Source of the DNA: Nitrospira sp.
Lineage (GTDB): Bacteria > Nitrospirota > Nitrospiria > Nitrospirales > Nitrospiraceae
Assembly: GCA_015709715.1 (NCBI GenBank)
Contig: CP054184.1
Coordinates: 1,783,001 to 1,847,000, forward strand
DNA: 64,000 nucleotides
Reading direction: 5' to 3'
Shown here: piece after piece, positions 1-64,000 of the stretch
Numbering within the stretch: the stretch's first letter is position 1
How the letters are laid out: each line of letters begins with the position of its first letter
The notes under the pieces: model-generated
The model's input: the letters and a program-made list of their open reading frames with translations, nothing else
Told to the model about the DNA's origin: nothing
The model's database searches: none
Program-made: the position numbers and the translations under genes

Positions 1-1
1 G

Positions 2-3889
<3,888 letters not shown>

Positions 3890-3939
3890 CCGGAACGATG
3901 CCTCACGCCCGTCCATCCATTGCCCCATAGACCGCGACC

Positions 3940-4922
3940 GGACAGCGCGCTGCCCCCCACATCCTCAACGTCCTGCCGGCCAATGTCGCCGTGCTCGATG
4001 CCACGGGGACCATTCTCGCCGTCAACGAAGCCTGGAAGCGCTTTGCCGCCGCCAACGGCTTCAACGGCGAGGGCCACGGCGTCGGGCTCAACTACCTGCA
4101 CATCTGCGACGCGGCCGGTGCCCACCAGGACGCCTCGCACATAGGCCAGGGCATTCGCCACATCCTGGACGGCACCATCCGCGCCTTTTCCTACGAATAC
4201 GAAAGCTCCAGCCCGTTCCTTCGCCGTTGGTTCCGCGTGATCGTCACCCCGCTCCAAGGCCATCAGAGTTGCCCGAGCCCTACCATTCCGAGCACGATCA
4301 ATACCTGTTCAATTACCTTTCGTCGGATCAGAAAAAGGTCATCGGGGTCGGCCGCGAGGTGATGGGCCTTCGCAGCAATGATGCTGGTCGATGGCGGCAA
4401 GAAATTCACCGGCATCGTGCGCGATATCTCCTCCCGCAAGCAGGCCGAGAAGAACTGGGAGTTGTCGGAGCCCGTGATCAAGCCATCCGCGCCGGGCAGG
4501 CAAAGGCCGATTTTCTCGCCACCATGAGTCACGAAATCCGCACCCCCATGACCTGCGGCTCACCATCGAAGACACGCTGGACATGTTGGCGCCGACCGCC
4601 CAGTGTAGAGAACTGGAATTGGTCGGGCTGATCGACGCCCAGACACCGCGCAAGGTGATGGGAGACCCCGGCCGGATCCGTCAGGTCCTGCGCATCGACG
4701 ATGATCCCACCTCCGTCACACTCCGCTTTGAGATCATCGACACCGGCATCGGCCTGAGTCTCGAAGCACAGGCCAAGATGTCCACATGCCGGGGATGGCC
4801 GGTGCGGTAGCCTACCGCACGAAACCGATCCGCGAACGCCAACTGGCCGACTGTATTCTGGCTCACTGGTCCCGGGCGTCGCTTTCAGCCACACGACTCC
4901 TTCGCCGGACAGTCCCTCGATG
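3940..4922 (+). pseudogene. Decayed PAS–HisKA–HATPase–REC kinase remnant
   Basis: Recognisable pieces of a kinase occur in the right order but in changing frames. A PAS core starts near 3991 (MLDATGTILAVNEAWKRF). A PAC end (FTGIVRDISSRKQAEKN) lies near 4410–4450. The H-box FLATMSHEIRTPM lies near 4510–4550 in another frame. Then come the pieces IEDTLDML, GDPGRIRQVL and FEIIDTGIGL (4570–4760), and last a receiver tail (YRTKPIRERQLADCILAHW) ending at a TGA at 4922. At least four frame changes are needed. Segments are missing right after the H-box, at the N-box, and between the ATPase D-box and the receiver end. It most resembles the intact kinase just upstream and is probably a tandem duplicate that decayed. 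The next 128 bases hold nothing I recognise. Confidence 0.85.
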
Positions 4923-5050
4923 ACGAGGCCGTCGCAGGAAGCGGTCGGACCGCTCGTGCTGCATGCCGAGCGATTTTCTCCGCGCCCCACGATTGACAGA
5001 ATCACACGCGCCCACTAGGATACGCGCTCACCAGGAGGTCGAGTGCACGC

Positions 5051-5608
5051 GTGAGTCATCCGTCCCCGTCCCAACCCGCATCGTCGTTCTCAGCTCCCCA
5101 TAATCGAGTCGAACAGTTGTTCGAAGCCCTGGTGTTCGGCAGCCGCTGGATCCAGGCGCCGCTGTATGGGGGCCTCATCGTCGCGGAACTCCTCTATGCC
5201 TACAAATTCCTGGCGGAACTGTGGGACATGGTCTTCCATATTCGCGACCACAGCGAAACGCTGTTCATGCTGAGCATCCTCTCCTTGATCGACATTACGA
5301 TGGTGGCCAACCTGCTCACCATGGTGGTCATCGGGGGGTATGCCACCTTCGTGAGCAAATTGGATCTGGAGCACCATCCCGACCGGCCGGATTGGCTGAG
5401 TCATGTCGATCCCGGCACGATCAAGGTCAAACTCGCCGCCTCCCTGATCGGCATTTCCAGCATCCATTTGTTGAAGGCCTTCGTCAACGTCGCCAATGTG
5501 CCCATCGAGCACATCAAGTGGCAAATCTTCATCCACATGACCTTTCTGGCGTCGGCCATCCTATTGGCCTACACCGATAAGCTCATGCAGCGCGACCGGC
5601 GGCATTAA
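5051..5608 (+). CDS. UPF0114 (YqhA-type) inner-membrane protein
   Basis: 185 residues. Starts at a GTG with AGGAGG at 5033–5038. Three or four hydrophobic helices are visible (around residues 35–60, 75–100, 135–155 and 160–178), in the arrangement of the UPF0114/YqhA family, including the conserved stretches VFGSRWIQAPLYGGL and LIDITMVANLLTMVVIGGY. The family is widespread and its function is not firmly established; it is often described as a putative ion-channel-like membrane protein. It is transcribed in the same direction as the kinase remnant upstream and is separated from the patatin gene by a regulated intergenic region, so it is probably not in that operon. Confidence 0.88.
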   Translation: MSHPSPSQPASSFSAPHNRVEQLFEALVFGSRWIQAPLYGGLIVAELLYAYKFLAELWDMVFHIRDHSETLFMLSILSLIDITMVANLLTMVVIGGYATFVSKLDLEHHPDRPDWLSHVDPGTIKVKLAASLIGISSIHLLKAFVNVANVPIEHIKWQIFIHMTFLASAILLAYTDKLMQRDRRH

Positions 5609-5615
5609 TCCACGC

Positions 5616-5652
5616 GTATCGGTTGCGATACAGCCTGTATCCAATTCGATAA
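5616..5652 (+). promoter_or_regulatory. Tandem GTATC-N6-GATAC palindromes (putative activator sites)
   Basis: Two copies: an exact one at 5616–5631 and one at 5637–5652 ending GATAA. Their starts are 21 bp apart, two helical turns. They lie 80–101 bp upstream of the -24 element at 5716, the usual position of enhancer sites for sigma-54 activators. Confidence 0.75.
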
Positions 5653-5715
5653 GACCGGCGCGTAGCGGCGGCAGAGACCTTCGGAGCGCCTTCTGTCTCC
5701 CCGACTGTGCGTGGG

Positions 5716-5731
5716 CGGCACATGCCTTGCT
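5716..5731 (+). promoter_or_regulatory. Sigma-54 (-24/-12) promoter of the patatin gene
   Basis: CGGCAC-ATGCC-TTGCT fits the sigma-54 consensus TGGCAC-N5-TTGCW except for the first base. The invariant GG (5717–5718) and GC (5729–5730) are 10 bases apart. Transcription should start near 5742, upstream of the ATG at 5774. Confidence 0.8.
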
Positions 5732-5773
5732 TTCCATCAACGTGAGCAGGCGGAGCGGCCGGAGCTTCCCACC

Positions 5774-8700
5774 ATGAAGCAAGGCAAGCACCTCAGACTC
5801 GCTGAAATTCTTACAGAAGAAACCGAACTGCTGGATGGCCCCTTCCCGGATCACCACCCCGTGAAGGTACTCTCCAAGGACGATCCCGCCGGAACGCGAG
5901 ACAAAGAGCTTCTCGACGAACTCCGTCGGCACGTCCACGCCCGACACCCGAAACGCGCGGGGCTCTGCTTCTCGGGCGGCGGCATCCGCAGCGCCACCTT
6001 TGGGCTGGGGGTCTTGCAGTCCCTCGCCCGCCTGCAGCTGTTGGATAAGTTCGATTACCTCTCGACCGTGTCGGGCGGAGGCTACATCGGCAGCTGGCTC
6101 ACCGCCTGGATCCACCGTCACCCTCGGGGACTCTCAGGCGTGATAGACGACCTGAACCACGCCCCCAAGACCGGCTCGGCTGAAGCGCCGCCACCGATCC
6201 AGTGGCTCCGAAACTACAGTAACTACCTCAGCCCGCACTTGGGATTTTTCTCCGCCGATTCCTGGACGCTGTTGGGGATCTATCTGCGCAATCTGCACCT
6301 CAACTGGATGGTCCTGTTGCCCCTCCTGCTCTTCCCGCTGCTGATCCCGCGTTGGACCATTGCGCTGACGCAGTTGAACACCTGTACGCAATCGCTTCCG
6401 GCTTGCGGGGCGTCGCTTCAGAGCTATGCGCCCTTCCTGGTAATAGGCGGATTGGCCTTGGCCGTCGTCGCGCTCATTTATCTCCATCTCTGCCGTCCCA
6501 CGCTTCGTACGTATCGACGGGACCGCTGGTGCCAACAGTTGGAATCACAAGGATGGTTTCTTCGCGTCTGCCTGGTCCCCTTGATCCTCTCGGTCTTCTG
6601 CCTCACCACGGCTTGGGCCTGGTATCGGAACGGCGGCGGAGCGCCGGAGCGGTTCACCTATGGACAGGCCATCGTGGGCGGCATGGTCCTTCATACCGGC
6701 AGTTGGCTCTTCGCCATGGCAGTGCTCAAACGTTGGGCCTCGCCCTCCTGGTGGTTACTCGGAGAAACCGGAGCTGTGATTGCCACGGGAGGCCTGGGCG
6801 GCTTACTGCTTCGAAGCGCCCTCGCGAAAGTGCCCGATCACCTCGTCGTCTCAACGTATGCCGAATGGTTCGCCGGTTTTGCGGTACCGGCCGTCCTGGC
6901 GATCTTTCTGTTGACCGCCACGGTATTCATCGGGCTCGCCAGCCGGTTTACGGAAGAGCAGGATCGCGAATGGTGGGGCCGCACCGGTTCCTGGATGCTG
7001 ATCGTGATGGTCATCTGGTCGGGGCTTTCGACCATCGTCATCTTTGGCCCAGGCCTCGTCAGCTGGCTCACGCCGACCGTCGCCGCCTCCCTTGGCGGCC
7101 TCTCCGGCCTCGTGACCTTGGTCTTGGGATTCAGTGCCAAGACCACCGCGCAACAGCAGGAAGAACGGTCGACGGTCACCGCGCTCACCGACCTAGTGGT
7201 GCGGGCGGCCGCCCCGTTGTTCATGGTCTGCGTGCTTATCGCCCTGGCCCTCGGCGCCAGCTGGCAATTGGACCTCTTCGCCCACCAGTACCACATGCAC
7301 CTGAACGATCTCGTCGATCCCAAGCAGACCGGCCTGGGAATCTGGACCGATCCCTGGGGCCACGATCAAGTCCTGCACCATACACCTTGGTGGCTGCTGT
7401 TCCGGTTCACATTGACCGTGCTGTTGCTCGGGCTGGTCATGTCCGTCTTCATCAACATCAACCGCTTCTCACTCCACGCGATGTACCGCAACCGCCTCAT
7501 CCGCGCCTACCTGGGGGCTTCACGCAGGAAAGCGGAGCGGGAAGGAACCTTCAACCCCTTTACCGGCTTCGACAACCTCGACAACCCGGCGATGAGCGAC
7601 ATGCGGTTCGACGAGGTGCGCATCGCCCGGTGGTTCCATGCGAAACACATGACCGTTCCCACCCGCAAAGCACTGGATCTCTATCGGCGGATCCCTCACC
7701 CAACACAGGACCAGCAGCAGACCATGCGGACGACGCTGCAGAAGGACCTGGCGGACGCTCGCCAGCGCAAGGTCTTCAGCCACGTCGCGCATGAGTTGCG
7801 TCTCGGGCCGGCTTCCACGGCGCCCCTCACCGCGTTGCAACAGCCGGGCACGGTCGGCGGACAGAAGGCGAGCGAGTGGTTTACCGCGCTGTTCTTGAAC
7901 GGCCTGCACGAGCATACCCCGCGCCCCCTTCACCTGATCAACGTCGCGCTGAACCTGGTAAAGGGTGACAACCTGGCATGGCAACAGCGGAAGGCCCAAT
8001 CGTTCACCATCAGCGCCCTCCATAGCGGCAGCTGGAATCTGGGGTACCGCCGATCCGAAGACTACGGCGGCAACCGCTACATCGGCCAGCCGCTCTCTCT
8101 GGGCACGGCGCTGGCGATTTCAGGAGCCGCCGCCAGCCCCAACATGGGCTACCACTCATCCTCCGCGGTGACCTTCCTGTTGGCGCTGTTCAACGTGCGG
8201 CTGGGCTGGTGGCTCGGCAATCCGGGACCGGCCGGCGCCGACACCTATCGGAAGGCGTCGCCCACATTATCGATCAGACCCCTGCTGGCCGAAGCGTTCG
8301 GACTCACGGATGCCTGCCACCCCTATGTCTACCTATCCGACGGCGGACATTTCGAGAATTTGGGTCTCTACGAAATGGTGCTCCGCCGCTGCCACTGCAT
8401 CCTCGTGGTGGATGCCGGCTGCGATCCTCGGCTCAATTTCGAGGATCTCGGCAACGCCATCCGCAAGATCCGGATCGATCTCGGCATCGATATCGAAATC
8501 GACCTCGAGCACATCAAACCACAAGGCGAGGCAACAGCCGGCAGCCGCCACCATGCCATCGGCTTGATCCGTTACGACCGGGTGGACGCGAACGCCACCG
8601 CCGGCACCTTGATCTACCTGAAGCCCTCGCTGACCGGCAACGAGCCGTCGGACGTGCTGGACTATGCCGCGCGCCACCCCGCGTTCCCCCATGAATCGAC

Positions 8701-9802
8701 GTCGGACCAGTTCTTCGACGAAGCGCAGTTCGAATCCTATCGCCGGTTGGGCGAGCACGTGACCCAGGAAGTGCTGCGCCCCGCCGTTCACGCAACCCGT
8801 CAGGACTTTTCCACCCTCTGCCATGCCCTCCGCTCCCACTGGGTAGCCACGCCTCCGGGCATGCGCGAGTCCTTTCTCGGAGAAACGGACGACCTCAGGG
8901 ACCTCGAACGGCTCCTGCGCGACGACCCGGATCTCCTTCGGTACGATCTGGAAATCTACCCGGAACTGCGGACGGTGTTCGGCATCGATCCGGGCGACAC
9001 CCCCATGAACCCTCGCGCCGCCCTGCACACGTGCAACCTGCAAATCCAGTTGATGGAACAGGTCTACCTCGCCGTCCATCTGGACGAGTTTCACGTCCAC
9101 GCGCTCAACCGCGGCTGGATGAACCTCTTCCGTCGCTGGACCTCCACGCCGACCTTCCGGCTCTTCTGGCCCACGCTCTGCGGCATGTACAGCCAGCAGT
9201 TCGTACGCTTCGCCGAACAGCACCTCAATCTGGGTCTCGACCACGTCGTGGTGATCGAACCGATGGGCAGGACGAACGACCTTGCCTCGCTGTTCAGGGA
9301 ATTGTCGATCGAATGGGGAAGTGAACCGGCGTACGCGGAGCGGTTTCTCGAAGCCGTGCGGCACCCGCTGCCCTTGGAGGAACCGACCGGCGACCACATC
9401 CGCCGCGCGGCCTGGCAAGCGCGGCTGAATGCCCAGCCATCCGGTCCCGACCGGTCCGGTTCCGGCGAGGTCCTGGCGGTGGTGGCGGCCATTCGTCTGT
9501 CGGTTGAGGGCCATCGGCTCGCACTCTATGGCTGGGTGAGACCGGCCTACCGCGGCTTGGGATTCGGCGGGCGGTTGTTCCAGACCGCCATTCAGGAACT
9601 CCAGCGCTCCTATCCCGGCCATGGCTTGATCGTGGATCTAGGCCCCGAGGACCCGTCCTGGGCCGGCACGTCCGCGCGCAACCTCGGCTGGCTACGGTTC
9701 TATGAGCAGTTGGGGTTCACCAGGGACCGGACGGATGCGAGCCGCTTCCGCATGTGCCGGCTGCTGTCGTTGAACGTGGACCAGACGGACCGGGCGTCGT
9801 AA
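5774..9802 (+). CDS. Patatin-like phospholipase with membrane core and C-terminal GNAT domain
   Basis: 1342 residues from the ATG at 5774, which has GGAG at 5761–5764. An in-frame GTG at 5711 overlaps the sigma-54 promoter and is rejected. Patatin signatures are split: the oxyanion loop FSGGGIRSATFG (~67–78) and nucleophile motif TVSGGGYIGSW (Ser100) at the N-terminus, and the catalytic Asp in SDGGHFENLG (Asp856) far downstream. About eight hydrophobic helices (~150–600) lie between them. The last ~150 residues form a GNAT acetyltransferase fold, with acetyl-CoA loop RPAYRGLGFGGRL near 1258–1270 and FYEQLGF at the end. The predicted role is a membrane-bound lipid acyl hydrolase. The GNAT part may acetylate a substrate or be regulatory; that is not knowable here. 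The nucleophile elbow reads T-V-S-G-G rather than G-x-S-x-G, a variant I associate with large bacterial patatins. Confidence 0.88.
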   Translation: MKQGKHLRLAEILTEETELLDGPFPDHHPVKVLSKDDPAGTRDKELLDELRRHVHARHPKRAGLCFSGGGIRSATFGLGVLQSLARLQLLDKFDYLSTVSGGGYIGSWLTAWIHRHPRGLSGVIDDLNHAPKTGSAEAPPPIQWLRNYSNYLSPHLGFFSADSWTLLGIYLRNLHLNWMVLLPLLLFPLLIPRWTIALTQLNTCTQSLPACGASLQSYAPFLVIGGLALAVVALIYLHLCRPTLRTYRRDRWCQQLESQGWFLRVCLVPLILSVFCLTTAWAWYRNGGGAPERFTYGQAIVGGMVLHTGSWLFAMAVLKRWASPSWWLLGETGAVIATGGLGGLLLRSALAKVPDHLVVSTYAEWFAGFAVPAVLAIFLLTATVFIGLASRFTEEQDREWWGRTGSWMLIVMVIWSGLSTIVIFGPGLVSWLTPTVAASLGGLSGLVTLVLGFSAKTTAQQQEERSTVTALTDLVVRAAAPLFMVCVLIALALGASWQLDLFAHQYHMHLNDLVDPKQTGLGIWTDPWGHDQVLHHTPWWLLFRFTLTVLLLGLVMSVFININRFSLHAMYRNRLIRAYLGASRRKAEREGTFNPFTGFDNLDNPAMSDMRFDEVRIARWFHAKHMTVPTRKALDLYRRIPHPTQDQQQTMRTTLQKDLADARQRKVFSHVAHELRLGPASTAPLTALQQPGTVGGQKASEWFTALFLNGLHEHTPRPLHLINVALNLVKGDNLAWQQRKAQSFTISALHSGSWNLGYRRSEDYGGNRYIGQPLSLGTALAISGAAASPNMGYHSSSAVTFLLALFNVRLGWWLGNPGPAGADTYRKASPTLSIRPLLAEAFGLTDACHPYVYLSDGGHFENLGLYEMVLRRCHCILVVDAGCDPRLNFEDLGNAIRKIRIDLGIDIEIDLEHIKPQGEATAGSRHHAIGLIRYDRVDANATAGTLIYLKPSLTGNEPSDVLDYAARHPAFPHESTSDQFFDEAQFESYRRLGEHVTQEVLRPAVHATRQDFSTLCHALRSHWVATPPGMRESFLGETDDLRDLERLLRDDPDLLRYDLEIYPELRTVFGIDPGDTPMNPRAALHTCNLQIQLMEQVYLAVHLDEFHVHALNRGWMNLFRRWTSTPTFRLFWPTLCGMYSQQFVRFAEQHLNLGLDHVVVIEPMGRTNDLASLFRELSIEWGSEPAYAERFLEAVRHPLPLEEPTGDHIRRAAWQARLNAQPSGPDRSGSGEVLAVVAAIRLSVEGHRLALYGWVRPAYRGLGFGGRLFQTAIQELQRSYPGHGLIVDLGPEDPSWAGTSARNLGWLRFYEQLGFTRDRTDASRFRMCRLLSLNVDQTDRAS

Positions 9803-9812
9803 GGCTGCGCCG

Positions 9813-12347
9813 TCACTGCCAGGCGGACAGGAGGCCCCCGTCGGCCTCTTGCCAATGCGGCACCCAGGCGAGGGCCACGAGCTTGACCGTAATGTTCGAT
9901 TTGGTGGGTTTCAGCGACAATCGATCCAGTTTTTCGGTGAGGGGATCGGTGGCCGACGCCAAGGCCTCGGCTTCGGCCTTGAATTGCGCCTCCAACTCGG
10001 CCAGCTGCCGTTGCAAAGCCGCCACGTTTTCCTCGGCTTGGCCCACGTCTTTCGATTCCTTGAGCACCCGGCCTGCGCCGCGAATGGCGGTGGTCGCCTT
10101 GCCGAGATTGCCGGCGCTGATCGCCTTGCGGCCGAGAAACGCGCCAAGGATCGTGGCGCCGACCGAGATCGCCGCCTGCAGCTGACTGCTCCGCGCTTCC
10201 GTCTGTTGCCGTTCCACCATCTGCTCGGCCCGCCGAATGCGGTCCTGGAGGCTCGAAATTTTGGGCGCATACTTCTTGCGCAGCATGTCGCTCTGGCGGT
10301 CGCGCTCTTCCCGTCCGGCCTGCTGCAACCGCACGCGAAAATCCCGTTCCGACTCGCCGGGTGTCGAGAGGAGCCCGGTACCGGGACTTCGCCACAGCTC
10401 GACCTTTTGCGTCCGGAACAACCAGGCCGACAGGTCGCCCTTCCAACCATCGTACTGTTTCGCCTTGCTCGCCACAGCGGGGAGCCGGCCGAACCGCGCG
10501 CCGCCTACCGGCTCACGCTCTAAATCATCCAAGACCAGATCGACGAGCGTGGCCTGATCCCACTCGACAGGGACCGCGGCATCCGTAACCGGCGCCAGCA
10601 GCGCCAGCCGTTCCGTCACATCGACCCCGGCCTTGTTGTCCGCCACCCGCACCTGCGCCACCCCCAAGACCATGGGCTGGTAGAACAGCGTCTGCCCCGA
10701 CGAGGGCCGCCCGCGCAGCGGCACCACATATTGCGGCACCTCCGGCGGCAACATGGGCCGTTGTTCCTGCGCGGTTGCCCGAGCCATCCCGGCTGATGGC
10801 GTCCCAGCCATCCCGCTCCTGCCTCCTGCCGCAGCGGCGGCCTGCTTGACGGGATCCATGAGCTGTTTGATCTGTGTGCGCGTGAGCGGCCCACGGAGGT
10901 ACGACAATGTCCAGCGGGTTTGAAACACCGCGGGCGCGTCTTCATGGACATTGTTCAAGAGGAAGACGCGATTCCCCAGCCCCGCGAGGATTTGCTCCAT
11001 CCGCTGCCGATCGAACTTCTTCCCGCTGCTTGCGGCGGCACCCTCGAGGCCCTCGATCACCCGTGCCTTATCGCGCTCCGTCTGCAGGCGGCCGATAAAC
11101 CAAGTCCCGGTATTGGCGAGTCCTTTGTAATCGAGATCGACCGGGTTCTGCGTCGCCAACACCACGCCGAGCCCGAAGGCGCGGGCCTGCTTCAGCAGCG
11201 TCAGCAACGGGCCTTTCGACGGCGGATTGGCCACCGGCGGAAAGTAGCCGAAAATCTCATCCATATAGAGAATGGCGCGCAGGCTGGTCGTCCCGGATTG
11301 GCCGCGCACCCATCCCAGGGTCTGGTTCAACAACAACGAGACGAAGAACATCCGCTCGGCGTCGTTCAGGTGGGCGATGGACAGGATCGCAATGCGCGGT
11401 TTTCCCGAGGGGCCGTACAACATCCGCCCCACGTCCAACGGTTCCCCTTCCATCCAGGCGGCAAACCCCGGCGCGGCCAGCAAATTGTTCAGCTGCATGG
11501 CCAAGGCGAACCGCTCCTTCGCCGGGAAGAAGGATTCGAGATCGAGCACGCCCACCTTCGTCAGGGGCGGAGATTGGATCTGATGGATGAGGGCCGCCAG
11601 ATCGAGATCTTGGCCTGCGCGCCAGGCCTGATCGAGGATCGAGGACAGCAGGATGTGCTCGCGGCTTGTGATCGGATCAGCTTCGACGCCGATCAGGCCC
11701 AACAGACTGGTGACGGTCGTGCCGATCCGTTCCCGCAGCAGTTCGGCATCGTCGAGCAACTCCGGCCCCGGCGCAGCGAAGGATTTCAGGATTGAAACCG
11801 GGACACCCGCCTGGCTCCCCGGCGTGTAGACGACGAACTCTGCGGCCTCGCGTAACTTTTGGATACGTTCGCCGCTCTGTCCCCACTCGGCCAAGCCCTT
11901 CTGCCACAGGCCGGCCTGCTGCGCGGCATAGTCCGCCGCGGAGAGGCCCTTCTTCCGCGCATCGTCTTCATTGATCCAGGGCGCGAAATCCTCCCCGCGC
12001 AAGTGCGGAAAGGTCAGCAAGAGGTTGGCGAGGTCCCCCTTCGGGTCGATCACCAACGCGGGGATGCCGTCGATGGCCGCCTCTTCCAACAGGCCCAGGC
12101 ACAGGCCGGTCTTGCCGCTGCCCGTCATACCCACGCAGACCGCATGGGTCACCAGATCTTTGGAGTCGTACAACAGCCAACCGGGCTTGCCCTGCTTGGC
12201 TTCGAGGTCGTACGGCCGACCGAGATAAAACACCCCGAGCTTTTCGAATTCGGCGGCGCTGCCTGCCGCCGCACTCGTCGTACTCACGGAGGTCGTTCCG
12301 GCCTTCTCTCCGGCTTTGCCGATTGCATCCTTCTTTTTCGTCGGCAT
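9813..12347 (-). CDS. HerA-like (DUF853/DUF87-type) ATP-binding protein
   Basis: 844 residues. The Walker A is GMTGSGKTG (residues 73–81). A Walker B-like segment RAILYMDEIFGYF follows, then a sensor-like LATQNPVDLDYKGLANTGTWF. These match the HerA/FtsK-like P-loop superfamily in its DUF853 branch. The C-terminal third is charged and probably coiled coil (~660–800), ending in a short domain. HerA relatives are hexameric DNA translocases or helicases; no NurA nuclease gene is adjacent, so a role in end resection is unsupported. The ATG has GGGGTG just upstream and a sigma-70-like promoter at 12375–12403. The gene converges with the patatin gene, 10 bp apart. Confidence 0.85.
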   Translation of the reverse strand: MPTKKKDAIGKAGEKAGTTSVSTTSAAAGSAAEFEKLGVFYLGRPYDLEAKQGKPGWLLYDSKDLVTHAVCVGMTGSGKTGLCLGLLEEAAIDGIPALVIDPKGDLANLLLTFPHLRGEDFAPWINEDDARKKGLSAADYAAQQAGLWQKGLAEWGQSGERIQKLREAAEFVVYTPGSQAGVPVSILKSFAAPGPELLDDAELLRERIGTTVTSLLGLIGVEADPITSREHILLSSILDQAWRAGQDLDLAALIHQIQSPPLTKVGVLDLESFFPAKERFALAMQLNNLLAAPGFAAWMEGEPLDVGRMLYGPSGKPRIAILSIAHLNDAERMFFVSLLLNQTLGWVRGQSGTTSLRAILYMDEIFGYFPPVANPPSKGPLLTLLKQARAFGLGVVLATQNPVDLDYKGLANTGTWFIGRLQTERDKARVIEGLEGAAASSGKKFDRQRMEQILAGLGNRVFLLNNVHEDAPAVFQTRWTLSYLRGPLTRTQIKQLMDPVKQAAAAAGGRSGMAGTPSAGMARATAQEQRPMLPPEVPQYVVPLRGRPSSGQTLFYQPMVLGVAQVRVADNKAGVDVTERLALLAPVTDAAVPVEWDQATLVDLVLDDLEREPVGGARFGRLPAVASKAKQYDGWKGDLSAWLFRTQKVELWRSPGTGLLSTPGESERDFRVRLQQAGREERDRQSDMLRKKYAPKISSLQDRIRRAEQMVERQQTEARSSQLQAAISVGATILGAFLGRKAISAGNLGKATTAIRGAGRVLKESKDVGQAEENVAALQRQLAELEAQFKAEAEALASATDPLTEKLDRLSLKPTKSNITVKLVALAWVPHWQEADGGLLSAWQ

Positions 12348-12374
12348 CGATCACCCCGGGATGATTCGTCGCGC

Positions 12375-12403
12375 ATTCTAGTGAGGGCAGCGGGGGACTG
12401 CAA
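12375..12403 (-). promoter_or_regulatory. Sigma-70-like promoter of the HerA-like gene
   Basis: Minus-strand TTGCAG (12403–12398), a 17-base spacer and TAGAAT (12380–12375), 27 bp upstream of the start codon. It lies in the 119-bp divergent region shared with the outer-membrane protein gene. Confidence 0.6.
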
Positions 12404-12466
12404 GTCCGGCGGCACGGGCCGAGCCGCCCCTTGTGAATTCGCGTTGAGATTGGGCAGGATGCGCGG

Positions 12467-13393
12467 ATGTTCTCTGCCGCCCGTCGCTACAGCCTGCTCC
12501 TTCTGGTCGGACTCAGCCTCGCGCTGCCGTCCCTGACCCGTGCGGAACCGCCTGCCCAGAGCGTCCACTGGGGCTCCATCGCCTACCCCGACCACGAGCA
12601 AACCCTCACGCTCGGCATGACGGTGGTGGACCGCTTCACAGAATTCGACGGCGAGGGCAAGCGCTACAACGACATCCGCGAAACGATGGGCTTCAATTTC
12701 TTCACGCTCAGCTGGACCCAACCACTGGCCCGCTTTCCCGGGTGGAATTTCAATTTCACCGCCGGCGGCGGCCCCACCAGAGACGGTCCCAGCCGATTCT
12801 TGCAAAACGACGTGGTGCACCGGTTTCGCGGCCTGACGGAAGTGCCGGTCGGCAACAAACGCGAAGCGAACGATTTCATGTTGAGCAGCTCGCTGACCCG
12901 CTGGTTCGGCCTCTTGGGAACGGATGATGTCTTTTTCGCCGGGATAGGCGGCGCGGGGGGCTCACTCTATTACGAACCCTACGCGCAGGCCGGCTTCAGA
13001 CGACTGGCCCTCCTGAACGTGATCCCCTGGGTGGGAGACTATCTCCGGTTTTCGGCCATGGGGCGGTACGGCCGCCCTTACTCAGGCGCCGCCTTCCGAC
13101 AAGTCGCGCCGCAGTCCTACATCGGGCAAGCTTCGGTCGGGATCGGCAACTATCGGCGCTGGGAGGACGGCACACCGTGGGAAATCGAAGTGGCCGTGAC
13201 CTACGACTCCGGACTCTTCGTGGATCACCGGGGCGACTCGCTGGAGGAACGCTTCGTGTCGGTGGCCCTCCGCTACTCGGCCTTCACCTTCGAAACCTGG
13301 AACGACCTCATCAATCAGAAGGATTACGGGCCGACCTTCGGCGCGCGCCTGACGCTGGACTTGCTTTATATGTACGAGCGCTGGTTCAGATAG
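12467..13393 (+). CDS. Predicted outer-membrane beta-barrel protein, function unknown
   Basis: 308 residues. An N-terminal signal peptide (hydrophobic LLLLVGLSLALPSL, then cleavage after TRA near residue 26) is followed by many short alternating strands rich in aromatic and glycine residues (FNFTAGGG, FFAGIGGAGGSLYY, FVSVALRYSAFTFETW), typical of a transmembrane barrel. It ends in MYERWFR, so the usual terminal Phe is not the last residue. I do not recognise the family. A lipid A deacylase of LpxR type was considered, but its catalytic motifs are not evident. The gene diverges from the HerA-like gene and converges with the DUF486 gene. Confidence 0.7.
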   Translation: MFSAARRYSLLLLVGLSLALPSLTRAEPPAQSVHWGSIAYPDHEQTLTLGMTVVDRFTEFDGEGKRYNDIRETMGFNFFTLSWTQPLARFPGWNFNFTAGGGPTRDGPSRFLQNDVVHRFRGLTEVPVGNKREANDFMLSSSLTRWFGLLGTDDVFFAGIGGAGGSLYYEPYAQAGFRRLALLNVIPWVGDYLRFSAMGRYGRPYSGAAFRQVAPQSYIGQASVGIGNYRRWEDGTPWEIEVAVTYDSGLFVDHRGDSLEERFVSVALRYSAFTFETWNDLINQKDYGPTFGARLTLDLLYMYERWFR

Positions 13394-13418
13394 GAGAGTG
13401 CCGGGCGCCGGCACAACC

Positions 13419-13748
13419 TCACCACTCCTTGAACACCAGGAACACCGCGCCGATCATCAGGGCGAAGCCGGCGAGGTAATTCCACTTCAGCTCCTCTCTC
13501 AAGTAGAGCACCGAGAACACGCAGAACACCACGAGGGTAATGACCTCCTGGATCGTCTTGAGCTGCGCCGCCGTGAATACGTAATGTCCGATGCGATTCG
13601 CCGGCACCTGGAAACAATACTCCACGAACGCGATGCCCCAGCTCGCTAGAATCGCCAACCACAGCGGCGATTCTTTGTACTTCAGATGCCCATACCATGC
13701 AAAGGTCATGAAGATATTGGAAACGGTCAGCAAGAGAATGGTGTGCAT
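13419..13748 (-). CDS. DUF486 family (DMT-type) small membrane protein
   Basis: 109 residues and four hydrophobic helices. ILLLTVSNIFMTFAWYGHLK at the start and NYLAGFALMIGAVFLVFKEW at the end are hallmarks of DUF486, a half-size member of the drug/metabolite transporter superfamily that probably dimerises. The ATG at 13748 is preferred: it begins the family's conserved N-terminus and has AAGGAGG immediately upstream (13752–13758), though unusually close to the codon. A TTG at 13766 would add six charged residues. It lies 132 bp downstream of uvrA on the same strand. The substrate is unknown. Confidence 0.86.
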   Translation of the reverse strand: MHTILLLTVSNIFMTFAWYGHLKYKESPLWLAILASWGIAFVEYCFQVPANRIGHYVFTAAQLKTIQEVITLVVFCVFSVLYLREELKWNYLAGFALMIGAVFLVFKEW

Positions 13749-13880
13749 GGGCCTCCTTCGTGACAAGCTCCGTTGTCAGACACATCGCCGAGGCGGGCTG
13801 GATCGTCCTTCACTGCGCGCATCGGACGAGCATCGTTTCACCGTGCGCGTTCTGCGAGCAAGGAGGGCAGCCCAAGCCAC

Positions 13881-16388
<2,508 letters not shown>

Positions 16389-16397
16389 AGGCGGCGG

Positions 16398-16406
16398 ATT
16401 ATATCA
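16398..16406 (-). promoter_or_regulatory. Extended -10 promoter of uvrA
   Basis: Minus-strand TGATATAAT is a perfect TATAAT (16403–16398) with the TGn extension; no good -35 is visible. Only nine bases separate it from the ATG at 16388, so the transcript should have a leader of about 1–3 bases or none. Confidence 0.7.
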
Positions 16407-16597
16407 CGCACTCGGCCCCGTCTCGGTAGCCGACGTGACGGCACCGTGACGGAGGAAGCTTTTGCCCCGTCAAAAATTCGACACACAATTGGAAGGATCG
16501 CCCGTCGCCCCCGCTTGAGTTTCGCCGCGCTCCGACCGATAGAGACGGCACGATTGTTTCAAGCGAGAACGCTCAACCACCCATCGACGTGGCCACC

Positions 16598-17389
16598 ATG
16601 CATGACGCTCTGACCCTCTTCAAGCGCAACATCAACGAACTGTTCGGAATCTGCGTCGACATCCTCAACGTCGGGCGCTCGCTCCAACAACTTTCATGGT
16701 CGATGCAAATCCTGGCCAATAACGGCGTCGTGCAGGCGGCGAAGGTCGGCGGCGGGAAGGGCCGTCCCATGCTGGCGCTGGTCGAAATCCTCAACCACAC
16801 CCCCAAGGAGATCAGGCCGGAAGTGGCGTCGTTGGAGCGGCTCTGCGCCACGCTCGCCAAGGTGACGGCCAGCAGCTCAAACATCGCCTGGCGCTATCAT
16901 CAGCTGCTCGCCAGCCTGCTTTCCACCATCGCGCACAGCGAGCAGGCGTCGACGCCGGCTACCCACGATCTCCTCGCGCGACTGCGCTTCACGACCGCCG
17001 AGGACGTCGCGCAGTTGATGCGGCATCCGAGGTTTGCCGCGGAGGAGCGGCTCCAACGAGACAACCATACATTTATCGCCGATCTCTGCCAAACCAACCT
17101 CGTGCAACTGCACGAGCGGCTGAAAGATGCGGTGCGCTGTTTGGGCGAGACCCGCCAGGCTTTGGGCGGCTTGAAGATGATCGGGCTGACCAGCCGCTAC
17201 ATGGCGTTTTGCATCGCCTCGGAGGCGGCCGGGCTCGCGGAGGCGGAAGCGAACTTTCGCAACCTCTCGGCGGAAATCACCCGCGTCGTGGACGACCTTG
17301 ACGCCAAGACCCGCGCCATGAAAGACGCCATCGACCACGGACAGGAGCTGTTGGAATTGCTGCTGAAAGGGCAGACCTATGCAAAGTAA
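16598..17389 (+). CDS. Soluble MCP-like signalling protein (degenerate)
   Basis: 263 residues, helical, no membrane segment. The stretch ILANNGVVQAAKVGGGKGRP, followed by MLALVEIL, aligns by eye with the methyl-accepting chemotaxis hairpin tip ([20 protein letters not shown] then AVVADEV). The rest is long amphipathic helices ending in a probable coiled coil. No periplasmic or PAS sensor is present, so the sensor is likely a separate protein. The gene overlaps the next one, an oxygen-binding di-iron protein, by 11 bp, implying translational coupling. The inferred role is the signalling partner of that oxygen sensor. An in-frame GTG at 16589 is an alternative start; neither has a clear ribosome site. 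The 200 bp upstream hold only the uvrA promoter. Confidence 0.72.
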   Translation: MHDALTLFKRNINELFGICVDILNVGRSLQQLSWSMQILANNGVVQAAKVGGGKGRPMLALVEILNHTPKEIRPEVASLERLCATLAKVTASSSNIAWRYHQLLASLLSTIAHSEQASTPATHDLLARLRFTTAEDVAQLMRHPRFAAEERLQRDNHTFIADLCQTNLVQLHERLKDAVRCLGETRQALGGLKMIGLTSRYMAFCIASEAAGLAEAEANFRNLSAEITRVVDDLDAKTRAMKDAIDHGQELLELLLKGQTYAK

Positions 17390-18158
17390 GGTGTTGTTCA
17401 ACGAACACGATCACCAGTGGATCGTCATCGGCCGGGATCCTGAAAAGGACAGTCACGTCATCGACACGAACGAGTATGTGATTCTGCATCGCGGCCAAGC
17501 CATGTTGCTGGATCCGGGTGGCATTCAAATTTTCCCCCAGGTCCTGTCGGAACTCGCCAAGTACGTGCGCATGCAGGACATCCGCGTGATTTTCGCCAGC
17601 CACCAAGACCCGGACATCTGTTCGTCGTTGGCGATGTGGTTGGATCTGAACCCGGCGATCACAACCTACTGCTCGTGGCTCTGGACCGGGTTCGTCAGTC
17701 ACTTCAGCACCGGCACCGTCATCACGCTCACGCCGATCCCCGACGAGGGCATGCGCATCAAGATCGGCGACCAGGGCCCGGAAGTCGAAGCGGTGCCGGC
17801 GCACTACTGCCATTCGTCCGGCAACTTCTCCCTCTACGACCCGACAGCCGGGATCCTCTTCTCCGGCGACATCGGGTCAGCCCTCGTGCCGAGTCATGAA
17901 GCCAACCCGATGGTCACCGACTTCGAGCAACACATCCAATACATGCGCGGCTTTCATCTGCGTTGGATGCCCTCCACCACCGCCCTTCGGGCCTGGACGC
18001 AACGGGTCCGCGCCATCAAGCCTCGAATGATCTGCCCGCAACATGGCTCGATCTTCCAAGGGGAGATGGTCGGGAAGTTGCTGGATTGGCTCGACAGCCT
18101 GGAAGTGGGTCAGTGGAAGGACGCCAAAGCGACCGGCGAGAAGCGCGCGGCAGCGTGA
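17379..18158 (+). CDS. Oxygen-binding di-iron protein (ODP), metallo-beta-lactamase fold
   Basis: 259 residues. The metal motif is SHQDPD (His75, Asp77, Asp79), followed by HYCHSSGNFSLYD, FSGDIGSALV and ICPQHGSIFQG. These are the five metal-ligand regions of flavodiiron-type metallo-beta-lactamase proteins, in the ODP branch where HQDPD replaces HxExDH. There is no flavodoxin domain. In Treponema denticola an ODP protein binds O2 at the di-iron site and feeds chemotaxis, which fits the MCP-like gene overlapping its start. This is likely a cytoplasmic O2 sensor. It could instead be a hydrolase of the same fold, but the gene pairing favours sensing. Confidence 0.83.
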   Translation: MQSKVLFNEHDHQWIVIGRDPEKDSHVIDTNEYVILHRGQAMLLDPGGIQIFPQVLSELAKYVRMQDIRVIFASHQDPDICSSLAMWLDLNPAITTYCSWLWTGFVSHFSTGTVITLTPIPDEGMRIKIGDQGPEVEAVPAHYCHSSGNFSLYDPTAGILFSGDIGSALVPSHEANPMVTDFEQHIQYMRGFHLRWMPSTTALRAWTQRVRAIKPRMICPQHGSIFQGEMVGKLLDWLDSLEVGQWKDAKATGEKRAAA

Positions 18159-18248
18159 CGACCCAGGCCGCCGCACCGCGCCTCATTCTTTCCCTCCTCG
18201 TCACGCGCCACCTTGACAAAGCCTGAAAGCGGGTGCTACCACGCTCCG

Positions 18249-19025
18249 ATGGTACGCGTGGAAAACAGCTCGCTCGCCGACCAGAAAACGGGATCGGCTC
18301 AGGCCGTCTCCACCTGGTCCGGCCAGGCTCGTGAACAGGCCGTGCAACGGATGTTCACAGCCATTGCGGGCGTCTACGACCTCAACAACACCCTGCTCAG
18401 TTTCGGCCTGCACCACCAGTGGAAACGGCTGACGGCCTCCTATGTGCCGACCGTCACACAGGGCCGGGCACTGGATATCGGCGCCGGCACCGCGGACTTG
18501 GCGCTCCTGATCGAGTCGAAAATGGGCGAGCGCGGCCACGTCGTTGCCTCCGATTTGAACCACGCCATGCTGGCCGAGGGCCTGCGGAAGGTGGCTAAAC
18601 GCGGCTTGCTCGCGCGCATCACCTGCCTCCAGGCCAATGCCGAACAGTTGGGATTCCCCAGCGATACGTTCCACGCCGTCACCACCGGATTCTGCATGCG
18701 CAACGTCGGGAACCTGTCCCAGGCGTTCCGCGAAATCCATCGCGTCCTCAAGCCGAACGGCCGGTTCGTCTGTCTGGAGTTTTCCCGCCCGCCCGCCGCC
18801 TGGCTGCGAACGCTCTATGATTGGTATTCCTTCCGGCTTTTACCCTGGATCGGCACCAAGGTCGCCAGAGACCGAACAGGCGTCTACGAGTACCTGCCGG
18901 CGTCGATCCGGACCTTCCCCGACCAGGAACGCTTGGCGACCATGATGCGCGAGGCAGGGTTTCGTCAGGTGGAATACCGGAACCTCACCGGCGGCATCGT
19001 CGCAATCCATATCGCCACGAAGTAA
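18249..19025 (+). CDS. ubiE: UbiE/MenG-type quinone C-methyltransferase
   Basis: 258 residues. A SAM-binding loop ALDIGAGTADLALL, FSAIAGVYDLNN-like MFTAIAGVYDLNNTLLS, and NGRFVCLEFSRPP are the classic signatures of the UbiE/COQ5/MenG family, which methylates demethylmenaquinone or a ubiquinone precursor using SAM. Menaquinone would be the expected substrate in a Nitrospira-like organism, so menG may be the better name. The ATG at 18249 is chosen; a TTG at 18213 would add 12 residues with no family support. A radical SAM gene starts 12 bp after the stop, suggesting an operon. Confidence 0.88.
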   Translation: MVRVENSSLADQKTGSAQAVSTWSGQAREQAVQRMFTAIAGVYDLNNTLLSFGLHHQWKRLTASYVPTVTQGRALDIGAGTADLALLIESKMGERGHVVASDLNHAMLAEGLRKVAKRGLLARITCLQANAEQLGFPSDTFHAVTTGFCMRNVGNLSQAFREIHRVLKPNGRFVCLEFSRPPAAWLRTLYDWYSFRLLPWIGTKVARDRTGVYEYLPASIRTFPDQERLATMMREAGFRQVEYRNLTGGIVAIHIATK

Positions 19026-19037
19026 GCACAGGATCGC

Positions 19038-20678
19038 ATGAACGCCATCCTTTATATTTTTCTGCCCTGCAAGAAGGTCTATCCGATCGGGGTGACCTAT
19101 TTGGCGGACTTCATCCATCGACGGAAGCCGGAGGTGCGCCAACGCATCCTGGACCTGTCCCTGTTTCCCGAATCACAACGCAGCCAAGCGGTCCGCGACG
19201 CCGCCCAGGAATTCAAACCGGATCTTGTCTGCTTTTCCTGGCGCGACATTCAGATCTTCTCGCCCCACGAGGGCGATTCGTCGTTGGAACATGCCTTCAA
19301 CTTTTACTTCGCCAGCAACCCGATCAAGCGGGTGATGGCCTCGGTCGAGGGGCTCAAGCAGCTCTACCGCTACTACAGCCACATCCGGGCAAACCTCTCC
19401 TATCCCTGGTTGATCCGAAAGGAGTTCCCCAAGGCGCAGATCATGATCGGCGGCGGCGCCTTCACGGCCTTCGCCGACCAGTTGATCGAGAAACTGCCGG
19501 AAGGGACGATCGGCATCCTCGGCGAAGGGGAAGATGCCATCCTGAAGGTGGTGAGCGGCGACTCCCTGACGGGAGAACGGTACATCATCCGCGAGGGCAA
19601 GAAGATCCTCAAGGGAGAACAGGGGGCGCCGGCCCTCCTGGACGCCTTGACGGTCGATCTGCCCTATCTCACGTCGATTTTCCCCCAATACGGCGCCTAT
19701 ATGGACGAGTCCATCGGTGTCCAGACCAAGCGCGGCTGCCCCTACGACTGCGCCTTTTGCCTCTATCCCTACATCGAAGGCAAGCGGGTGCGTTACCGGC
19801 CCCCGGCCATGGTCGTGAAAGACATTGCCCAGCATTATCACCAATGGGGCGCGCGCCGGTTCTGGTTCACCGATGCCCAGTTCATCACGGGAAAAGAGGC
19901 CTACCCGCAATGCACGGAGATTCTGGAGCGCATTCTGAGCGAGAAGCTGGAGATCGAGTGGTCGGGGTACATCCGCACATCGCTGATCACACCAGATCTG
20001 GCCAAGCTGATGGTGCGGTCGGGCGTAGGAGATTTAGAGGTCGCCATCACCTCCGGCTCGCAGGAAGTGCTGAATAACCTCCACATGGGCTTCAAACTCG
20101 AACGGCTCTATGACGGCTGCCGGTACTTGGCCGAAGCGGGCTTCAAGGGGAAGGTGATCCTGAATTACTCGCTGAATTCGCCGAAAGAAACGGAGGAAAG
20201 CCTGCTCCAGAGCGTCGAGTCCTACAAGAAGGTCGCGTCGATCCTGGGCGAAGAGCGGGTGTTCCCCCTGATGTTCTTCCTCGGCATCCAACCCAATACG
20301 GACTTGGAGCACCGTCTTCTGGAGGAGGGGTATCTCTCGGCGGGCTACAATCCGCTGATGCTCACACCCACCAGCATCCGAAAACTCCTCTATAACCCGG
20401 CACCGCTCAACAAGCTCATCGCCAAGGCCTGCCTCACGGCGTGGCAACGCAAAGAGGGCAGCCGCGATCCGCGGGCCTGGACCGGCTCGCTCTCCCAGAC
20501 CGCCACCGCCCAGGAACCGGCACCAGCCCATTACGCCGACGGCAACCTCATCCGTGGCGTGCACAACAACTCGGGACGCGATGCGCTGTTGACCCTGGAA
20601 GAGATTCTGCGAGCGCGGCGGCCTGCCCAACCGACCACCTCCGTGGCGGAAAAGACAGCAGTGAGTCCAACGAGTTAG
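19038..20678 (+). CDS. B12-binding-type radical SAM protein
   Basis: 546 residues. The N-terminal ~190 residues resemble a cobalamin-binding Rossmann domain (LADFIHRRKPEV, IMIGGGAFTAFADQLIEKL, GILGEGEDAILKV). The radical SAM core has the cluster motif GCPYDCAFC (Cys234, Cys238, Cys241). The C-terminal ~90 residues are low-complexity and proline/alanine-rich. It belongs to the large family that includes hopanoid and bacteriochlorophyll methylases and methylthiotransferase-like enzymes; the substrate is unknown. It follows the quinone methyltransferase by 12 bp and precedes the UspA fusion by 165 bp that carry a separate promoter. Confidence 0.85.
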   Translation: MNAILYIFLPCKKVYPIGVTYLADFIHRRKPEVRQRILDLSLFPESQRSQAVRDAAQEFKPDLVCFSWRDIQIFSPHEGDSSLEHAFNFYFASNPIKRVMASVEGLKQLYRYYSHIRANLSYPWLIRKEFPKAQIMIGGGAFTAFADQLIEKLPEGTIGILGEGEDAILKVVSGDSLTGERYIIREGKKILKGEQGAPALLDALTVDLPYLTSIFPQYGAYMDESIGVQTKRGCPYDCAFCLYPYIEGKRVRYRPPAMVVKDIAQHYHQWGARRFWFTDAQFITGKEAYPQCTEILERILSEKLEIEWSGYIRTSLITPDLAKLMVRSGVGDLEVAITSGSQEVLNNLHMGFKLERLYDGCRYLAEAGFKGKVILNYSLNSPKETEESLLQSVESYKKVASILGEERVFPLMFFLGIQPNTDLEHRLLEEGYLSAGYNPLMLTPTSIRKLLYNPAPLNKLIAKACLTAWQRKEGSRDPRAWTGSLSQTATAQEPAPAHYADGNLIRGVHNNSGRDALLTLEEILRARRPAQPTTSVAEKTAVSPTS

Positions 20679-20715
20679 GAGAATCTCTCACCCATCTACA
20701 CCAGCCCCGGTTTGC

Positions 20716-20745
20716 TTGCATTCCCCGAGATCACGGTGCTATCAT
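20716..20745 (+). promoter_or_regulatory. Possible sigma-70 promoter of the UspA fusion
   Basis: TTGCAT (20716–20721), an 18-base spacer and TATCAT (20740–20745), about 100 bp upstream of the start codon and its AGGAGG (20831–20836). Moderate match only. Confidence 0.45.
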
Positions 20746-20843
20746 GCCGCTTCATTTTGGGGTGGAGTCCCTTTCAACCGTTTGAATTCCCGGCGGTTCT
20801 CTGACGTCATCCCCTGTAGCGCGTTTGCCTAGGAGGCATCTCG

Positions 20844-22943
20844 ATGTACAAGACTATCTACATCCCGGTCGATAATTCCGACCATTCCAATACAGCCGTC
20901 GATGTCGGCGTGACGCTGGCCAAGACCTACGGTTCCAAAATCGTCGGAAGCCATGTGTACGCCGCCAAGATGCACGACAAACGCTTCAAGCAGATGGAAG
21001 CGGGGCTCCCCGAGGAATACCACGACGAAAAGGAACTCGACCGGCAACGTCAGATTCATGACTCCCTCATCACCCGCGGCCTCCAAATCATCACGGACTC
21101 CTACCTCGATTATGTCGACAAGAAGTGCTCCGAGGCCAACCTGCCCGTGGAACGCCGCTCGCTCGAAGGGCGTAATTGGAAGGTGCTTGCGGAAGACATC
21201 AATACCAACGCCTACGACCTCGTGATCATGGGGGCCTTGGGCGTCGGCGCAGTGAAGGACAGCGTCATCGGCAGCAACACCGAGCGGGTCCTGCGGCGCG
21301 TGCGTAATTCCGACATGTTGATCATCAAGCAGCCGAACCCGGTCGGCTCCGGCAAGATCGTGGTGGCCGTGGACGGCAGCCCCTACTCCTTCGGCGGACT
21401 CATGACCGGTTTGGCCCTGGGCAAGGCCTTCAACGTGCCGGTGGAAGTCATCTCCGCCTTCGATCCCTATTTCCACTATGCGGCGTTCCACAGCATCTCG
21501 GGCGTGCTCAATGAAGAGGCGGGGAAGGTCTTCCGCTTCAAGGAGCAGGAAAAGCTGCACGAAGAAGTCATCGACAGCGGCCTCGCCAAGATTTACCAGT
21601 CACATTTGGATATTTCCCGGGAAATCGCGCAGGCCGAACAGACCGACGTCAAGACGACCTTGCTCGACGGCAAAGCGTTCGAAAAGATCATTCAGTACGT
21701 GCGCAAGGAGACTCCTTGGCTCCTCATCGTGGGACGGATCGGCGTCCACAGCGACGAGGACATGGATATCGGCAGCAATACGGAAAATCTACTGCGCTCG
21801 GCTTCCTGCAACATCCTGGTCTCGAACCGGAAGTATGTGCCGCCCATCGACACTCAGGCCGAATACACCATCGCCTGGACCGAAGAGGCCTTGCGCCGCA
21901 TGGAAAAGATCCCTGTGTTCGCTCGCGGGGTCGCTAAAACCGCCATCCACCGCTATGCCATCGAGAAGGGCCACACGATCATCAGCAATACGGTGGTGGA
22001 TGCCGCCGTCGGCCACATCCTCCCCAAGGGCGCCATGGATGCGATGCGCGCGTTGGGCGGCAATCTGGATGCCGCCGGGATCGATCGCGACAAAATGCAA
22101 GCCGACGATTCGGTCGCCAAGGATTTGATGGGCTCAACCCTGAGCGGCATGATGACGCAGGTGGTCGAAGAGAAGCCGGCCCCGACGTCCACGACGCAGG
22201 CCTATTTGGATCGCATGAGCCAGAACTACTTCGTCTGCGACGGCTGCGGCTACATCGGCAAGGGCGACACGCCGGTCAAATGTCCCGTCTGTAGTGCCGA
22301 AGGAGACCGTTTCAAGCAGGTCGACAAGACCATCTTCGAAGCGGCGGCCAAGGCCGAAGGCGGACTCGAAACAGATGTGGCGTACGATGACATCCCGATG
22401 CAGTGGACCAAGGATGCCAAGGAAGCGATCCGCGCCGTGCCGGCAGGGTTCCAGCGGCGACGCGCCAAGGCCAAGATCGAAAAAAGCGCCCGCAAACTGG
22501 GCATGACGACGATTACCCTCGAATACGCCGGCCCCATGATTCGCGAAGCGGCCGCCGAGGATTACACCCCGATCTTTGCGAACAAGGGAACCGGTACCGC
22601 ACCGCAGGCGGAAGCGGCCATCTCGAACGGAACCGAGTCCCACGCCGCCAACGGCGGCGTCGAAGAGCCGCAGACCGCACAGGCGAATCCCTCACCCTAT
22701 ACCTGGACGGCGGATGCCCAGGCGCGGCTGGAGCGGGCTCCGGAAGGGTTCATGCGCGACTGCACCAAGGCTCTCATCGAAAAACATGCGGACAAAATCG
22801 GCGTCACTGTCATTACGCTGGAAGTGGCGACCGAGGGCATCGAGCAGGCCAAGGGGTATATGGCCGATGCGATGAAGACCGGCAATCTGAAGGACATGAT
22901 TGCCAACCTGACCGGCTCCTCCAAAACCGGGGCGAGCCGCTAA
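20844..22943 (+). CDS. Tandem UspA–PCP_red–rubredoxin–PCP_red–PCP_red fusion protein
   Basis: 699 residues, soluble. Two universal stress protein domains come first (~1–155 and ~165–335), each with a UspA nucleotide motif (MGALGVGAVKDSVIGSN; VGRIGVHSDEDMDIGSN). The C-terminal half has four small modules. One is a PCP_red-like unit at ~341–385 (WTEEALRRMEKIPVFARG). Next is a rubredoxin-like zinc/iron knuckle at ~462–492 (FVCDGCGYIG, then VKCPVC). Two more PCP_red units follow at ~519–565 (WTKDAKEAIRAVPAGF) and ~620–665 (WTADAQARLERAPEGF). PCP_red is the C-terminal domain of the light-independent protochlorophyllide reductase B subunit. The stop overlaps the next gene's ATG by one base (TAATG). 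A redox or tetrapyrrole-linked stress role is inferred; nothing proves it. Confidence 0.85.
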   Translation: MYKTIYIPVDNSDHSNTAVDVGVTLAKTYGSKIVGSHVYAAKMHDKRFKQMEAGLPEEYHDEKELDRQRQIHDSLITRGLQIITDSYLDYVDKKCSEANLPVERRSLEGRNWKVLAEDINTNAYDLVIMGALGVGAVKDSVIGSNTERVLRRVRNSDMLIIKQPNPVGSGKIVVAVDGSPYSFGGLMTGLALGKAFNVPVEVISAFDPYFHYAAFHSISGVLNEEAGKVFRFKEQEKLHEEVIDSGLAKIYQSHLDISREIAQAEQTDVKTTLLDGKAFEKIIQYVRKETPWLLIVGRIGVHSDEDMDIGSNTENLLRSASCNILVSNRKYVPPIDTQAEYTIAWTEEALRRMEKIPVFARGVAKTAIHRYAIEKGHTIISNTVVDAAVGHILPKGAMDAMRALGGNLDAAGIDRDKMQADDSVAKDLMGSTLSGMMTQVVEEKPAPTSTTQAYLDRMSQNYFVCDGCGYIGKGDTPVKCPVCSAEGDRFKQVDKTIFEAAAKAEGGLETDVAYDDIPMQWTKDAKEAIRAVPAGFQRRRAKAKIEKSARKLGMTTITLEYAGPMIREAAAEDYTPIFANKGTGTAPQAEAAISNGTESHAANGGVEEPQTAQANPSPYTWTADAQARLERAPEGFMRDCTKALIEKHADKIGVTVITLEVATEGIEQAKGYMADAMKTGNLKDMIANLTGSSKTGASR

Positions 22944-24346
22944 TGGGAAAATCATTGCCGATCCTCAACTTTCCTCCGCTGGGAGGAAAGTTCGAGGCGC
23001 TTCAACAGCAGATCAGTCAATTTTTCACGCCGACATCACCCTCGGCCGGGCCGTACGACGGCCGGACCGTGGATGACTTCAAGCCCTATCTCATCGCCTT
23101 GAACCTCACCAAACGGTGCAACCTCAAGTGCGATCACTGTTATCTCGATGCCACAACAAAAGCGGGCGGCGGAACCGATGAGCTGAGCACCGAGGAATGC
23201 TTCCGGCTGATCGATCAGATTGCCGAGGTGAACAAGGGTTGCCTGCTGGTGATCACCGGCGGCGAGCCGCTTGTCCGACCCGACATCCTCGACATTGCTC
23301 GGCATGCGGTAGCCCTTGGATTCATCGTCGTGTTCGGCACCAACGGCATGCTGATCAACGACCGGATGGCCAAGACCCTGGTCGAGATCGGCGTCATGGG
23401 CGTCGGCATCAGTATCGACTCGCTGGATCCGGAGAAACACGACCGATTTCGTGGGGTGCCCGGCGCCTTTGCCAGCGCCTTGGCCGGGATCGAAGCCTGC
23501 AAGCGTAACGGGCTCCAGTTTCAGGTTCACTTCAGCGCCCAGCCGATGAACTACCAGGAACTGCCTGCGGTTGTGGAGTGGGCCCACAATCTCGGTGCGC
23601 GCGTGCTGAACGTGTTTTTCATGGTCTGTACCGGCCGCGGCGAAGAGTTGACCGACATCACCCCCCAGCAATATGAAGAGGTCTTGGGCTATCTGGTGGA
23701 CTGCCAGGACCGCTACAAGGACATGTTGGTGCGGGCCCGTTGCGCCCCGCATTTCAAACGGCTGGCCTATGAAAAGGACCCCAATTCGCCCATCACCAAG
23801 GCCACCGGTTACATGGGGGGTGGCTGCTTGGCCGGCACGAATTACGCGCGGGTCACGCCGAACGGTGAACTCACCCCTTGTCCCTATATGCCGCTCTCGG
23901 CCGGCAACGTACGCGAGACGAGCTTTGTGGACCTATGGGAGCGGTCGGATATTTTCAACTCGTTCCGCTACCCTCAATTGAAGGGGAAGTGCGGCGATTG
24001 CGAGTATACCGATATTTGCGGCGGCTGCCGGGCCAGGCCTTACGTAGACCACGGTGATTGGCTCGACGAAGACCAGTGGTGCCTTTACACGCCGAAGGGT
24101 GGCGACAAGATCCAAGTGGCCTTCAATACGCCCGAAGAGGTGGAGGTGGCGTGGGATGAAGCGTCACAACTTCGCCTGAGCCGCATCCCCTATTTTCTCC
24201 GTGCCATGGTCAAGAAGGGCGTGGAGCGCCACGCCCGAGAGAACGGCGTCGAACTGATCACTGTGGGCTTGATGGAGGAACTCCGAAAGAAGCGGTTCGG
24301 TAACGATGCCCCGGTCTTCAACTTCGACATGAAAGGCAAGGACTAG
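22943..24346 (+). CDS. NirJ/AhbC-like radical SAM–SPASM protein with C-terminal PCP_red domain
   Basis: 467 residues. The cluster motif is CNLKCDHCY (Cys59, Cys63, Cys66). The core (ITGGEPLVRPDI, GVGISIDSLDPEKHDRFRG) and the Cys-rich C-terminal auxiliary cluster region (GGGCLAGTNYARVTPNGE, CGDCEYTDICGGCRARPY) match the SPASM-type family. That family includes NirJ (heme d1) and AhbC/AhbD (alternative heme synthesis). Residues ~400–447 (WDEASQLRLSRIPYFLRA, then ENGVELITVGLMEEL) form a fourth PCP_red unit. Coupling by a one-base overlap to the UspA fusion, which has the same module, suggests the two proteins work together. Tetrapyrrole modification is a reasonable guess; other SPASM substrates such as peptides are possible. 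Confidence 0.84.
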   Translation: MGKSLPILNFPPLGGKFEALQQQISQFFTPTSPSAGPYDGRTVDDFKPYLIALNLTKRCNLKCDHCYLDATTKAGGGTDELSTEECFRLIDQIAEVNKGCLLVITGGEPLVRPDILDIARHAVALGFIVVFGTNGMLINDRMAKTLVEIGVMGVGISIDSLDPEKHDRFRGVPGAFASALAGIEACKRNGLQFQVHFSAQPMNYQELPAVVEWAHNLGARVLNVFFMVCTGRGEELTDITPQQYEEVLGYLVDCQDRYKDMLVRARCAPHFKRLAYEKDPNSPITKATGYMGGGCLAGTNYARVTPNGELTPCPYMPLSAGNVRETSFVDLWERSDIFNSFRYPQLKGKCGDCEYTDICGGCRARPYVDHGDWLDEDQWCLYTPKGGDKIQVAFNTPEEVEVAWDEASQLRLSRIPYFLRAMVKKGVERHARENGVELITVGLMEELRKKRFGNDAPVFNFDMKGKD

Positions 24347-24362
24347 GGCCTGATCTTCGACA

Positions 24363-24878
24363 ATGGATTCCGTACAAAGCATCTTCCTCGATCTGAATCA
24401 GCTCATTCCGATCGTCAACCATTGGTTTCATCTCCTGTCGGCCGTCATCTGGATCGGCGGGCTGGCCTTCCTCGTCATGGCCGTGACACCGGGACTGCGG
24501 GACGGCGGCGTTCCCAAAGAATACATCCGCCCCATCACGGAAGCGTTCTACCGGCATTACAAACGGGTGGCCGGTATTCTCCTCGTGGTACTGCTCTTCA
24601 CAGGCGGCGTCAATGTGCATTATGTAAACCAAATTCTCACGTCTCAGACCGGTCAGGGATTACAACATCACTCTAAGTACCTGTGGATCTTCTGCATCAA
24701 GCTCGTCTTGGTATTGGGCCTCCTCACCCTCTTCCTGTACAGCGTCATCTTCAAGTCGGACGCGGAGGAGGAAGAAGAGGGGGACCTTCACGAATCGATT
24801 CCCTTTCAACGGGCCGCGTTATGGATGGGCTTTTTCATCATCCTCTGCGCCGCCGCCATGAAGCATCTGCATCAGTAG
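24363..24878 (+). CDS. CopD/HemJ-like four-helix membrane protein
   Basis: 171 residues with four hydrophobic helices. The first helix, HWFHLLSAVIWIGGLAFLVM, carries His residues placed as in the CopD and HemJ families, where such histidines bind heme or copper. A charged loop (DAEEEEEGDL) lies before the last helix. It starts 16 bp after the radical SAM gene and is probably cotranscribed. HemJ is a protoporphyrinogen oxidase, which would fit tetrapyrrole chemistry next door, but CopD-type copper proteins look equally similar by eye. Confidence 0.72.
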   Translation: MDSVQSIFLDLNQLIPIVNHWFHLLSAVIWIGGLAFLVMAVTPGLRDGGVPKEYIRPITEAFYRHYKRVAGILLVVLLFTGGVNVHYVNQILTSQTGQGLQHHSKYLWIFCIKLVLVLGLLTLFLYSVIFKSDAEEEEEGDLHESIPFQRAALWMGFFIILCAAAMKHLHQ

Positions 24879-24903
24879 TCTTTCAACCTCTGCCAATGGC
24901 CTT

Positions 24904-24919
24904 GTATCTGTTCAGATAC
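24904..24919 (+). promoter_or_regulatory. Single GTATC-N6-GATAC palindrome (putative activator site)
   Basis: An exact copy, GTATC-TGTTCA-GATAC, starting 135 bp upstream of the promoter at 25039. No second copy is seen 21 bp to either side. Confidence 0.7.
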
Positions 24920-25038
24920 CAGGTCGTTGCAGTCGACGCTGCGACATCCTCGGCCTCCCCATCCCCTTCAGAGTCCAAACACCCTAAAAAAATCATGGCA
25001 TTCGCGTCCTGATCCAGGTACCCTTCCTCGCGCGAATT

Positions 25039-25054
25039 TGGCACATGTGTTGCT
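25039..25054 (+). promoter_or_regulatory. Sigma-54 promoter of the RoxA-like cytochrome gene
   Basis: TGGCAC-ATGTG-TTGCT is a perfect match to the sigma-54 consensus, with GG at 25040–25041 and GC at 25052–25053. Start of transcription is expected near 25065, giving a ~46-base leader. Confidence 0.85.
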
Positions 25055-25110
25055 CTGTTCGGCATGACTAGTCATCATCCTGCGCCGCAATCCCAAGGAG
25101 GGGATACGCC

Positions 25111-26886
25111 ATGCCGTTCCACCACACTCGCCTGCTGATCGTTTCCGGATTGTTGATGGCCCTGTCCACGATCCCTTGCCGGGCCATGGAGCCGGCTGCT
25201 TCACAAGCCCCACCGCTTCGCATAGTGGGAAAGCTCGACCAGGATCACCCACGCTGGTATCACGCGTCAGCCGGAACCCAACTCATGCCCTATGACTGGT
25301 TCGTGGCCCTCTTGGATAGCACGTCGAAAGAGTTCGAAAAGGCAGGCATCCTCGTCGACTCCATCCATCCGGACCGCCTGCCGGTCGGCATGTCCGAGCC
25401 ACAGGCCGGAGCCCCATCGTCATCCCCCACCGGAATGAATTGCGCGTTCTGCCATACGACCGAATTCACATACGGGAACAAGGTATTTCGCATCGAAGGA
25501 GGTCCTTCGCTGCAATATAATCAACGATTCCTCGGCGTCCTCATTAAAGCGCTCCGGGGCCTCGTTCTGCCGGATCTCCCCACTCTCCTAAAGAGCATTC
25601 AAGCCGAACGGCCTCTTGAACCCTTCAAGACCTTCGCAACCAAGGTGCTGGAGCGTCGGCAAGAGGGTTCGAGCATTTCCAGCCTCAGCAAATTGGCCGG
25701 TGACGTGGACGCCTATAGCCGGTCCCTCGTCACCCGAGGCGCAATGGATAGCTCGCCCGAATGGTGGGGGCCCGGTCGGTTCGATGCACTGGGGCGCGGT
25801 GGCAATACGGTCTTTGGTCCGCTCAATCCGGACAACCTCAGACCCGCCAACGCGCCCGTGAGCATTCCACCGCTGTGGGGCGTCTGGGCCTATGACTGGG
25901 TGCAGTGGTCGGGATCGATCCAGCACCCCTTGGCCAGAAATGTGGCGCAGGTCATCGGCGTGGGCGCCAACCTGTTTGCCTGGACGAAAAAACCGCCGCT
26001 CGGTCCCATGGATGACGATCAAAAGTTCCGCTCATCCGTGGATTTCAAGGCACTGGAGGAATTGGAAGGCCTCGCAGGACGGCTGCAACCGCCGCGCTGG
26101 CCGGAGGAGTTCCCCGCCATCGACCGCAGCCTCGCCGCTCGAGGCAGGGACCTCTACCACGGCAACAAGGCCAAAGGGATTCCGAATCTCTGCGCCCACT
26201 GCCATGTCGCTCGGCATCTCGAAAACAGAGGCGAGTACGGGCCCGGCCTGCAGGTCACCATGATCCCTCAGAAGGAAGTGGGGACCGACCCACTCTATCT
26301 GGAAAGCTTTTCGCGCCGCACGGTCGACACGGGCCCGTTAGGGCGCGGAAGACTGTCCGCCAAGGATGCCTCACAATACGTTACCACCGAGCTCCTGGCT
26401 CGGAGTTCTGCCGCGCAGACAGAAGACGCTGCCAAGCCGAACGAATGGCGGGATTGGCCACAATACATCGCACGACCCCACCTGGCGGTTTGGGCCACCG
26501 CGCCGTTTTTGCACAATGGATCCGTTCCCAACCTCTATGAGCTGTTGTCGCCGGTGAGCGAGCGGCACCGCTGCTTCGCCCTCAGCCCCAGGATGGAGTT
26601 CGACCCCAAGCACGTCGGCTATTCCATCACAGAGTGCAACGCTGAATTACCCCAGGACCGGGTCTGGTTCAAATTCGACACCGCGTGGCCCGGCAACGGA
26701 AACAGAGGCCATGAATTCGCCGATCTCCCGGGGTGCGGAGGCCCGGCCGAAAACGGCCTGCTTGGCTGTGGAATTCCGCCTGCTGATCGACTCGCCATTA
26801 TCGAATATTTGAAGACCTGCGATCTCGATCGACGGGTAATCCCCGGCGCACCGGCCTGTCATGATTTGGGCGAGGTGACACCGTAG
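25111..26886 (+). CDS. RoxA-like di-heme cytochrome c (MauG/peroxidase superfamily)
   Basis: 591 residues, with a signal peptide (LLIVSGLLMALSTIPCRA, cleavage near 25). Two heme c motifs are present: CAFCH (111–115) and CAHCH (361–365). The late motif ATAPFLHNGSVPNLYELL is typical of RoxA-type extracellular di-heme oxygenases and related di-heme peroxidases. Length and heme spacing fit RoxA/RoxB proteins, which cleave polyisoprenoid double bonds with O2. A lipid or terpenoid substrate is possible but unproven. Excellent ribosome site AAGGAGG at 25095–25101. Expression appears controlled by a sigma-54 promoter and a palindromic activator site. Confidence 0.84.
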   Translation: MPFHHTRLLIVSGLLMALSTIPCRAMEPAASQAPPLRIVGKLDQDHPRWYHASAGTQLMPYDWFVALLDSTSKEFEKAGILVDSIHPDRLPVGMSEPQAGAPSSSPTGMNCAFCHTTEFTYGNKVFRIEGGPSLQYNQRFLGVLIKALRGLVLPDLPTLLKSIQAERPLEPFKTFATKVLERRQEGSSISSLSKLAGDVDAYSRSLVTRGAMDSSPEWWGPGRFDALGRGGNTVFGPLNPDNLRPANAPVSIPPLWGVWAYDWVQWSGSIQHPLARNVAQVIGVGANLFAWTKKPPLGPMDDDQKFRSSVDFKALEELEGLAGRLQPPRWPEEFPAIDRSLAARGRDLYHGNKAKGIPNLCAHCHVARHLENRGEYGPGLQVTMIPQKEVGTDPLYLESFSRRTVDTGPLGRGRLSAKDASQYVTTELLARSSAAQTEDAAKPNEWRDWPQYIARPHLAVWATAPFLHNGSVPNLYELLSPVSERHRCFALSPRMEFDPKHVGYSITECNAELPQDRVWFKFDTAWPGNGNRGHEFADLPGCGGPAENGLLGCGIPPADRLAIIEYLKTCDLDRRVIPGAPACHDLGEVTP

Positions 26887-26902
26887 CCGGCTCTCGCAAG
26901 GC

Positions 26903-26937
26903 GGTCGACCGGACGGGCCAGGCCCGCCCGGTCGACC
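26903..26937 (+). terminator. Strong 17-bp hairpin between cytochrome and kinase genes
   Basis: Arms 26903–26919 and 26921–26937 (begin GGTCGACCGG, end CCGGTCGACC) pair with one mismatch around a single central base. No T-run follows. The hairpin ends two bases before the kinase ribosome site GGAGGG (26939–26944). It may weaken readthrough from the cytochrome gene or mask translation of the kinase. Confidence 0.5.
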
Positions 26938-26958
26938 CGGAGGGTGACCTATTCCTGC

Positions 26959-29679
26959 ATGACTGAGCTGCTGTCCAAAGACCATTCCATCCTTGAACGG
27001 CGATTCATGGAGTTCCGCCCTTTCGGACTCGACGAACGCGGGGAGAAGATCTGCGACATCAGCGGGGTGATCGTTGAATCGAACGTCGCCTACCTGTGCG
27101 ACTACCTCGAAGGCACGGCCGGCCCCGAGGCCGCGACCCAGGCCCTCCAGGAATTGTGCCGGCTCCTGAACGAGCGACAGCCGGACCGTACCTACCACGT
27201 GACCCCGGAATCGCTCCGCAACATCTGGAACAGCTACTCCTACGAGTTCGTATGCTACCTCCGGGAGTTTTGCGAGCGATTGTCCGGCGATCCGAACTTT
27301 CACGTCAACGTGGGGACGGAAAAGAAGGTCCCTCCGCTGATTCAAATCCTCGCGCGCCCCTTTTCCACTCCGCAGCTCTATAAGATGTGGCCCTATCTCG
27401 GCAACAAATATGTCCGGAGAGTGCTGGAGTTCGAAGTCGGTCGTGTGACCAACCGATCGGCGGTGTTGCGCATGACTTTCACTGACCGGGCCCTCGCGCA
27501 GTTCGGCCCCTATCGGAAGCGTTGCGTCGATGTCATCTGTTTGTCGTGCAAAAGCAGCATCGCGCGGGTGCCGACTCAGCTGCACGGCGTCCCTCCGGCC
27601 ACGGTTCGGGACTTGGCCTGTACCGTCCACGGTGATCCCTATTGCGAGTGGGAGTTCACCTGGCTCCCGCAAGTGCGCAGTCCCCTCCCGCTCGTCATGT
27701 GGATGCTCGTGGCCGGAGGTACCTTCACGTACTTGCGGCTCCGCCTCCCCGGCCTTCCCTTCCTGGAAGATCTGGGACTGGCCGTTGTGCCCGCCTCATT
27801 GCTCTGGTGGGTCCTCACCACGCACATGCACCAGGCCGCCAAACCCCTCCAGCGCCTGATCCGCGACCAAGAACAGGCCGTCGATGCGCGTCACGAGGAA
27901 TTGCGCGAAGCCTATCTCGAGCAACAGAGCACCGCGGTGACCCTGCGTCGGAAAGTCCATGAGCTCACCGCCCTTCACCGCGCCGGCCTGCTCTTCAGCT
28001 CCACCTTCGACCGAGAGGAGCTACTCACCAAGGTGTTGGATACCATCGTGAGCGAACTGCATTACGACCGCGCGAAGATCTCTCAGTTCGACAGGACCAG
28101 ACAGGTCTCGCATGACTTCCGAGTACGGGGCGTGTCTCAAGATGTGGCAGACTTCCTGCGGACGCAGGAGGTTGAGATCACCGATCCGCACAGCGTGGAG
28201 GGAACGGTGCTCTTGCGTGGCGAGCCGGTCCTGACGAACAACATTCACGAGATCTGGGACCGGCTGCACCCCTTCAACCGACAACTTGCCACCATGGTGC
28301 AGATCAAGTCTTTCATCTCCGTTCCCTTAAAAACGCATGAAGGCGTGATCGGCGCGCTCTCAGCAGACCGCACACACGACCGGGCGCTCACGCAGGACGA
28401 CCTCGATGTGCTCGTGACGCTCGCCAGCCAGGTGGCGACGGCCCTGGACAATGCGCAGGCCTATCGTGAGATTGAATCCTTGAATGCCCGGCTGGAAGCC
28501 CGTGTCCGCGAACGCACCGCCGAACTGGAGGCCGCCAACGCCCGCCTCAAGCAGATGGACCGGCTTAAATCGCAATTCCTCGCCCATGTGTCCCATGAGT
28601 TACGCACTCCGCTCACCAGCATCGTCGGATTCGCCGACAACATGATCGAAGGCCTCGTCGGCTCGTTGAACACCAAACAGGAGCAATACCTCACTCGCAT
28701 CAAGGCCAACGGCACCAGGCTGGCCCGCATGATCACGGACCTCTTGGACCTCTCCAGGGTGGAAGCTGGGAAATTGGTGCTGTCTTTCGACCAGGTGACA
28801 CTCGCTTCCCTCGTCGCCGACGTGATCGAACAACTGCGGCCCCTCGCCACAGCCAAGCAGATCCGCCTCGAACTCCAAAGCGACGATGTTGCCCTGACGG
28901 TCTGGGCGGATCCCGATCGGCTCAGCCAAATTTTGACGAATCTGGTGGATAATGCTATCAAGTACACGCCGGACGGGGGCCTGGTATCGGTCGATCTATC
29001 CGCCGAGGGCCGGGAGCGCGCGCGCATCGCCGTTCGCGATACGGGCCAAGGTATTCCTCCCGAGGCAATCCCGAAACTGTTCGATCCGTTCTTCCGGGTA
29101 CAGCAGCAGGAGCGAAGTCAGACGAAGGGGTTGGGTCTCGGCCTGGCAATCGTCAAGGACTTGGTCGATCTGCATGGTGGCGCCATTGCGGTCCGGAGCG
29201 AGATCGGGCAAGGAACCGAGTTCACCGTGAGCCTTCCGCTCCGCTCGACGCAGGACGCGGCGGGCGGCGCGTCGCCTTCGGCCCGGCGCACGCTCCTGGT
29301 GGTGGATGACGATCCGGATATCTGCGCGGTCTTGCAAGACCGCTTGCTCTCGGAAGGATTTTACGTATTGACCGCGACGGACGGTCGCGCCGCCTTGAAA
29401 GCCGGCGAAGCAACGACCGTCGATGGCGTGCTTCTCGACATCGCGTTGCCGGACATGGATGGATTCGCCGTGCTTCGCCAATTGCGCGCCACACAGCCGA
29501 CGGTCCCGGTCATCATGATGACAGCCGTGGAGGCGCTGGACCGCGCCATGGCCGCGGTGGAAGCCGGCGCCCAGGGATATCTGCTCAAACCGTTCGATGC
29601 CGCACGGGTGCGCCAGATCATCGACCGGTGGTTCATGGCCGGCGGCTCACCCGCCGATTCCTCCACAACGACGCCCTAA
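26959..29679 (+). CDS. V4R-like sensor–GAF–histidine kinase–receiver hybrid
   Basis: 906 residues from the ATG at 26959 (an in-frame GTG at 26944 touches the Shine–Dalgarno sequence and is rejected). Residues ~1–225 form a sensor whose end, ACTVHGDPYCEWEFTW, resembles the cysteine-containing finish of V4R (4-vinyl reductase) domains. Two hydrophobic helices follow (~230–275), then a coiled coil, a GAF domain (~330–495), HisKA with HVSHELRTPLTSI (His546), an HATPase (NLVDNAIKY, GLGLGLAIVKDLV) and a receiver with Asp827. V4R domains bind small hydrophobic or tetrapyrrole-type ligands in some proteins. The kinase lies between a di-heme cytochrome and a FadL-type porin, so a hydrophobic ligand is attractive but inferred. 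Confidence 0.87.
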   Translation: MTELLSKDHSILERRFMEFRPFGLDERGEKICDISGVIVESNVAYLCDYLEGTAGPEAATQALQELCRLLNERQPDRTYHVTPESLRNIWNSYSYEFVCYLREFCERLSGDPNFHVNVGTEKKVPPLIQILARPFSTPQLYKMWPYLGNKYVRRVLEFEVGRVTNRSAVLRMTFTDRALAQFGPYRKRCVDVICLSCKSSIARVPTQLHGVPPATVRDLACTVHGDPYCEWEFTWLPQVRSPLPLVMWMLVAGGTFTYLRLRLPGLPFLEDLGLAVVPASLLWWVLTTHMHQAAKPLQRLIRDQEQAVDARHEELREAYLEQQSTAVTLRRKVHELTALHRAGLLFSSTFDREELLTKVLDTIVSELHYDRAKISQFDRTRQVSHDFRVRGVSQDVADFLRTQEVEITDPHSVEGTVLLRGEPVLTNNIHEIWDRLHPFNRQLATMVQIKSFISVPLKTHEGVIGALSADRTHDRALTQDDLDVLVTLASQVATALDNAQAYREIESLNARLEARVRERTAELEAANARLKQMDRLKSQFLAHVSHELRTPLTSIVGFADNMIEGLVGSLNTKQEQYLTRIKANGTRLARMITDLLDLSRVEAGKLVLSFDQVTLASLVADVIEQLRPLATAKQIRLELQSDDVALTVWADPDRLSQILTNLVDNAIKYTPDGGLVSVDLSAEGRERARIAVRDTGQGIPPEAIPKLFDPFFRVQQQERSQTKGLGLGLAIVKDLVDLHGGAIAVRSEIGQGTEFTVSLPLRSTQDAAGGASPSARRTLLVVDDDPDICAVLQDRLLSEGFYVLTATDGRAALKAGEATTVDGVLLDIALPDMDGFAVLRQLRATQPTVPVIMMTAVEALDRAMAAVEAGAQGYLLKPFDAARVRQIIDRWFMAGGSPADSSTTTP

Positions 29680-29683
29680 TTCT

Positions 29684-31072
29684 ATGCCGAGTCCTCTGCA
29701 ATCTTGCTCTACCTTGGTTCCGGCTCTGCTCGTGGCGATGGTCGTGGCCTTCCTCCCGATGACGACCGCAGAGGCCCAAACGCCGCGTATTCACGGACAA
29801 TCGGCCAGTGCCGCCGGCATGGGCAATGCCTTTGCCGCGCAGGCCGATGATCCATCGGCGCTCCACTACAACCCCGCCGGAATGACTCAACTCCCGGGCT
29901 TCCAGAGCCTCTTCGGTACGTCACTCATCGGCGGCACGACGCAGTTCACCGGCCCCACGGGCACCCAGGTGACCGGCGATCGGAACGGCAGCATCGCCTG
30001 GCCTCCACCGGGCCACGTGTACCTGGTAGCCAATTTGAAGGATCTTGGCTTATCGGCGCTCGAGAATTTCACCGCAGGCATCGGCCTCAACAGCCCGTTC
30101 GGCTCGTTGACCCGCTACCCCACGGACGGCCCGTTTCGCTCCGCGCTGTACTTCAACACGATGCCGCTGCTCGACATCAAACCGACCGTGGCCTACAAGG
30201 TCAACGAACAGCTCTCGCTGGGAGCGGGGGCGGACATCTACACCTTCTCGGGGCTGTTCGGCGAAGGCCACCTGGAACAACAATCCATCTGGCCCGGCGG
30301 CCTCGGCATTCCCGCCGGTTCACGACTGGAGATCAACGGCAGCGATACGACGGCCGGATTCAACGTCAGCCTGCTCTATACGCCGTTTCGCAACAGCGAC
30401 GGGAAGCCGTTGGTGAATATCGGCCTCGTCTATCGGAGCCAGGCCAGGCTGCACTTGACCGGACACCTTCTCGCCAACGGCGCCTCGGTGGGCGAGGCCT
30501 CTGCGACCTTCGTGCTCCCGCAGATTTTTTCCGGAGCTATGGCCGTCTGGCCGGTCCGCACGAGAGAGCGCGAATGGAAGTTGGAACTGGACGTAGACTA
30601 CACGGGGTGGAAATCCAACGGAGCCTTGGATGTCCGCGTGGCTAACCTGGGGGTACTCCCCTTCCCGCAGAATTGGCAGAGCGCCTACACCGTCATGGTG
30701 GGAACGGAATATCGTCTGCTCCACGTCGTATCAATGCCGGAATGGAACATCGCCCTTCGGGCCGGCTACATGAATCAGCAGACCCAGATGCCCGATCGTA
30801 CCTTCAACCCAGGAGTCCCCTCGGCCAATGCGCATATTCCCTCTGCCGGCGTCGGATTCATCTGTCACGAGAACGGGGCCTTTCTCGGCATCATCCGCTG
30901 CGGAGATTTGGGCTTTGGCCCGCTCAAACCCAAACTGTTTGCCATCGACTTGTCGTACCAAGCCGGGCTCTACGAAGTTCGCACCATTGCCGGCAACCAA
31001 AATCCCACGGTGAACGGCCGATATGACACGCTGATCCACGCCGCCTCGCTCTCGCTACGATTCAATTACTAG
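29684..31072 (+). CDS. FadL/TodX-type outer-membrane transport protein
   Basis: 462 residues from the ATG at 29684, 4 bp after the kinase stop. Signal peptide (VPALLVAMVVAFLPMTTAEA), then the family hallmark SASAAGMGNAFAAQADDPSA with LHYNPAGMTQL, which is the N-terminal hatch of FadL-family barrels. The protein ends in SLSLRFNY, with alternating residues of a closing strand. FadL proteins carry long-chain fatty acids or aromatic hydrocarbons across the outer membrane. A longer frame opens at 29597 inside the kinase gene but lacks a signal peptide start. Tight spacing indicates cotranscription with the kinase. Confidence 0.87.
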   Translation: MPSPLQSCSTLVPALLVAMVVAFLPMTTAEAQTPRIHGQSASAAGMGNAFAAQADDPSALHYNPAGMTQLPGFQSLFGTSLIGGTTQFTGPTGTQVTGDRNGSIAWPPPGHVYLVANLKDLGLSALENFTAGIGLNSPFGSLTRYPTDGPFRSALYFNTMPLLDIKPTVAYKVNEQLSLGAGADIYTFSGLFGEGHLEQQSIWPGGLGIPAGSRLEINGSDTTAGFNVSLLYTPFRNSDGKPLVNIGLVYRSQARLHLTGHLLANGASVGEASATFVLPQIFSGAMAVWPVRTREREWKLELDVDYTGWKSNGALDVRVANLGVLPFPQNWQSAYTVMVGTEYRLLHVVSMPEWNIALRAGYMNQQTQMPDRTFNPGVPSANAHIPSAGVGFICHENGAFLGIIRCGDLGFGPLKPKLFAIDLSYQAGLYEVRTIAGNQNPTVNGRYDTLIHAASLSLRFNY

Positions 31073-31320
31073 GCGCCCTCAGCGGCATGACAGTTGCGTT
31101 TCGCTGCGAGTGGCGCGGTGCTGAGCCGGTCGCTTGCCGTCGGAGGGCAAGACCCCGCCGACCACATCCCTCGGCCTCCTGGATTGTGCCCATCCAGCGC
31201 TGATGAGACCGCCCATCCGCCCGCGCCATCGGCCGCGTCTTCGCCCATGGCGGAGACGCGGCCCTCGCCCTCACACCAGCCAACGCAAGACAACGGAGCC
31301 GTTCCCCACGCTTGCAGACC
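31073..31320. other. Non-coding stretch downstream of the fadL-type gene
   Basis: About 250 bases with no convincing gene. It holds only the hairpin at 31233–31261; the activator sites start at 31321. Confidence 0.6.
31233..31261 (+). terminator. 13-bp hairpin, terminator-like without T-run
   Basis: Arms 31233–31245 (starts CCGCGTCT) and 31249–31261 (ends AGACGCGG) pair fully apart from one G-U wobble, around a 3-base loop. It lies 160 bases after the porin stop and before the regulated promoter of the next operon. Confidence 0.5.
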
Positions 31321-31357
31321 GTATCGTATCGGATACGGATTGCATCCGATCCGATAC
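31321..31357 (+). promoter_or_regulatory. Tandem GTATC-N6-GATAC palindromes upstream of the secretion operon
   Basis: Exact copy at 31321–31336; second copy at 31342–31357 with GCATC in the left half. Starts are 21 bp apart, and the first copy begins 149 bp before the -24 GG at 31470. Confidence 0.78.
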
Positions 31358-31468
31358 ACCCCCTGCAATGGATTCCGTAGATCGCCCACAGTCCAAACGA
31401 CAATCGATGTCCTGAAAATAACGACGAATCTTTTTTCGCAATCGAGCATTCGATCGCCCGTGCTCCCA

Positions 31469-31484
31469 TGGCATAACCTTTGCG
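31469..31484 (+). promoter_or_regulatory. Sigma-54 promoter of the two-partner secretion operon
   Basis: TGGCAT-AACCT-TTGCG, with GG at 31470–31471 and GC at 31482–31483. Transcription should begin near 31495, 26 bases before the small membrane protein's ATG. Confidence 0.8.
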
Positions 31485-31520
31485 GCATCCCAAGAACATT
31501 TCCCTAGGAGGGGCACGCCG

Positions 31521-31727
31521 ATGGGAGAATCGCGTACCCGCGAGGTTCACATGGTCGCACTCATCTTACTTCTTCTCGGCATGGTGATCCTCCTTGCGGC
31601 AGCCGGCCGCATCTGGATCGATCCCGGCTCCCTCAAGTTGAACCTGCGTGACACCGAGACGAGGCACCTCCCCGGTCAGCCCCACGAGTCCGCACAACTG
31701 TCCGGGAACCGAGACTCGTCCTCTTGA
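31521..31727 (+). CDS. Small single-span membrane protein
   Basis: 68 residues. One hydrophobic helix (VALILLLLGMVILLAAAGRI, residues 12–31) and a polar tail. The ribosome site is excellent (AGGAGG at 31506–31511, nine bases before the ATG) and a sigma-54 promoter stands just upstream, so I treat it as a real gene heading the secretion operon. No family recognised. It could help assemble or regulate the secretion system, or be a leader cistron. Confidence 0.6.
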   Translation: MGESRTREVHMVALILLLLGMVILLAAAGRIWIDPGSLKLNLRDTETRHLPGQPHESAQLSGNRDSSS

Positions 31728-31733
31728 GCAGGA

Positions 31734-31750
31734 GACCAGTCAGACTGGTC
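31734..31750 (+). other. Small intercistronic hairpin
   Basis: GACCAGTC at 31734–31741 and GACTGGTC at 31743–31750 are perfect inverted repeats around one base, lying seven bases after the small protein's stop and 84 before the exoprotein start. Possible RNA-processing or attenuation element. Confidence 0.35.
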
Positions 31751-31833
31751 CCCGTGTTGCGCCGACCGCGAGAATCGGAGATGATCGCAGGCGGTACGGT
31801 AGCCGACTTCCGACGGGCCGAGAGGAAGGCGCT

Positions 31834-34800
31834 ATGGATGGTGCCCGCCGTTCTGTTTCCAAGCTCCGCTCATTCCTTTCGTCGGCTTTGCTGGCCGAGT
31901 GCCTCGTCATTTTTTGCCTGGTGCAGGGAGGGCTGGCTCAATCGACGGCGCCCATCACCTCGTCCGGCCTCAACACCGTCATCACCCCACAGGGCCACGT
32001 ATTCGACATTACCGGCGGGACGAGGCCCGGCAACGGCCCCAATCTCTTTCACAGCTTCGGCGAATTCGGCGTGCCGCCCCATCACATCGCCAATTTCCTC
32101 AACGACTCGGGCCTCGCGACCGCCAACATTCTCGGTCGGGTGACGGGCGGCAATCCGTCCCAGATCTTCGGAACCATTCAAACCACCGGCTTCGGACATG
32201 CCAATCTCTTTTTAATGAACCCGGCCGGCATCGTGTTCGGTCCGACTGCCTCGCTGAACGTCGGCGGCTCGGTCAGCGTCACCACGGCGGACTATCTGCG
32301 CTTCGCCAACGGCGGAATCTTCAACGCGATGCCAGGCCCTCAGGATGCGACCCTTTCCAGCTCACCGGTGGCGGCGTTCGGATTTTTGGGCTCCAACCCG
32401 AACGCCGTCACCGTGCAGGGCGGGCAGCTGGTTTTGTCGGAAGGACAGAGCCTCTCGCTGGTCGGGGGAGATCTGACCATGACGGCCGGCGCACTCGAAC
32501 ACGGCGCTTCGCAGCCGGCTCGCCTCTCGGCACCGGGTGGTCAGATCAACTTGGTGAGCGTCGCCGCCGCCGGGGAAGTGCCGGCACTCGATGCGAAAAG
32601 TCCTGGGAGCGAACCTCTTGCGAATGGAATCGGCAGGTTCGGGACCCTATCTCTTTCTGAAGGGACGAATATTGATACCAGTGCCGACAAGGCCGGGCGA
32701 ATCGTCATTCGCAGCGGGCAATTCACCATGAACGATGCCTCACTCACAGCCATTTCCGGAAACGCTTCGAATCGTGGGTCGGCCACATCGCCCGATTCAC
32801 CAGCTATTGCCATCACAGCGGACACCGTCACCCTCTCCAATGGATCACTGATCATGGCGGATACTCATGGGACGGCTCCGGCAGGGGATATAACTTTCAA
32901 TGTAGATACACTGAGCGCAATAGGGAAAGGTCCGATTCGTATTCAGGTTACCCCTGAGAGCCTTATCACGGGCCCCGACTTTTCCCAAACCGGAGTGCTC
33001 ATTGAAAGTACAAGCCGTAGCCATGACATAGGGGCGGGAGAAGCTGGACGGATCACCATTCAAGGAATCGAGGGTCCAGGAAGCGTCGCGAGGACGGTCC
33101 ATCTGGATGACACCATCATCCATACACGTTCGTTTGGTGGGACCGCGACCACTCCTCCAGGGAGGATCACCATCACGGCAAACTCATTAGCCCTCAGTGA
33201 TCAGGTGGAGATCTATGCCACGACCAATGGCCCCGCGCCGGCAGGCAATGTGGCACTGAATGTCGACACGCTACGATCGAATTGGCATCCCGATGGGTCG
33301 TTCATCGAAGGGAGGCCCGTATTGATCGGCAGCCCCACTGAACATCCTGACCGTACGGCCGGACCGCCAGGAATCGTTACGATCTCGGGGCCTGGCGAGG
33401 AATCGACCGACCCGGCGACGTCCATCATGCTGAGCAATACGGAAATCGACACCTTTGCGGTAGGCGGATCGTCGCCGAGACCGGCTCCGATCATTATCAC
33501 ATCCGACACGGTAGCGCTCAGCAATCTGACTATCCTGGTGACAACTTCAGGCGGCGCGGCACCAGCACCGGCTGGAGACATCGTATTCAACGTGAATACT
33601 TTGCGGGTAAACATGAATCCGGACGGCACGCCGATCGCAAACGCCCATCGTGTTTACCTCAACAGTCCGAGCGGGCGATTGGACAGCACTGCCGGCCCAC
33701 CGGGAACGGTGACCATTTCAGGAATCGCCCAGGAACCAACCGATGCGGCTCAATTGGTCGCACTATACAACGCACAGATTAGCACGGCAGTCGAGGGCGG
33801 TACAGCCGCGTTACCCCCTGGAACCATCACGATCACAGCAGACACCGTGACCCTGGGCGGAAGAACAGAAATCTTTGCCTTTACGACCAGCCCGGCTCCG
33901 GCAGGAGATATCGCCTTTAACGTGAACGTTCTACGAGCGAATGTGAATTCGGATGGCACGCTCATCAACGACGGTCGGCCTCGATCCCTTATCGCCAGCG
34001 TAGGTGGAAGGAGGGACAGTATCGGCGGACGCGCAGGCACCATAACTATATCCGGCGTGGCTCCTGAGGCGTCCGATTCAGCCAAGTTGATCGCGCTCAA
34101 CAATACCGAAGTGAGCACGGCGGTGTGGGGCGGTGCGCCAACCACAGTCCCTGCCACCATCACCATCGTGGCAGATACGCTTCGACTGACAAACAGCCCC
34201 AAAATCGACACCGATACGACCGGCGGAGCCCCTGCCGGGAATATCACCTTCAAGGTGAATACTCTGATAGCGGATCAAGGCACCAATATCAGCAGTCGCA
34301 CATCGGGGGAAGGTCAGGGCGGCTCGATCACGATCGATGCCGGCCGGTCCATTTCATTGCTTCACGGATCCTCCATCACGGCGAGCAGCGCAGGGCCGGC
34401 CGATGCCGGCAACATTACGATCAATGCCGGTGCGCATTTTACCGCTCAACAGGCCTCCGTCACGACCCAGGCCAGCCAGGGCAGCGGCGGCAACATCACG
34501 CTCCAAGCCACCGACTCGATCCAACTCGCCAACAGCCAGCTCAACACATCTGTCCAGGGCGGCCCGACCACTATCGGCGGCAACATCTTCATCGATCCCG
34601 CCATCGTCACCCTGCACAATAGTCAGATCTTGGCCCAGGCCGTCGAAGGCCAGGGCGGCAACATCAACATCGTGGCGGGAACGTTCTTGGCCGATCAGAG
34701 CAGCATCGTGAGCGCCTCGTCTCAATTCGGATTGAGCGGCACCGTGACGATCCAATCACCGGTTTCAAGCCTCAGTGGCACGTTGGCCTCCCTCTCGCAG

Positions 34801-35049
34801 CAGCCACTCCAAGTCCACCCTCTCCTTACCCAACGTTGCGCGGCGCGGGCCGACGGTCGGATGAGTAGCCTCGTGGTGTCGGGCCGAGACTCGTTGCCGC
34901 AGGAACCGGGCGGGTGGCTGTTCAGTCCATTGGCCCTCATGATCCAGGAGCCTGCGGCGCAGGACCGTGGCACGGGGCCTGCAATGGACGACGTGGCATC
35001 GCACAAGCTCCTCGATGGCCTCATTCGAGCCAGAGGCTGTCAGTCATGA
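31834..35049 (+). CDS. FHA-type two-partner secretion exoprotein (TpsA)
   Basis: 1071 residues from the ATG at 31834, with GAGGAAGG at 31822–31829. A long signal peptide ends at GGLAQS (~40). A filamentous-haemagglutinin TPS domain follows (~45–300), with the hallmark NLFLMNPAGIVFGP. Then come about four and a half repeats of ~111 residues (nt ~32800–34270). Each repeat has TITITADTV, PAPAGDIAFNVNTLR, an NPDGT segment and a TISG block. Glycine-rich beta-helix repeats (GGNITLQA, GGNINIVAG) lead to a C-terminal RCAARADGRMSSLVVSGRD, a motif I know from cyanobacterial homologues. This is a predicted surface-exposed or released beta-helix adhesin, exported by the adjacent TpsB protein. Confidence 0.9.
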   Translation: MDGARRSVSKLRSFLSSALLAECLVIFCLVQGGLAQSTAPITSSGLNTVITPQGHVFDITGGTRPGNGPNLFHSFGEFGVPPHHIANFLNDSGLATANILGRVTGGNPSQIFGTIQTTGFGHANLFLMNPAGIVFGPTASLNVGGSVSVTTADYLRFANGGIFNAMPGPQDATLSSSPVAAFGFLGSNPNAVTVQGGQLVLSEGQSLSLVGGDLTMTAGALEHGASQPARLSAPGGQINLVSVAAAGEVPALDAKSPGSEPLANGIGRFGTLSLSEGTNIDTSADKAGRIVIRSGQFTMNDASLTAISGNASNRGSATSPDSPAIAITADTVTLSNGSLIMADTHGTAPAGDITFNVDTLSAIGKGPIRIQVTPESLITGPDFSQTGVLIESTSRSHDIGAGEAGRITIQGIEGPGSVARTVHLDDTIIHTRSFGGTATTPPGRITITANSLALSDQVEIYATTNGPAPAGNVALNVDTLRSNWHPDGSFIEGRPVLIGSPTEHPDRTAGPPGIVTISGPGEESTDPATSIMLSNTEIDTFAVGGSSPRPAPIIITSDTVALSNLTILVTTSGGAAPAPAGDIVFNVNTLRVNMNPDGTPIANAHRVYLNSPSGRLDSTAGPPGTVTISGIAQEPTDAAQLVALYNAQISTAVEGGTAALPPGTITITADTVTLGGRTEIFAFTTSPAPAGDIAFNVNVLRANVNSDGTLINDGRPRSLIASVGGRRDSIGGRAGTITISGVAPEASDSAKLIALNNTEVSTAVWGGAPTTVPATITIVADTLRLTNSPKIDTDTTGGAPAGNITFKVNTLIADQGTNISSRTSGEGQGGSITIDAGRSISLLHGSSITASSAGPADAGNITINAGAHFTAQQASVTTQASQGSGGNITLQATDSIQLANSQLNTSVQGGPTTIGGNIFIDPAIVTLHNSQILAQAVEGQGGNINIVAGTFLADQSSIVSASSQFGLSGTVTIQSPVSSLSGTLASLSQQPLQVHPLLTQRCAARADGRMSSLVVSGRDSLPQEPGGWLFSPLALMIQEPAAQDRGTGPAMDDVASHKLLDGLIRARGCQS

Positions 35050-35067
35050 CAGAGATAGGGACATGAG

Positions 35068-36828
35068 TTGCCGTTCCACACCTTTCATACGACGGTCCGG
35101 AGGATGGGCCTTCTCATGAGCCTCTGCCTGATCCAGGACGATGCCTTGGCACAAGGTGTGCCGCCCCTGCCGCCGGTCTTCGACCCCAGCGGCCGGTCCG
35201 GCCTACCGCCGGCTCCCCTGAAGGAGGAGTTTCAACCTTCAGAGCGACTTCCTCCCAGCTCGATCCTTCCGCAGATCCCACTCGCGCCTCAGCAGCCGCT
35301 CGTGCCTCCATCTGGCGCGCTTCGGCTGTTCGTGCATGATATCCATGTGACCGGCAGCACCGTCTTCTCGGACGCGGAACTGGCTGACGTCACCGCCCCC
35401 TATCGCAATCGTGAACTCACCAGCGACGACCTCGAGCGCGTACGCCTTGCCCTCACGCTCCTCTACGTCAACCGAGGATACCTGACCTCGGGTGCCGTCA
35501 TCCCGGATCAAGACGTGTCGTTCGGGGTCATCGTGATTCAGATCGTGGAAGGCACCCTGTCCCGCATCCAGGTGGAGGGAAACCGTTGGTTTCGCAGCGC
35601 CTATCTGCGCAACCGGGTGGCACGCGGCGTCTCGACGCCTGTCAGTATTCACCCGCTGCAGGAGCGGATCCAACTGCTCCAGCAGGATCCGCGAATCGAG
35701 CGGATCAACGCGGAGCTGCAACCGGGAGATCGGCGAGGAGAGAGCGTGCTGAACGTGCGGGTTCAAGAGGCGAATCCCTTCAAGGCATGGCTCGACTTCA
35801 ATAATTACCAGACACCGGTGGTTGGGGCCGAGCGAGGCCTTGCCACCGTCGCGCATCAGAACGTGACCGGCCACGGCGACCAGCTCACGTTCACCTACGG
35901 TCGGTCGCGCGGCGTCAATCCCATTATCGATGCCTCTTACAATCTCCCGCTCACCGCCTCGGACACGACCTTCACCGCCTACTACCGGCGCAACGCCTTC
36001 CTGGTGGTCGAGAATCCGTTTCGAGCCCTGGATCTCAACGTCGACTCGGAAATCATCGGCATGACCCTTCGGCAGCCGATCTACCGCACCGTGACCGACG
36101 AAGTCGCCCTGTCTCTGACGGGCGAACACCTGTATCTCAAGACCACCTCGGCCTTCGACGTGCCGGGCCTGCCGTCGCTGTTTATCCCCGGTTCCTCGAC
36201 CACCGGCGTGGCCACCGTCAACGCACTTCGCATCGGTCAGGAGTACACCCATCGCACGTCCTCGTTCGTATTTGCGGCCCTCTCCCGGTTCAGCATCGGC
36301 CTGAACGTCCTAGGCAGCACCATCAACAGCGCCCCGCTTCCCGACAGTCGATTCGTGTCCTGGCTGGGGCAAGCACAAGCCATGCAACGCTGGGACGACT
36401 GGGGCGGCCTGCAGCTGATCGGCCGCGTGGCGGCGCAGATCGCCGACGACCGACTCTTCCCACTGGAGCAGATGCCCGTCGGCGGCCGCTTCAGCGTCCG
36501 AGGATACCGTGAAAACAGCCTCGTGCGGGACAATGCCGTGCTGGCGTCTATCGAGCCACGTATCCCGCTCGTGCGGTTCGCTTCGGGAGAAGATCGCGTG
36601 CAACTTGCCCCGTTCGTCGACATCGGCCATGCCTGGAACGCCAAGGGAGCCACACCTGATGTAAGGACCTTGGCCAGTATCGGCGCGGGAATCCGCTGGA
36701 TGATTCTGCCCCAAGAACGCGCCCGGTTCGAGGTCTATTGGGGCCAGCAGTTGAACCACCTCCGTAGCGGAGAAGGCAATCTCCAAGACCACGGCATCCA
36801 TCTTCAACTCGTGTGGCAGGTGCTGTAA
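35068..36828 (+). CDS. ShlB/FhaC/HecB-type outer-membrane transporter (TpsB)
   Basis: 586 residues. An N-terminal signal-like stretch and a proline-rich linker are followed by two POTRA domains (FVHDIHVTGSTVFSDAEL; SRIQVEGNRWFRSAYLRNRV) and a C-terminal 16-strand-type barrel with the conserved lid motif FSVRGYRENSLVRDN. It translocates the exoprotein encoded 18 bp upstream across the outer membrane. The frame starts at a TTG (35068); an ATG at 35104 lies too close to its GGAGG to be convincing, so the exact start is open. The last strand ends HLQLVWQVL. Confidence 0.9.
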   Translation: MPFHTFHTTVRRMGLLMSLCLIQDDALAQGVPPLPPVFDPSGRSGLPPAPLKEEFQPSERLPPSSILPQIPLAPQQPLVPPSGALRLFVHDIHVTGSTVFSDAELADVTAPYRNRELTSDDLERVRLALTLLYVNRGYLTSGAVIPDQDVSFGVIVIQIVEGTLSRIQVEGNRWFRSAYLRNRVARGVSTPVSIHPLQERIQLLQQDPRIERINAELQPGDRRGESVLNVRVQEANPFKAWLDFNNYQTPVVGAERGLATVAHQNVTGHGDQLTFTYGRSRGVNPIIDASYNLPLTASDTTFTAYYRRNAFLVVENPFRALDLNVDSEIIGMTLRQPIYRTVTDEVALSLTGEHLYLKTTSAFDVPGLPSLFIPGSSTTGVATVNALRIGQEYTHRTSSFVFAALSRFSIGLNVLGSTINSAPLPDSRFVSWLGQAQAMQRWDDWGGLQLIGRVAAQIADDRLFPLEQMPVGGRFSVRGYRENSLVRDNAVLASIEPRIPLVRFASGEDRVQLAPFVDIGHAWNAKGATPDVRTLASIGAGIRWMILPQERARFEVYWGQQLNHLRSGEGNLQDHGIHLQLVWQVL

Positions 36829-39114
36829 ATGTGGAGGATTCGTCTCTGCGGCATGCTGCTGTGCTCCGCCCTATATGCACTCGCGTCGGCAGGCCAGCTT
36901 CCCGGCGATGCCCTCTTGGAGCGCGGACGTTCCGCCGCCCGGCAGGGGGCGCTGGAGGAGGCGCTCGTCGCGTGGAAAGAGGCCGCGCAGGAGTACGCAC
37001 AGATCGACCACCGACAGGGACAGATCCAAGCACTCCTGCATGCCGCCGCTGTCGCCCGCACGTTGGGACACCTCAATCAATCCTTCCTCCACCTGGAGTT
37101 GGCGCTGCAACTTGCCCATCGAACCGGAGAACAGCAGTGGGTGACGCTCGCCCTCTCCGAACTCGGCAAAACCGCCCTCGTCAACCGGCAGTTTGAGCAG
37201 GCAACGGAGTACGTGACGGGCGCACTGGCGATGGCGCAGACACAACGCCATACCGTCCTGACCGCCTCGCTCCATAACGAGCTCGGTCTCGTCCGAGTCC
37301 TGCAGGGACAACTCCAAGACGCGCTCGCCTCATTTCACGAGAGCGCCGCCCTGGCTGAAGCGGCAGGGTTCTCCGCGCTTCGTATCCGCGCCCTGATCAA
37401 TGGTGCGGGGGCCGCCATCCGCCTCCGGCAATTCGACGAGGGGGAGGCTGCGCTGAACGCAACGGATGCCCTGCTTTCTGGGAGCCCGGTCTCTTACGAG
37501 AAGGCCGAGGCCCTCATCAATCTCGCGTTAGGCTATCGCCATTTGGCTTTGAGCCATCCCACGGCCCGCGACAGGGCCCTCTCCCGATCGGCAACCCTCC
37601 TCCAGCAGGCCGCGAACCTCACCCCCCTGCCTGAGTTCGACCGGATCGCCTCCTATGCCTACGGCTATCTCGGCCAACTCTACGAAACCGACCATCGCCT
37701 GGAGGAAGCGCTCAGCCTGACCCGCAGAGCCATCTTCGCCGCTCAAGCCGCGCGTGCGCCGGAATCACTCTATCGCTGGCAATGGCAGAGCGGACGTCTC
37801 TTGACCAGGCTGGGCCAGTTGGACGACGCCCTTTCGGCCTATCATGCGGCGGCCGCCACCGTGCAACCGATCCGGCTCGAGATCGCCGCCGGCCCGGTTG
37901 CCGCTCCGGACCCGGACCAGCCTTCTCTCCGCACGCTGTATTTTGAGTTGGCCGACGTGCTGCTGAAACGCGCCGCCCTGTCGGACGACGACCGAACGGC
38001 GGAGCCGTATGTGCGGGCGGCGCGCGACGCGATCGAAGCCTACAAGGCCGCCGAACTGCGCGACTACTTCCGGGATGATTGTGTAGACCGGGTGCAATCT
38101 CGCATCACGGAACTCGACCGATTGTCCCCATCGACCGCCATCATCTACCCGATTGTCTTCGGCGATCGCACGGAACTCGTGGTAAGCGACCAGGACGGCC
38201 TCCGTCGTCTCGCCGTGCCGGTCACGGCCTCCGCCCTGACCGAGGAGGTACGGCGCTTCAGACATCGTCTTGAAAAGCGAACCACCAGAGAGTACCTCCC
38301 CCATGCCCAGCGGCTCTACGACTGGCTCCTCCGTCCGCTTACGGAGCGCCTAGACACCCTCCACGTGGACACGTTGGTGTTTGTCCTCGACGGCCCCCTG
38401 CGGACGATTCCGATGGCGGCGCTCCATGACGGCGAACGGTTCCTCATCTCGCGCTACGCGGTCGCCGTCACGCCGAGTGTCAACTTGACCGATCCGCGGC
38501 CGATCGATCGGACGAGAGCCCAGCTGCTGTCCAGCGGCTTGACCAAGGCCGTTCAGGGGTACCCTCCGCTGCCGCACGTCGCCGAAGAGGTCGCCTACAT
38601 CCATTCGCTGTTCAAGGGAGAGCAGCTCCTCGACAAGAGCTTCATAGCGCCGCGCATCGAAACGGAGTTGCAGGACGGCCGATACGGGATCCTCCACATC
38701 GCCACCCATGGACGGTTTGCCACCGACATCACCCAGTCCTTCCTGGTGACGTTCGACGGGAAACTCACCATGTCGCAGTTGGAGCGGCTGGTCGGGCTCT
38801 TTCGTTTCAGGGAAGACCCCTTGGAGTTGCTGACGCTGAGCGCCTGCCAAACAGGCGTCGGCGACGAGCAGGCCGCGCTCGGACTGGCCGGGATCGCGAT
38901 CAAGGCAGGGGCGAGAAGCGCCTTGGCGACGCTCTGGTTCATCAACGACGATGCATCGAAAGAACTGGTGTCGGAATTTTACCGACAGCTGCATGACACG
39001 GCTCTCTCCAAGGCGCAGGCCTTGCAACGTGCCCAGCTCAAACTGTTGGACGACCGCGTCTACGGCCATCCCGCCTATTGGGCGGCGTTTCTCTTGCTGA
39101 ACAATTGGCTCTAG
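36829..39114 (+). CDS. Exported TPR–CHAT domain protein (caspase-like protease)
   Basis: 761 residues. The ATG follows the TpsB stop directly. A signal peptide (LCGMLLCSALYALASAG) is followed by about eight TPR-like helical pairs (~20–400) and a C-terminal CHAT domain. In it HIATHG gives the catalytic His627 and LSACQTGVG the catalytic Cys673, and both sit in the conserved context up to ATLWFINDDAS. CHAT proteases are usually cytoplasmic; export here suggests a periplasmic role, perhaps processing the exoprotein or its partners. The same TPS–CHAT–DUF928 grouping is known from cyanobacteria. Substrate unknown. Confidence 0.88.
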   Translation: MWRIRLCGMLLCSALYALASAGQLPGDALLERGRSAARQGALEEALVAWKEAAQEYAQIDHRQGQIQALLHAAAVARTLGHLNQSFLHLELALQLAHRTGEQQWVTLALSELGKTALVNRQFEQATEYVTGALAMAQTQRHTVLTASLHNELGLVRVLQGQLQDALASFHESAALAEAAGFSALRIRALINGAGAAIRLRQFDEGEAALNATDALLSGSPVSYEKAEALINLALGYRHLALSHPTARDRALSRSATLLQQAANLTPLPEFDRIASYAYGYLGQLYETDHRLEEALSLTRRAIFAAQAARAPESLYRWQWQSGRLLTRLGQLDDALSAYHAAAATVQPIRLEIAAGPVAAPDPDQPSLRTLYFELADVLLKRAALSDDDRTAEPYVRAARDAIEAYKAAELRDYFRDDCVDRVQSRITELDRLSPSTAIIYPIVFGDRTELVVSDQDGLRRLAVPVTASALTEEVRRFRHRLEKRTTREYLPHAQRLYDWLLRPLTERLDTLHVDTLVFVLDGPLRTIPMAALHDGERFLISRYAVAVTPSVNLTDPRPIDRTRAQLLSSGLTKAVQGYPPLPHVAEEVAYIHSLFKGEQLLDKSFIAPRIETELQDGRYGILHIATHGRFATDITQSFLVTFDGKLTMSQLERLVGLFRFREDPLELLTLSACQTGVGDEQAALGLAGIAIKAGARSALATLWFINDDASKELVSEFYRQLHDTALSKAQALQRAQLKLLDDRVYGHPAYWAAFLLLNNWL

Positions 39115-39115
39115 C

Positions 39116-39901
39116 GTGACCCGACTCTGCGACGCCATGCCTCTGAGCATTTCGAGGACCAAGCCTGCGAGGATGAGTCTCCTGCTGATGGCGGCTCTCT
39201 GGCTACTCTGCGTCGGCGTGCCGGGGGGCGGGGCGGAGACGGATGTCCCGGTCTACCAGGCTCCCCAGATCCTGGCACCGCGGGCTCGCCTTGGGGGGAG
39301 CTTGCGAGGCGGAGAGGGTGACGACCCGGCGATTGTGGCTCTGGTTCCCGACCATGTGGGGATGACGATCAAACAACGTCCGGCCTTCAATTGGTTCCTC
39401 TCGAAACACACGACGCTGCCGATCCGATTCACCCTGATCGATGAGCGTTCGGTGCACGCGCTGGTCGAACATACCCTCCCGCCGCCCGACCAAGCCGGCG
39501 TCCATGCCGTGCGACTCGACGAATTGCAGTTCTCGCTGCAGCCCAACGTCCAGTACCGTTGGTACATTTCGATTATCAAGGATGCCGCTTCGCCGTCGCA
39601 CGATCTCGTGACCGGCGGCATGGTCGAACGATGCGATTTCAGCGAATGTTCGGTCTTGGGCGCCAGCACCGCCTGCACGCGTGACGCGGTGCTGACGAGC
39701 GCCGCCCGGGGCTTTTGGTATGACGCCATGGCCTGTCTCTGTGACCTGATCGAAGCCAATCCTTCCGACAGCGCCTTACGCAGGGATCGCGCCGCCCTGT
39801 TGAAGCAGGTGGGGTTGCGGGATGTCGCCGAATGGGACCTGGCACAATCCCACGCACGCCGCCCGGAACGCGACAGCTCCGCCATCCCGCTCGTCCGCTG
39901 A
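39116..39901 (+). CDS. DUF928 family exported protein
   Basis: 261 residues from the GTG at 39116, one base after the previous stop; an ATG at 39173 heading the hydrophobic MSLLLMAALWLLCVGVPGG is an alternative. The core LVPDHVGMTIKQRPAFNWFLS and later VQYRWYISIIKD match DUF928, a beta-sandwich-like family that in cyanobacteria accompanies TPS exoproteins and CHAT proteins. Four cysteines in the C-terminal third (CDFSEC, TACTRD and CLCD region) may form disulfides. Likely periplasmic and part of the secretion operon; function unknown. Confidence 0.8.
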   Translation: MTRLCDAMPLSISRTKPARMSLLLMAALWLLCVGVPGGGAETDVPVYQAPQILAPRARLGGSLRGGEGDDPAIVALVPDHVGMTIKQRPAFNWFLSKHTTLPIRFTLIDERSVHALVEHTLPPPDQAGVHAVRLDELQFSLQPNVQYRWYISIIKDAASPSHDLVTGGMVERCDFSECSVLGASTACTRDAVLTSAARGFWYDAMACLCDLIEANPSDSALRRDRAALLKQVGLRDVAEWDLAQSHARRPERDSSAIPLVR

Positions 39902-39948
39902 CCTGGTACCCCCTTGACCGGAAGCAACTCAGGCCCCGCCATTCAAAG

Positions 39949-39964
39949 TGGCACGGCTGTTGCT
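39949..39964 (+). promoter_or_regulatory. Sigma-54 promoter of the 31-residue peptide gene
   Basis: TGGCAC-GGCTG-TTGCT is a perfect consensus match (GG 39950–39951, GC 39962–39963). No GTATC-N6-GATAC palindrome lies within ~200 bp upstream, so another activator may act here. Confidence 0.8.
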
Positions 39965-39985
39965 GTTTTCTCCTGCAGCGGCCCC

Positions 39986-40004
39986 TTCCCTCATTGTGAG
40001 GGAA
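39986..40004 (+). other. Perfect 8-bp hairpin in the peptide mRNA leader
   Basis: TTCCCTCA at 39986–39993 and TGAGGGAA at 39997–40004 pair perfectly around a 3-base loop, starting about ten bases after the predicted transcription start (~39975). It could stabilise the 5' end of a short mRNA or regulatory RNA. Confidence 0.55.
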
Positions 40005-40038
40005 CAACCCGTCACCTCGATCGAGAAAGGAGTCTGCC

Positions 40039-40134
40039 ATGGAACTCGTAATGGGCGGTCTCTTGATGGGAACGAGCGGGATGTTGGTTCTCTTGGTCAT
40101 TGCCGCATGGAAAGACATGGTCTCACGGTCATGA
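40039..40134 (+). CDS. 31-residue membrane peptide
   Basis: A very short gene with AAAGGAG at 40027–40032, seven bases before the ATG. The peptide starts MELVMGGLLMGTSG and continues with the hydrophobic MLVLLVIAAW, then KDMVSRS, so it is one membrane span with a basic tail. A perfect sigma-54 promoter and a leader hairpin stand upstream, which argues for a real transcript. It could be a regulatory membrane peptide; alternatively the RNA itself may be the product. A ribbon-helix-helix gene starts 57 bp downstream. Confidence 0.6.
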   Translation: MELVMGGLLMGTSGMLVLLVIAAWKDMVSRS

Positions 40135-40191
40135 CGGACAGGACCCTGGACGAAGGCGGCGGATACGCTCGCGGAACCGAGGAATAAGATT

Positions 40192-40485
40192 ATGAACCAA
40201 TTCGTATACCTGCGGTCGCACAAGCGGCAACGAATGACCGTGAGTTTGCCGACGGACCTCCTGGAACGCGTGCGTGATGCCGCCTATTGGACACCGGGCA
40301 GCACCATGGCCGGTCTGATCTCATCGGCGCTGGAAGATCTCTTGAAGAACTTGGAATCGCAGAACGGTCGCCCCTTCTCCCCTCGCCTCCAAGAGCTGAA
40401 ACCGGGCCGCCCTCGCGTCGCCAAGACAGCGCTCCCCGCTGTATCGGAAGACATACATCCTGTATCCAACCAGATACGCGCCTGA
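40192..40485 (+). CDS. Ribbon-helix-helix-like DNA-binding protein
   Basis: 97 residues. Residues 13–60 (RMTVSLPTDLLERVRDAAYW, then MAGLISSALEDLLKNLE) fit the strand–helix–helix pattern of CopG/Arc-type repressors. GAGGAA lies seven bases before the ATG. The C-terminal tail is basic and proline-rich. No toxin-like partner is adjacent. The last 45 bases of the gene carry the tandem palindromes, so coding and operator functions overlap. A local repressor role is plausible. Confidence 0.68.
   Translation: MNQFVYLRSHKRQRMTVSLPTDLLERVRDAAYWTPGSTMAGLISSALEDLLKNLESQNGRPFSPRLQELKPGRPRVAKTALPAVSEDIHPVSNQIRA
40441..40477 (+). promoter_or_regulatory. Tandem GTATC-N6-GATAC palindromes inside the 3' end of the RHH gene
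   Basis: Copy one at 40441–40456 has CATAC in the right half; copy two at 40462–40477 is exact. Starts are 21 bp apart. The first begins 149 bp before the -24 element at 40590, identical to the spacing upstream of the secretion operon. Confidence 0.75.
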
Positions 40486-40588
40486 CGCCCTCGGCTTTCC
40501 ACTCTAGTCTTCCATCGGGCACCTCGCCGGCAATCGCCGGTATTTCGGCGTAATCCCTGCCTCCGACACAACATTCTCGACAGCCGCC

Positions 40589-40604
40589 AAGCATGCCTTT
40601 TGCG
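40589..40604 (+). promoter_or_regulatory. Probable sigma-54 promoter of the TonB receptor operon
   Basis: AAGCAT-GCCTT-TTGCG, with the right 10-base gap between AG (40590–40591) and GC (40602–40603). One of the two near-invariant G residues is A, so alone it would be weak; the conserved 149-bp distance to the palindromes supports it. A second candidate with GG and GC correctly spaced lies at 40517–40532 but lacks the TT of the -12 box. Confidence 0.5.
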
Positions 40605-40690
40605 AGTGGCTTGATGGAATCGCCGGTACGTTCATAGGCACCGCCACACGTCATAACCTCCAACCGCCGGCCAGGGTTCCACGAGATGCC

Positions 40691-42754
40691 ATGCGCCTCT
40701 GGGCAGGGCGGCCCCACTCTCCACTCCGGCGCATCGTTACCGCGGACGCAACCTTCTCAGCGCCCGCGCGCCGGCCTGGCGCTCTCTGCTGGGGAAGCAT
40801 GCTCCTCCTCTGTGGCGCCGCTACCGCCCATGCCACCGACGCGCCGACACCTCCACCGACCGCCTCCGAAACTTCTGCGCCGATCCAGGAGTTGGCACTG
40901 CTCAAGGAAGAAGAAATGGTGAGCATTGCCACGCGGTACGAACAGCCGATCTCCCACGCCCCCTCGAACGTCTACGTCATAACCGATGAGGATATCCGTC
41001 ATTCCGGCGCGACCGATATCCCGACCGTCCTGCGCCGGGTACCGGGCCTTGACGTGATGCAGGTGACCGGAGCGGACTTCAACGTCAGTGCGCGAGGCGA
41101 CAATCAGCTGTTCGCCAATAAGATGCTGGTGATGGTGGACGGCCGATCGATCTACATCGACGGCCAGGGCCTGGTGTTTTGGAAGTCCCTCCCGGTGACG
41201 CTTCCGGAGATCAAGCGGATCGAAGTCCTCAAGGGACCGGCCTCCGTCGTCTATGGATTCAACGCCTTCGACGGCGTCATCAACATCATCACCAAGTCGC
41301 CGCAGGAGATGAAGGGCACTACCCTGCAATTCGGAGGCGGTGAACTCGGCACGATCTCCAGCGCGGCCGTCCATGCCGGGTCGGCGGGCCATCTCGACTA
41401 CCGTCTCTCGATCGGCCGCGACCAGAACCAGCAGTGGCGCAACGGCGATGCGCTGGCATTCCGTTCCCACAAGTTCAATGTGCAGACGCAATACAACCTG
41501 TCCTCGGATGCCTCGCTCCGGGTGGCCGGCGGCTTCATCGATACCAACCGGTTCGACGGCCCCGTCTCCAACGTCCAGATTCCCCAATCCCGGTTCAATC
41601 AAGGTTATGCCGATGTTCAGTACCAGCTCCGTAGCCTCTCCATTCGCGGCTGGTGGCAGGGCAACGATATCCCAGTCGACTCGACCACTCACCCGCTGCT
41701 GGCCCGATTCGTCCGCCAAACGAACGCTCTGGGGGGCACCGACGTGTCCTTCACCACCAACACGTATAACCTCGAAGCTCAACACAGCCTCGACTTCGGG
41801 GCGACCAACCGGCTGAGCTACGGGCTCAACTATCGCTACAACACGGTCGACGGCAGCGCCGTCTCCACGTTAGGGCGCGAAGACCGCTTCGGATTCCACC
41901 TGCAAGACGAATGGCGTCCCTTGCCGTCCCTGACCCTGGTCGCAGGCGTTCGTTACGACCTGCACAGCAAGATCGCCGGGACGTGGAGTCCGCGGGTCGC
42001 CCTCCTGTATGCACTCACCCCCGATCATTCGTTCCGCATCAGCGGGTCGGTGGCCTACCGCCCGCCGACGCTCTTCGAGTCGAACCTTGACCTCCGTATT
42101 CTGCCGACCGTTCCGCCCCTCTTCGCGCCCATTCCGCTGTTCGGCTCACAGGGACTGAGCCCTGAGCAAATCGTGTCGTACGAAGCCGGATATCAGGGCT
42201 GGTGGATGAAGCATCGCCTGCGCACCAGGCTCGATCTGTTCTTCAACCACCTCTCCGACCTGATCAACTTCCGCACCGTGGGGACCACCCGAACGTTGGT
42301 GAACGGCGGCGAGGCCGACATCTACGGCACGGAAGCGGGCGTGGAATGGCTGGCCGCCAAGTGGCTGAGCGGGTTCGCCAACGTCTCCTACCAGAAAATC
42401 GGCCAGACCTTTTCCGGCGTCGCTCGTCGCGGCGGCCCCGACTGGAAAGCCAATGTGGGGGTGCGCGGAGACTGGGAGAGCGGCGTCAACGCGGAAGTGA
42501 CCGTCAACTATGTGGCGAGCGCGACCTACCCGTTGATCGAATTCTTCACGGCGCTGGCTCCTCTCCTCTCCCCGACCAGTCCGGTCGTGGATAGTTACAC
42601 CCTGCTCAACCTCCGCGCAGGCTACCGGTTCTGGCATGACAAGGCGGAGGTGGCTGTCGCCGTGTTGAACGCCTTGAATGATCGTCATCGAGAGCATCCT
42701 CTCGGGGATGTGCTCGGCAGCCGGGTGATGGGATGGATGACCCTTACGTTCTGA
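40691..42754 (+). CDS. TonB-dependent outer-membrane receptor, copy 1
   Basis: 687 residues. N-terminal export signal (LCWGSMLLLCGAATAHA), then a plug domain with NVYVITDEDIRHSG, LRRVPGLDVMQVTG, MLVMVDGRSIY and IEVLKGPASVVYGFNAFDGV. A 22-strand-type barrel follows (GVRYDLHSKIAGTWSPRVAL, AYRPPTLFE), ending in MGWMTLTF with the terminal Phe. TonB receptors import siderophores, cobalamin, metals or sugars. No TonB box is obvious, and the ligand cannot be assigned. It is followed 10 bp later by a close paralogue. Confidence 0.93.
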   Translation: MRLWAGRPHSPLRRIVTADATFSAPARRPGALCWGSMLLLCGAATAHATDAPTPPPTASETSAPIQELALLKEEEMVSIATRYEQPISHAPSNVYVITDEDIRHSGATDIPTVLRRVPGLDVMQVTGADFNVSARGDNQLFANKMLVMVDGRSIYIDGQGLVFWKSLPVTLPEIKRIEVLKGPASVVYGFNAFDGVINIITKSPQEMKGTTLQFGGGELGTISSAAVHAGSAGHLDYRLSIGRDQNQQWRNGDALAFRSHKFNVQTQYNLSSDASLRVAGGFIDTNRFDGPVSNVQIPQSRFNQGYADVQYQLRSLSIRGWWQGNDIPVDSTTHPLLARFVRQTNALGGTDVSFTTNTYNLEAQHSLDFGATNRLSYGLNYRYNTVDGSAVSTLGREDRFGFHLQDEWRPLPSLTLVAGVRYDLHSKIAGTWSPRVALLYALTPDHSFRISGSVAYRPPTLFESNLDLRILPTVPPLFAPIPLFGSQGLSPEQIVSYEAGYQGWWMKHRLRTRLDLFFNHLSDLINFRTVGTTRTLVNGGEADIYGTEAGVEWLAAKWLSGFANVSYQKIGQTFSGVARRGGPDWKANVGVRGDWESGVNAEVTVNYVASATYPLIEFFTALAPLLSPTSPVVDSYTLLNLRAGYRFWHDKAEVAVAVLNALNDRHREHPLGDVLGSRVMGWMTLTF

Positions 42755-42764
42755 GTCGCGTGTC

Positions 42765-44825
42765 ATGAGCGCCGAGCGACAGAGGGCGGCCTCCCTCGTG
42801 CTGGTACTCCTTCTGACCGCCGACCTGGCTGCCGGGACTTCCCCCGCCCGGTCGACGGCGAAGGGAGAGGAGCGTTCCGTCGTTCCGTCCGGCGACGAAC
42901 TGCAATTGCTGAAGGAAGAAGAGACGGTGAGCATCGCCTCCCTCTATGAACAGCCGATCTCCCAAGCTCCGGCGAACGTCTACGTGATCACCGACGAAGA
43001 CATCCGGCAATCCGGCGCCGTCGATCTCCCAACGGTGTTGCGCCGCGTGCCGGGGCTGGAAGTCATGCAGATGACGGGCGCCGACTTCAACGTGAGCGCC
43101 CGAGGCGACAACCAACCGTTCGCGAATAAGATGCTGGTAATGGTGGATGGGCGCTCCATCTATCTCGATGTGCAGGGGAATGTGTATTGGAAGTCCATTC
43201 CGGTCACGCTCGTCGAGATCAAACGCATCGAGGTCCTGAAAGGCCCCGCCTCCGCCATGTACGGGTTCAACGCCTTCGACGGCGTGATCAACATCATCAC
43301 CAAGTCGCCGGAAGAAATGAAAGGCACGACGCTGCAGTTCGGCGCGGGGGAATTGGGCACCATCACGAGTTCAGCGGTCCAAGCCGGCACGGCCGGAAAG
43401 CTGGGGTACCGCCTGTCGATCGGCCGCGACCAGACCCAACAATGGCGCGACCACGACGCCCTGGGGTTCAGGACTCACCGGTTCAATGTCCAGACCAACT
43501 ATGCCCTCTCCTCGACCGCGAAGCTTCAAGTGTCCGGCGGCCTGGTCGATACGAATCGCTATGACGGGCAGGTCGGGGAGGTGACCAGCAACTCCCTTCG
43601 CCCGTCATTCGGATATGCCAACGCGCTCTATGAACAGGGCGCCTTTCTTGTCCGGGCCTGGTGGTCCGGGTATACGGACGATGCGACGATTGCTCCCACT
43701 CCGCCGTTGTCCAATCTGCTGCGCGTGACGGATCGTAACGGTCAGACGACCAATCCCTTCCGCGGCAATACATACAACCTGGACCTTCAACATGCCGCGA
43801 CCCTCTGGGCCGGCAACCGCATGCTGTATGGTCTGACCTATCGCCACAATTCCCTTTCGAGCCCCGCCATCGATCGATTCAGCCGAGAAGACCGGCTCGG
43901 GCTGTTTCTTCAGAACGAGTGGCGTGCGGCCCCCACACTGACCCTGGTCGCCGGGATTCGTTATGACCTGCATAGCCAGATCAACGGAACATGGAGCCCC
44001 CGCGTCGCGCTCCTCTACCAGCCGATCGAGGGCCACACCTTCCACCTCTCCGGGTCCGTCGCCTATCGGCCACCGACGTTGTTCGAGTCGCATCAAGACC
44101 AACGGGTGACCACCACGATCCCCACGGGCCTGCCCTTTCCACCGTCTATCTCGACGACCATTCCGGTCTCGGGGTCCACCCGCCTCGCGCCAGAACAGAT
44201 CCTATCCTACGAAGCGGGGTATCAAGGCTGGTACTGGAAGCATCGCCTTCGTCTCCGCGCCGATGTCTTTTTCAATCACGTCTCGGACCTAATCGGCAGT
44301 CGGGTCACCGCTGGGGGGACCTCCGAATTCGTCAACGACCAGGGCTCCGCCGACATCTATGGCGGCGAGGCGGGAGTGGAAGTCCTGGCCACCAACTGGT
44401 TGAGCGGATTTGCCAACTACGCCTACGAGGAAATCGGGCAAACCTTCACGGGAACGGTCCGCAGAGGCGCCCCCCGCTCGAAGATCAGCGCAGGCCTCCG
44501 CGCCGAGTGGGATAACGGCTTGAGCGGCGAAATCAGTTACTACTACGTCGGCGCCGCGACCTATCCTATTGCGCAAACCTTCACGAACCTCGCGGCGCTT
44601 CCCGGGACTGGTGTCCTGGTGCCGCTCGACCGCGTCGGCAGCTACAACCTGTTGAACCTCCGAGCCGGCTACCGGATTTGGCAACAGAAGGCCGCCGCCG
44701 GTTACCTGCGCGAGGCGGAACTGGCTCTGTCCGTGTTCAATGCGTTGAACGATACACACAAGGAGCATCCGCTGGGCGACGTGATCGGCCGGCGCGTGAT
44801 GGGATGGGTAACCCTCAGATTTTAA
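42765..44825 (+). CDS. TonB-dependent outer-membrane receptor, copy 2
   Basis: 686 residues. It has the same architecture as the preceding receptor, with the plug nearly identical (NVYVITDEDIRQSG, GADFNVSARGDNQ, MLVMVDGRSIYLD) and more divergence in the barrel and extracellular loops; it ends MGWVTLRF. Probably a tandem duplication that diversified in ligand-facing loops. The short signal peptide (LVLVLLLTADLAAG) starts at the ATG at 42765. A REC–PAS protein begins 32 bp after the stop. Confidence 0.93.
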   Translation: MSAERQRAASLVLVLLLTADLAAGTSPARSTAKGEERSVVPSGDELQLLKEEETVSIASLYEQPISQAPANVYVITDEDIRQSGAVDLPTVLRRVPGLEVMQMTGADFNVSARGDNQPFANKMLVMVDGRSIYLDVQGNVYWKSIPVTLVEIKRIEVLKGPASAMYGFNAFDGVINIITKSPEEMKGTTLQFGAGELGTITSSAVQAGTAGKLGYRLSIGRDQTQQWRDHDALGFRTHRFNVQTNYALSSTAKLQVSGGLVDTNRYDGQVGEVTSNSLRPSFGYANALYEQGAFLVRAWWSGYTDDATIAPTPPLSNLLRVTDRNGQTTNPFRGNTYNLDLQHAATLWAGNRMLYGLTYRHNSLSSPAIDRFSREDRLGLFLQNEWRAAPTLTLVAGIRYDLHSQINGTWSPRVALLYQPIEGHTFHLSGSVAYRPPTLFESHQDQRVTTTIPTGLPFPPSISTTIPVSGSTRLAPEQILSYEAGYQGWYWKHRLRLRADVFFNHVSDLIGSRVTAGGTSEFVNDQGSADIYGGEAGVEVLATNWLSGFANYAYEEIGQTFTGTVRRGAPRSKISAGLRAEWDNGLSGEISYYYVGAATYPIAQTFTNLAALPGTGVLVPLDRVGSYNLLNLRAGYRIWQQKAAAGYLREAELALSVFNALNDTHKEHPLGDVIGRRVMGWVTLRF

Positions 44826-44857
44826 GGCCGGAGTCTTCCGGGACTCGGGAGGATGTC

Positions 44858-47800
44858 ATGACAATCACCGGCGAGAGCCGCTCCATTTTGGTCGTCGATG
44901 ACGACCCCGACATCGTGCTCGGGCTGCAGGATTTTCTCGACCACGACGGGTATCAGGTGAGTATCGCCGGCAGTTGCGCGGAGGCCCTCGCACAGGCGCG
45001 TCGCCACCAATACAACGCCGTCCTCCTCGACTTGGGGTTGCCCGACGGCGACGGATCGACGGTGCTCAAGAGCCTGCAGGAGACGCACCCTCACCTGCCA
45101 GTCATCATTCTCACGGCCTTCACGAGTACAGATCGCACGGTGGGCTCGTTGACGCAGGGCGCCTTCGCCTACTTGACGAAACCTTACAATCGCGACGAGT
45201 TGCGCGCCGTCCTTCAACGCGCCGTGGGCGTGCAGGCCCTGGCCGCCAAGGTCGAACATGCCGAACACGCGCTCTCGGAAAGCGAGGCACGGTTTCGTTC
45301 GCTGGTGGAAGCCGCGACCGACTCGATCATTCTTGCCGACGGTCGGGGGACCATCCTCTCCTGGAATCGGGCCGCCGCCCGCCTGTTCGGGTATACCGAC
45401 GAGGAAGTCCGCGGCCGTCCCATGACCATCCTGATGCCTCCTCGACATCGCGCCGCGCATGAACGGGGACTCGCGCGAGTCAGAGATACCGGACGTTCCC
45501 GCCTGATCGGCCACCTGGTGGAGTTGGAAGGCCTTCGCAAAGACGGCAGCGAGTTCCCCCTGGAACTGTCCCTGGCCATGTGGACCACGGACGGCGAAGT
45601 CTTTTACAGCGGCATCATCCGCGACATCACCCAACGCCGCCGGGCGGAGGACATTCTGGACCGGCTCCGGCACCTGCACGAGGTCATCCTCACGCAGGCC
45701 GGCGAAGGCATCTACGGTCTCGACAAGACCGGCACCTGCACCTTCGTCAATCCCGCCGCTGCGACGCTGCTGGGCTATGAACCGGCCGAGATCATCGATC
45801 GATCCATGCACAGCCTGCTCCATCATTCGAAGTCGGATGGCGGCGTGTATTCGCTGGACGACTGCCCGATCTATGCGTCGTTGCGCGACGGGTTGGTGCA
45901 TCGCGTCTCGACCGACGTGTTCTGGCGCAAGGACGGCACCGCCATCCCCGTGGAGTATGTGTGCACGCCAATCATCGAAAAGGGCGCCGTGGCGGGAGCC
46001 GTCGTGGTCTTCCGGGACATCACCGAGCGCAAGGAGGCGGAACGCGCCATCGAGGAAAGTCGGGAGCGCTTCCGGCAGCTGGCTGAACACATCAAGGAAG
46101 TGTTCTGGATGACCGATCCGTCGAAGGAGCAGGTGATCTACATCAGCCCCGGATATGAGGAGGTCTGGGGCCGCACCTGCGAGAGCCTGTACGCTCGGCC
46201 GCTGTCCTGGCTGGAGGCCATCCATCCCGAGGATCGACAGCGGATCCTCGCCGCCGCCATGAACCAGCGCCAAGCGGTCCCCTACGACGAGGAATATCGT
46301 ATCGTCCGCCCCGATGGCTCGGAGCGCTGGATCTGGGACCGTGCCTACCCGATCTACGATGACAAGGGCACGATCTATCGTCTCGTCGGGTTCGCGGAGG
46401 ATATCACCGAGGACAAACGCGTCGAAGCCGCGCTGGTCGAAAGCGAGCGGCGATACCGCGCGCTGTTCGACGACAACCCCTCCATGTACTTCATGGTCGA
46501 CACGGAGGGCACCGTCCTGTCGGTCAACCGAGCCGGCGCCGAACGGCTGGGATATGGGGTGGAAGAGTTGGTCGGCACCTCGGTGCTGCAGGTCTTTCAC
46601 CCGGAGGACCGTGAGGCGGTCCGCAGCCACCTCGCCGAGTGCCTCGGCGACATGGGGCAGCCGAGGCGGTGGGAGTTTCGCAAGGTTCGCAAAGACGGCA
46701 GCATCATCTGGATACGGGAAACGGCGCAAGCCGTGCGCAATGAGCGGCAACAACCCGTCGTTCTCCTCGTGTGCGAAGACATCACCGCCATCAAGGAGGC
46801 CGAACTGGCGCTGCACGACAGCGAAGAGTTCAAGAATCAGATTCTCCGCAGCAGCGCGGACTGCATCAAGGTGCTGGACCTCGAGGGCCGGCTGCAATAC
46901 ATCAATGATGCCGGCCAAACGTTGTTGGAGATTGCCGATGTGGCGGCATATCACAACAAGCCCTGGGCGGACTTCTGGGTTGGTGAAGACCGTCATGCAG
47001 CCCTGGCCGCACTGGAAGCGGCCAAGGCGGGTGACATCGGGAAATTCGTCGGTTTCTGCCCCACCGCGAGCGGGCAGGCGAAGTGGTGGGATGTGCAGAT
47101 CACGCCCATGTTCGACACCCAAGGGTTTTCCCGCCGGCTGCTGGCCATCTCCCGAGACATCACCGAGTACAAGCAGGTCCAGGAGTCGCTGCGGGTCAGC
47201 GAGGAGCGCTTGGCCGCCGTCATACGAGGCTCGAACGACGGCTTTTGGGACGGTCACGTGCTGCCGGGGATTGCCTGGCACGATCCCCAGACCCCGGTTT
47301 GGTGGTCGCCGCGCGTCCGCGAGATGCTGAGCTACAGCGAGGCGGAATTCCCGAACGTCCTCGACAGCTGGGCGTCGCGGCTCCATCCTGACGATCGCGA
47401 CCGCGTCTTCCAACTGCTGTCGGACTGCACCCAAACGGAGATGTCGCAGTATGATGTGGAATATCGCCTGCTCAACAAACAGGGCGAGTACCTCTGGGTC
47501 CGTGCCCGCGCCGAGGTCTTGCAGCGAGACGAGCAGGGCCGTGCCGTACGGATGGCCGGCTCGCTCCAAGACATTACCGCACGCAAGTGCGCCGAAGAGG
47601 CGCTGCATCGCAGCGAGGAATTGCTGCGCTCGATCGTGAACAACGCCACCGCCGCGATATACGCCAAACAAGCCGACGGACGGTATCTCATGGTCAACTC
47701 GCGCTTCGAAGAATTGTTTCATGTGAGGGCGGAACAGGTGCCGGGGAAAACCGACCACGATCTGTTCCCCGCGGACATCGCCGACGTGTTTCGGCAGAAC

Positions 47801-48361
47801 GACCGGTGGGTGCTCACCAACGGCCGGCCCCTGGAAATCGAGGAACTCGCACCCCATGCCGACGGCCTGCACACCTACCTCTCGGTCAAGGTCCCCATCC
47901 GAGACCGCTCCGGCCACGTGTTCGCCATGTGCGGCATTTCCACAGACATCACGGAACGCAAGCGAACGGAGGAACAACTGCGCCTCAGCGAAGAACGGCT
48001 GCGCCTGGCCCTCTCCGCATCGGACGTGGGTATCTGGGACTGGGACGTGGCGTCCGGACGCCTCTATTGGTCGGCCGGCGTCGAAGCGTTGTTCGGGCTT
48101 CCGCCGGGCTCCTTCCCGGGCACCTATGGCGCCTATCTCGACCTGATTTATCTGGAGGATCGGGGCTCGGTGCTCGCGCATCTGGACCAGAGCCTGGCCG
48201 CCCAGTCTGCCGTCAATGTCGCGCACCGCGTCCTGCGGCCCGACGGCTCGCTGCATTGGCTGGCCTGGACCGGACGCATTCAGCGGACTCCCGAAGGAAG
48301 TCCGATCCGCGTGCTGGGCATCGTTCATGAAACGACGGGGCCCTCCATCGGTCGGCGGTAA
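44858..48361 (+). CDS. Receiver–PAS(8) protein without an output domain
   Basis: 1167 residues. The ATG at 44858 follows GGGAGGA. A canonical receiver (VVDDDPDI, phospho-acceptor Asp58, YLTKPYN) is followed by eight PAS/PAC units up to the end; the last finishes in an ordinary PAC motif (RVLGIVHETT) only a few residues before the stop. No HisKA, HATPase, GGDEF, EAL or DNA-binding domain is present, and none is visible in other frames after the stop. It may act as a phosphorylation-gated sensor scaffold for the kinase two genes downstream. Soluble. Confidence 0.9.
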   Translation: MTITGESRSILVVDDDPDIVLGLQDFLDHDGYQVSIAGSCAEALAQARRHQYNAVLLDLGLPDGDGSTVLKSLQETHPHLPVIILTAFTSTDRTVGSLTQGAFAYLTKPYNRDELRAVLQRAVGVQALAAKVEHAEHALSESEARFRSLVEAATDSIILADGRGTILSWNRAAARLFGYTDEEVRGRPMTILMPPRHRAAHERGLARVRDTGRSRLIGHLVELEGLRKDGSEFPLELSLAMWTTDGEVFYSGIIRDITQRRRAEDILDRLRHLHEVILTQAGEGIYGLDKTGTCTFVNPAAATLLGYEPAEIIDRSMHSLLHHSKSDGGVYSLDDCPIYASLRDGLVHRVSTDVFWRKDGTAIPVEYVCTPIIEKGAVAGAVVVFRDITERKEAERAIEESRERFRQLAEHIKEVFWMTDPSKEQVIYISPGYEEVWGRTCESLYARPLSWLEAIHPEDRQRILAAAMNQRQAVPYDEEYRIVRPDGSERWIWDRAYPIYDDKGTIYRLVGFAEDITEDKRVEAALVESERRYRALFDDNPSMYFMVDTEGTVLSVNRAGAERLGYGVEELVGTSVLQVFHPEDREAVRSHLAECLGDMGQPRRWEFRKVRKDGSIIWIRETAQAVRNERQQPVVLLVCEDITAIKEAELALHDSEEFKNQILRSSADCIKVLDLEGRLQYINDAGQTLLEIADVAAYHNKPWADFWVGEDRHAALAALEAAKAGDIGKFVGFCPTASGQAKWWDVQITPMFDTQGFSRRLLAISRDITEYKQVQESLRVSEERLAAVIRGSNDGFWDGHVLPGIAWHDPQTPVWWSPRVREMLSYSEAEFPNVLDSWASRLHPDDRDRVFQLLSDCTQTEMSQYDVEYRLLNKQGEYLWVRARAEVLQRDEQGRAVRMAGSLQDITARKCAEEALHRSEELLRSIVNNATAAIYAKQADGRYLMVNSRFEELFHVRAEQVPGKTDHDLFPADIADVFRQNDRWVLTNGRPLEIEELAPHADGLHTYLSVKVPIRDRSGHVFAMCGISTDITERKRTEEQLRLSEERLRLALSASDVGIWDWDVASGRLYWSAGVEALFGLPPGSFPGTYGAYLDLIYLEDRGSVLAHLDQSLAAQSAVNVAHRVLRPDGSLHWLAWTGRIQRTPEGSPIRVLGIVHETTGPSIGRR

Positions 48362-48400
48362 CAACGTGCCCTGCGTCAGCCGCGCCGAACGCTCGCTTCG

Positions 48401-49390
48401 ATGAGGACCAGACTTGTGACCAAACCGCCCACAGACCGCGGCCCATTCTTCCCGTCATCGGCTCGTCCCTGGCGTCGCTGGGGGCGGATGACGGCCGCGC
48501 TGATCATCGCGCTGCTGAGCCCGTCTCTGGCCGTCGCCACGGAGGTGGTCATTCTGAAGTCCTCGGATATCGCCGCCTACAACCAAGCCATCGGCGGCTT
48601 CAAAGCGGCCCTTCCGAGCGATGTGACGCTGTCCGAGTACGATCTGCAGGGCGACTTGGAGAAGGGACGCAAACTCGCGAGAAAGATCCGCGCATCGGAC
48701 ACGGCCCTGGTCTTCACCGCCGGGGTGAAGGCGGCGAAGGCGGCGCAACTGGAGATTCTGGATATCCCGATCATCTATGCCATGGTGCTGGACCCGGCCA
48801 AGTATGGGCTGAATACCTCCAACATGACCGGCATCTTGCTCGAGGTGCCGCTGGAGCGACAATTGGCGCTCATCCGTCCCTTGCTGACGAGCCTGCCCCT
48901 CAAGCGCGTCGGCGCCCTCTACGATCCGTCCAAGACCGGACACGTCATCGAGGAGATCAAACGACTGACCAAACAGCAGGGCATGGAATTCCTCCCCGCG
49001 CAAGTCGGCAGCGAACGGGATGTACCCGGCGCGTTGCGAACGCTCTTGCCGTCCGTCGGGGCGCTGATGCTCGTGCCGGACTCCACGGTCCTGACCGACG
49101 AATCCCTCCGCTTCATTTTGAACTCGTCGTTGGAAGCGCGCGTTCCGGCCATCGGCTTTTCGCGGGAATTCACCAAGAGCGGGGCGCTCCTGTGTCTGTC
49201 CGTGAACTACCACGACATCGGTCGCCAAGCCGGCCAGTTGGCCCGCAGGATTCTGGACGGGCAGGTCGTGCTGCCGGCGAAGCCGCTCGCTCCCGATCGC
49301 ATCGAAACCAGCATCAATCTCAAAACGGCCAAGTTCCTCGGGATCGACATCCCCAAAGAACTCGAATCCAAAGCCGACGAGGTCTACTGA
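48401..49390 (+). CDS. ABC-type periplasmic binding protein (COG2984-like)
   Basis: 329 residues. A basic, positively charged lead and hydrophobic helix (MTAALIIALLSPSLAVAT, cleavage ~47) are followed by a two-lobed binding fold resembling the uncharacterised COG2984 substrate-binding proteins (VVILKSSDIAAYNQAIGGFK, VGALYDPSKTGHVIEEIK, ARRILDGQVVLPAKP). No permease or ATPase gene is near. The stop overlaps the next gene's ATG by one base; that gene is a membrane kinase with a periplasmic domain, so the protein may present its ligand to the kinase rather than to a transporter. A GTG at 48416 is an alternative start. Confidence 0.82.
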   Translation: MRTRLVTKPPTDRGPFFPSSARPWRRWGRMTAALIIALLSPSLAVATEVVILKSSDIAAYNQAIGGFKAALPSDVTLSEYDLQGDLEKGRKLARKIRASDTALVFTAGVKAAKAAQLEILDIPIIYAMVLDPAKYGLNTSNMTGILLEVPLERQLALIRPLLTSLPLKRVGALYDPSKTGHVIEEIKRLTKQQGMEFLPAQVGSERDVPGALRTLLPSVGALMLVPDSTVLTDESLRFILNSSLEARVPAIGFSREFTKSGALLCLSVNYHDIGRQAGQLARRILDGQVVLPAKPLAPDRIETSINLKTAKFLGIDIPKELESKADEVY

Positions 49391-51699
49391 TGAACGGCAC
49401 CCCGCAAGGCACACCCGCCGCCCACCGAACGAAGCCGCCGTCCTTCGCCGGCGTGCACGGCCGCTTCGTGGGCCTGCGGACCAAATTCGTCGTCTTTTTC
49501 AGCTTGATCATCATCCTGACCTGTTCGGGCTTGAGCTGGTATTTCATCCGCAGCAAGCAGACCGCCATGACGGAACGCGTGACGGATCTGGGGATGATTT
49601 TGGTCAAAAACCTGGCGCACAATGTCCGGTACGGGATCATCACCGAGGAACAGACAATCCTCGAACAGTTCATCACCGGCGTGATGGACGTCGACGAAGT
49701 GGTGTATGTGGTGATCACCGGCGCAGACGGCCGCGTGCTCGTCGCCAGGAGCAAGGGCTCGCTCAACGACGCCCACAGCCGGTCCCGTTCGGCGGCACAC
49801 GCGTTCTATCCTCAATCGAACCTTGCCGCATCCCTGCTCAAGAATCCGAGCACGCACCCGACTGTCACTCGCATGCGTCTGACCGGCTCCGGGGCGGTGC
49901 CGATCCAGGACGGCGGGGTGACGATCTACCTGTCCGGCGGCGGACCCCGCGAAGAAACGTTCTATGATTTCGCGCTCCCTGTCTTACGAGGGGCGCCGTC
50001 GCGCCTGGACGCACTGGCGCTTCAAGAAGAGGAAACCAAACGGCCGGGATCGTCTTCCGCCCCTCACCAACCCTACGGGGTGGTGCAAATCGGCCTGACC
50101 GAGGTACCGATGCAGGGAGAGTTGGCCAAGGTGCTCCGCAACGTGCTGCTCTTGACCTTAGGCATCATCCTCACGGGTATCCTCTTCACCAGGCTGCTGG
50201 CCGACCGCATCATTATGCCTCTGCGAAACCTCGCCAGCGGGGCGCGCAAGGTCAGCGAAGGCGACCTCTCCACCTTCGTCGCGCCGACGACACAAGACGA
50301 GGTCGGCCAGCTGACCTCGCTTTTCAATTTGATGATTCAATCGCTCCAGGACCGCGACCAGGCGATTTCCGCGAACCTCGAAACCATCAGGCGGCATGCA
50401 GCCCAGCTGGCCACGCTCAATCAGTCGAGCGCCGCCATCACCTCCACCCTGGACCCGCATCGGCTCCTGTCCGCAGTCCTGCAACTCCTGATCGACAATC
50501 TGGGTTTCACGGGCATGGTGTTGATGCTCTGGGACCGCGAACGCGGCGTCGCGACCGTCGCCCAAATCGCAGGAGTCCCCTCGCAGATCGAACAGGCAGC
50601 CAGGCAACTGGAGATTCCCGTTGAGGATGACGGGTCCGTTCAGGCAGAGATGCTGATCCATGGCCGCTCGGTTCATATTGTGACCGTCGAGGACGTGATG
50701 CACCGCTTCTCTCCCCTGGCGCAACCGCTGATCAAGGAAGCCGAGATCAAATCATTCGTCGGAGTCCCGCTCCGCAGCCAGCAACGAATCCTGGGGTATC
50801 TGGCCGCCCATCGCGGCGCTCAGATCTGCAGTCAGGAAGACCTGGACCTCTTGATGACCATCGGCAGTCACGTCGCCGTCGCCATCGACAACGCCAGAGC
50901 CTACGTCGAATTGGAAACCCTGACCGAGCACCTGGAACAGCGCGTTCAATCGCGCACGCAGGAACTTCAATCGGCCAACGAGCGGCTCCAAGAGCACGAC
51001 CGGCGTCGCTCCAAATTCGTCTCGGTCGCGTCCCATGAACTCCGTACGCCGATGACCTCCATCAAGGGGTTCGTCGAGAACATGCTGGACGGCCTCACCG
51101 GCCCTCTCTCCGAACGCCAGGAACATTATCTGCAGCGCATCAAGCACAACGTGGATCGCCTCACCCGCATCATCAATCAGCTCCTGGATTGGTCTCGCCT
51201 CGATGTGGGGCGGATCGACGTCAAGCCGGAGCCGCTCCCTATCGGGGAATTCATCACCGAAGTGGTGGAGAGTTTCCAAACCTTGGCGGCCGAGAAAGCC
51301 ATCATCCTGGAAGTGACGCCCTGCGATCGAGCGCTCCTGGTGCGGGCCGACCGCGACAAACTGGAGCAGATCCTGTTCAATCTGGTCGGTAATGCCATCA
51401 AGTTCACCCCGAAAGCGGGGCACGTCGCAGTGCGTTGCGAGGGGGTGGACGGACACATGGTCCGGATCATCGTGGCCGACACCGGATGCGGCATCGCCCC
51501 CCACGAACTGCCGAAAGTCTTCACGGAGTTCTCCAAGGTGGAGTCGGCCGTGCCGACCGCGCAGGGCGCACAGCTCGGCCTCTTCATCACCAAGAGTCTC
51601 GTCACCCTGCATGGAGGAACCATGGGGGTGGAAAGCCTGCTAGGCGTCGGCACGCAGTTTTTCTTCACGCTCCCGCTGGCGCCCCGCCCTCCCCGCTGA
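49390..51699 (+). CDS. Membrane HAMP–GAF sensor histidine kinase
   Basis: 769 residues from the ATG at 49390. Membrane helix 1 lies at ~33–53 (FVVFFSLIIILTCSGLSWYF), then a periplasmic domain (~55–245), helix 2 at ~250–272, HAMP (~273–325), GAF (~345–500), a coiled coil, HisKA SVASHELRTPMTSIKG with His549, and HATPase (NLVGNAIKFT; DTGCGIAP). There is no receiver. Its gene overlaps the periplasmic binding protein by one base. The partner regulator is not fused; the REC–PAS8 protein upstream is one candidate. Confidence 0.91.
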   Translation: MNGTPQGTPAAHRTKPPSFAGVHGRFVGLRTKFVVFFSLIIILTCSGLSWYFIRSKQTAMTERVTDLGMILVKNLAHNVRYGIITEEQTILEQFITGVMDVDEVVYVVITGADGRVLVARSKGSLNDAHSRSRSAAHAFYPQSNLAASLLKNPSTHPTVTRMRLTGSGAVPIQDGGVTIYLSGGGPREETFYDFALPVLRGAPSRLDALALQEEETKRPGSSSAPHQPYGVVQIGLTEVPMQGELAKVLRNVLLLTLGIILTGILFTRLLADRIIMPLRNLASGARKVSEGDLSTFVAPTTQDEVGQLTSLFNLMIQSLQDRDQAISANLETIRRHAAQLATLNQSSAAITSTLDPHRLLSAVLQLLIDNLGFTGMVLMLWDRERGVATVAQIAGVPSQIEQAARQLEIPVEDDGSVQAEMLIHGRSVHIVTVEDVMHRFSPLAQPLIKEAEIKSFVGVPLRSQQRILGYLAAHRGAQICSQEDLDLLMTIGSHVAVAIDNARAYVELETLTEHLEQRVQSRTQELQSANERLQEHDRRRSKFVSVASHELRTPMTSIKGFVENMLDGLTGPLSERQEHYLQRIKHNVDRLTRIINQLLDWSRLDVGRIDVKPEPLPIGEFITEVVESFQTLAAEKAIILEVTPCDRALLVRADRDKLEQILFNLVGNAIKFTPKAGHVAVRCEGVDGHMVRIIVADTGCGIAPHELPKVFTEFSKVESAVPTAQGAQLGLFITKSLVTLHGGTMGVESLLGVGTQFFFTLPLAPRPPR

Positions 51700-51730
51700 C
51701 AGCCGGATCGCCCGCGCGCCATCCGGGGCT

Positions 51731-51746
51731 GTATCTCATCCGATAA
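51731..51746 (+). promoter_or_regulatory. GTATC-N6-GATAA palindrome (putative activator site)
   Basis: GTATC-TCATCC-GATAA, one mismatch from the palindrome, starting 113 bp before the -24 GG at 51844. No convincing second copy 21 bp away. Confidence 0.6.
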
Positions 51747-51842
51747 TACACGCATACTTTTGCACGGCGCCGAGATTCCTCCTCATAGCCATTCTCCGGC
51801 ACATTCCCTCCAACCGTCTGAGAAATCAGCATCCTGAATCTT

Positions 51843-51858
51843 CGGCATGGGTATTGCG
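51843..51858 (+). promoter_or_regulatory. Sigma-54 promoter of the NtrB-type kinase gene
   Basis: CGGCAT-GGGTA-TTGCG, with GG at 51844–51845 and GC at 51856–51857. It overlaps an in-frame TTG codon at 51854, which therefore cannot be the start. Predicted transcription start is near 51869. Confidence 0.75.
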
Positions 51859-51901
51859 CCTCGTCGAAGCCAAAACCCATTCAACCACGGAGGGCGTCGC
51901 C

Positions 51902-54631
51902 GTGCGTCCCCATATTCTCATCGTCGATGACGATCCCGACATCCGCGAATCGCTTGGCGACATGTTGTCGCACGAGGGCTACATTGTTGAAAGCGCCGCC
52001 TCCGGCACCGAAGCTCTGCAACAGGCCAAACAGACGCAATATGGCGCCGCGCTGCTCGACATTCATTTGCCGGACTTGAGCGGGCTCTCCGTTCTCAAGG
52101 TGATGATGGAGCTGGACCCCTCGTTGCCCGTCATCATCCTGACCGGCAATGCGACCCCGGAGAACACCATCGGATCCCTCGCCAAGGGGGCCTTCGCCTA
52201 CCTCACCAAACCCTACAACTCGCAGGAATTAAAAGCCGTGCTCCGCCGAGCCGTTGCCGTGAAGGGGCTGGCCGTACGGGCGGAGTATGTCGAGCAGGCC
52301 CTGCATGCCAGCGAAGAACGGTTTCGGGCGCTCGTCGAATCCGCCACCGATGGCATCGTCCTGGCCGACCAGAACGGACACATCATTTGGTGGAACGGCG
52401 CGGCCGAGCGCATGTTCGGATACAACAAGCAGGAGGCCTTGGGGCACCCCCTCACCATGTTGATGCCGGAACGTTTTCGGTCTGCGCATACCGCCGGCAT
52501 CAGCCGCCTCGTGCAAGGAACCGCCACGACGTTCATCGGCAAGACCACCGAACTGGTGGGGCTGACCAAAGCGGGCGAGGAGTTTCCCATTGAACTCTCC
52601 CTGGCCTCGTGGCATGCCAAGGAAGGCATATTTTTTAGCGGCATCGTCCGCAACATCGCCAGGCGGAAGCGAGCAGAAGAGGCCGTCGCCCGATTGAGCC
52701 ACCAGAACCGGTTGATCCTGGACGGTGCCGGGGAGGGCATCTTCGGACTCGATCTCCAGGGCTGCGCCACCTTCGTCAATGCCACTGCGGCGCGGATGCT
52801 CGGCTGGGGCCCCGAGGAGTTGTTGGGCAAGCCGATGGCCCCCCTGCTGTACCAGGCGGCATCGGGACCGTCTGTGATGCCGCCGGACCCCTTCTCGCTG
52901 CAGGCGGCGTTGCGTGATGGCGCCATCCATCGCATCCAGAACGAAACTTTTTTCAAGAAGGACGGCACCTCGTTGCCGGCGCACTACGTCACCAGCCCGA
53001 TCCACGAGCAGGATCGAACGGTCGGCGCCGTCGTGGTGTTCCAGGATGGCACGGAACGCGCGCGCCAAGAGCGACTGCAACAGGCGCAACTCTCGGTCAG
53101 CCACATCCTCGCGCAGGCCGATCACATCGAGGAGGCCATCCTGCCCATCCTGCGTGTGACGGCTGAAATGGGGCCGTGGGACTTGGCCCTCTGGTGGCAG
53201 CCCCCATCCGCAGACGCCAATTTGGTCTGCCGCGGTGACTGGCTGCGCCCCGGTCGCCACTGGCAGGATTTTGTGACCCTCTGTCGTAACAGCGCCATGC
53301 CGCCTGGTCTCGATTTTCCCGGCATCACGAAGACAAGCAAACTGCCCCTCTGGGTTCCCGACGCCATGGTTGACGGCCGCTTCACCCGCAGGCCGACTGC
53401 GGCCCGCCTGGGAATCCATACAGCCTGCGCCGTGCCGATCCGCACAGGCAACCTGATTCAGGGCGTCCTGGAACTCTTTTCGGACAGCACGCTCCCCCCC
53501 AGCACCGGTCTGCTGCAGGCCTTGACCGACACGGGCATGAAGGTCGGTCAGTTTATCGAACGCACCTGCGCCATCCAAGCGCTGCGCAGTTCCCATGAAA
53601 TGACGCAGGGGCTGCTCGCCAGCTTACCCGGCGCGATTCTGCTCTGTGACCGGACACAGCGCATCCGCTACACCAACCCACTGGCCGCTCAGTATTTCGG
53701 CGAGGGAAGGTCCTTGATCGGCCGCCTGCTCTCGGACTGTCTGGCTCTTCCCGAGACAGCCATTCGCTATCTGAACAATGCAGCATCCCCACCTCTCGCC
53801 GAAACCGGGCCCAGACCGCCGGAAGGCGAATGCGAGCTTGCGGGGCGCACCTATCGCTATCGCTTCTTCCCTGTCGCCGCAGCCGAGTCCGGTGAGCATC
53901 ACACCGGCATCATGCTGTGGGACATTACGGAAGACAAACAGCTCCAGGATCAACTCATCCAGACTGAAAAACTCTCCGGTCTGGGGACCATGGTGTCGGG
54001 GATGGCCCATGAGATCAACAATCCAGCTCAGGCCATCCTCAGCATGGCGGAGTTGATCCAAGACGAAGAAGACCCTCGCCGCATCAAGGAATTCGCCGCC
54101 GACATCGTGGGCTATGCACGCCACGTCTCCACCGTGGTGCGCGATTTCGTCAGTTATGCGCGCGCTACCGGACGTGACGGAGAGACGGCGCTTGATCTGG
54201 CGGAACGTCTGGTGGAGGCCCTCAAGATGGTCCGGCGGGGCCCGCACTTCGAGCGCCTGGAGGTAGTGACGCAGTTCGACGTGCCGGCCTTCCTCCGTGC
54301 CAGAAAGGGTGAAATCGATCAGGTGTTCGTCAACCTCATCAGCAACGCCGCCCAAGCCATGCGCGGCAACGGTCGCTTGGTACTGACGACGAACCAAGAG
54401 GGCCCGTGGGTCACCGTCACCGTGGCCGACAATGGACCCGGCATTCCACCCTCCATCTTGCCGCACATCTTCGATCCCTTCTTCACGACCAAAGAGGCGG
54501 GGCAGGGAACCGGGCTCGGCCTCAGCATCGTACGAAAGATCGTCGCCAAGTATGACGGCACCGTGACGGTGGAGAGCCTCGTGGGGCACGGCACCACCTT
54601 CCAATTGCGGTTTCCTTCCGCCGCTCTGTGA
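51902..54631 (+). CDS. Receiver–PAS–PAS–GAF–PAS NtrB-type histidine kinase
   Basis: 909 residues from the GTG at 51902, with GGAGGG at 51889–51894. An N-terminal receiver (IVDDDPDI, Asp53) is followed by two PAS units (~135–395), a GAF-like region (~405–570) and a third PAS (~580–690). HisKA is of the NtrB subtype (GMAHEINNPAQAIL, His703), and HATPase has NLISNAAQAM, DNGPGIPP and GTGLGLSIVRKIV. No membrane span. The HEINNP class often phosphorylates NtrC-type sigma-54 activators, notable because this gene itself has a sigma-54 promoter. A lone receiver gene follows 9 bp downstream. Confidence 0.91.
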   Translation: MRPHILIVDDDPDIRESLGDMLSHEGYIVESAASGTEALQQAKQTQYGAALLDIHLPDLSGLSVLKVMMELDPSLPVIILTGNATPENTIGSLAKGAFAYLTKPYNSQELKAVLRRAVAVKGLAVRAEYVEQALHASEERFRALVESATDGIVLADQNGHIIWWNGAAERMFGYNKQEALGHPLTMLMPERFRSAHTAGISRLVQGTATTFIGKTTELVGLTKAGEEFPIELSLASWHAKEGIFFSGIVRNIARRKRAEEAVARLSHQNRLILDGAGEGIFGLDLQGCATFVNATAARMLGWGPEELLGKPMAPLLYQAASGPSVMPPDPFSLQAALRDGAIHRIQNETFFKKDGTSLPAHYVTSPIHEQDRTVGAVVVFQDGTERARQERLQQAQLSVSHILAQADHIEEAILPILRVTAEMGPWDLALWWQPPSADANLVCRGDWLRPGRHWQDFVTLCRNSAMPPGLDFPGITKTSKLPLWVPDAMVDGRFTRRPTAARLGIHTACAVPIRTGNLIQGVLELFSDSTLPPSTGLLQALTDTGMKVGQFIERTCAIQALRSSHEMTQGLLASLPGAILLCDRTQRIRYTNPLAAQYFGEGRSLIGRLLSDCLALPETAIRYLNNAASPPLAETGPRPPEGECELAGRTYRYRFFPVAAAESGEHHTGIMLWDITEDKQLQDQLIQTEKLSGLGTMVSGMAHEINNPAQAILSMAELIQDEEDPRRIKEFAADIVGYARHVSTVVRDFVSYARATGRDGETALDLAERLVEALKMVRRGPHFERLEVVTQFDVPAFLRARKGEIDQVFVNLISNAAQAMRGNGRLVLTTNQEGPWVTVTVADNGPGIPPSILPHIFDPFFTTKEAGQGTGLGLSIVRKIVAKYDGTVTVESLVGHGTTFQLRFPSAAL

Positions 54632-54640
54632 GAGAACTGT

Positions 54641-55078
54641 ATGGTCGCACCCAAACCGAGCCCGCCGAAATCCCGCGAGGGTTGCGTCCTCCTCGTCGAG
54701 CACGAGCCCTACGCCCGCAACACGATCCGGCTGGCCCTCGCCCAGGCAGGGCACAAGGTCCTGGAGACAGGCGATGGGCAGGAGGCCGTCGAGGTCATGA
54801 GGAGCGGCGACCGTTCGCGCATGGTCACTGCGATTCTTGTTGATATCGGCCTCCCGCGAAACAGCGGCGTGGAAGCGATCGCGTTCTTCCGTCTGCAGTA
54901 TCCGTCGATCCCCGTGGTCGTCTTGACCGGTCAGCGAGACTGCGATCTTGCCATCACCCTGATGAAGATGGGCGTGCGCGACTACGTGGTGAAGCCGGTC
55001 GTGAAGCAGGACCTCCTGCGGGTCCTGGCCGGAGCGGTGCAGGGAGATCACACGGCACGGAGCCAGTGTGTCGCCTGA
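54641..55078 (+). CDS. Single-domain response regulator
   Basis: 145 residues: one receiver with VEHEPYAR in place of the usual acidic pair DD (here E-H-E), phospho-acceptor Asp68 in LVDIGLPRNSG, Thr in VVLTGQRD and Lys in VVKPV. No output domain. It is probably cotranscribed with and phosphorylated by the preceding kinase, acting as a phosphorelay intermediate or by protein contact, as CheY and Spo0F do. Confidence 0.87.
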   Translation: MVAPKPSPPKSREGCVLLVEHEPYARNTIRLALAQAGHKVLETGDGQEAVEVMRSGDRSRMVTAILVDIGLPRNSGVEAIAFFRLQYPSIPVVVLTGQRDCDLAITLMKMGVRDYVVKPVVKQDLLRVLAGAVQGDHTARSQCVA

Positions 55079-55129
55079 GCGGCTGGATGGGGCCTGGCGC
55101 TTGCCGGAACCGACCGGTTCCGGCGATGC

Positions 55130-55885
55130 CTAGGATCGCGCGGAGTAGGCGCGCTTGAATACCGAACGGAGACCGAAGTAGGCGAAGGAGTCCTTGAGAT
55201 TCGAATAGAGCCGCTTCAACGGGCCCATATCGGGGTTGGTGACATATTCCATCGTCAGCACGATTCGCTCCTCCTGCTCCCCCAACGGCGTGACCGCATG
55301 CCATAGCTTGTCGCCGTTGAAGATCACGAGGTCGCCCGGGGCCGTCGCCAATTCCATATGGATCGGTTGTTTGCCGGGCACATCCTTGAACAGATCACAG
55401 ACCAGCCGACAGTGCTTGGATTGATCCAGCAATCCCATCAAGATCGTATAACGGGCGCCCTTGTAGTAAGAGGTATCGTAATGGTACCCGATGTGGTCCC
55501 CGGCTTCCGTATAGTAGTAGAGCGCACAGGAGTGCGGATCGTTGGCGGGGCAGAGCAGCAGATTGACGTGCGTCAGCCGATTGAGCATCGCGCGAAAAGC
55601 ATCCGAGCGGTAGAGGTCGATGAATTCGGGCCCCCGTTCCATCACGGTGTAGTAACTGACGCTGCCACCCTTCTTGTGGCCGGGAATATAATTACGATTC
55701 AATCCTGACTTGAGGACCTGGGCCTGGGTCACGAAGGTGCGTTCGACGAGTGCGCGCGGCAGGAATTCGGGAATGTAGAGGAACTCGTTCTGGTCCCAAT
55801 AGTCCCGTTCCAACCGATCCAGATCCAGGGCCGCGACCGCTCGTTCCACCGCTTCGGTCACTTCGCTCGTACAGGTCTGATTCAT
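55130..55885 (-). CDS. Fe(II)/2-oxoglutarate dioxygenase (PhyH-like)
   Basis: 251 residues from the ATG at 55885 (GAGGGA upstream); an ATG at 55936 without a ribosome site is an alternative. The iron triad is visible as HYD in GYHYDTSYYKGARYT and the distal His in KLWHAVTPLGEQEERIVL, whose Arg would bind 2-oxoglutarate. Jelly-roll strands are consistent with the double-stranded beta-helix fold. The substrate is unknown; PhyH-like enzymes hydroxylate or halogenate small molecules and lipids. It follows lolA on the same strand. Confidence 0.8.
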   Translation of the reverse strand: MNQTCTSEVTEAVERAVAALDLDRLERDYWDQNEFLYIPEFLPRALVERTFVTQAQVLKSGLNRNYIPGHKKGGSVSYYTVMERGPEFIDLYRSDAFRAMLNRLTHVNLLLCPANDPHSCALYYYTEAGDHIGYHYDTSYYKGARYTILMGLLDQSKHCRLVCDLFKDVPGKQPIHMELATAPGDLVIFNGDKLWHAVTPLGEQEERIVLTMEYVTNPDMGPLKRLYSNLKDSFAYFGLRSVFKRAYSARS

Positions 55886-55946
55886 ACGTTCCCTCGCCGA
55901 GTCTGAGTTGCTGCTGTCGCCGCTAAAGGGTGTCATCCGAGGTCGG

Positions 55947-56669
55947 CTAGGGCCGACTCAGCACCGGAGCCCTGACGATTTCTACATCGGACGGCGCCTT
56001 GAAATCAAATAGATCGTCCTTGAGACCGCTGTTGGCCTTCAACTCGACAAAGTCGAAGGTCGCTACGTTGCCGCTGACCTCATGGAGCGCGATAGTCTTG
56101 AGGAAATAGGTCTTCGGCTCCACCTCTATCACGATCCGCTGGATGGCCCGCTCCGGTTCCGCCCGCCCTTCCTTGGGGGTCAGCGTCAGCACAGGAATGC
56201 CTCCCGCCCCGCGATCCTTGCCGGCCGTGGGGGTGATGTCGAACTCTTCGTCGAGCTTTGCCACGCCTTGCAAGAGCTGCAGCGGCGCCTGGGAAGCCGC
56301 CATATAGGTCAGTTTGCCCACCAGCACCTGCTTGTGCTCGGGCACATACATTTTGACGTCTTCTTTGTTGACGTAGATCTCCTCCGTCGCCGGTTCGATG
56401 TAATCCCAGCGGAGACGCCCTGGCTTCTTGATGTAAAAACGTCCGGTCGACAGCACGGGGGTGGCAAAACCCTCAATCCTAGTTTTCTGCGTGAAGGAGG
56501 CTTGGAGATCCTTCGTTTTTTCGTACCGGGCTTGGATCTTCTTCACCACCTCGCGCACTTCCTGCACCATCGGATCTTCAACGGGCTGGTCTTCCGCTCT
56601 CACCCATTCAGGCGCCGCGAGCCATCCGCACCAGGCTACGAGCACCATCGTCATCAACGTCCGCATCAT
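55947..56669 (-). CDS. lolA: Outer-membrane lipoprotein carrier LolA
   Basis: 240 residues. A signal peptide (LMTMVLVAWCGWLAAPEWVRA) precedes the LolA core: YEKTKDLQASFTQKT, GRFYIKKPGRLRWDY, PEHKQVLVG and FDFKAP. LolA shuttles lipoproteins from LolCDE through the periplasm to LolB. The ATG overlaps the ftsK stop (ATGA), with GGAGG just upstream inside ftsK. The ftsK–lolA pairing is common in bacteria. Confidence 0.92.
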   Translation of the reverse strand: MMRTLMTMVLVAWCGWLAAPEWVRAEDQPVEDPMVQEVREVVKKIQARYEKTKDLQASFTQKTRIEGFATPVLSTGRFYIKKPGRLRWDYIEPATEEIYVNKEDVKMYVPEHKQVLVGKLTYMAASQAPLQLLQGVAKLDEEFDITPTAGKDRGAGGIPVLTLTPKEGRAEPERAIQRIVIEVEPKTYFLKTIALHEVSGNVATFDFVELKANSGLKDDLFDFKAPSDVEIVRAPVLSRP

Positions 56670-59086
56670 GCTTCCTCTCCGCCGACCGGCCCACGACGGC
56701 CGAGGACCTCCCGGCGCCCGTCGCGTCCTGCCGCCCCGACCACCCCTTCCGCCTCCATCTGCTCGATCATGCGGGCCGCGCGGGGATACCCCACACGGAG
56801 GCGCCGTTGGATCAAGGAGGCTGACGCTTGGCCGGTCGACAAGACGAGGTCCTTCGCCTGTTCGTACACGTCGTCTTTCTCCTGCTCCTCTTCCGCCTCT
56901 TCCTGTTTGAGCGACTGCAATTCCCGGCAATAGGACGGCAACGCCTGCTTCTTCACAAACTCCACCACGCGACGCACATCGTCGTCCGACACATAACAGC
57001 CGTGGATCCGCATGAGCTTGCCGGTGCCTGAGGCCAAGTACAGCATGTCCCCGCGACCGAGCAGCGCCTCCGCGCCGTTGGCGTCCAGAATGGTGCGGGA
57101 GTCCGTCTTGGAAGAGACCTGAAACGCGATGCGAGCCGGGAAGTTCGCCTTAATGAGGCCGGTCAACACATCCACCGACGGCCGCTGGGTCGCCAGCACC
57201 AGATGGATGCCCGAGGCCCGGGCCATCTGCGCCAGCCGTGCGATCTTGTCCTCCACATCTTTCGGCGCCACCATCATGAGGTCCGCCAATTCGTCGATCA
57301 TGACCGTGATGTAGGGCAACGGCTCAGGCAGCGTAGATTTCACTTTGTCCCTCGGCCCGTTCTCGCCCGCCGGTTCGGTACTCTCCCCTTGTGAGAGCCG
57401 GTCTTCTTCCGGAAGAAATTTCAGCTCAACCTGTTCGGGCTTGCCCGATTGCCAGGCGTCCGAAACCACTCCCTGCATCTCGGCGATCTTCCGGTTGTAG
57501 GCATCGATGTTCCGCACTCCGGCATCCGCCAGGAGCTTATACCGCCGCTCCATTTCCTGCACCACCCAACTGAGGCCCCGCGCCGCCGACTTCGGATCGG
57601 TGATAACGGGGCGCAACAGGTGCGGAATGCCGTCGTAACTCTGAAACTCGAGCATCTTGGGATCGATCAGGAGGAGTTTCACCTCGTCAGGCCGGGCACT
57701 GAACAAAATGCTCAGCAACATCGTGTTGAGGCTCACGCTCTTGCCGGCGCCCGTGGCTCCCGCCACTAGAAGATGAGGCATGGTTTTGAGGTCCGCGCTG
57801 ACGGCCGCACCGAAGATGTCTTTCCCGAGGGCTAAGCTCAGCTTCGAGCGAGAGCGAGAAAAAGACGCACTCGTCACGACCTCCTTCATCGACACCGTCT
57901 CGCGATACGGGTTGGGCACTTCGATCCCCACGACCGATTTTCCCGGCAACGGAGCCACGATGCGCAGACTGATCGCCTTGAGGGCCAAGGCCAAGTCGTC
58001 GGCCAGATTCACGATGCGTGCGACCTTGGTCCCAGGCGCCGGCTCGAATTCGTACATCGTCACGACCGGCCCAGGACGCACCTCCGTCACCCGTCCCTCA
58101 ATGGCAAAACTCCGCAAGGCCTTGGTGAGGATTTCGGATTGCAACTTGAGTTCTTCGTCGCTCAGGCGGGCGAGCGGTCCGGAAGGGTCGCTCAACAGCT
58201 CCTGCGGATCCGGCAATACGTACCCGTCCGAGACGGAGGGGCTCACCGCGACCGCAGCCGGTTCTTCGACCGGAGTTTGACGCTTTTCGACCTTGAGGGG
58301 CGGTTGGATTTTCGGCGGAGCGAGCGGCACCTCGATCTGCTCCAGGGCTTCGGCCACGACATCCACCTCGCGCGCCAACTGCGGCGCTCCTGCATCGCGA
58401 AGCGGTCGCGAGGCCTTCGGCCGCACCCGCTTGGACTGCTCCGCCTGCTGAGTCGGCCATTCCGGCCGTAAGGCAGCGGCACGCTCTCGAAGGGTCATCC
58501 ACCAGCCGGGTACCCGCTGCAACAGCAGCGTCAGGGAAACAGGCACCGCAAACAAGAGCGCCACCACCAATCCCGTCAGGATGATGATGTGGGCCCCCGT
58601 GCTGGCAAAGTAACTTCTGGCGCCATCAGCCAGGACTTGGCCGATCACTCCACCGGCCATCCCGCGATGGACCCACCCGCTGGAGAGGGTCGGGACCCCC
58701 GTGACCTCCAAATGCAGCAGTGCGCTTAGGAACACGATGGCCGCCACACCGCTCCCGGCATTTCTGAGCCGCACGGTGAGAGGAATCGGCGTGAAGCAAC
58801 GTGCGCCGAGGAGGCCGAGCAGGAGCGGAATCAGATACGCGGCCCCGCCGATCGTGAAAAAACAGGCGGCCGCAACCAGCGCCCCGACCGAGCCGATCAT
58901 GTTCTTCGGCTGACCGCTCGCCGCTCCGATCGCTTTGGCGTCGCCGGGTACGAATGAAACCAGGCTGAGCAAGATGAGGAGACCGGCCGCGACCAGGAGA
59001 ACCCCGATCACTTCACGTTTGACATGTGAGGAACGGGAAGGGGCTGAGCGGGCGTCACCGCGCTTTGCCGTGGTGGATACACCCAT
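56666..59086 (-). CDS. ftsK: DNA translocase FtsK
   Basis: 806 residues. Four or so membrane helices at the N-terminus (from EVIGVLLVAAGLLILLSLVSF) are followed by a ~150-residue linker and a motor domain with Walker A VAGATGAGKSVSLNT, ITVMIDELADLMMV (Walker B) and ATQRPSVDVLTGLIKANFPA. A C-terminal gamma winged helix (STGQASASLIQRRLRVGYPRAARMIEQME) completes it. It pumps chromosome dimers and terminus DNA at the septum. The ATG at 59086 is chosen because a promoter ends seven bases upstream; a TTG at 59122 coincides with the -35 box. Confidence 0.94.
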   Translation of the reverse strand: MGVSTTAKRGDARSAPSRSSHVKREVIGVLLVAAGLLILLSLVSFVPGDAKAIGAASGQPKNMIGSVGALVAAACFFTIGGAAYLIPLLLGLLGARCFTPIPLTVRLRNAGSGVAAIVFLSALLHLEVTGVPTLSSGWVHRGMAGGVIGQVLADGARSYFASTGAHIIILTGLVVALLFAVPVSLTLLLQRVPGWWMTLRERAAALRPEWPTQQAEQSKRVRPKASRPLRDAGAPQLAREVDVVAEALEQIEVPLAPPKIQPPLKVEKRQTPVEEPAAVAVSPSVSDGYVLPDPQELLSDPSGPLARLSDEELKLQSEILTKALRSFAIEGRVTEVRPGPVVTMYEFEPAPGTKVARIVNLADDLALALKAISLRIVAPLPGKSVVGIEVPNPYRETVSMKEVVTSASFSRSRSKLSLALGKDIFGAAVSADLKTMPHLLVAGATGAGKSVSLNTMLLSILFSARPDEVKLLLIDPKMLEFQSYDGIPHLLRPVITDPKSAARGLSWVVQEMERRYKLLADAGVRNIDAYNRKIAEMQGVVSDAWQSGKPEQVELKFLPEEDRLSQGESTEPAGENGPRDKVKSTLPEPLPYITVMIDELADLMMVAPKDVEDKIARLAQMARASGIHLVLATQRPSVDVLTGLIKANFPARIAFQVSSKTDSRTILDANGAEALLGRGDMLYLASGTGKLMRIHGCYVSDDDVRRVVEFVKKQALPSYCRELQSLKQEEAEEEQEKDDVYEQAKDLVLSTGQASASLIQRRLRVGYPRAARMIEQMEAEGVVGAAGRDGRREVLGRRGPVGGEEA

Positions 59087-59093
59087 GCGGCGG

Positions 59094-59122
59094 ATCGTAG
59101 CATAGGGTCTATGCCTTTTCAA
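59094..59122 (-). promoter_or_regulatory. Sigma-70 promoter giving a leaderless ftsK mRNA
   Basis: Minus-strand TTGAAA (59122–59117), 17-base spacer, TACGAT (59099–59094). The -10 box ends seven bases before the ATG, so transcription should start at or next to the start codon. No ribosome site is present. Confidence 0.65.
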
Positions 59123-59158
59123 ACAAAGGCGCGACGCGTGCAGCGACAGACAGCGAGC

Positions 59159-59962
59159 TTACACAAGATCGGCGTCGAGCACCTGGGCCAACGCTCGATA
59201 GTCTTCCAGCGCCAGCATTTCGGCCCGGGCCTGCGGCGAGACACCGGCTGATTCCATGGCGGACATCAGCCGATCGAACGGGAACCCCTCGTCGCGAAGC
59301 GAATTGATCACCGTCTTTCGGCGGTGGGCGAACGAAGCCCGCACGAGGCGTCGAAACCGGCCCTGCCGAATCGGGTCGATCGTCTCATGAGTATGGAGCA
59401 CCAGCCGGACCACTGCGGAGCCGACGGTCGGTCTCGGCCGGAAGCAATTCGCCGAGACGGTGAAGGCCAGGTCGACCGTCGCCACATCTTGCGTCAACAC
59501 CGATAACACGCCATAGTCGCCCTGATTGGGTCGGGCAGCCAACCGCCGCGCCACCTCGGTTTGCAGCATCAGCACCATGCGGCTGAAGGAGGCGCGGGCA
59601 TCCAGGAAGGCGAACAGCAGCGGCGTCGAGACATAATACGGTAGATTGGCTACCACAACCGTTCCGGCAGGCAGGCTCTCGAAGGGAAACTGCAAGGCGT
59701 CGCCGATGCGCAGATCCAGATTCGGACGGTGACCAATCTGCTCCCGCAGGTGCGGCTCCAACTGCGGGTCGATTTCGACCGCGATGACCCGAGCCGCCCC
59801 CATGCACAGGCCCTCCGTGAGCGCCCCTCGACCAGGCCCGATTTCCAGCACCGTCTCGCCTGGGCGAAGGGCCGCCAGCGCGATGATCTTGCGAACGATG
59901 TTGGGATCAATGAGAAAGTTTTGGCCGAGTCGCTTGAGCGCCGGGGGGAAGGGTCGAGCCAT
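59159..59962 (-). CDS. rsmA: 16S rRNA dimethyladenosine transferase RsmA (KsgA)
   Basis: 267 residues. LGQNFLIDPNIVRKI at the N-terminus, SAM loop VLEIGPGRGALTEGL, and catalytic NLPYYVSTPLLF are diagnostic of KsgA/RsmA, which dimethylates the two adjacent adenines in the 3' end of 16S rRNA during 30S maturation. The ATG at 59962 begins the family's conserved start; a GTG at 59998 would run into the preceding gene. It is the last gene of the overlapping larC–pdxA cluster. Confidence 0.95.
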   Translation of the reverse strand: MARPFPPALKRLGQNFLIDPNIVRKIIALAALRPGETVLEIGPGRGALTEGLCMGAARVIAVEIDPQLEPHLREQIGHRPNLDLRIGDALQFPFESLPAGTVVVANLPYYVSTPLLFAFLDARASFSRMVLMLQTEVARRLAARPNQGDYGVLSVLTQDVATVDLAFTVSANCFRPRPTVGSAVVRLVLHTHETIDPIRQGRFRRLVRASFAHRRKTVINSLRDEGFPFDRLMSAMESAGVSPQARAEMLALEDYRALAQVLDADLV

Positions 59963-59972
59963 GGTTCCGCGC

Positions 59973-60290
59973 CTACCCAGACGCCGAACCAGCCGCACGA
60001 AGCCGTTTCGCCAGCGCCGCCAGATGCGATCGATAGCAGTCCACCTGATCGGAAAACTCTTCGACCAGATCGTTGGTGAAAGCGGGACCGGGATTCTTAC
60101 CGGAGAACGCGTCGGCCTCCGTCGCCCCCACCTGCTGCCGAAGCAGGGCCACCGTGCGGACTTTCCACTTGGTGATCCGCTCCGACCCCATGACCGTATT
60201 CAAGTCCTGCGCCGTTTGTGATGCGATCGCGTCAAGTTCTTTGATCTGCTGTTCGACCATCGAGACAGCCGATGATCCTGTCGTGTTCAT
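59973..60290 (-). CDS. Conserved-looking small helical protein, unknown
   Basis: 105 residues, soluble and mostly helical, with one Cys and one Trp; no motif I recognise. The ATG overlaps the pdxA stop (ATGA), and its stop lies 10 bp before rsmA, so it is embedded in a tight operon and very likely translated. Its helical register (EQQIKELDAIASQTAQDL; FSDQVDCYRSHLAALAKRL) could form a bundle. Confidence 0.7.
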   Translation of the reverse strand: MNTTGSSAVSMVEQQIKELDAIASQTAQDLNTVMGSERITKWKVRTVALLRQQVGATEADAFSGKNPGPAFTNDLVEEFSDQVDCYRSHLAALAKRLRAAGSASG

Positions 60291-61348
60291 GCCGTAGCCC
60301 CTTTCCCTTTCCTTCGCGCGCCGGACTTCATGGACCAGGTCCCGGCCAGACGCGCCGCTACCTTCACCGCTTCCAACAAACTGCCGTGCTCGGCCACCCC
60401 TTTGCCTGCAATGTCATACGCCGTGCCATGATCGACCGAGGTGCGAATGATCGGCAACCCGACGGTCAAATTGACACAGGTACCGAACGCCACCAGTTTG
60501 AGCGGAATCAGGCCTTGATCGTGGTACATCGCCACCACGCCGTCGTAGGCTCCGCGCGCCGCCTTGCCGAACAAGGTGTCGGCCGGCAAGGGATCGCTGG
60601 CTTTGATCCCGACCGCTCGCGCCTTGAGGACGGCAGGAGCGATGTACGTCGCCTCCTCGTTTCCGAACAGACCATGTTCGCCGGCGTGGGGGTTGAGCGC
60701 GGCCACACCGATTCTCGGCTTGGCGATGCCGAAGTACCGGGTCAACCCGAGATGCGCCAACCGAATGGCCTTGGTGATCCGTTCGGTCGTCAATAAGGAC
60801 GGCAAGTCCCGAATCGCCACATGGGTCGTGGTGAACATGATCTTCAATGGGCCGCCGACGATCATCATACCGAACTCCTCCGTTCCGGTCAGTTTGGCCA
60901 GGAGTTCCGTGTGGCCCGGATAGTGATACCCGGCCATGTGCATGGCTTCTTTATTGATCGGCGCCGTCACGATCCCGGACAGGATCCCCGCCTGCGCCAA
61001 GTCCACGGCCGCTTTGATGAAGGCCACGGAGGCCGCTCCGGTCTCCTCCGACGCTCGGCCCAGGCGAAACCTTGTCAGGGGTGTCGCCAAGGGATCCATC
61101 ACCGCCACTTGTCCCGCCTTCGGCTTCGCGCCTTGCGGGTCGAAGGCGACGACCTCCAGCGGCAGTTTCAACCAGGCTATCGTCCGTGCCATGACCAGCC
61201 GTGAGCCGATGACGACCGGGCGGCAGAGCCGGCCCAAGGCCCTATCTGCCAAAGCCTTGGCAATCACCTCCGGTCCGATGCCGGCCGGATCTCCCATCGT
61301 CAACCCCAGGAGAGGCAGCGGGGAGCCTGTCGTATGGTTAGGAGCCAT
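60287..61348 (-). CDS. pdxA: 4-hydroxythreonine-4-phosphate dehydrogenase
   Basis: 353 residues. GLTMGDPAGIGPEVIAKAL, NKEAMHMAGYHYPGHTELLA, ALNPHAGEHGLFGNEE and MYHDQGLIPLKL are the family signatures, with the metal-binding histidines in place. PdxA oxidises 4-phosphohydroxy-L-threonine in the DXP-dependent pyridoxal phosphate pathway. Start ATG at 61348 overlaps the end of the antiporter gene by 11 bp. Slightly longer than the usual ~330 residues because of a basic C-terminal tail. Confidence 0.95.
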   Translation of the reverse strand: MAPNHTTGSPLPLLGLTMGDPAGIGPEVIAKALADRALGRLCRPVVIGSRLVMARTIAWLKLPLEVVAFDPQGAKPKAGQVAVMDPLATPLTRFRLGRASEETGAASVAFIKAAVDLAQAGILSGIVTAPINKEAMHMAGYHYPGHTELLAKLTGTEEFGMMIVGGPLKIMFTTTHVAIRDLPSLLTTERITKAIRLAHLGLTRYFGIAKPRIGVAALNPHAGEHGLFGNEEATYIAPAVLKARAVGIKASDPLPADTLFGKAARGAYDGVVAMYHDQGLIPLKLVAFGTCVNLTVGLPIIRTSVDHGTAYDIAGKGVAEHGSLLEAVKVAARLAGTWSMKSGARRKGKGATA

Positions 61349-62351
61349 TCGTATACAGATACAGGGTGTACCCAAGGTACAGAAGCGCACTACCGCTCAG
61401 CAACCAGGGGCGCCAATGTCCCGACCAGAGGGCCTGAAGAAAACTCATGCCCATGGCCAAGACAGCCAAGACCATCGTCGCCAGCGCAGTCGTGCCCAAG
61501 CTCCATTCCGTGCCGAACAAGCCGACGGAAACGGGAATGGTCCCTTGGAACACCATCGCTCCGGTGACATTGCCGACGGCCAACCGATCTTTCTTCCGAT
61601 AGAGCCACAGGAAACTATTGGACATTTCCGGCAACTCCGTCGCCAGGGGTGCGATCAAGAGCGCCAGGATCAGCGGCGACACCTGCAAGGCCCCCGAAAT
61701 CGAATTGGCCGCCGTCACGAAGAGATGGGCCCCGCCCACCAGGCCCAGCAACCCGACCAGCCCCTGCGCGGCGATAAGGACATAGGGTGGCTGCGCCGAC
61801 CGTCCGGCGAACAACAGCGGCTCCAATTCTCCCCCTCCCTCGCTCTCCTCATCCTCCGCCGAGAATTTAAGCTTCATATAGTAGACGTAGAGGCTCAACA
61901 GGCCGACCGCCACCCCAATGTGGAGCGCGCGAGACGGCACGAACGCGCAGATCAAGGCGAGACTATATCCGATGAGGAAAAACAGGATATCGGTTCGGAC
62001 TTCTCCATAATGGAGCTTGAAGACCGGCGTTCGTTTGCCCAATCGCGCATACAGCATCAACAGGAGCGCCAAAATGGGCAGCACGAGCGTGCTCAACATG
62101 AAGGGCGCTCCAAGGATCGCGCCCAAACCGACTTCCACCTGCTCGCGGCTCGCCCCGAAAAAGATCGCGATGATCGGGATCGACGTCTCCGGCAGGGTTG
62201 TCCCCACCGCAGCAAAAATGCTCCCGACCGCGCCCTCTGAAATGTGTAGACGTTTCCCCAGCCACTCGATGCCGTTGGTGAAGAGGTGACAGCCCGCGAG
62301 GGTAATGACCACCGAGGCCACGAACATGCCCAGATACAGCAGGATCGTCAC
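61338..62351 (-). CDS. Sodium/calcium exchanger family antiporter
   Basis: 337 residues, about ten hydrophobic helices in two inverted halves. The ion-binding repeats are visible as FAAVGTTLPETSIP (first) and IAPLATELPEMSNSF (second), both with the conserved acidic residue of the CaCA superfamily. A charged cytoplasmic loop (SAEDEESEGGGELEP) separates the halves. It exchanges Na+ or H+ for Ca2+ or another cation across the inner membrane. Overlaps larC by 4 bp. Confidence 0.88.
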   Translation of the reverse strand: MTILLYLGMFVASVVITLAGCHLFTNGIEWLGKRLHISEGAVGSIFAAVGTTLPETSIPIIAIFFGASREQVEVGLGAILGAPFMLSTLVLPILALLLMLYARLGKRTPVFKLHYGEVRTDILFFLIGYSLALICAFVPSRALHIGVAVGLLSLYVYYMKLKFSAEDEESEGGGELEPLLFAGRSAQPPYVLIAAQGLVGLLGLVGGAHLFVTAANSISGALQVSPLILALLIAPLATELPEMSNSFLWLYRKKDRLAVGNVTGAMVFQGTIPVSVGLFGTEWSLGTTALATMVLAVLAMGMSFLQALWSGHWRPWLLSGSALLYLGYTLYLYTNGS

Positions 62352-63559
62352 GGTTTCGAGAATCCCTTTCGCCGCTTGTCCTGCGTCCGGCCGTAGGCCG
62401 ACAGGGCCGCTTCCCAGATGTCCTTCACCGGTCGGCCGACCTGCTCGGCCACCCGCCTGCAGTCGTCATATTCCGGCGCGGCCTTGCTGTAACCTGGCCG
62501 AACGTCGGCGACCTTGATGCGAATGTCCTGTCCATTCACCTGCACCGCGGCGAACCGGCGGGGCAAGACCCGCCGCTGCATCTCGACGACCCGCACACCG
62601 AGCGCGGTGGTCTCGGCGAACAGCACCGCCAGCACCGCCCCCGACTTTTCCCGCGGAACCAGCACGGACAACACGTGGCCGGGGCGGCTCTTCTTCATCA
62701 TGACCGGCGTGAGTGTCGCATCCACCGCACCGGCGGCAAACACCCGCTCGAAGACCATCTCGTAACATTGGGGGTTCAGGTCGTCGAGATTGGTCTGCAG
62801 TTCGACAATCGTCTCCACCGACCCGACGGTGGAATCGGCGCCCTCGCCGAGAAAGACGCGCAGCACATTCGGCCATTGCGGCGGGTCGGCCGTCCCGGCT
62901 CCATACCCCACTTGTTTCATCTGCATGGCCGGAAGCGGACCGAACTCCGCCGCCAGGGTCCGCAGCAAGGCCACACCCGTCGGGGTGGCCAATTCACGCG
63001 CCGGTCCCTGCACATAGACCGGCAGACCGCAGGCGAGCGCCGCCACGGCAGGACCAGGCACGGGCAACGCTCCGTGAGCCGACATCACCGTACCGGAGCC
63101 GACATTGATCGCCGACGCCGTCACCCGTTCCACGGCGAGCAGATGCAGCCCCAACACACTCCCCACGACATCAACGAAGGAATCGATGACACCGACCTCG
63201 TGAAAATGCACCTTCGCCGGTTCGACGCCATGCGCCTTCCCTTCGGCTTCGGCCAAGGTGTCGAATACCGCCAGACTCCGTTCCTTGACCACAGGCGGCA
63301 ATCCGCTCTTGGTCAGAATCCGCCGGATCTGCGCCAGGGTCAGCGGGCGCTCGAAGCCCTTCTCGATGTGCACGTCGACTTTCGTCGCCGTGAGCGCGCC
63401 TCGGTCCACCGTCCGCTGCTGAAGGCGGAATCCGTCGATCCGCAAGTGTGACAACCCGCGAATCAATTCCTTGAGCGGCAAGCCGACATCCACCAACGCT
63501 CCAAGCGTCATGTCGCCGCTGATGCCGGAGAAACAATCGAAATGAAGATGGTGCGTCAT
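62348..63559 (-). CDS. larC: Nickel-pincer cofactor cyclometallase LarC
   Basis: 403 residues. HFDCFSGISGDMTLGALVD at the start, KVHFHEVGVIDSFVDVVGS, and ELQTNLDDLNPQCYE match LarC, which inserts nickel into the pyridinium-bisthiocarboxylate mononucleotide to finish the NPN cofactor of LarA-type racemases and epimerases. LarB, LarE and LarA genes are not in the window. Ribosome site GAGGAA lies seven bases before the ATG. It heads an overlapping operon with the antiporter and pdxA. Confidence 0.93.
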   Translation of the reverse strand: MTHHLHFDCFSGISGDMTLGALVDVGLPLKELIRGLSHLRIDGFRLQQRTVDRGALTATKVDVHIEKGFERPLTLAQIRRILTKSGLPPVVKERSLAVFDTLAEAEGKAHGVEPAKVHFHEVGVIDSFVDVVGSVLGLHLLAVERVTASAINVGSGTVMSAHGALPVPGPAVAALACGLPVYVQGPARELATPTGVALLRTLAAEFGPLPAMQMKQVGYGAGTADPPQWPNVLRVFLGEGADSTVGSVETIVELQTNLDDLNPQCYEMVFERVFAAGAVDATLTPVMMKKSRPGHVLSVLVPREKSGAVLAVLFAETTALGVRVVEMQRRVLPRRFAAVQVNGQDIRIKVADVRPGYSKAAPEYDDCRRVAEQVGRPVKDIWEAALSAYGRTQDKRRKGFSKP

Positions 63560-63640
63560 AACGTTCCTCGCATCACCTGACGCGATGCGAGCGGCATCTT
63601 ACCGGAGCCGCATCCGGACGGCAATCATTGCACTCGTTCG

Positions 63641-63669
63641 TTGACAGCCCACCGACGCTGTGTTATCCC
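63641..63669 (+). promoter_or_regulatory. Possible promoter of the secreted-protein gene
   Basis: A perfect TTGACA (63641–63646), 17 bases, then a poor -10 (TATCCC). It lies in the 164-bp divergent region between larC and the rightmost gene, which otherwise shows nothing clear. Confidence 0.35.
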
Positions 63670-63723
63670 CACAACAAGATTGAATCCGGATCACTCGGCC
63701 AGCCGGCCGCAGCATAGGGACCC

Positions 63724-64000
63724 ATGCGTGCGCTGACTCCAACTCCCGACGCCACCGCTCTTCCCCGTCCGCAATGGAAAGGATTCGCATGGCTGATGCT
63801 AGTCAGCCTCGTCGTGATCCTGATGGGACAGAGCACGGAGGGCTTCGCGAAACAGAAGGGGAAAGGTGTTCCGCGCCCCGAGCCGGAACTCAAGATCGTC
63901 GAGTTCTCGGCCTCCCCGATCCCCTACCATCCGCAAGAAGGACCGTTTCAGTTCGTCGCGACGGTACAATTGCCCAAGGAAGTCGACGAGCAATGGATGC
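63724..64000 (+). CDS. Secreted protein, partial at the window end
   Basis: At least 92 residues, open to the last base. AGGGA precedes the ATG at 63724. A basic N-terminus is followed by a hydrophobic segment (FAWLMLVSLVVILMGQS, ~20–36) of a signal peptide or anchor, then IVEFSASPIPYHPQEGPFQF and VATVQLPKE, suggesting a beta-sandwich domain. No family recognised from this fragment. Confidence 0.65.
   Translation, partial: MRALTPTPDATALPRPQWKGFAWLMLVSLVVILMGQSTEGFAKQKGKGVPRPEPELKIVEFSASPIPYHPQEGPFQFVATVQLPKEVDEQWM

Follow-up and report, generated by a model that had tools for sequence, protein, structure and literature searches.

Organization of the locus and its upstream control region

The window, which is the whole stretch of 64,000 analysed nucleotides from the nitrite-oxidising bacterium Nitrospira sp., contains a long gene encoding a membrane protein with a split hydrolase and a C-terminal GNAT domain. 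The gene and its upstream features are as follows.

5627..5642, + strand: palindromic sequence GATACAGCCTGTATCC, putative upstream activator site (UAS), kept upstream of the genes of relatives
5716..5731, + strand: sigma-54-type -24/-12 promoter CGGCACATGCCTTGCT, one mismatch, conserved among relatives
5774..9802, + strand: complete gene for the 1342-aa protein, ending with the stop codon 9800-9802

The open reading frame contained no internal stop, and the ATG at 5774 was chosen as the start over the GTG at 5711 because the latter would place the promoter within the coding sequence. The -24 GG and -12 GC elements of the promoter were properly spaced and conserved, as expected of sigma-54, and the pattern GG[CT]A[CT]-N5-TTGC was found in 20 of the 28 distinct upstream regions of relatives (0.005 in shuffles). 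The palindrome pattern GATAC-N4/5-GTATC was kept in 22 of these 28 regions (0.0005 in shuffles), and its N5 form occurred at just two sites in the whole 4.16-Mb genome. The first-pass annotation had assigned the gene to the sigma-54 regulon without giving evidence; the conserved promoter and the upstream palindrome now support this assignment well. Sigma-54 would turn on transcription with the help of an activator that binds some 90 bp upstream. According to PMC1569441, sigma-54 sites and an upstream motif precede PEP-CTERM genes, a layout that may be taken as a parallel to the present arrangement, with no identity of the motifs implied.

Predicted fold and catalytic motifs of the split hydrolase

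The hydrolase and the membrane domain occupy the first 1018 residues of the protein.

5936..6253, + strand: N-terminal hydrolase half, residues 55-160, with the PF01734 match and catalytic motifs
5972-5989, + strand: SGGGIR oxyanion loop, beginning at residue 67, within the N-terminal half
6071-6073, + strand: codon of Ser100 in the TVSGGG nucleophile motif, within the N-terminal half
6254..7543, + strand: membrane domain, residues 161-590, with ten helices predicted to cross the membrane
7655..7921, + strand: variable insert, residues 628-716, without counterpart in the aligned relatives from other genera
7922..8827, + strand: C-terminal hydrolase half, residues 717-1018, superposing together with the N-terminal half on cPLA2
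8339-8347, + strand: Asp856-Gly-Gly, start of DGGHFEN, within the C-terminal half

The distance between Ser100 and Asp856, proposed earlier to be about 750 residues, was measured as 756, with the membrane block between them. Residues S67-G70, I71, R72 and S97-G102 were invariant in all 30 aligned sequences, and D856, G857 and G858 were unchanged across the same set, the Asp belonging to a D-G-G/A motif. No G-x-S-x-G nucleophile elbow was present, and T-V-S-G-G stood in its place as first described; this context was invariant (30/30), so it is the norm of the family and not a peculiarity of this gene. The insert at residues 628-716 showed a dN/dS of 0.313 and a mean identity of 41.5%.

The suggested domain search returned PF01734 on residues 64-112 with 34.7 bits (cut-off 27.7), a match that covers only the N-terminal profile positions 1-47 of 191. 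The profile search with the 1342-aa protein gave no PF01735 match at E up to 1. Structure prediction led in another direction, since all ten best Foldseek PDB matches of the hydrolase model were cPLA2. The model superposed on cPLA2-delta (5izr) with Z 25.6 and rmsd 4.2 over 344 residues spanning model positions 1-1018, and on cPLA2 (1cjy) with Z 23.1, compared with Z 14.8 for plant patatin. In the predicted structure, both hydrolase halves thus fold into one domain that is nearer to human cPLA2 than to plant patatin. The mean pLDDT of the core model was 73, and the stretch 845-860 around Asp856 fell below 50, so the structure prediction called for earlier delivered a cPLA2-type fold with low confidence in this part of the active site. 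The first-pass reading as a patatin hydrolase therefore holds for the PF01734 match and the Asp-Gly-Gly motif, but not for the fold as a whole.

Animals are the best-known source of cPLA2-type enzymes, in which a lid region sits between the nucleophile and the Asp. The Nitrospira protein shares with group IV cPLA2 (cPLA2-alpha, cPLA2-delta; PF01735) the hydrolase fold (Z 23-26), the GGGxR oxyanion motif and an insertion between nucleophile and Asp, and in the sequence alignment Ser100 pairs with the GISGS serine of cPLA2-delta, the nucleophile of that enzyme. It differs in that a ten-helix membrane domain replaces the soluble lid, in having Thr instead of Gly two positions before the serine, so that the cPLA2-type G-x-S-G-S motif is incomplete, and in lacking a C2 domain and a PF01735 match; it is also bacterial and carries a helical module and a GNAT domain. 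With the patatin-like phospholipases (PF01734: patatin, PlpD, CapV/CapE) it has in common the N-terminal 47 profile positions, Asp-Gly-Gly and a Z of about 15, whereas the absence of G-x-S-x-G, the membrane helices within the long Ser-Asp interval and the closer cPLA2 fold set it apart.

Hydropathy peaks and the predicted model both gave ten membrane helices, rather than the roughly eight counted before. Lys and Arg numbered 21 in the inner loops versus 4 in the outer loops, and by this charge rule both the N- and C-termini are predicted to lie inside, on CoA's side of the membrane.

The helical module and the GNAT domain

8861..9247, + strand: helical module with NRGWMNLFRRW, residues 1030-1158, better conserved than the rest of the C-terminal extension
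9248..9769, + strand: GNAT domain, residues 1159-1332, from Pfam, the model fold and PDB fold matches
9551-9568, + strand: CoA loop RGLGFG, residues 1260-1265, of the form (R/Q)xxGx(G/A)

PF13508 matched residues 1237-1316 with 28.0 bits in the whole protein (cut-off 27) and 31.1 bits in the C-terminal 250 aa, and PF00583 scored 24.8 bits on the C-terminal 250 aa (cut-off 20.7) and 20.6, just below, on the whole protein. All 14 members of set A4 matched both profiles (E up to 1). The GNAT domain, modelled separately from the hydrolase core, had the complete fold order b1-a1-a2-b2-b3-b4-a3-b5-a4-b6-b7, and the PDB fold matches listed were GNATs (best Z 14.0, rmsd 2.8, 142 residues). The C-terminal GNAT of the first-pass annotation is accordingly borne out by Pfam, predicted fold and PDB matches alike, and profiles, fold and conservation rule out a misread C-terminus. 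The fold matches listed included protein N-terminal, lysine and small-molecule acetyltransferases with no clear winner, and no lipid-modifying GNAT stood out among them. Like Ard1/Naa10, RimI, YncA and phosphinothricin acetyltransferase, the domain has the complete fold order and the RxxGxG loop; unlike them, it is fused to a membrane hydrolase, and the identity was 13-21% in aligned regions. The Nitrospira GNATs conserved the RxxGxG loop and an FYExxGF segment, and among the aligned orthologs only L024 had a damaged CoA loop (RGLRHG).

Distribution and loss within Nitrospira

A continuous match reaching residue 1331 or beyond was found in 23 of the 29 genus genomes searched, the source genome included, with 71-76% identity in the other 22, which argues that the layout of the protein is not due to chance. 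The dN/dS was 0.133 for GNAT versus 0.048-0.079 for the hydrolase, and 0.055 for the helical module; by these ratios GNAT is under purifying selection, yet more relaxed and faster-evolving than the hydrolase. In a GNAT-less sister clade of Nitrospira the hydrolase and its gene neighbours were kept and the protein ended right after the hydrolase. The GNAT-less orthologs include one of 880 aa. In genome G022 the GNAT had decayed behind an intact hydrolase, G016 held a remnant gene and G014 no gene. None of the 11 unfused genomes matched the C-terminal profile, ruling out that the domain was relocated elsewhere in them. GNAT is dispensable within Nitrospira. Since it evolves faster, is decayed in G022, has a damaged loop in L024 and is absent from a whole clade, tight coupling between GNAT and hydrolase is not universal, and its loss where the hydrolase stays suggests that it might serve as an accessory or sensor and not as the second enzyme of one pathway.

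Relatives in other phyla

The core with the helical module was also found in Acidobacteria, Pseudomonadota and others, in a single ORF at 51 of 55 loci spread over several phyla, usually followed by a shortened GNAT-like tail with the CoA loop. These relatives belong to a widespread bacterial group annotated "patatin-like phospholipase family protein" (~880-1400 aa), which shares the SGGGIR...TVSGG...DGGH core and the hydrophobic block, many members also carrying the NRGWMNLF module; most differ in lacking a canonical GNAT. Plasmid-borne core relatives bear the same annotation or are called hypothetical. The layout, described at first as an unusual pairing, is real in its canonical GNAT and split hydrolase, but it is no one-off. 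Neither is the fusion limited to Nitrospira, as the suggested lineage check showed: a verrucomicrobial MAG (L086) has the canonical form. In the tree, in which module-less forms are under-sampled since the outer relatives were found via the helical-module pattern, L086, a MAG contig for which misbinning is possible, was placed next to the Nitrospira sequences as a whole (0.997), and within Nitrospira the unfused proteins, encoded at the same gene position, formed the sister group of the fused ones. Because of these two positions, loss of GNAT is the simpler reading, and they speak against a recent gain confined to Nitrospira.

The shortened tails were studied in 31 sequences (set A3) out of 40, leaving out two canonical ones (L083, L086) and seven that were short, split or different from the others (L101, L104, L116, L119, L121, L123, L124). 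The CoA loop was present in 28 of the 31 (0.28 in shuffles) and the distal half was missing. PF00583 was matched by six of the 31 with E up to 1, the best value being 6.7e-4, hhalign against GNAT gave a probability of 6%, the top two of three matches in a PDB profile search were GNATs (E 0.067 and 1.7), and direct cross-searches reached E 0.017 at best. The position of the loop motif and the PDB profile matches speak for GNAT homology of the tails, the hhalign and cross-search values against it, so that this homology is weak; the CoA loop of the tails would fit a CoA-binding role older than catalysis.

PADLOC gave no hit, ruling out a known defence system, and phage origin was ruled out by the lack of a match in phages. 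The architecture of split membrane hydrolase plus GNAT was not found described in the open-access literature searched.

Proposed function

Computation gave the anatomy of the protein, its two folds, the conservation, the topology with both ends inside and the conserved promoter; we infer the activities (lipid hydrolysis and acetyl transfer), the substrates and the GNAT-hydrolase coupling. The reading we favour, with belief and doubt about evenly balanced, is an inner-membrane, cytoplasm-facing cPLA2-type acyl hydrolase expressed on demand by sigma-54, whose CoA-binding GNAT arm tunes or complements lipid turnover. The hydrolase would fold from residues 55-160 and 717-1018, with the ten helices inserted between nucleophile and Asp, so that the Ser100/Asp856 dyad and SGGGIR as the oxyanion hole would be held at the inner leaflet and cut a membrane lipid at an acyl ester. 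The helical module would present the cytoplasmic GNAT, whose ligand may be acetyl-CoA or a different acyl-CoA. Most likely, the arm would link lipid turnover with the CoA pool, either as a CoA sensor or through acetylation of the hydrolase or of a lipid product.

A rather doubtful alternative is two-step lipid remodelling, in which the hydrolase frees, at the inner leaflet, a lysolipid or free amine that the GNAT of the same protein then acetylates or acylates. The complete canonical GNAT of Nitrospira with its conserved loop and segment, its purifying selection and its location on the hydrolase's side of the membrane agree with this, but the hydrolase persists without GNAT in the sister clade and in G022, the tails elsewhere lack the distal half, and the fold matches listed offered no lipid-modifying GNAT. 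It is unlikely that the chain joins two independent enzymes, the phospholipase being a mere membrane anchor for a GNAT that acetylates proteins or small amines: the breadth of the fold matches and the looser constraint on GNAT would suit such a protein, but the linking module is under constraint as strong as that on the hydrolase and accompanies the core, which suggests that the arm belongs to the hydrolase. That GNAT is a decaying passenger without present role on a plain membrane phospholipase is very improbable, despite the damaged, remnant and missing copies (L024, G022, G016, G014), given its continuity in most genus genomes, its purifying selection and its presence in a MAG branching outside Nitrospira.

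The favoured CoA-coupled hydrolase may extend further. We suggest tentatively, as a possibility, a broad bacterial family of membrane-embedded cPLA2-type hydrolases in which a GNAT arm gates hydrolysis by the acetyl-CoA/acyl-CoA pool, complete in Nitrospira and reduced to a binding-only form in most other phyla. A bacterial cPLA2-type enzyme of several phyla with a polytopic membrane domain for a lid would be a new way to place a phospholipase at the membrane, in proteins annotated at best as "patatin-like". The Nitrospira orthologs that lack GNAT but sit at the same gene position provide a natural comparison for the role of the arm, which, if it does bind CoA, would tie the turnover of lipids directly to the state of central carbon metabolism.

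Domain architecture and conservation

The ORF at 5774-9802 on the forward strand lies in a host genome of 4.16 Mb on a single contig. It is stop-free over 1342 residues, and its nearest named relatives are Nitrospira, such as Ca. Nitrospira defluvii (L072). Pfam placed Patatin at residues 64-112 and GNAT at residues 1237-1316, both above the cut-off, so the C-terminus did not fail the GNAT profiles. Nothing matched in a PADLOC search. The first-pass annotation, which had described a patatin-type hydrolase with a C-terminal GNAT, was right in its main lines, and its positions for Ser100 and Asp856 were exact.

The gene was matched in 28 of the 29 genus genomes searched, G014 having no match. 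The match was single, continuous and reached at least residue 1331 in 23 of the 29, the window's own genome counted; it was fragmentary in G002, G008 and G024, and extended to residue 1174 in G022 before breaking. A gene remnant in G016 (L068), between the UPF0114 and HerA genes, retains a piece of 949-1028 and a piece of the GNAT. The core, consisting of the two hydrolase halves and the membrane block between them, was aligned in 30 sequences: the fused forms from the window, 14 genus-mates and the outsider L050, together with 11 unfused members of the family, one contig-truncated sequence and two distant forms. S67-G70, R72, S97-T98-V99-S100-G101-G102 and D856-G857-G858 were invariant. The nucleophile context T-V-S-G-G, earlier singled out as a departure from G-x-S-x-G, was present, but its invariance in 30/30 cores makes it a family trait that is not special to this gene. 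A fast-evolving insert of about 90 residues in the cytoplasmic part (7655-7921) was found in the genus and not in the aligned relatives from other genera.

Predicted structure

The AlphaFold model of residues 1-1040 was of middling confidence (mean pLDDT 73.1, pTM 0.67). Its ten best Foldseek matches in the PDB were all human cPLA2, and on realignment it was closer to cPLA2-delta (Z 25.6, 344 residues, rmsd 4.2) and cPLA2-alpha (Z 23.1) than to PlpD (Z 15.8) or patatin (Z 14.8). Since the aligned ranges span residues 1 to 1018, both parts of the gene are predicted to fold into a single hydrolase domain that the membrane block interrupts. In the model, the surroundings of Asp856 (residues 845-860) had pLDDT below 50. 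In a profile search of PDB sequences, cPLA2-delta was ranked first with a weak score (E 0.02), and Ser100 fell on its GISGS serine.

Ten membrane helices, in place of the roughly eight counted originally, were indicated by the hydropathy averaged over the relatives (ten peaks, residues 183-551) and by ten long helices across the same region of the model. With the N-terminus inside, 21 Lys and Arg residues lie in the inner loops and 4 in the outer loops. As the number of helices is even, both hydrolase halves and the GNAT would be cytoplasmic, on the side where CoA is.

A separate model of residues 1025-1342 (mean pLDDT 75.5, pTM 0.69) contained a helical module followed, from about residue 1159, by the full strand and helix order of a GNAT. 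Its Foldseek and VIA matches were GNATs (best Z 14.0, 142 residues, rmsd 2.8). PF13508 and PF00583 each matched the 14 sequences of the GNAT alignment without exception (E up to 1), and the CoA loop was retained in the aligned orthologs except L024.

Spread of the fusion among relatives

When a genome collection covering 84,980 species was scanned with the C-terminal alignment, using two peptide patterns as seeds, 55 loci emerged, of which 51 carried the core and helical module in one ORF. L124 had the module without the core. L101, L104 and L116 encode the module in a small ORF of its own just after the hydrolase ORF and lack the GNAT-like tail; in them the architecture is naturally split. 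The Nitrospira GNAT profile (E up to 1e-3) matched 16 of the 55 loci. Of these, 15 are Nitrospira-type records and one is the verrucomicrobial L086, so the fusion is not limited to one lineage; the broken gene of G022 (L085) gave no match at this threshold.

The other loci are recorded under Acidobacteria, Pseudomonadota, Gemmatimonadota, Plesiocystis and others, and most of them end in tails that carry a FRIQDHLRRMGLGR-type motif. The [RQ]xxGx[GA] motif was found in 28 of 31 aligned tails versus 28% of shuffled tails. PF00583 matched 6 of the 31 at E up to 1 (best 6.7e-4), GNATs were the top two of three matches in a PDB profile search, and profile-profile support for the tails as GNATs was poor (6%). 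These tails are treated as probable reduced GNATs.

Evolutionary history and selection

A tree of 56 cores placed L086 as sister to all Nitrospira (support 0.997). The unfused Nitrospira (genera g2, g4, g7 and g9) formed one clade (1.000) beside the fused forms, which were held less firmly (0.936, with some low inner supports). Fused and unfused genes occupied the same slot, between the UPF0114 and HerA-like ATPase genes, at most loci with flanks, and the C-terminal module was found elsewhere in none of 11 unfused genomes. The simpler account is that one clade lost both the module and the GNAT. In G022 only the GNAT is broken, and the 1166 residues of core and module before the break are intact. 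In GNAT-less Nitrospira (L052, 7083-9634, and L056, 7247-9883, both on the reverse strand), UPF0114 and the membrane hydrolase are separated by two genes whose products have lipoprotein-like N-termini, one of them a patatin-domain protein of 472-478 residues; the GNAT-bearing locus of the window is without them.

Median dN/dS, taken over 54 pairs of close relatives in the genus, was lowest in the hydrolase halves (0.079 and 0.048) and the helical module (0.055), higher in the GNAT (0.133) and the membrane block (0.165), and highest in the insert at 628-716 (0.313). The GNAT is under constraint, though more loosely than either the hydrolase or the helical module that carries it.

Upstream regulatory elements

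Two elements lie upstream of the gene:
5716-5731, sigma-54-type site, ending 42 bp before the ATG
palindrome, beginning 89 bp upstream of that site

Both were already visible when 13 upstream regions were first aligned. An upstream region was then obtained for 46 of 49 loci, and 28 of these were distinct. GG[CT]A[CT]-N5-TTGC was present in 20 of the 28 (0.5% of shuffles), the palindrome in 22 (0.05% of shuffles) and the two together in 19; since the sequences are kin, the shuffle rates are not probabilities. Sigma-54-like sites showed no excess in the window (21 versus 26 expected at two mismatches), so the case for sigma-54 rests on conservation and not on the match alone. Both elements are conserved amid an otherwise poorly conserved upstream region, which strongly supports the proposed membership of the sigma-54 regulon.

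Similar sites were observed elsewhere in the window:
31332-31347, palindrome of the same type
31469-31484, sigma-54-like site TGGCATAACCTTTGCG, 137 bp on; both precede the run of two-partner-secretion / CHAT / DUF928 genes at 31648-39901
40452-40467, palindrome-like site upstream of the TonB receptor genes at 40691
61358-61373, palindrome-like site
25039-25054, exact TGGCAC-N5-TTGCW match, 56 bp before the RoxA-like cytochrome gene at 25111
39949-39964, exact TGGCAC-N5-TTGCW match

Separately, two very long ORFs overlap on opposite strands at 44822-48364 (reverse) and 44678-48361 (forward), the former without a Pfam match.

Proposed function

The protein is probably a membrane-embedded acyl hydrolase that would cleave lipids at the inner leaflet, with the helical module holding out a CoA-binding GNAT that may sense CoA, or acetylate a product or the protein itself. 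We infer the hydrolase chemistry from the invariant catalytic motifs and the fold; coupling to the GNAT is suggested by the topology that the two share, by conservation of the linker module and by the CoA loop kept across phyla. Loss of the GNAT while the hydrolase stays points to the arm being accessory. In searches of open-access literature, no description was found of a bacterial cPLA2-like membrane enzyme bearing a GNAT or GNAT-like arm. Such enzymes are widespread, and the finding is of more interest for this family than for the one gene.

Follow-up and report, generated by a model that had tools for sequence, protein, structure and literature searches.

A tandem-Usp and radical SAM-SPASM gene pair with PCP_red modules tracks cytochrome bd-like oxidase complexes in Nitrospira and other bacteria

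In a complete Nitrospira genome of 4.16 Mb, two overlapping genes encode a tandem universal stress protein (Usp) fused to PCP_red modules and a radical SAM-SPASM enzyme that ends in the same module. The two genes are coupled, the enzyme forms a distinct clade, and the pair co-occurs almost perfectly, and repeatedly co-localises, with CydA-like proteins of the cytochrome bd-like oxidase family. Judging from these genomic patterns, the pair is very probably coupled in function to bd-like oxidase complexes. We further propose that it could be a dedicated biogenesis module of this oxidase family, working most likely through the maturation of a tetrapyrrole cofactor, a statement that, taken as a whole, we consider evenly poised.

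The gene pair and its PCP_red modules

The window, that is, the whole 64,000-nucleotide stretch of DNA analysed, is part of this genome, and all features described here lie on its + strand. The Usp-PCP_red gene (20844-22943, 699 aa) runs directly into the radical SAM-PCP gene (22943-24346, 467 aa). Their junction reads cgcTAATGgg: the stop codon TAA (22941-22943) ends and the start codon ATG (22943-22945) begins at 22943, so the two genes have one base in common, exactly as an earlier, sequence-only reading of this DNA had pointed out. MpqE, a methyl-plastoquinone methyltransferase, is encoded just upstream of the pair.

According to Pfam, relatives and the tandem-Usp fold, the order of domains in the first protein is Usp, Usp, PCP_red, rubredoxin-type knuckle, PCP_red, PCP_red. 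PF00582 scores 113.6 bits over two stretches (cut-off 24 bits), which makes it a universal stress protein. Usp domain 1 (aa 1-155, 20844-21308) holds the motif GALGVGAVKDSVIGS, which as read from the sequence fits G-2x-G-9x-G(S/T); domain 2 (approximately aa 172-328, 21357-21827, with boundaries from the homologue L080) holds GRIGVHSDEDMDIGS, read in the same way. PCP_red copies follow at aa 345-388 (21876-22007; PF08369, 54.3 bits), at 22404-22523 (41.8 bits) and at 22704-22829 (39.8 bits). The rubredoxin-like CxxC...CxxC knuckle (aa 463-491, 22230-22316) reaches 25.5 bits with PF21349 against a cut-off of 26.5, and 51.5 bits in L080. Of the layout first suggested for this protein, the two Usp stretches and the three PCP_red copies hold and the knuckle is borderline; it is missing from some Usp homologues. 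The AlphaFold model (pLDDT 77) is reliable for the domains only, because its pTM is 0.51; the structures that it resembles are tandem Usp proteins, among them ATP-bound TTHA0350. Outside the ATP motifs, the family has invariant histidines (H37, H44, H72, H211, H239 and H302) and invariant acidic residues as well.

The second protein belongs to the radical SAM-SPASM superfamily, as seen in Pfam, NCBIfam, the tree and an AlphaFold model (pLDDT 83.4, pTM 0.81). Its radical SAM core (23102-23521; PF04055, 87.9 bits) and SPASM auxiliary cluster region (23825-24004; PF13186, 39.7 bits) both score above cut-off, and the cysteines of both are invariant in 33 aligned sequences: C59-x3-C63-x2-C66 (CxxxCxxC) in the core, and C295, C313, C350, C353, C359, C362 and C380 in the SPASM region, C380 lying just beyond the Pfam match. 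The fourth PCP_red copy (aa 404-448, 24152-24286, 54.4 bits) is C-terminal, and in the model it forms a short helix, a long helix, a strand and a helix after the SPASM fold.

A small membrane protein (24363-24878) is encoded after the pair, and it had been taken for a CopD/HemJ-like component. It does follow, and it has a WxHL motif and a lysine that are invariant in nine relatives (H23 and K113), but PF05425 gives 26.3 bits, below the cut-off of 32.1, so that it does not qualify as a CopD member, and no model for HemJ matched it. Judging by its neighbourhoods, the gene is a mostly class-restricted neighbour, mainly of class Nitrospiria, and no core part of the system.

The four PCP_red segments, which the sequence-only reading had named, are confirmed by a PF08369 search of both proteins. 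All exceed the curated cut-off of 32.5 bits (39.8-54.4 bits; E of 7e-14 to 2e-9 in the whole-genome search). In fact, a search of the genome with this profile yields 12 copies in five proteins, none of which is BchB. The three outside the pair are a protein with four copies that neighbours an IHF-type gene (L009 6443-7438), one with two copies whose neighbour is an Mrp/ApbC ATPase (L010 7410-8372), and another with two copies encoded alongside bd-like oxidase genes (L011 7358-7849). With 12 copies in the genome and the domain present in all 41 sampled genomes of the order, the occurrence of PCP_red in the pair is not due to chance. In 310 copies compared, conservation falls on W, P, F, R, A, E and G and never on His or Cys, and we rejected a heme-ligating role for the domain on this ground. 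Such residues suit a recognition module that is hydrophobic and carries arginine better than they suit heme ligation.

Distribution and the bd-like oxidase partner

Of 198 Nitrospirota genomes sampled, 84 encode the Usp protein, whose sequence identity within the order is 81-95%. Both proteins of the pair are about 92-95% identical in genus-level relatives and in three further Nitrospira contigs (L116, L120 and L121). A cross-phylum scan with the radical SAM protein recovered 80 loci, of which about 45 encode PCP_red; three loci counted as lacking the domain (L149, L158 and L165) were probably so counted through the threshold used or a truncated contig. The PCP_red-bearing enzymes span about ten phyla and occur in Nitrospina, the anammox bacteria Brocadia and Anammoxibacter, Poribacteria, Gemmatimonadota, Acidobacteriota (Vicinamibacteraceae), Alpha-, Beta- and Gammaproteobacteria, Thermodesulfobacteriota and Bacteroidota. 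Their gene usually adjoins the same tandem-Usp gene, which is adjacent and on the same strand in 51 loci (gap of -414 to +246 bp as called). The gene order thus proves to be conserved far beyond the genus. Within the locus DNA examined, the tandem-Usp gene was found at none of the 32 loci of AhbD/NirJ2-type enzymes lacking PCP_red, and it was not seen near the radical SAM-PCP gene in Nitrospina, Brocadia and some Poribacteria loci.

The genomes that carry the pair are almost exactly those that encode a CydA-like protein (detected with a profile of CydA-like proteins at E <= 1e-30). Among the 198 Nitrospirota genomes, 84 have the Usp-PCP protein and 84 a CydA-like protein: 82 have both, two the Usp only, two the CydA-like only and 112 neither. 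Both Usp-only genomes (G042 and G048) are fragmented assemblies, and one of the two CydA-like-only genomes (G187) carries the radical SAM-PCP gene. Outside the pair's own class the corresponding counts are 19, 2, 0 and 112, and genomes with both and with neither are mixed within each of five families (f19, f27, f28, f29 and f32) and likewise within three genera (g78, g67 and g88). Among genomes reached through the scan across phyla, a CydA-like gene is present in 28 of 29 carriers and in 0 of 20 AhbD-only controls, which are mostly anaerobes. Nominal Fisher P values for these co-occurrences are about 1e-50, 4e-21 and 7e-13; they ignore relatedness and are indicative only. Since the pair is almost confined to genomes with a bd-like oxidase, it is probably a dedicated assembly or cofactor-making kit for this oxidase. 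The co-occurrence could also reflect a shared niche, such as micro-oxic or nitrite respiration.

Gene neighbourhoods point to the same partner. Outside the genus, a CydA-like "cytochrome bd-like oxidase" recurs near the pair, together with c-type cytochromes and a heme b subunit of the ethylbenzene-dehydrogenase type (EB_dh), and in several phyla the neighbourhoods contain CydA-like, cytochrome c, heme b and NXR-like genes, or HemY. In Thermodesulfobacteriota (L111) the order is Usp, radical SAM, CydA-like, two cytochromes c, chaperone, NxrA-like and NxrB-like, with close equivalents in Nitrospirota. L098-type operons have this order too, the chaperone being optional, and a Crp/FNR-type regulator stands alongside the L098 operon. 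In Anammoxibacter (L132) it is CydA-like, two cytochromes c, EB_dh, two cytochromes c, Usp and radical SAM, and in Gemmatimonadota (L144) simply Usp, radical SAM and CydA-like. The pair and CydA-like genes also co-localise in Alpha-, Beta- and Gammaproteobacteria and in Bacteroidota, and in one genome (G160) a single 33 kb contig unites Usp, radical SAM, CopD-like, two further PCP_red proteins, Mrp, an EB_dh-cytochrome c-CydA-like cluster and HemY. In Nitrospira itself the pair lies far from the bd-like genes, which fall outside the window. There, a two-copy PCP_red protein is encoded just upstream of two CydA-like genes and an EB_dh (alt-NxrC-type) cluster, an arrangement that matches the description of bd-like_3, bd-like_4 and alt_NxrC_2 of N. 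moscoviensis. The CydA-like bd-like complex, which explains the distribution of the pair and lies beyond the window, was missed by the sequence-only reading, whose interpretation is overall partly supported.

The function of the bd-like oxidase has been called enigmatic (PMC3578206). A bd-like oxidase cluster of the nitrite-oxidising Nitrospira moscoviensis ranks within the top 40 of its genes by transcription (PMC6606698), and bd-like proteins have been proposed to act there as terminal oxidase or to link NXR to the membrane; similar proteins have been invoked for manganese oxidisers (PMC9040806). NXR itself may be the primary partner of the pair, a tempting idea given the L098-type operons and the nitrite-oxidising and anammox hosts, but the carriers include Gemmatimonadota, Poribacteria and sulfur-oxidising Gammaproteobacteria.

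The radical SAM enzyme and its probable link to tetrapyrroles

In the tree, the radical SAM-PCP proteins fall together in a single clade (SH-aLRT 99), which stands beside AhbD/NirJ2 and apart from an AhbD-like clade (100) and an AhbC-like clade, two names that we inferred from size and gene pairing. Two members only are without a detected PCP_red, L149, which is cut by a contig end, and L165. In three basal families of the class (f7, f10 and f11), the enzyme groups instead with Rokubacteria and Poribacteria, which suggests that the gene probably moved between lineages.

The partner had been predicted to be a NirJ/AhbD-type radical SAM-SPASM enzyme, and NirJ2 and AhbD are indeed its best curated models (NCBIfam), at 322 and 318.5 bits as compared with 112 bits for PqqE. 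Its scores stay below the cut-offs of NirJ2 (TIGR04055, 500 bits), AhbD heme b synthase (TIGR04545, 500 bits; the clade is also separate) and NirJ (TIGR04051, 181 bits against 515), and with BchB (TIGR01278) only the C-terminal segment matches (68.8 bits against 490 for the full-length model). HemY offers a further sign of a tetrapyrrole link: in about ten loci of Proteobacteria, the gene immediately after that of the radical SAM protein is a HemY homologue, and the one that was tested (L141) passes the TIGR00562 cut-off for this protoporphyrinogen oxidase. In Nitrospirota, a HemY-like amine-oxidase-fold gene adjoins the pair at L090. The best models and the HemY neighbours bear out the probable tetrapyrrole connection that had been suggested for the pair, and a tetrapyrrole role for the enzyme is the one that homology and gene order lead us to favour; none of the sequence results identifies a tetrapyrrole as its substrate. 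Comparison of structures could not decide between peptide and tetrapyrrole chemistry: among solved folds, the peptide-modifying SPASM enzymes PqqE, SkfB and SuiB come closest, and neither NirJ nor AhbD is among the structural matches listed.

A proposed role, its rivals and known systems

To explain these results we propose that the pair serves the family of complexes, known in nitrite oxidisers as the alt-NxrC cluster, in which a CydA-like protein is joined by c-type cytochromes and a heme b subunit of the ethylbenzene-dehydrogenase type. The radical SAM-SPASM enzyme, as a relative of the tetrapyrrole enzymes NirJ and AhbD, would remodel side chains of a heme or porphyrin precursor, yielding a non-standard heme for the bd-like complex. 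Its PCP_red tail, a module also present in the chlorophyll enzyme BchB, may help to hold the macrocycle or pass it on. As for the tandem-Usp protein, it would bind ATP and serve as carrier or gate, with the rubredoxin knuckle as an electron donor or redox switch. We infer the substrate, the product and the role of each domain in this scheme. By analogy with heme d1, for which NirJ works on behalf of cd1 nitrite reductase, we tentatively envision that a heme of a modified and so far undescribed kind is present in the bd-like complexes of nitrite oxidisers, anammox bacteria and others. The radical SAM pathway devoted to making it would consist of the Usp carrier, the radical SAM-PCP enzyme, in some cases HemY, and other PCP_red proteins as helpers.

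Other readings must be weighed against this proposal. The enzyme could be a SPASM-type peptide maturase that modifies a side chain on a bd-like subunit or a partner protein. This would be compatible with the bd-like link, the SPASM architecture and nearest solved folds that modify peptides; we nevertheless hold it to be unlikely, given that the NirJ2/AhbD models score about three times the PqqE peptide-maturase model, that both the BchB-type module and the adjacent HemY speak for tetrapyrroles, and that an unsystematic look beside the pair showed no small precursor-peptide gene. Slightly less credit goes to the idea that the Usp protein controls bd-like operons in response to stress or oxygen, the distribution then reflecting a micro-oxic lifestyle only. 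In Nitrospira marina, UspA proteins beside induced operons, not necessarily including the present one, rise at low O2 (PMC8115632), and the Crp/FNR-type regulator beside the L098 operon fits, but regulation explains neither why the radical SAM and SPASM cysteines form a full and invariant set, nor why the Usp protein keeps 81-95% identity throughout the order, nor the linkage to HemY.

It is quite improbable that the enzyme simply replaces a step of heme b synthesis, making ordinary heme b as HemN does or, on coproheme, as AhbD/ChdC do. The idea was prompted by the Nitrospira genome, in which HemF and a true HemN were not found (HemW-level matches only, 150 bits against a cut-off of 325) and AhbD had no match beyond the radical SAM-PCP enzyme itself; the likeness of the enzyme to AhbD and the HemY neighbours in Proteobacteria agree with it. 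It is disfavoured because Nitrospira has HemY and HemH side by side and three ChdC/Cld-family genes, so that its coproporphyrin-dependent route looks complete, and because proteobacterial carriers of the pair have HemN, mostly with HemF and HemH too, and several genomes, among them Nitrospirota carriers of families f27, f28 and f32, hold AhbD in addition to the radical SAM-PCP enzyme. These heme genes make a general role in heme b unlikely, and the distribution of the pair tracks bd-like oxidases rather than the need for heme b. Very unlikely, finally, is the earlier suggestion that PCP_red is a docking module joining the two proteins in a redox or siroheme system. Most lineages do have PCP_red in the two proteins alike, and other proteins encoded nearby carry it too, but six loci (L098, L099, L101, L109, L111 and L156) have a Usp partner without PCP_red that is coupled to the radical SAM gene all the same, which weakens the docking claim. 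In the lineages with the NXR-like operon, where the Usp partner is wholly devoid of PCP_red, the module cannot be what pairs the two proteins. No siroheme-pathway gene was noticed recurrently beside the pair.

A conserved accessory enzyme pair that tracks bd-like complexes in about ten phyla suggests that these complexes need a special cofactor or modification, and the orphan PCP_red module gains a non-photosynthetic context. In a literature search that covered few subscription papers, we found no prior report on PCP_red here, on AhbD/NirJ in Nitrospira or on radical SAM enzymes and bd-like oxidases.

The biogenesis module that we propose can be compared with several known systems. The bd-like oxidase/alt-NxrC cluster of Nitrospira, Nitrospina and anammox bacteria is the complex that the pair tracks and often adjoins, but it has been described without this accessory pair (PMC3578206, PMC6606698). 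AhbD and NirJ2 are radical SAM-SPASM enzymes and provide the best sequence models; the radical SAM-PCP enzyme differs from them in its scores under the cut-offs, its own clade, its extra C-terminal PCP_red, its Usp partner and its co-existence with AhbD. BchB/ChlB, of the dark-operative protochlorophyllide reductase, have the PCP_red of about 45 residues in common with the pair (TIGR01278 positions 455-507 align), whereas the pair is without the nitrogenase-like domain and has PCP_red fused to Usp and radical SAM proteins. The tandem Usps TTHA0350, Rv2623 and UspE have the same tandem fold and ATP-binding motifs but not the family-specific invariant histidines, the rubredoxin knuckle and the PCP_red tails of the pair's Usp protein. 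NirJ of the heme d1 pathway, a member of the same superfamily group, differs in that the radical SAM-PCP enzyme reaches only 181 bits with its model and shows no link to a nir operon or cd1 nitrite reductase; it offers the working analogy, a dedicated radical SAM enzyme that provides a special tetrapyrrole for one respiratory enzyme.

Genes flanking the pair

Upstream of the gene pair that encodes the Usp-PCP_red and radical SAM-PCP_red proteins, a gene for the methyl-plastoquinone methyltransferase MpqE (414 bits, above the cut-off) is followed by one for an slr0320-type B12-binding radical SAM protein (18213-20678). Within the order Nitrospirales, both genes recur in this upstream position in Nitrospiraceae and family f2, and were not seen there in families f3 and f4. 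Methyl-plastoquinone synthesis may be the pathway in which the slr0320-type enzyme acts. On the other side of the pair, 3' of the CopD-like gene, lies a gene for a RoxA-like/di-heme cytochrome c peroxidase family protein (25111-26886; NF040606, 368 bits), which occupies that position only in part of the genus.

PCP_red proteins outside the pair

Elsewhere in the same genome, we found a protein made of four PCP_red modules and little else, encoded beside an IHF-type gene (L009, 6443-7438); in relatives within the class (L079-L082), the gene for such a four-module protein sits directly 3' of the radical SAM-PCP gene. A two-copy protein (L010, 7410-8372) has a zinc-ribbon-like CxxC motif at its N-terminus, together with a CPF motif (GGCPFSAM) that resembles heme-regulatory motifs. 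Its gene adjoins that of an Mrp/ApbC ATPase within a sulfate-assimilation region, and the pairing of a PCP_red protein with Mrp is seen again in Poribacteria, Gemmatimonadota and Bacteroidota (L127, L144, L158).

Rearranged pairs and heme-route genes

In family f4 (L103, L105) the two genes of the pair are separated: Usp remains with the CopD-like gene, and the radical SAM-PCP gene is absent from the position beside it. Brocadia-type anammox genomes (L123, L126, L129) encode a radical SAM protein with three PCP_red copies; its gene does not lie beside Usp, and the genes that come after it are a histidine-kinase-like one and one of about 121 aa. HemF, HemN, HemH, HemY and ChdC all lacked an above-cut-off match in two Brocadia genomes and Anammoxibacter. 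An AhbD-like gene clusters with HemH and HemY in each of two distant Nitrospirota genomes (G146:C2:39489-43937; G176:C86:14939-20467), and this clustering suggests that AhbD, the heme b synthase, may serve there as the coproheme decarboxylase of a coproporphyrin-type route.
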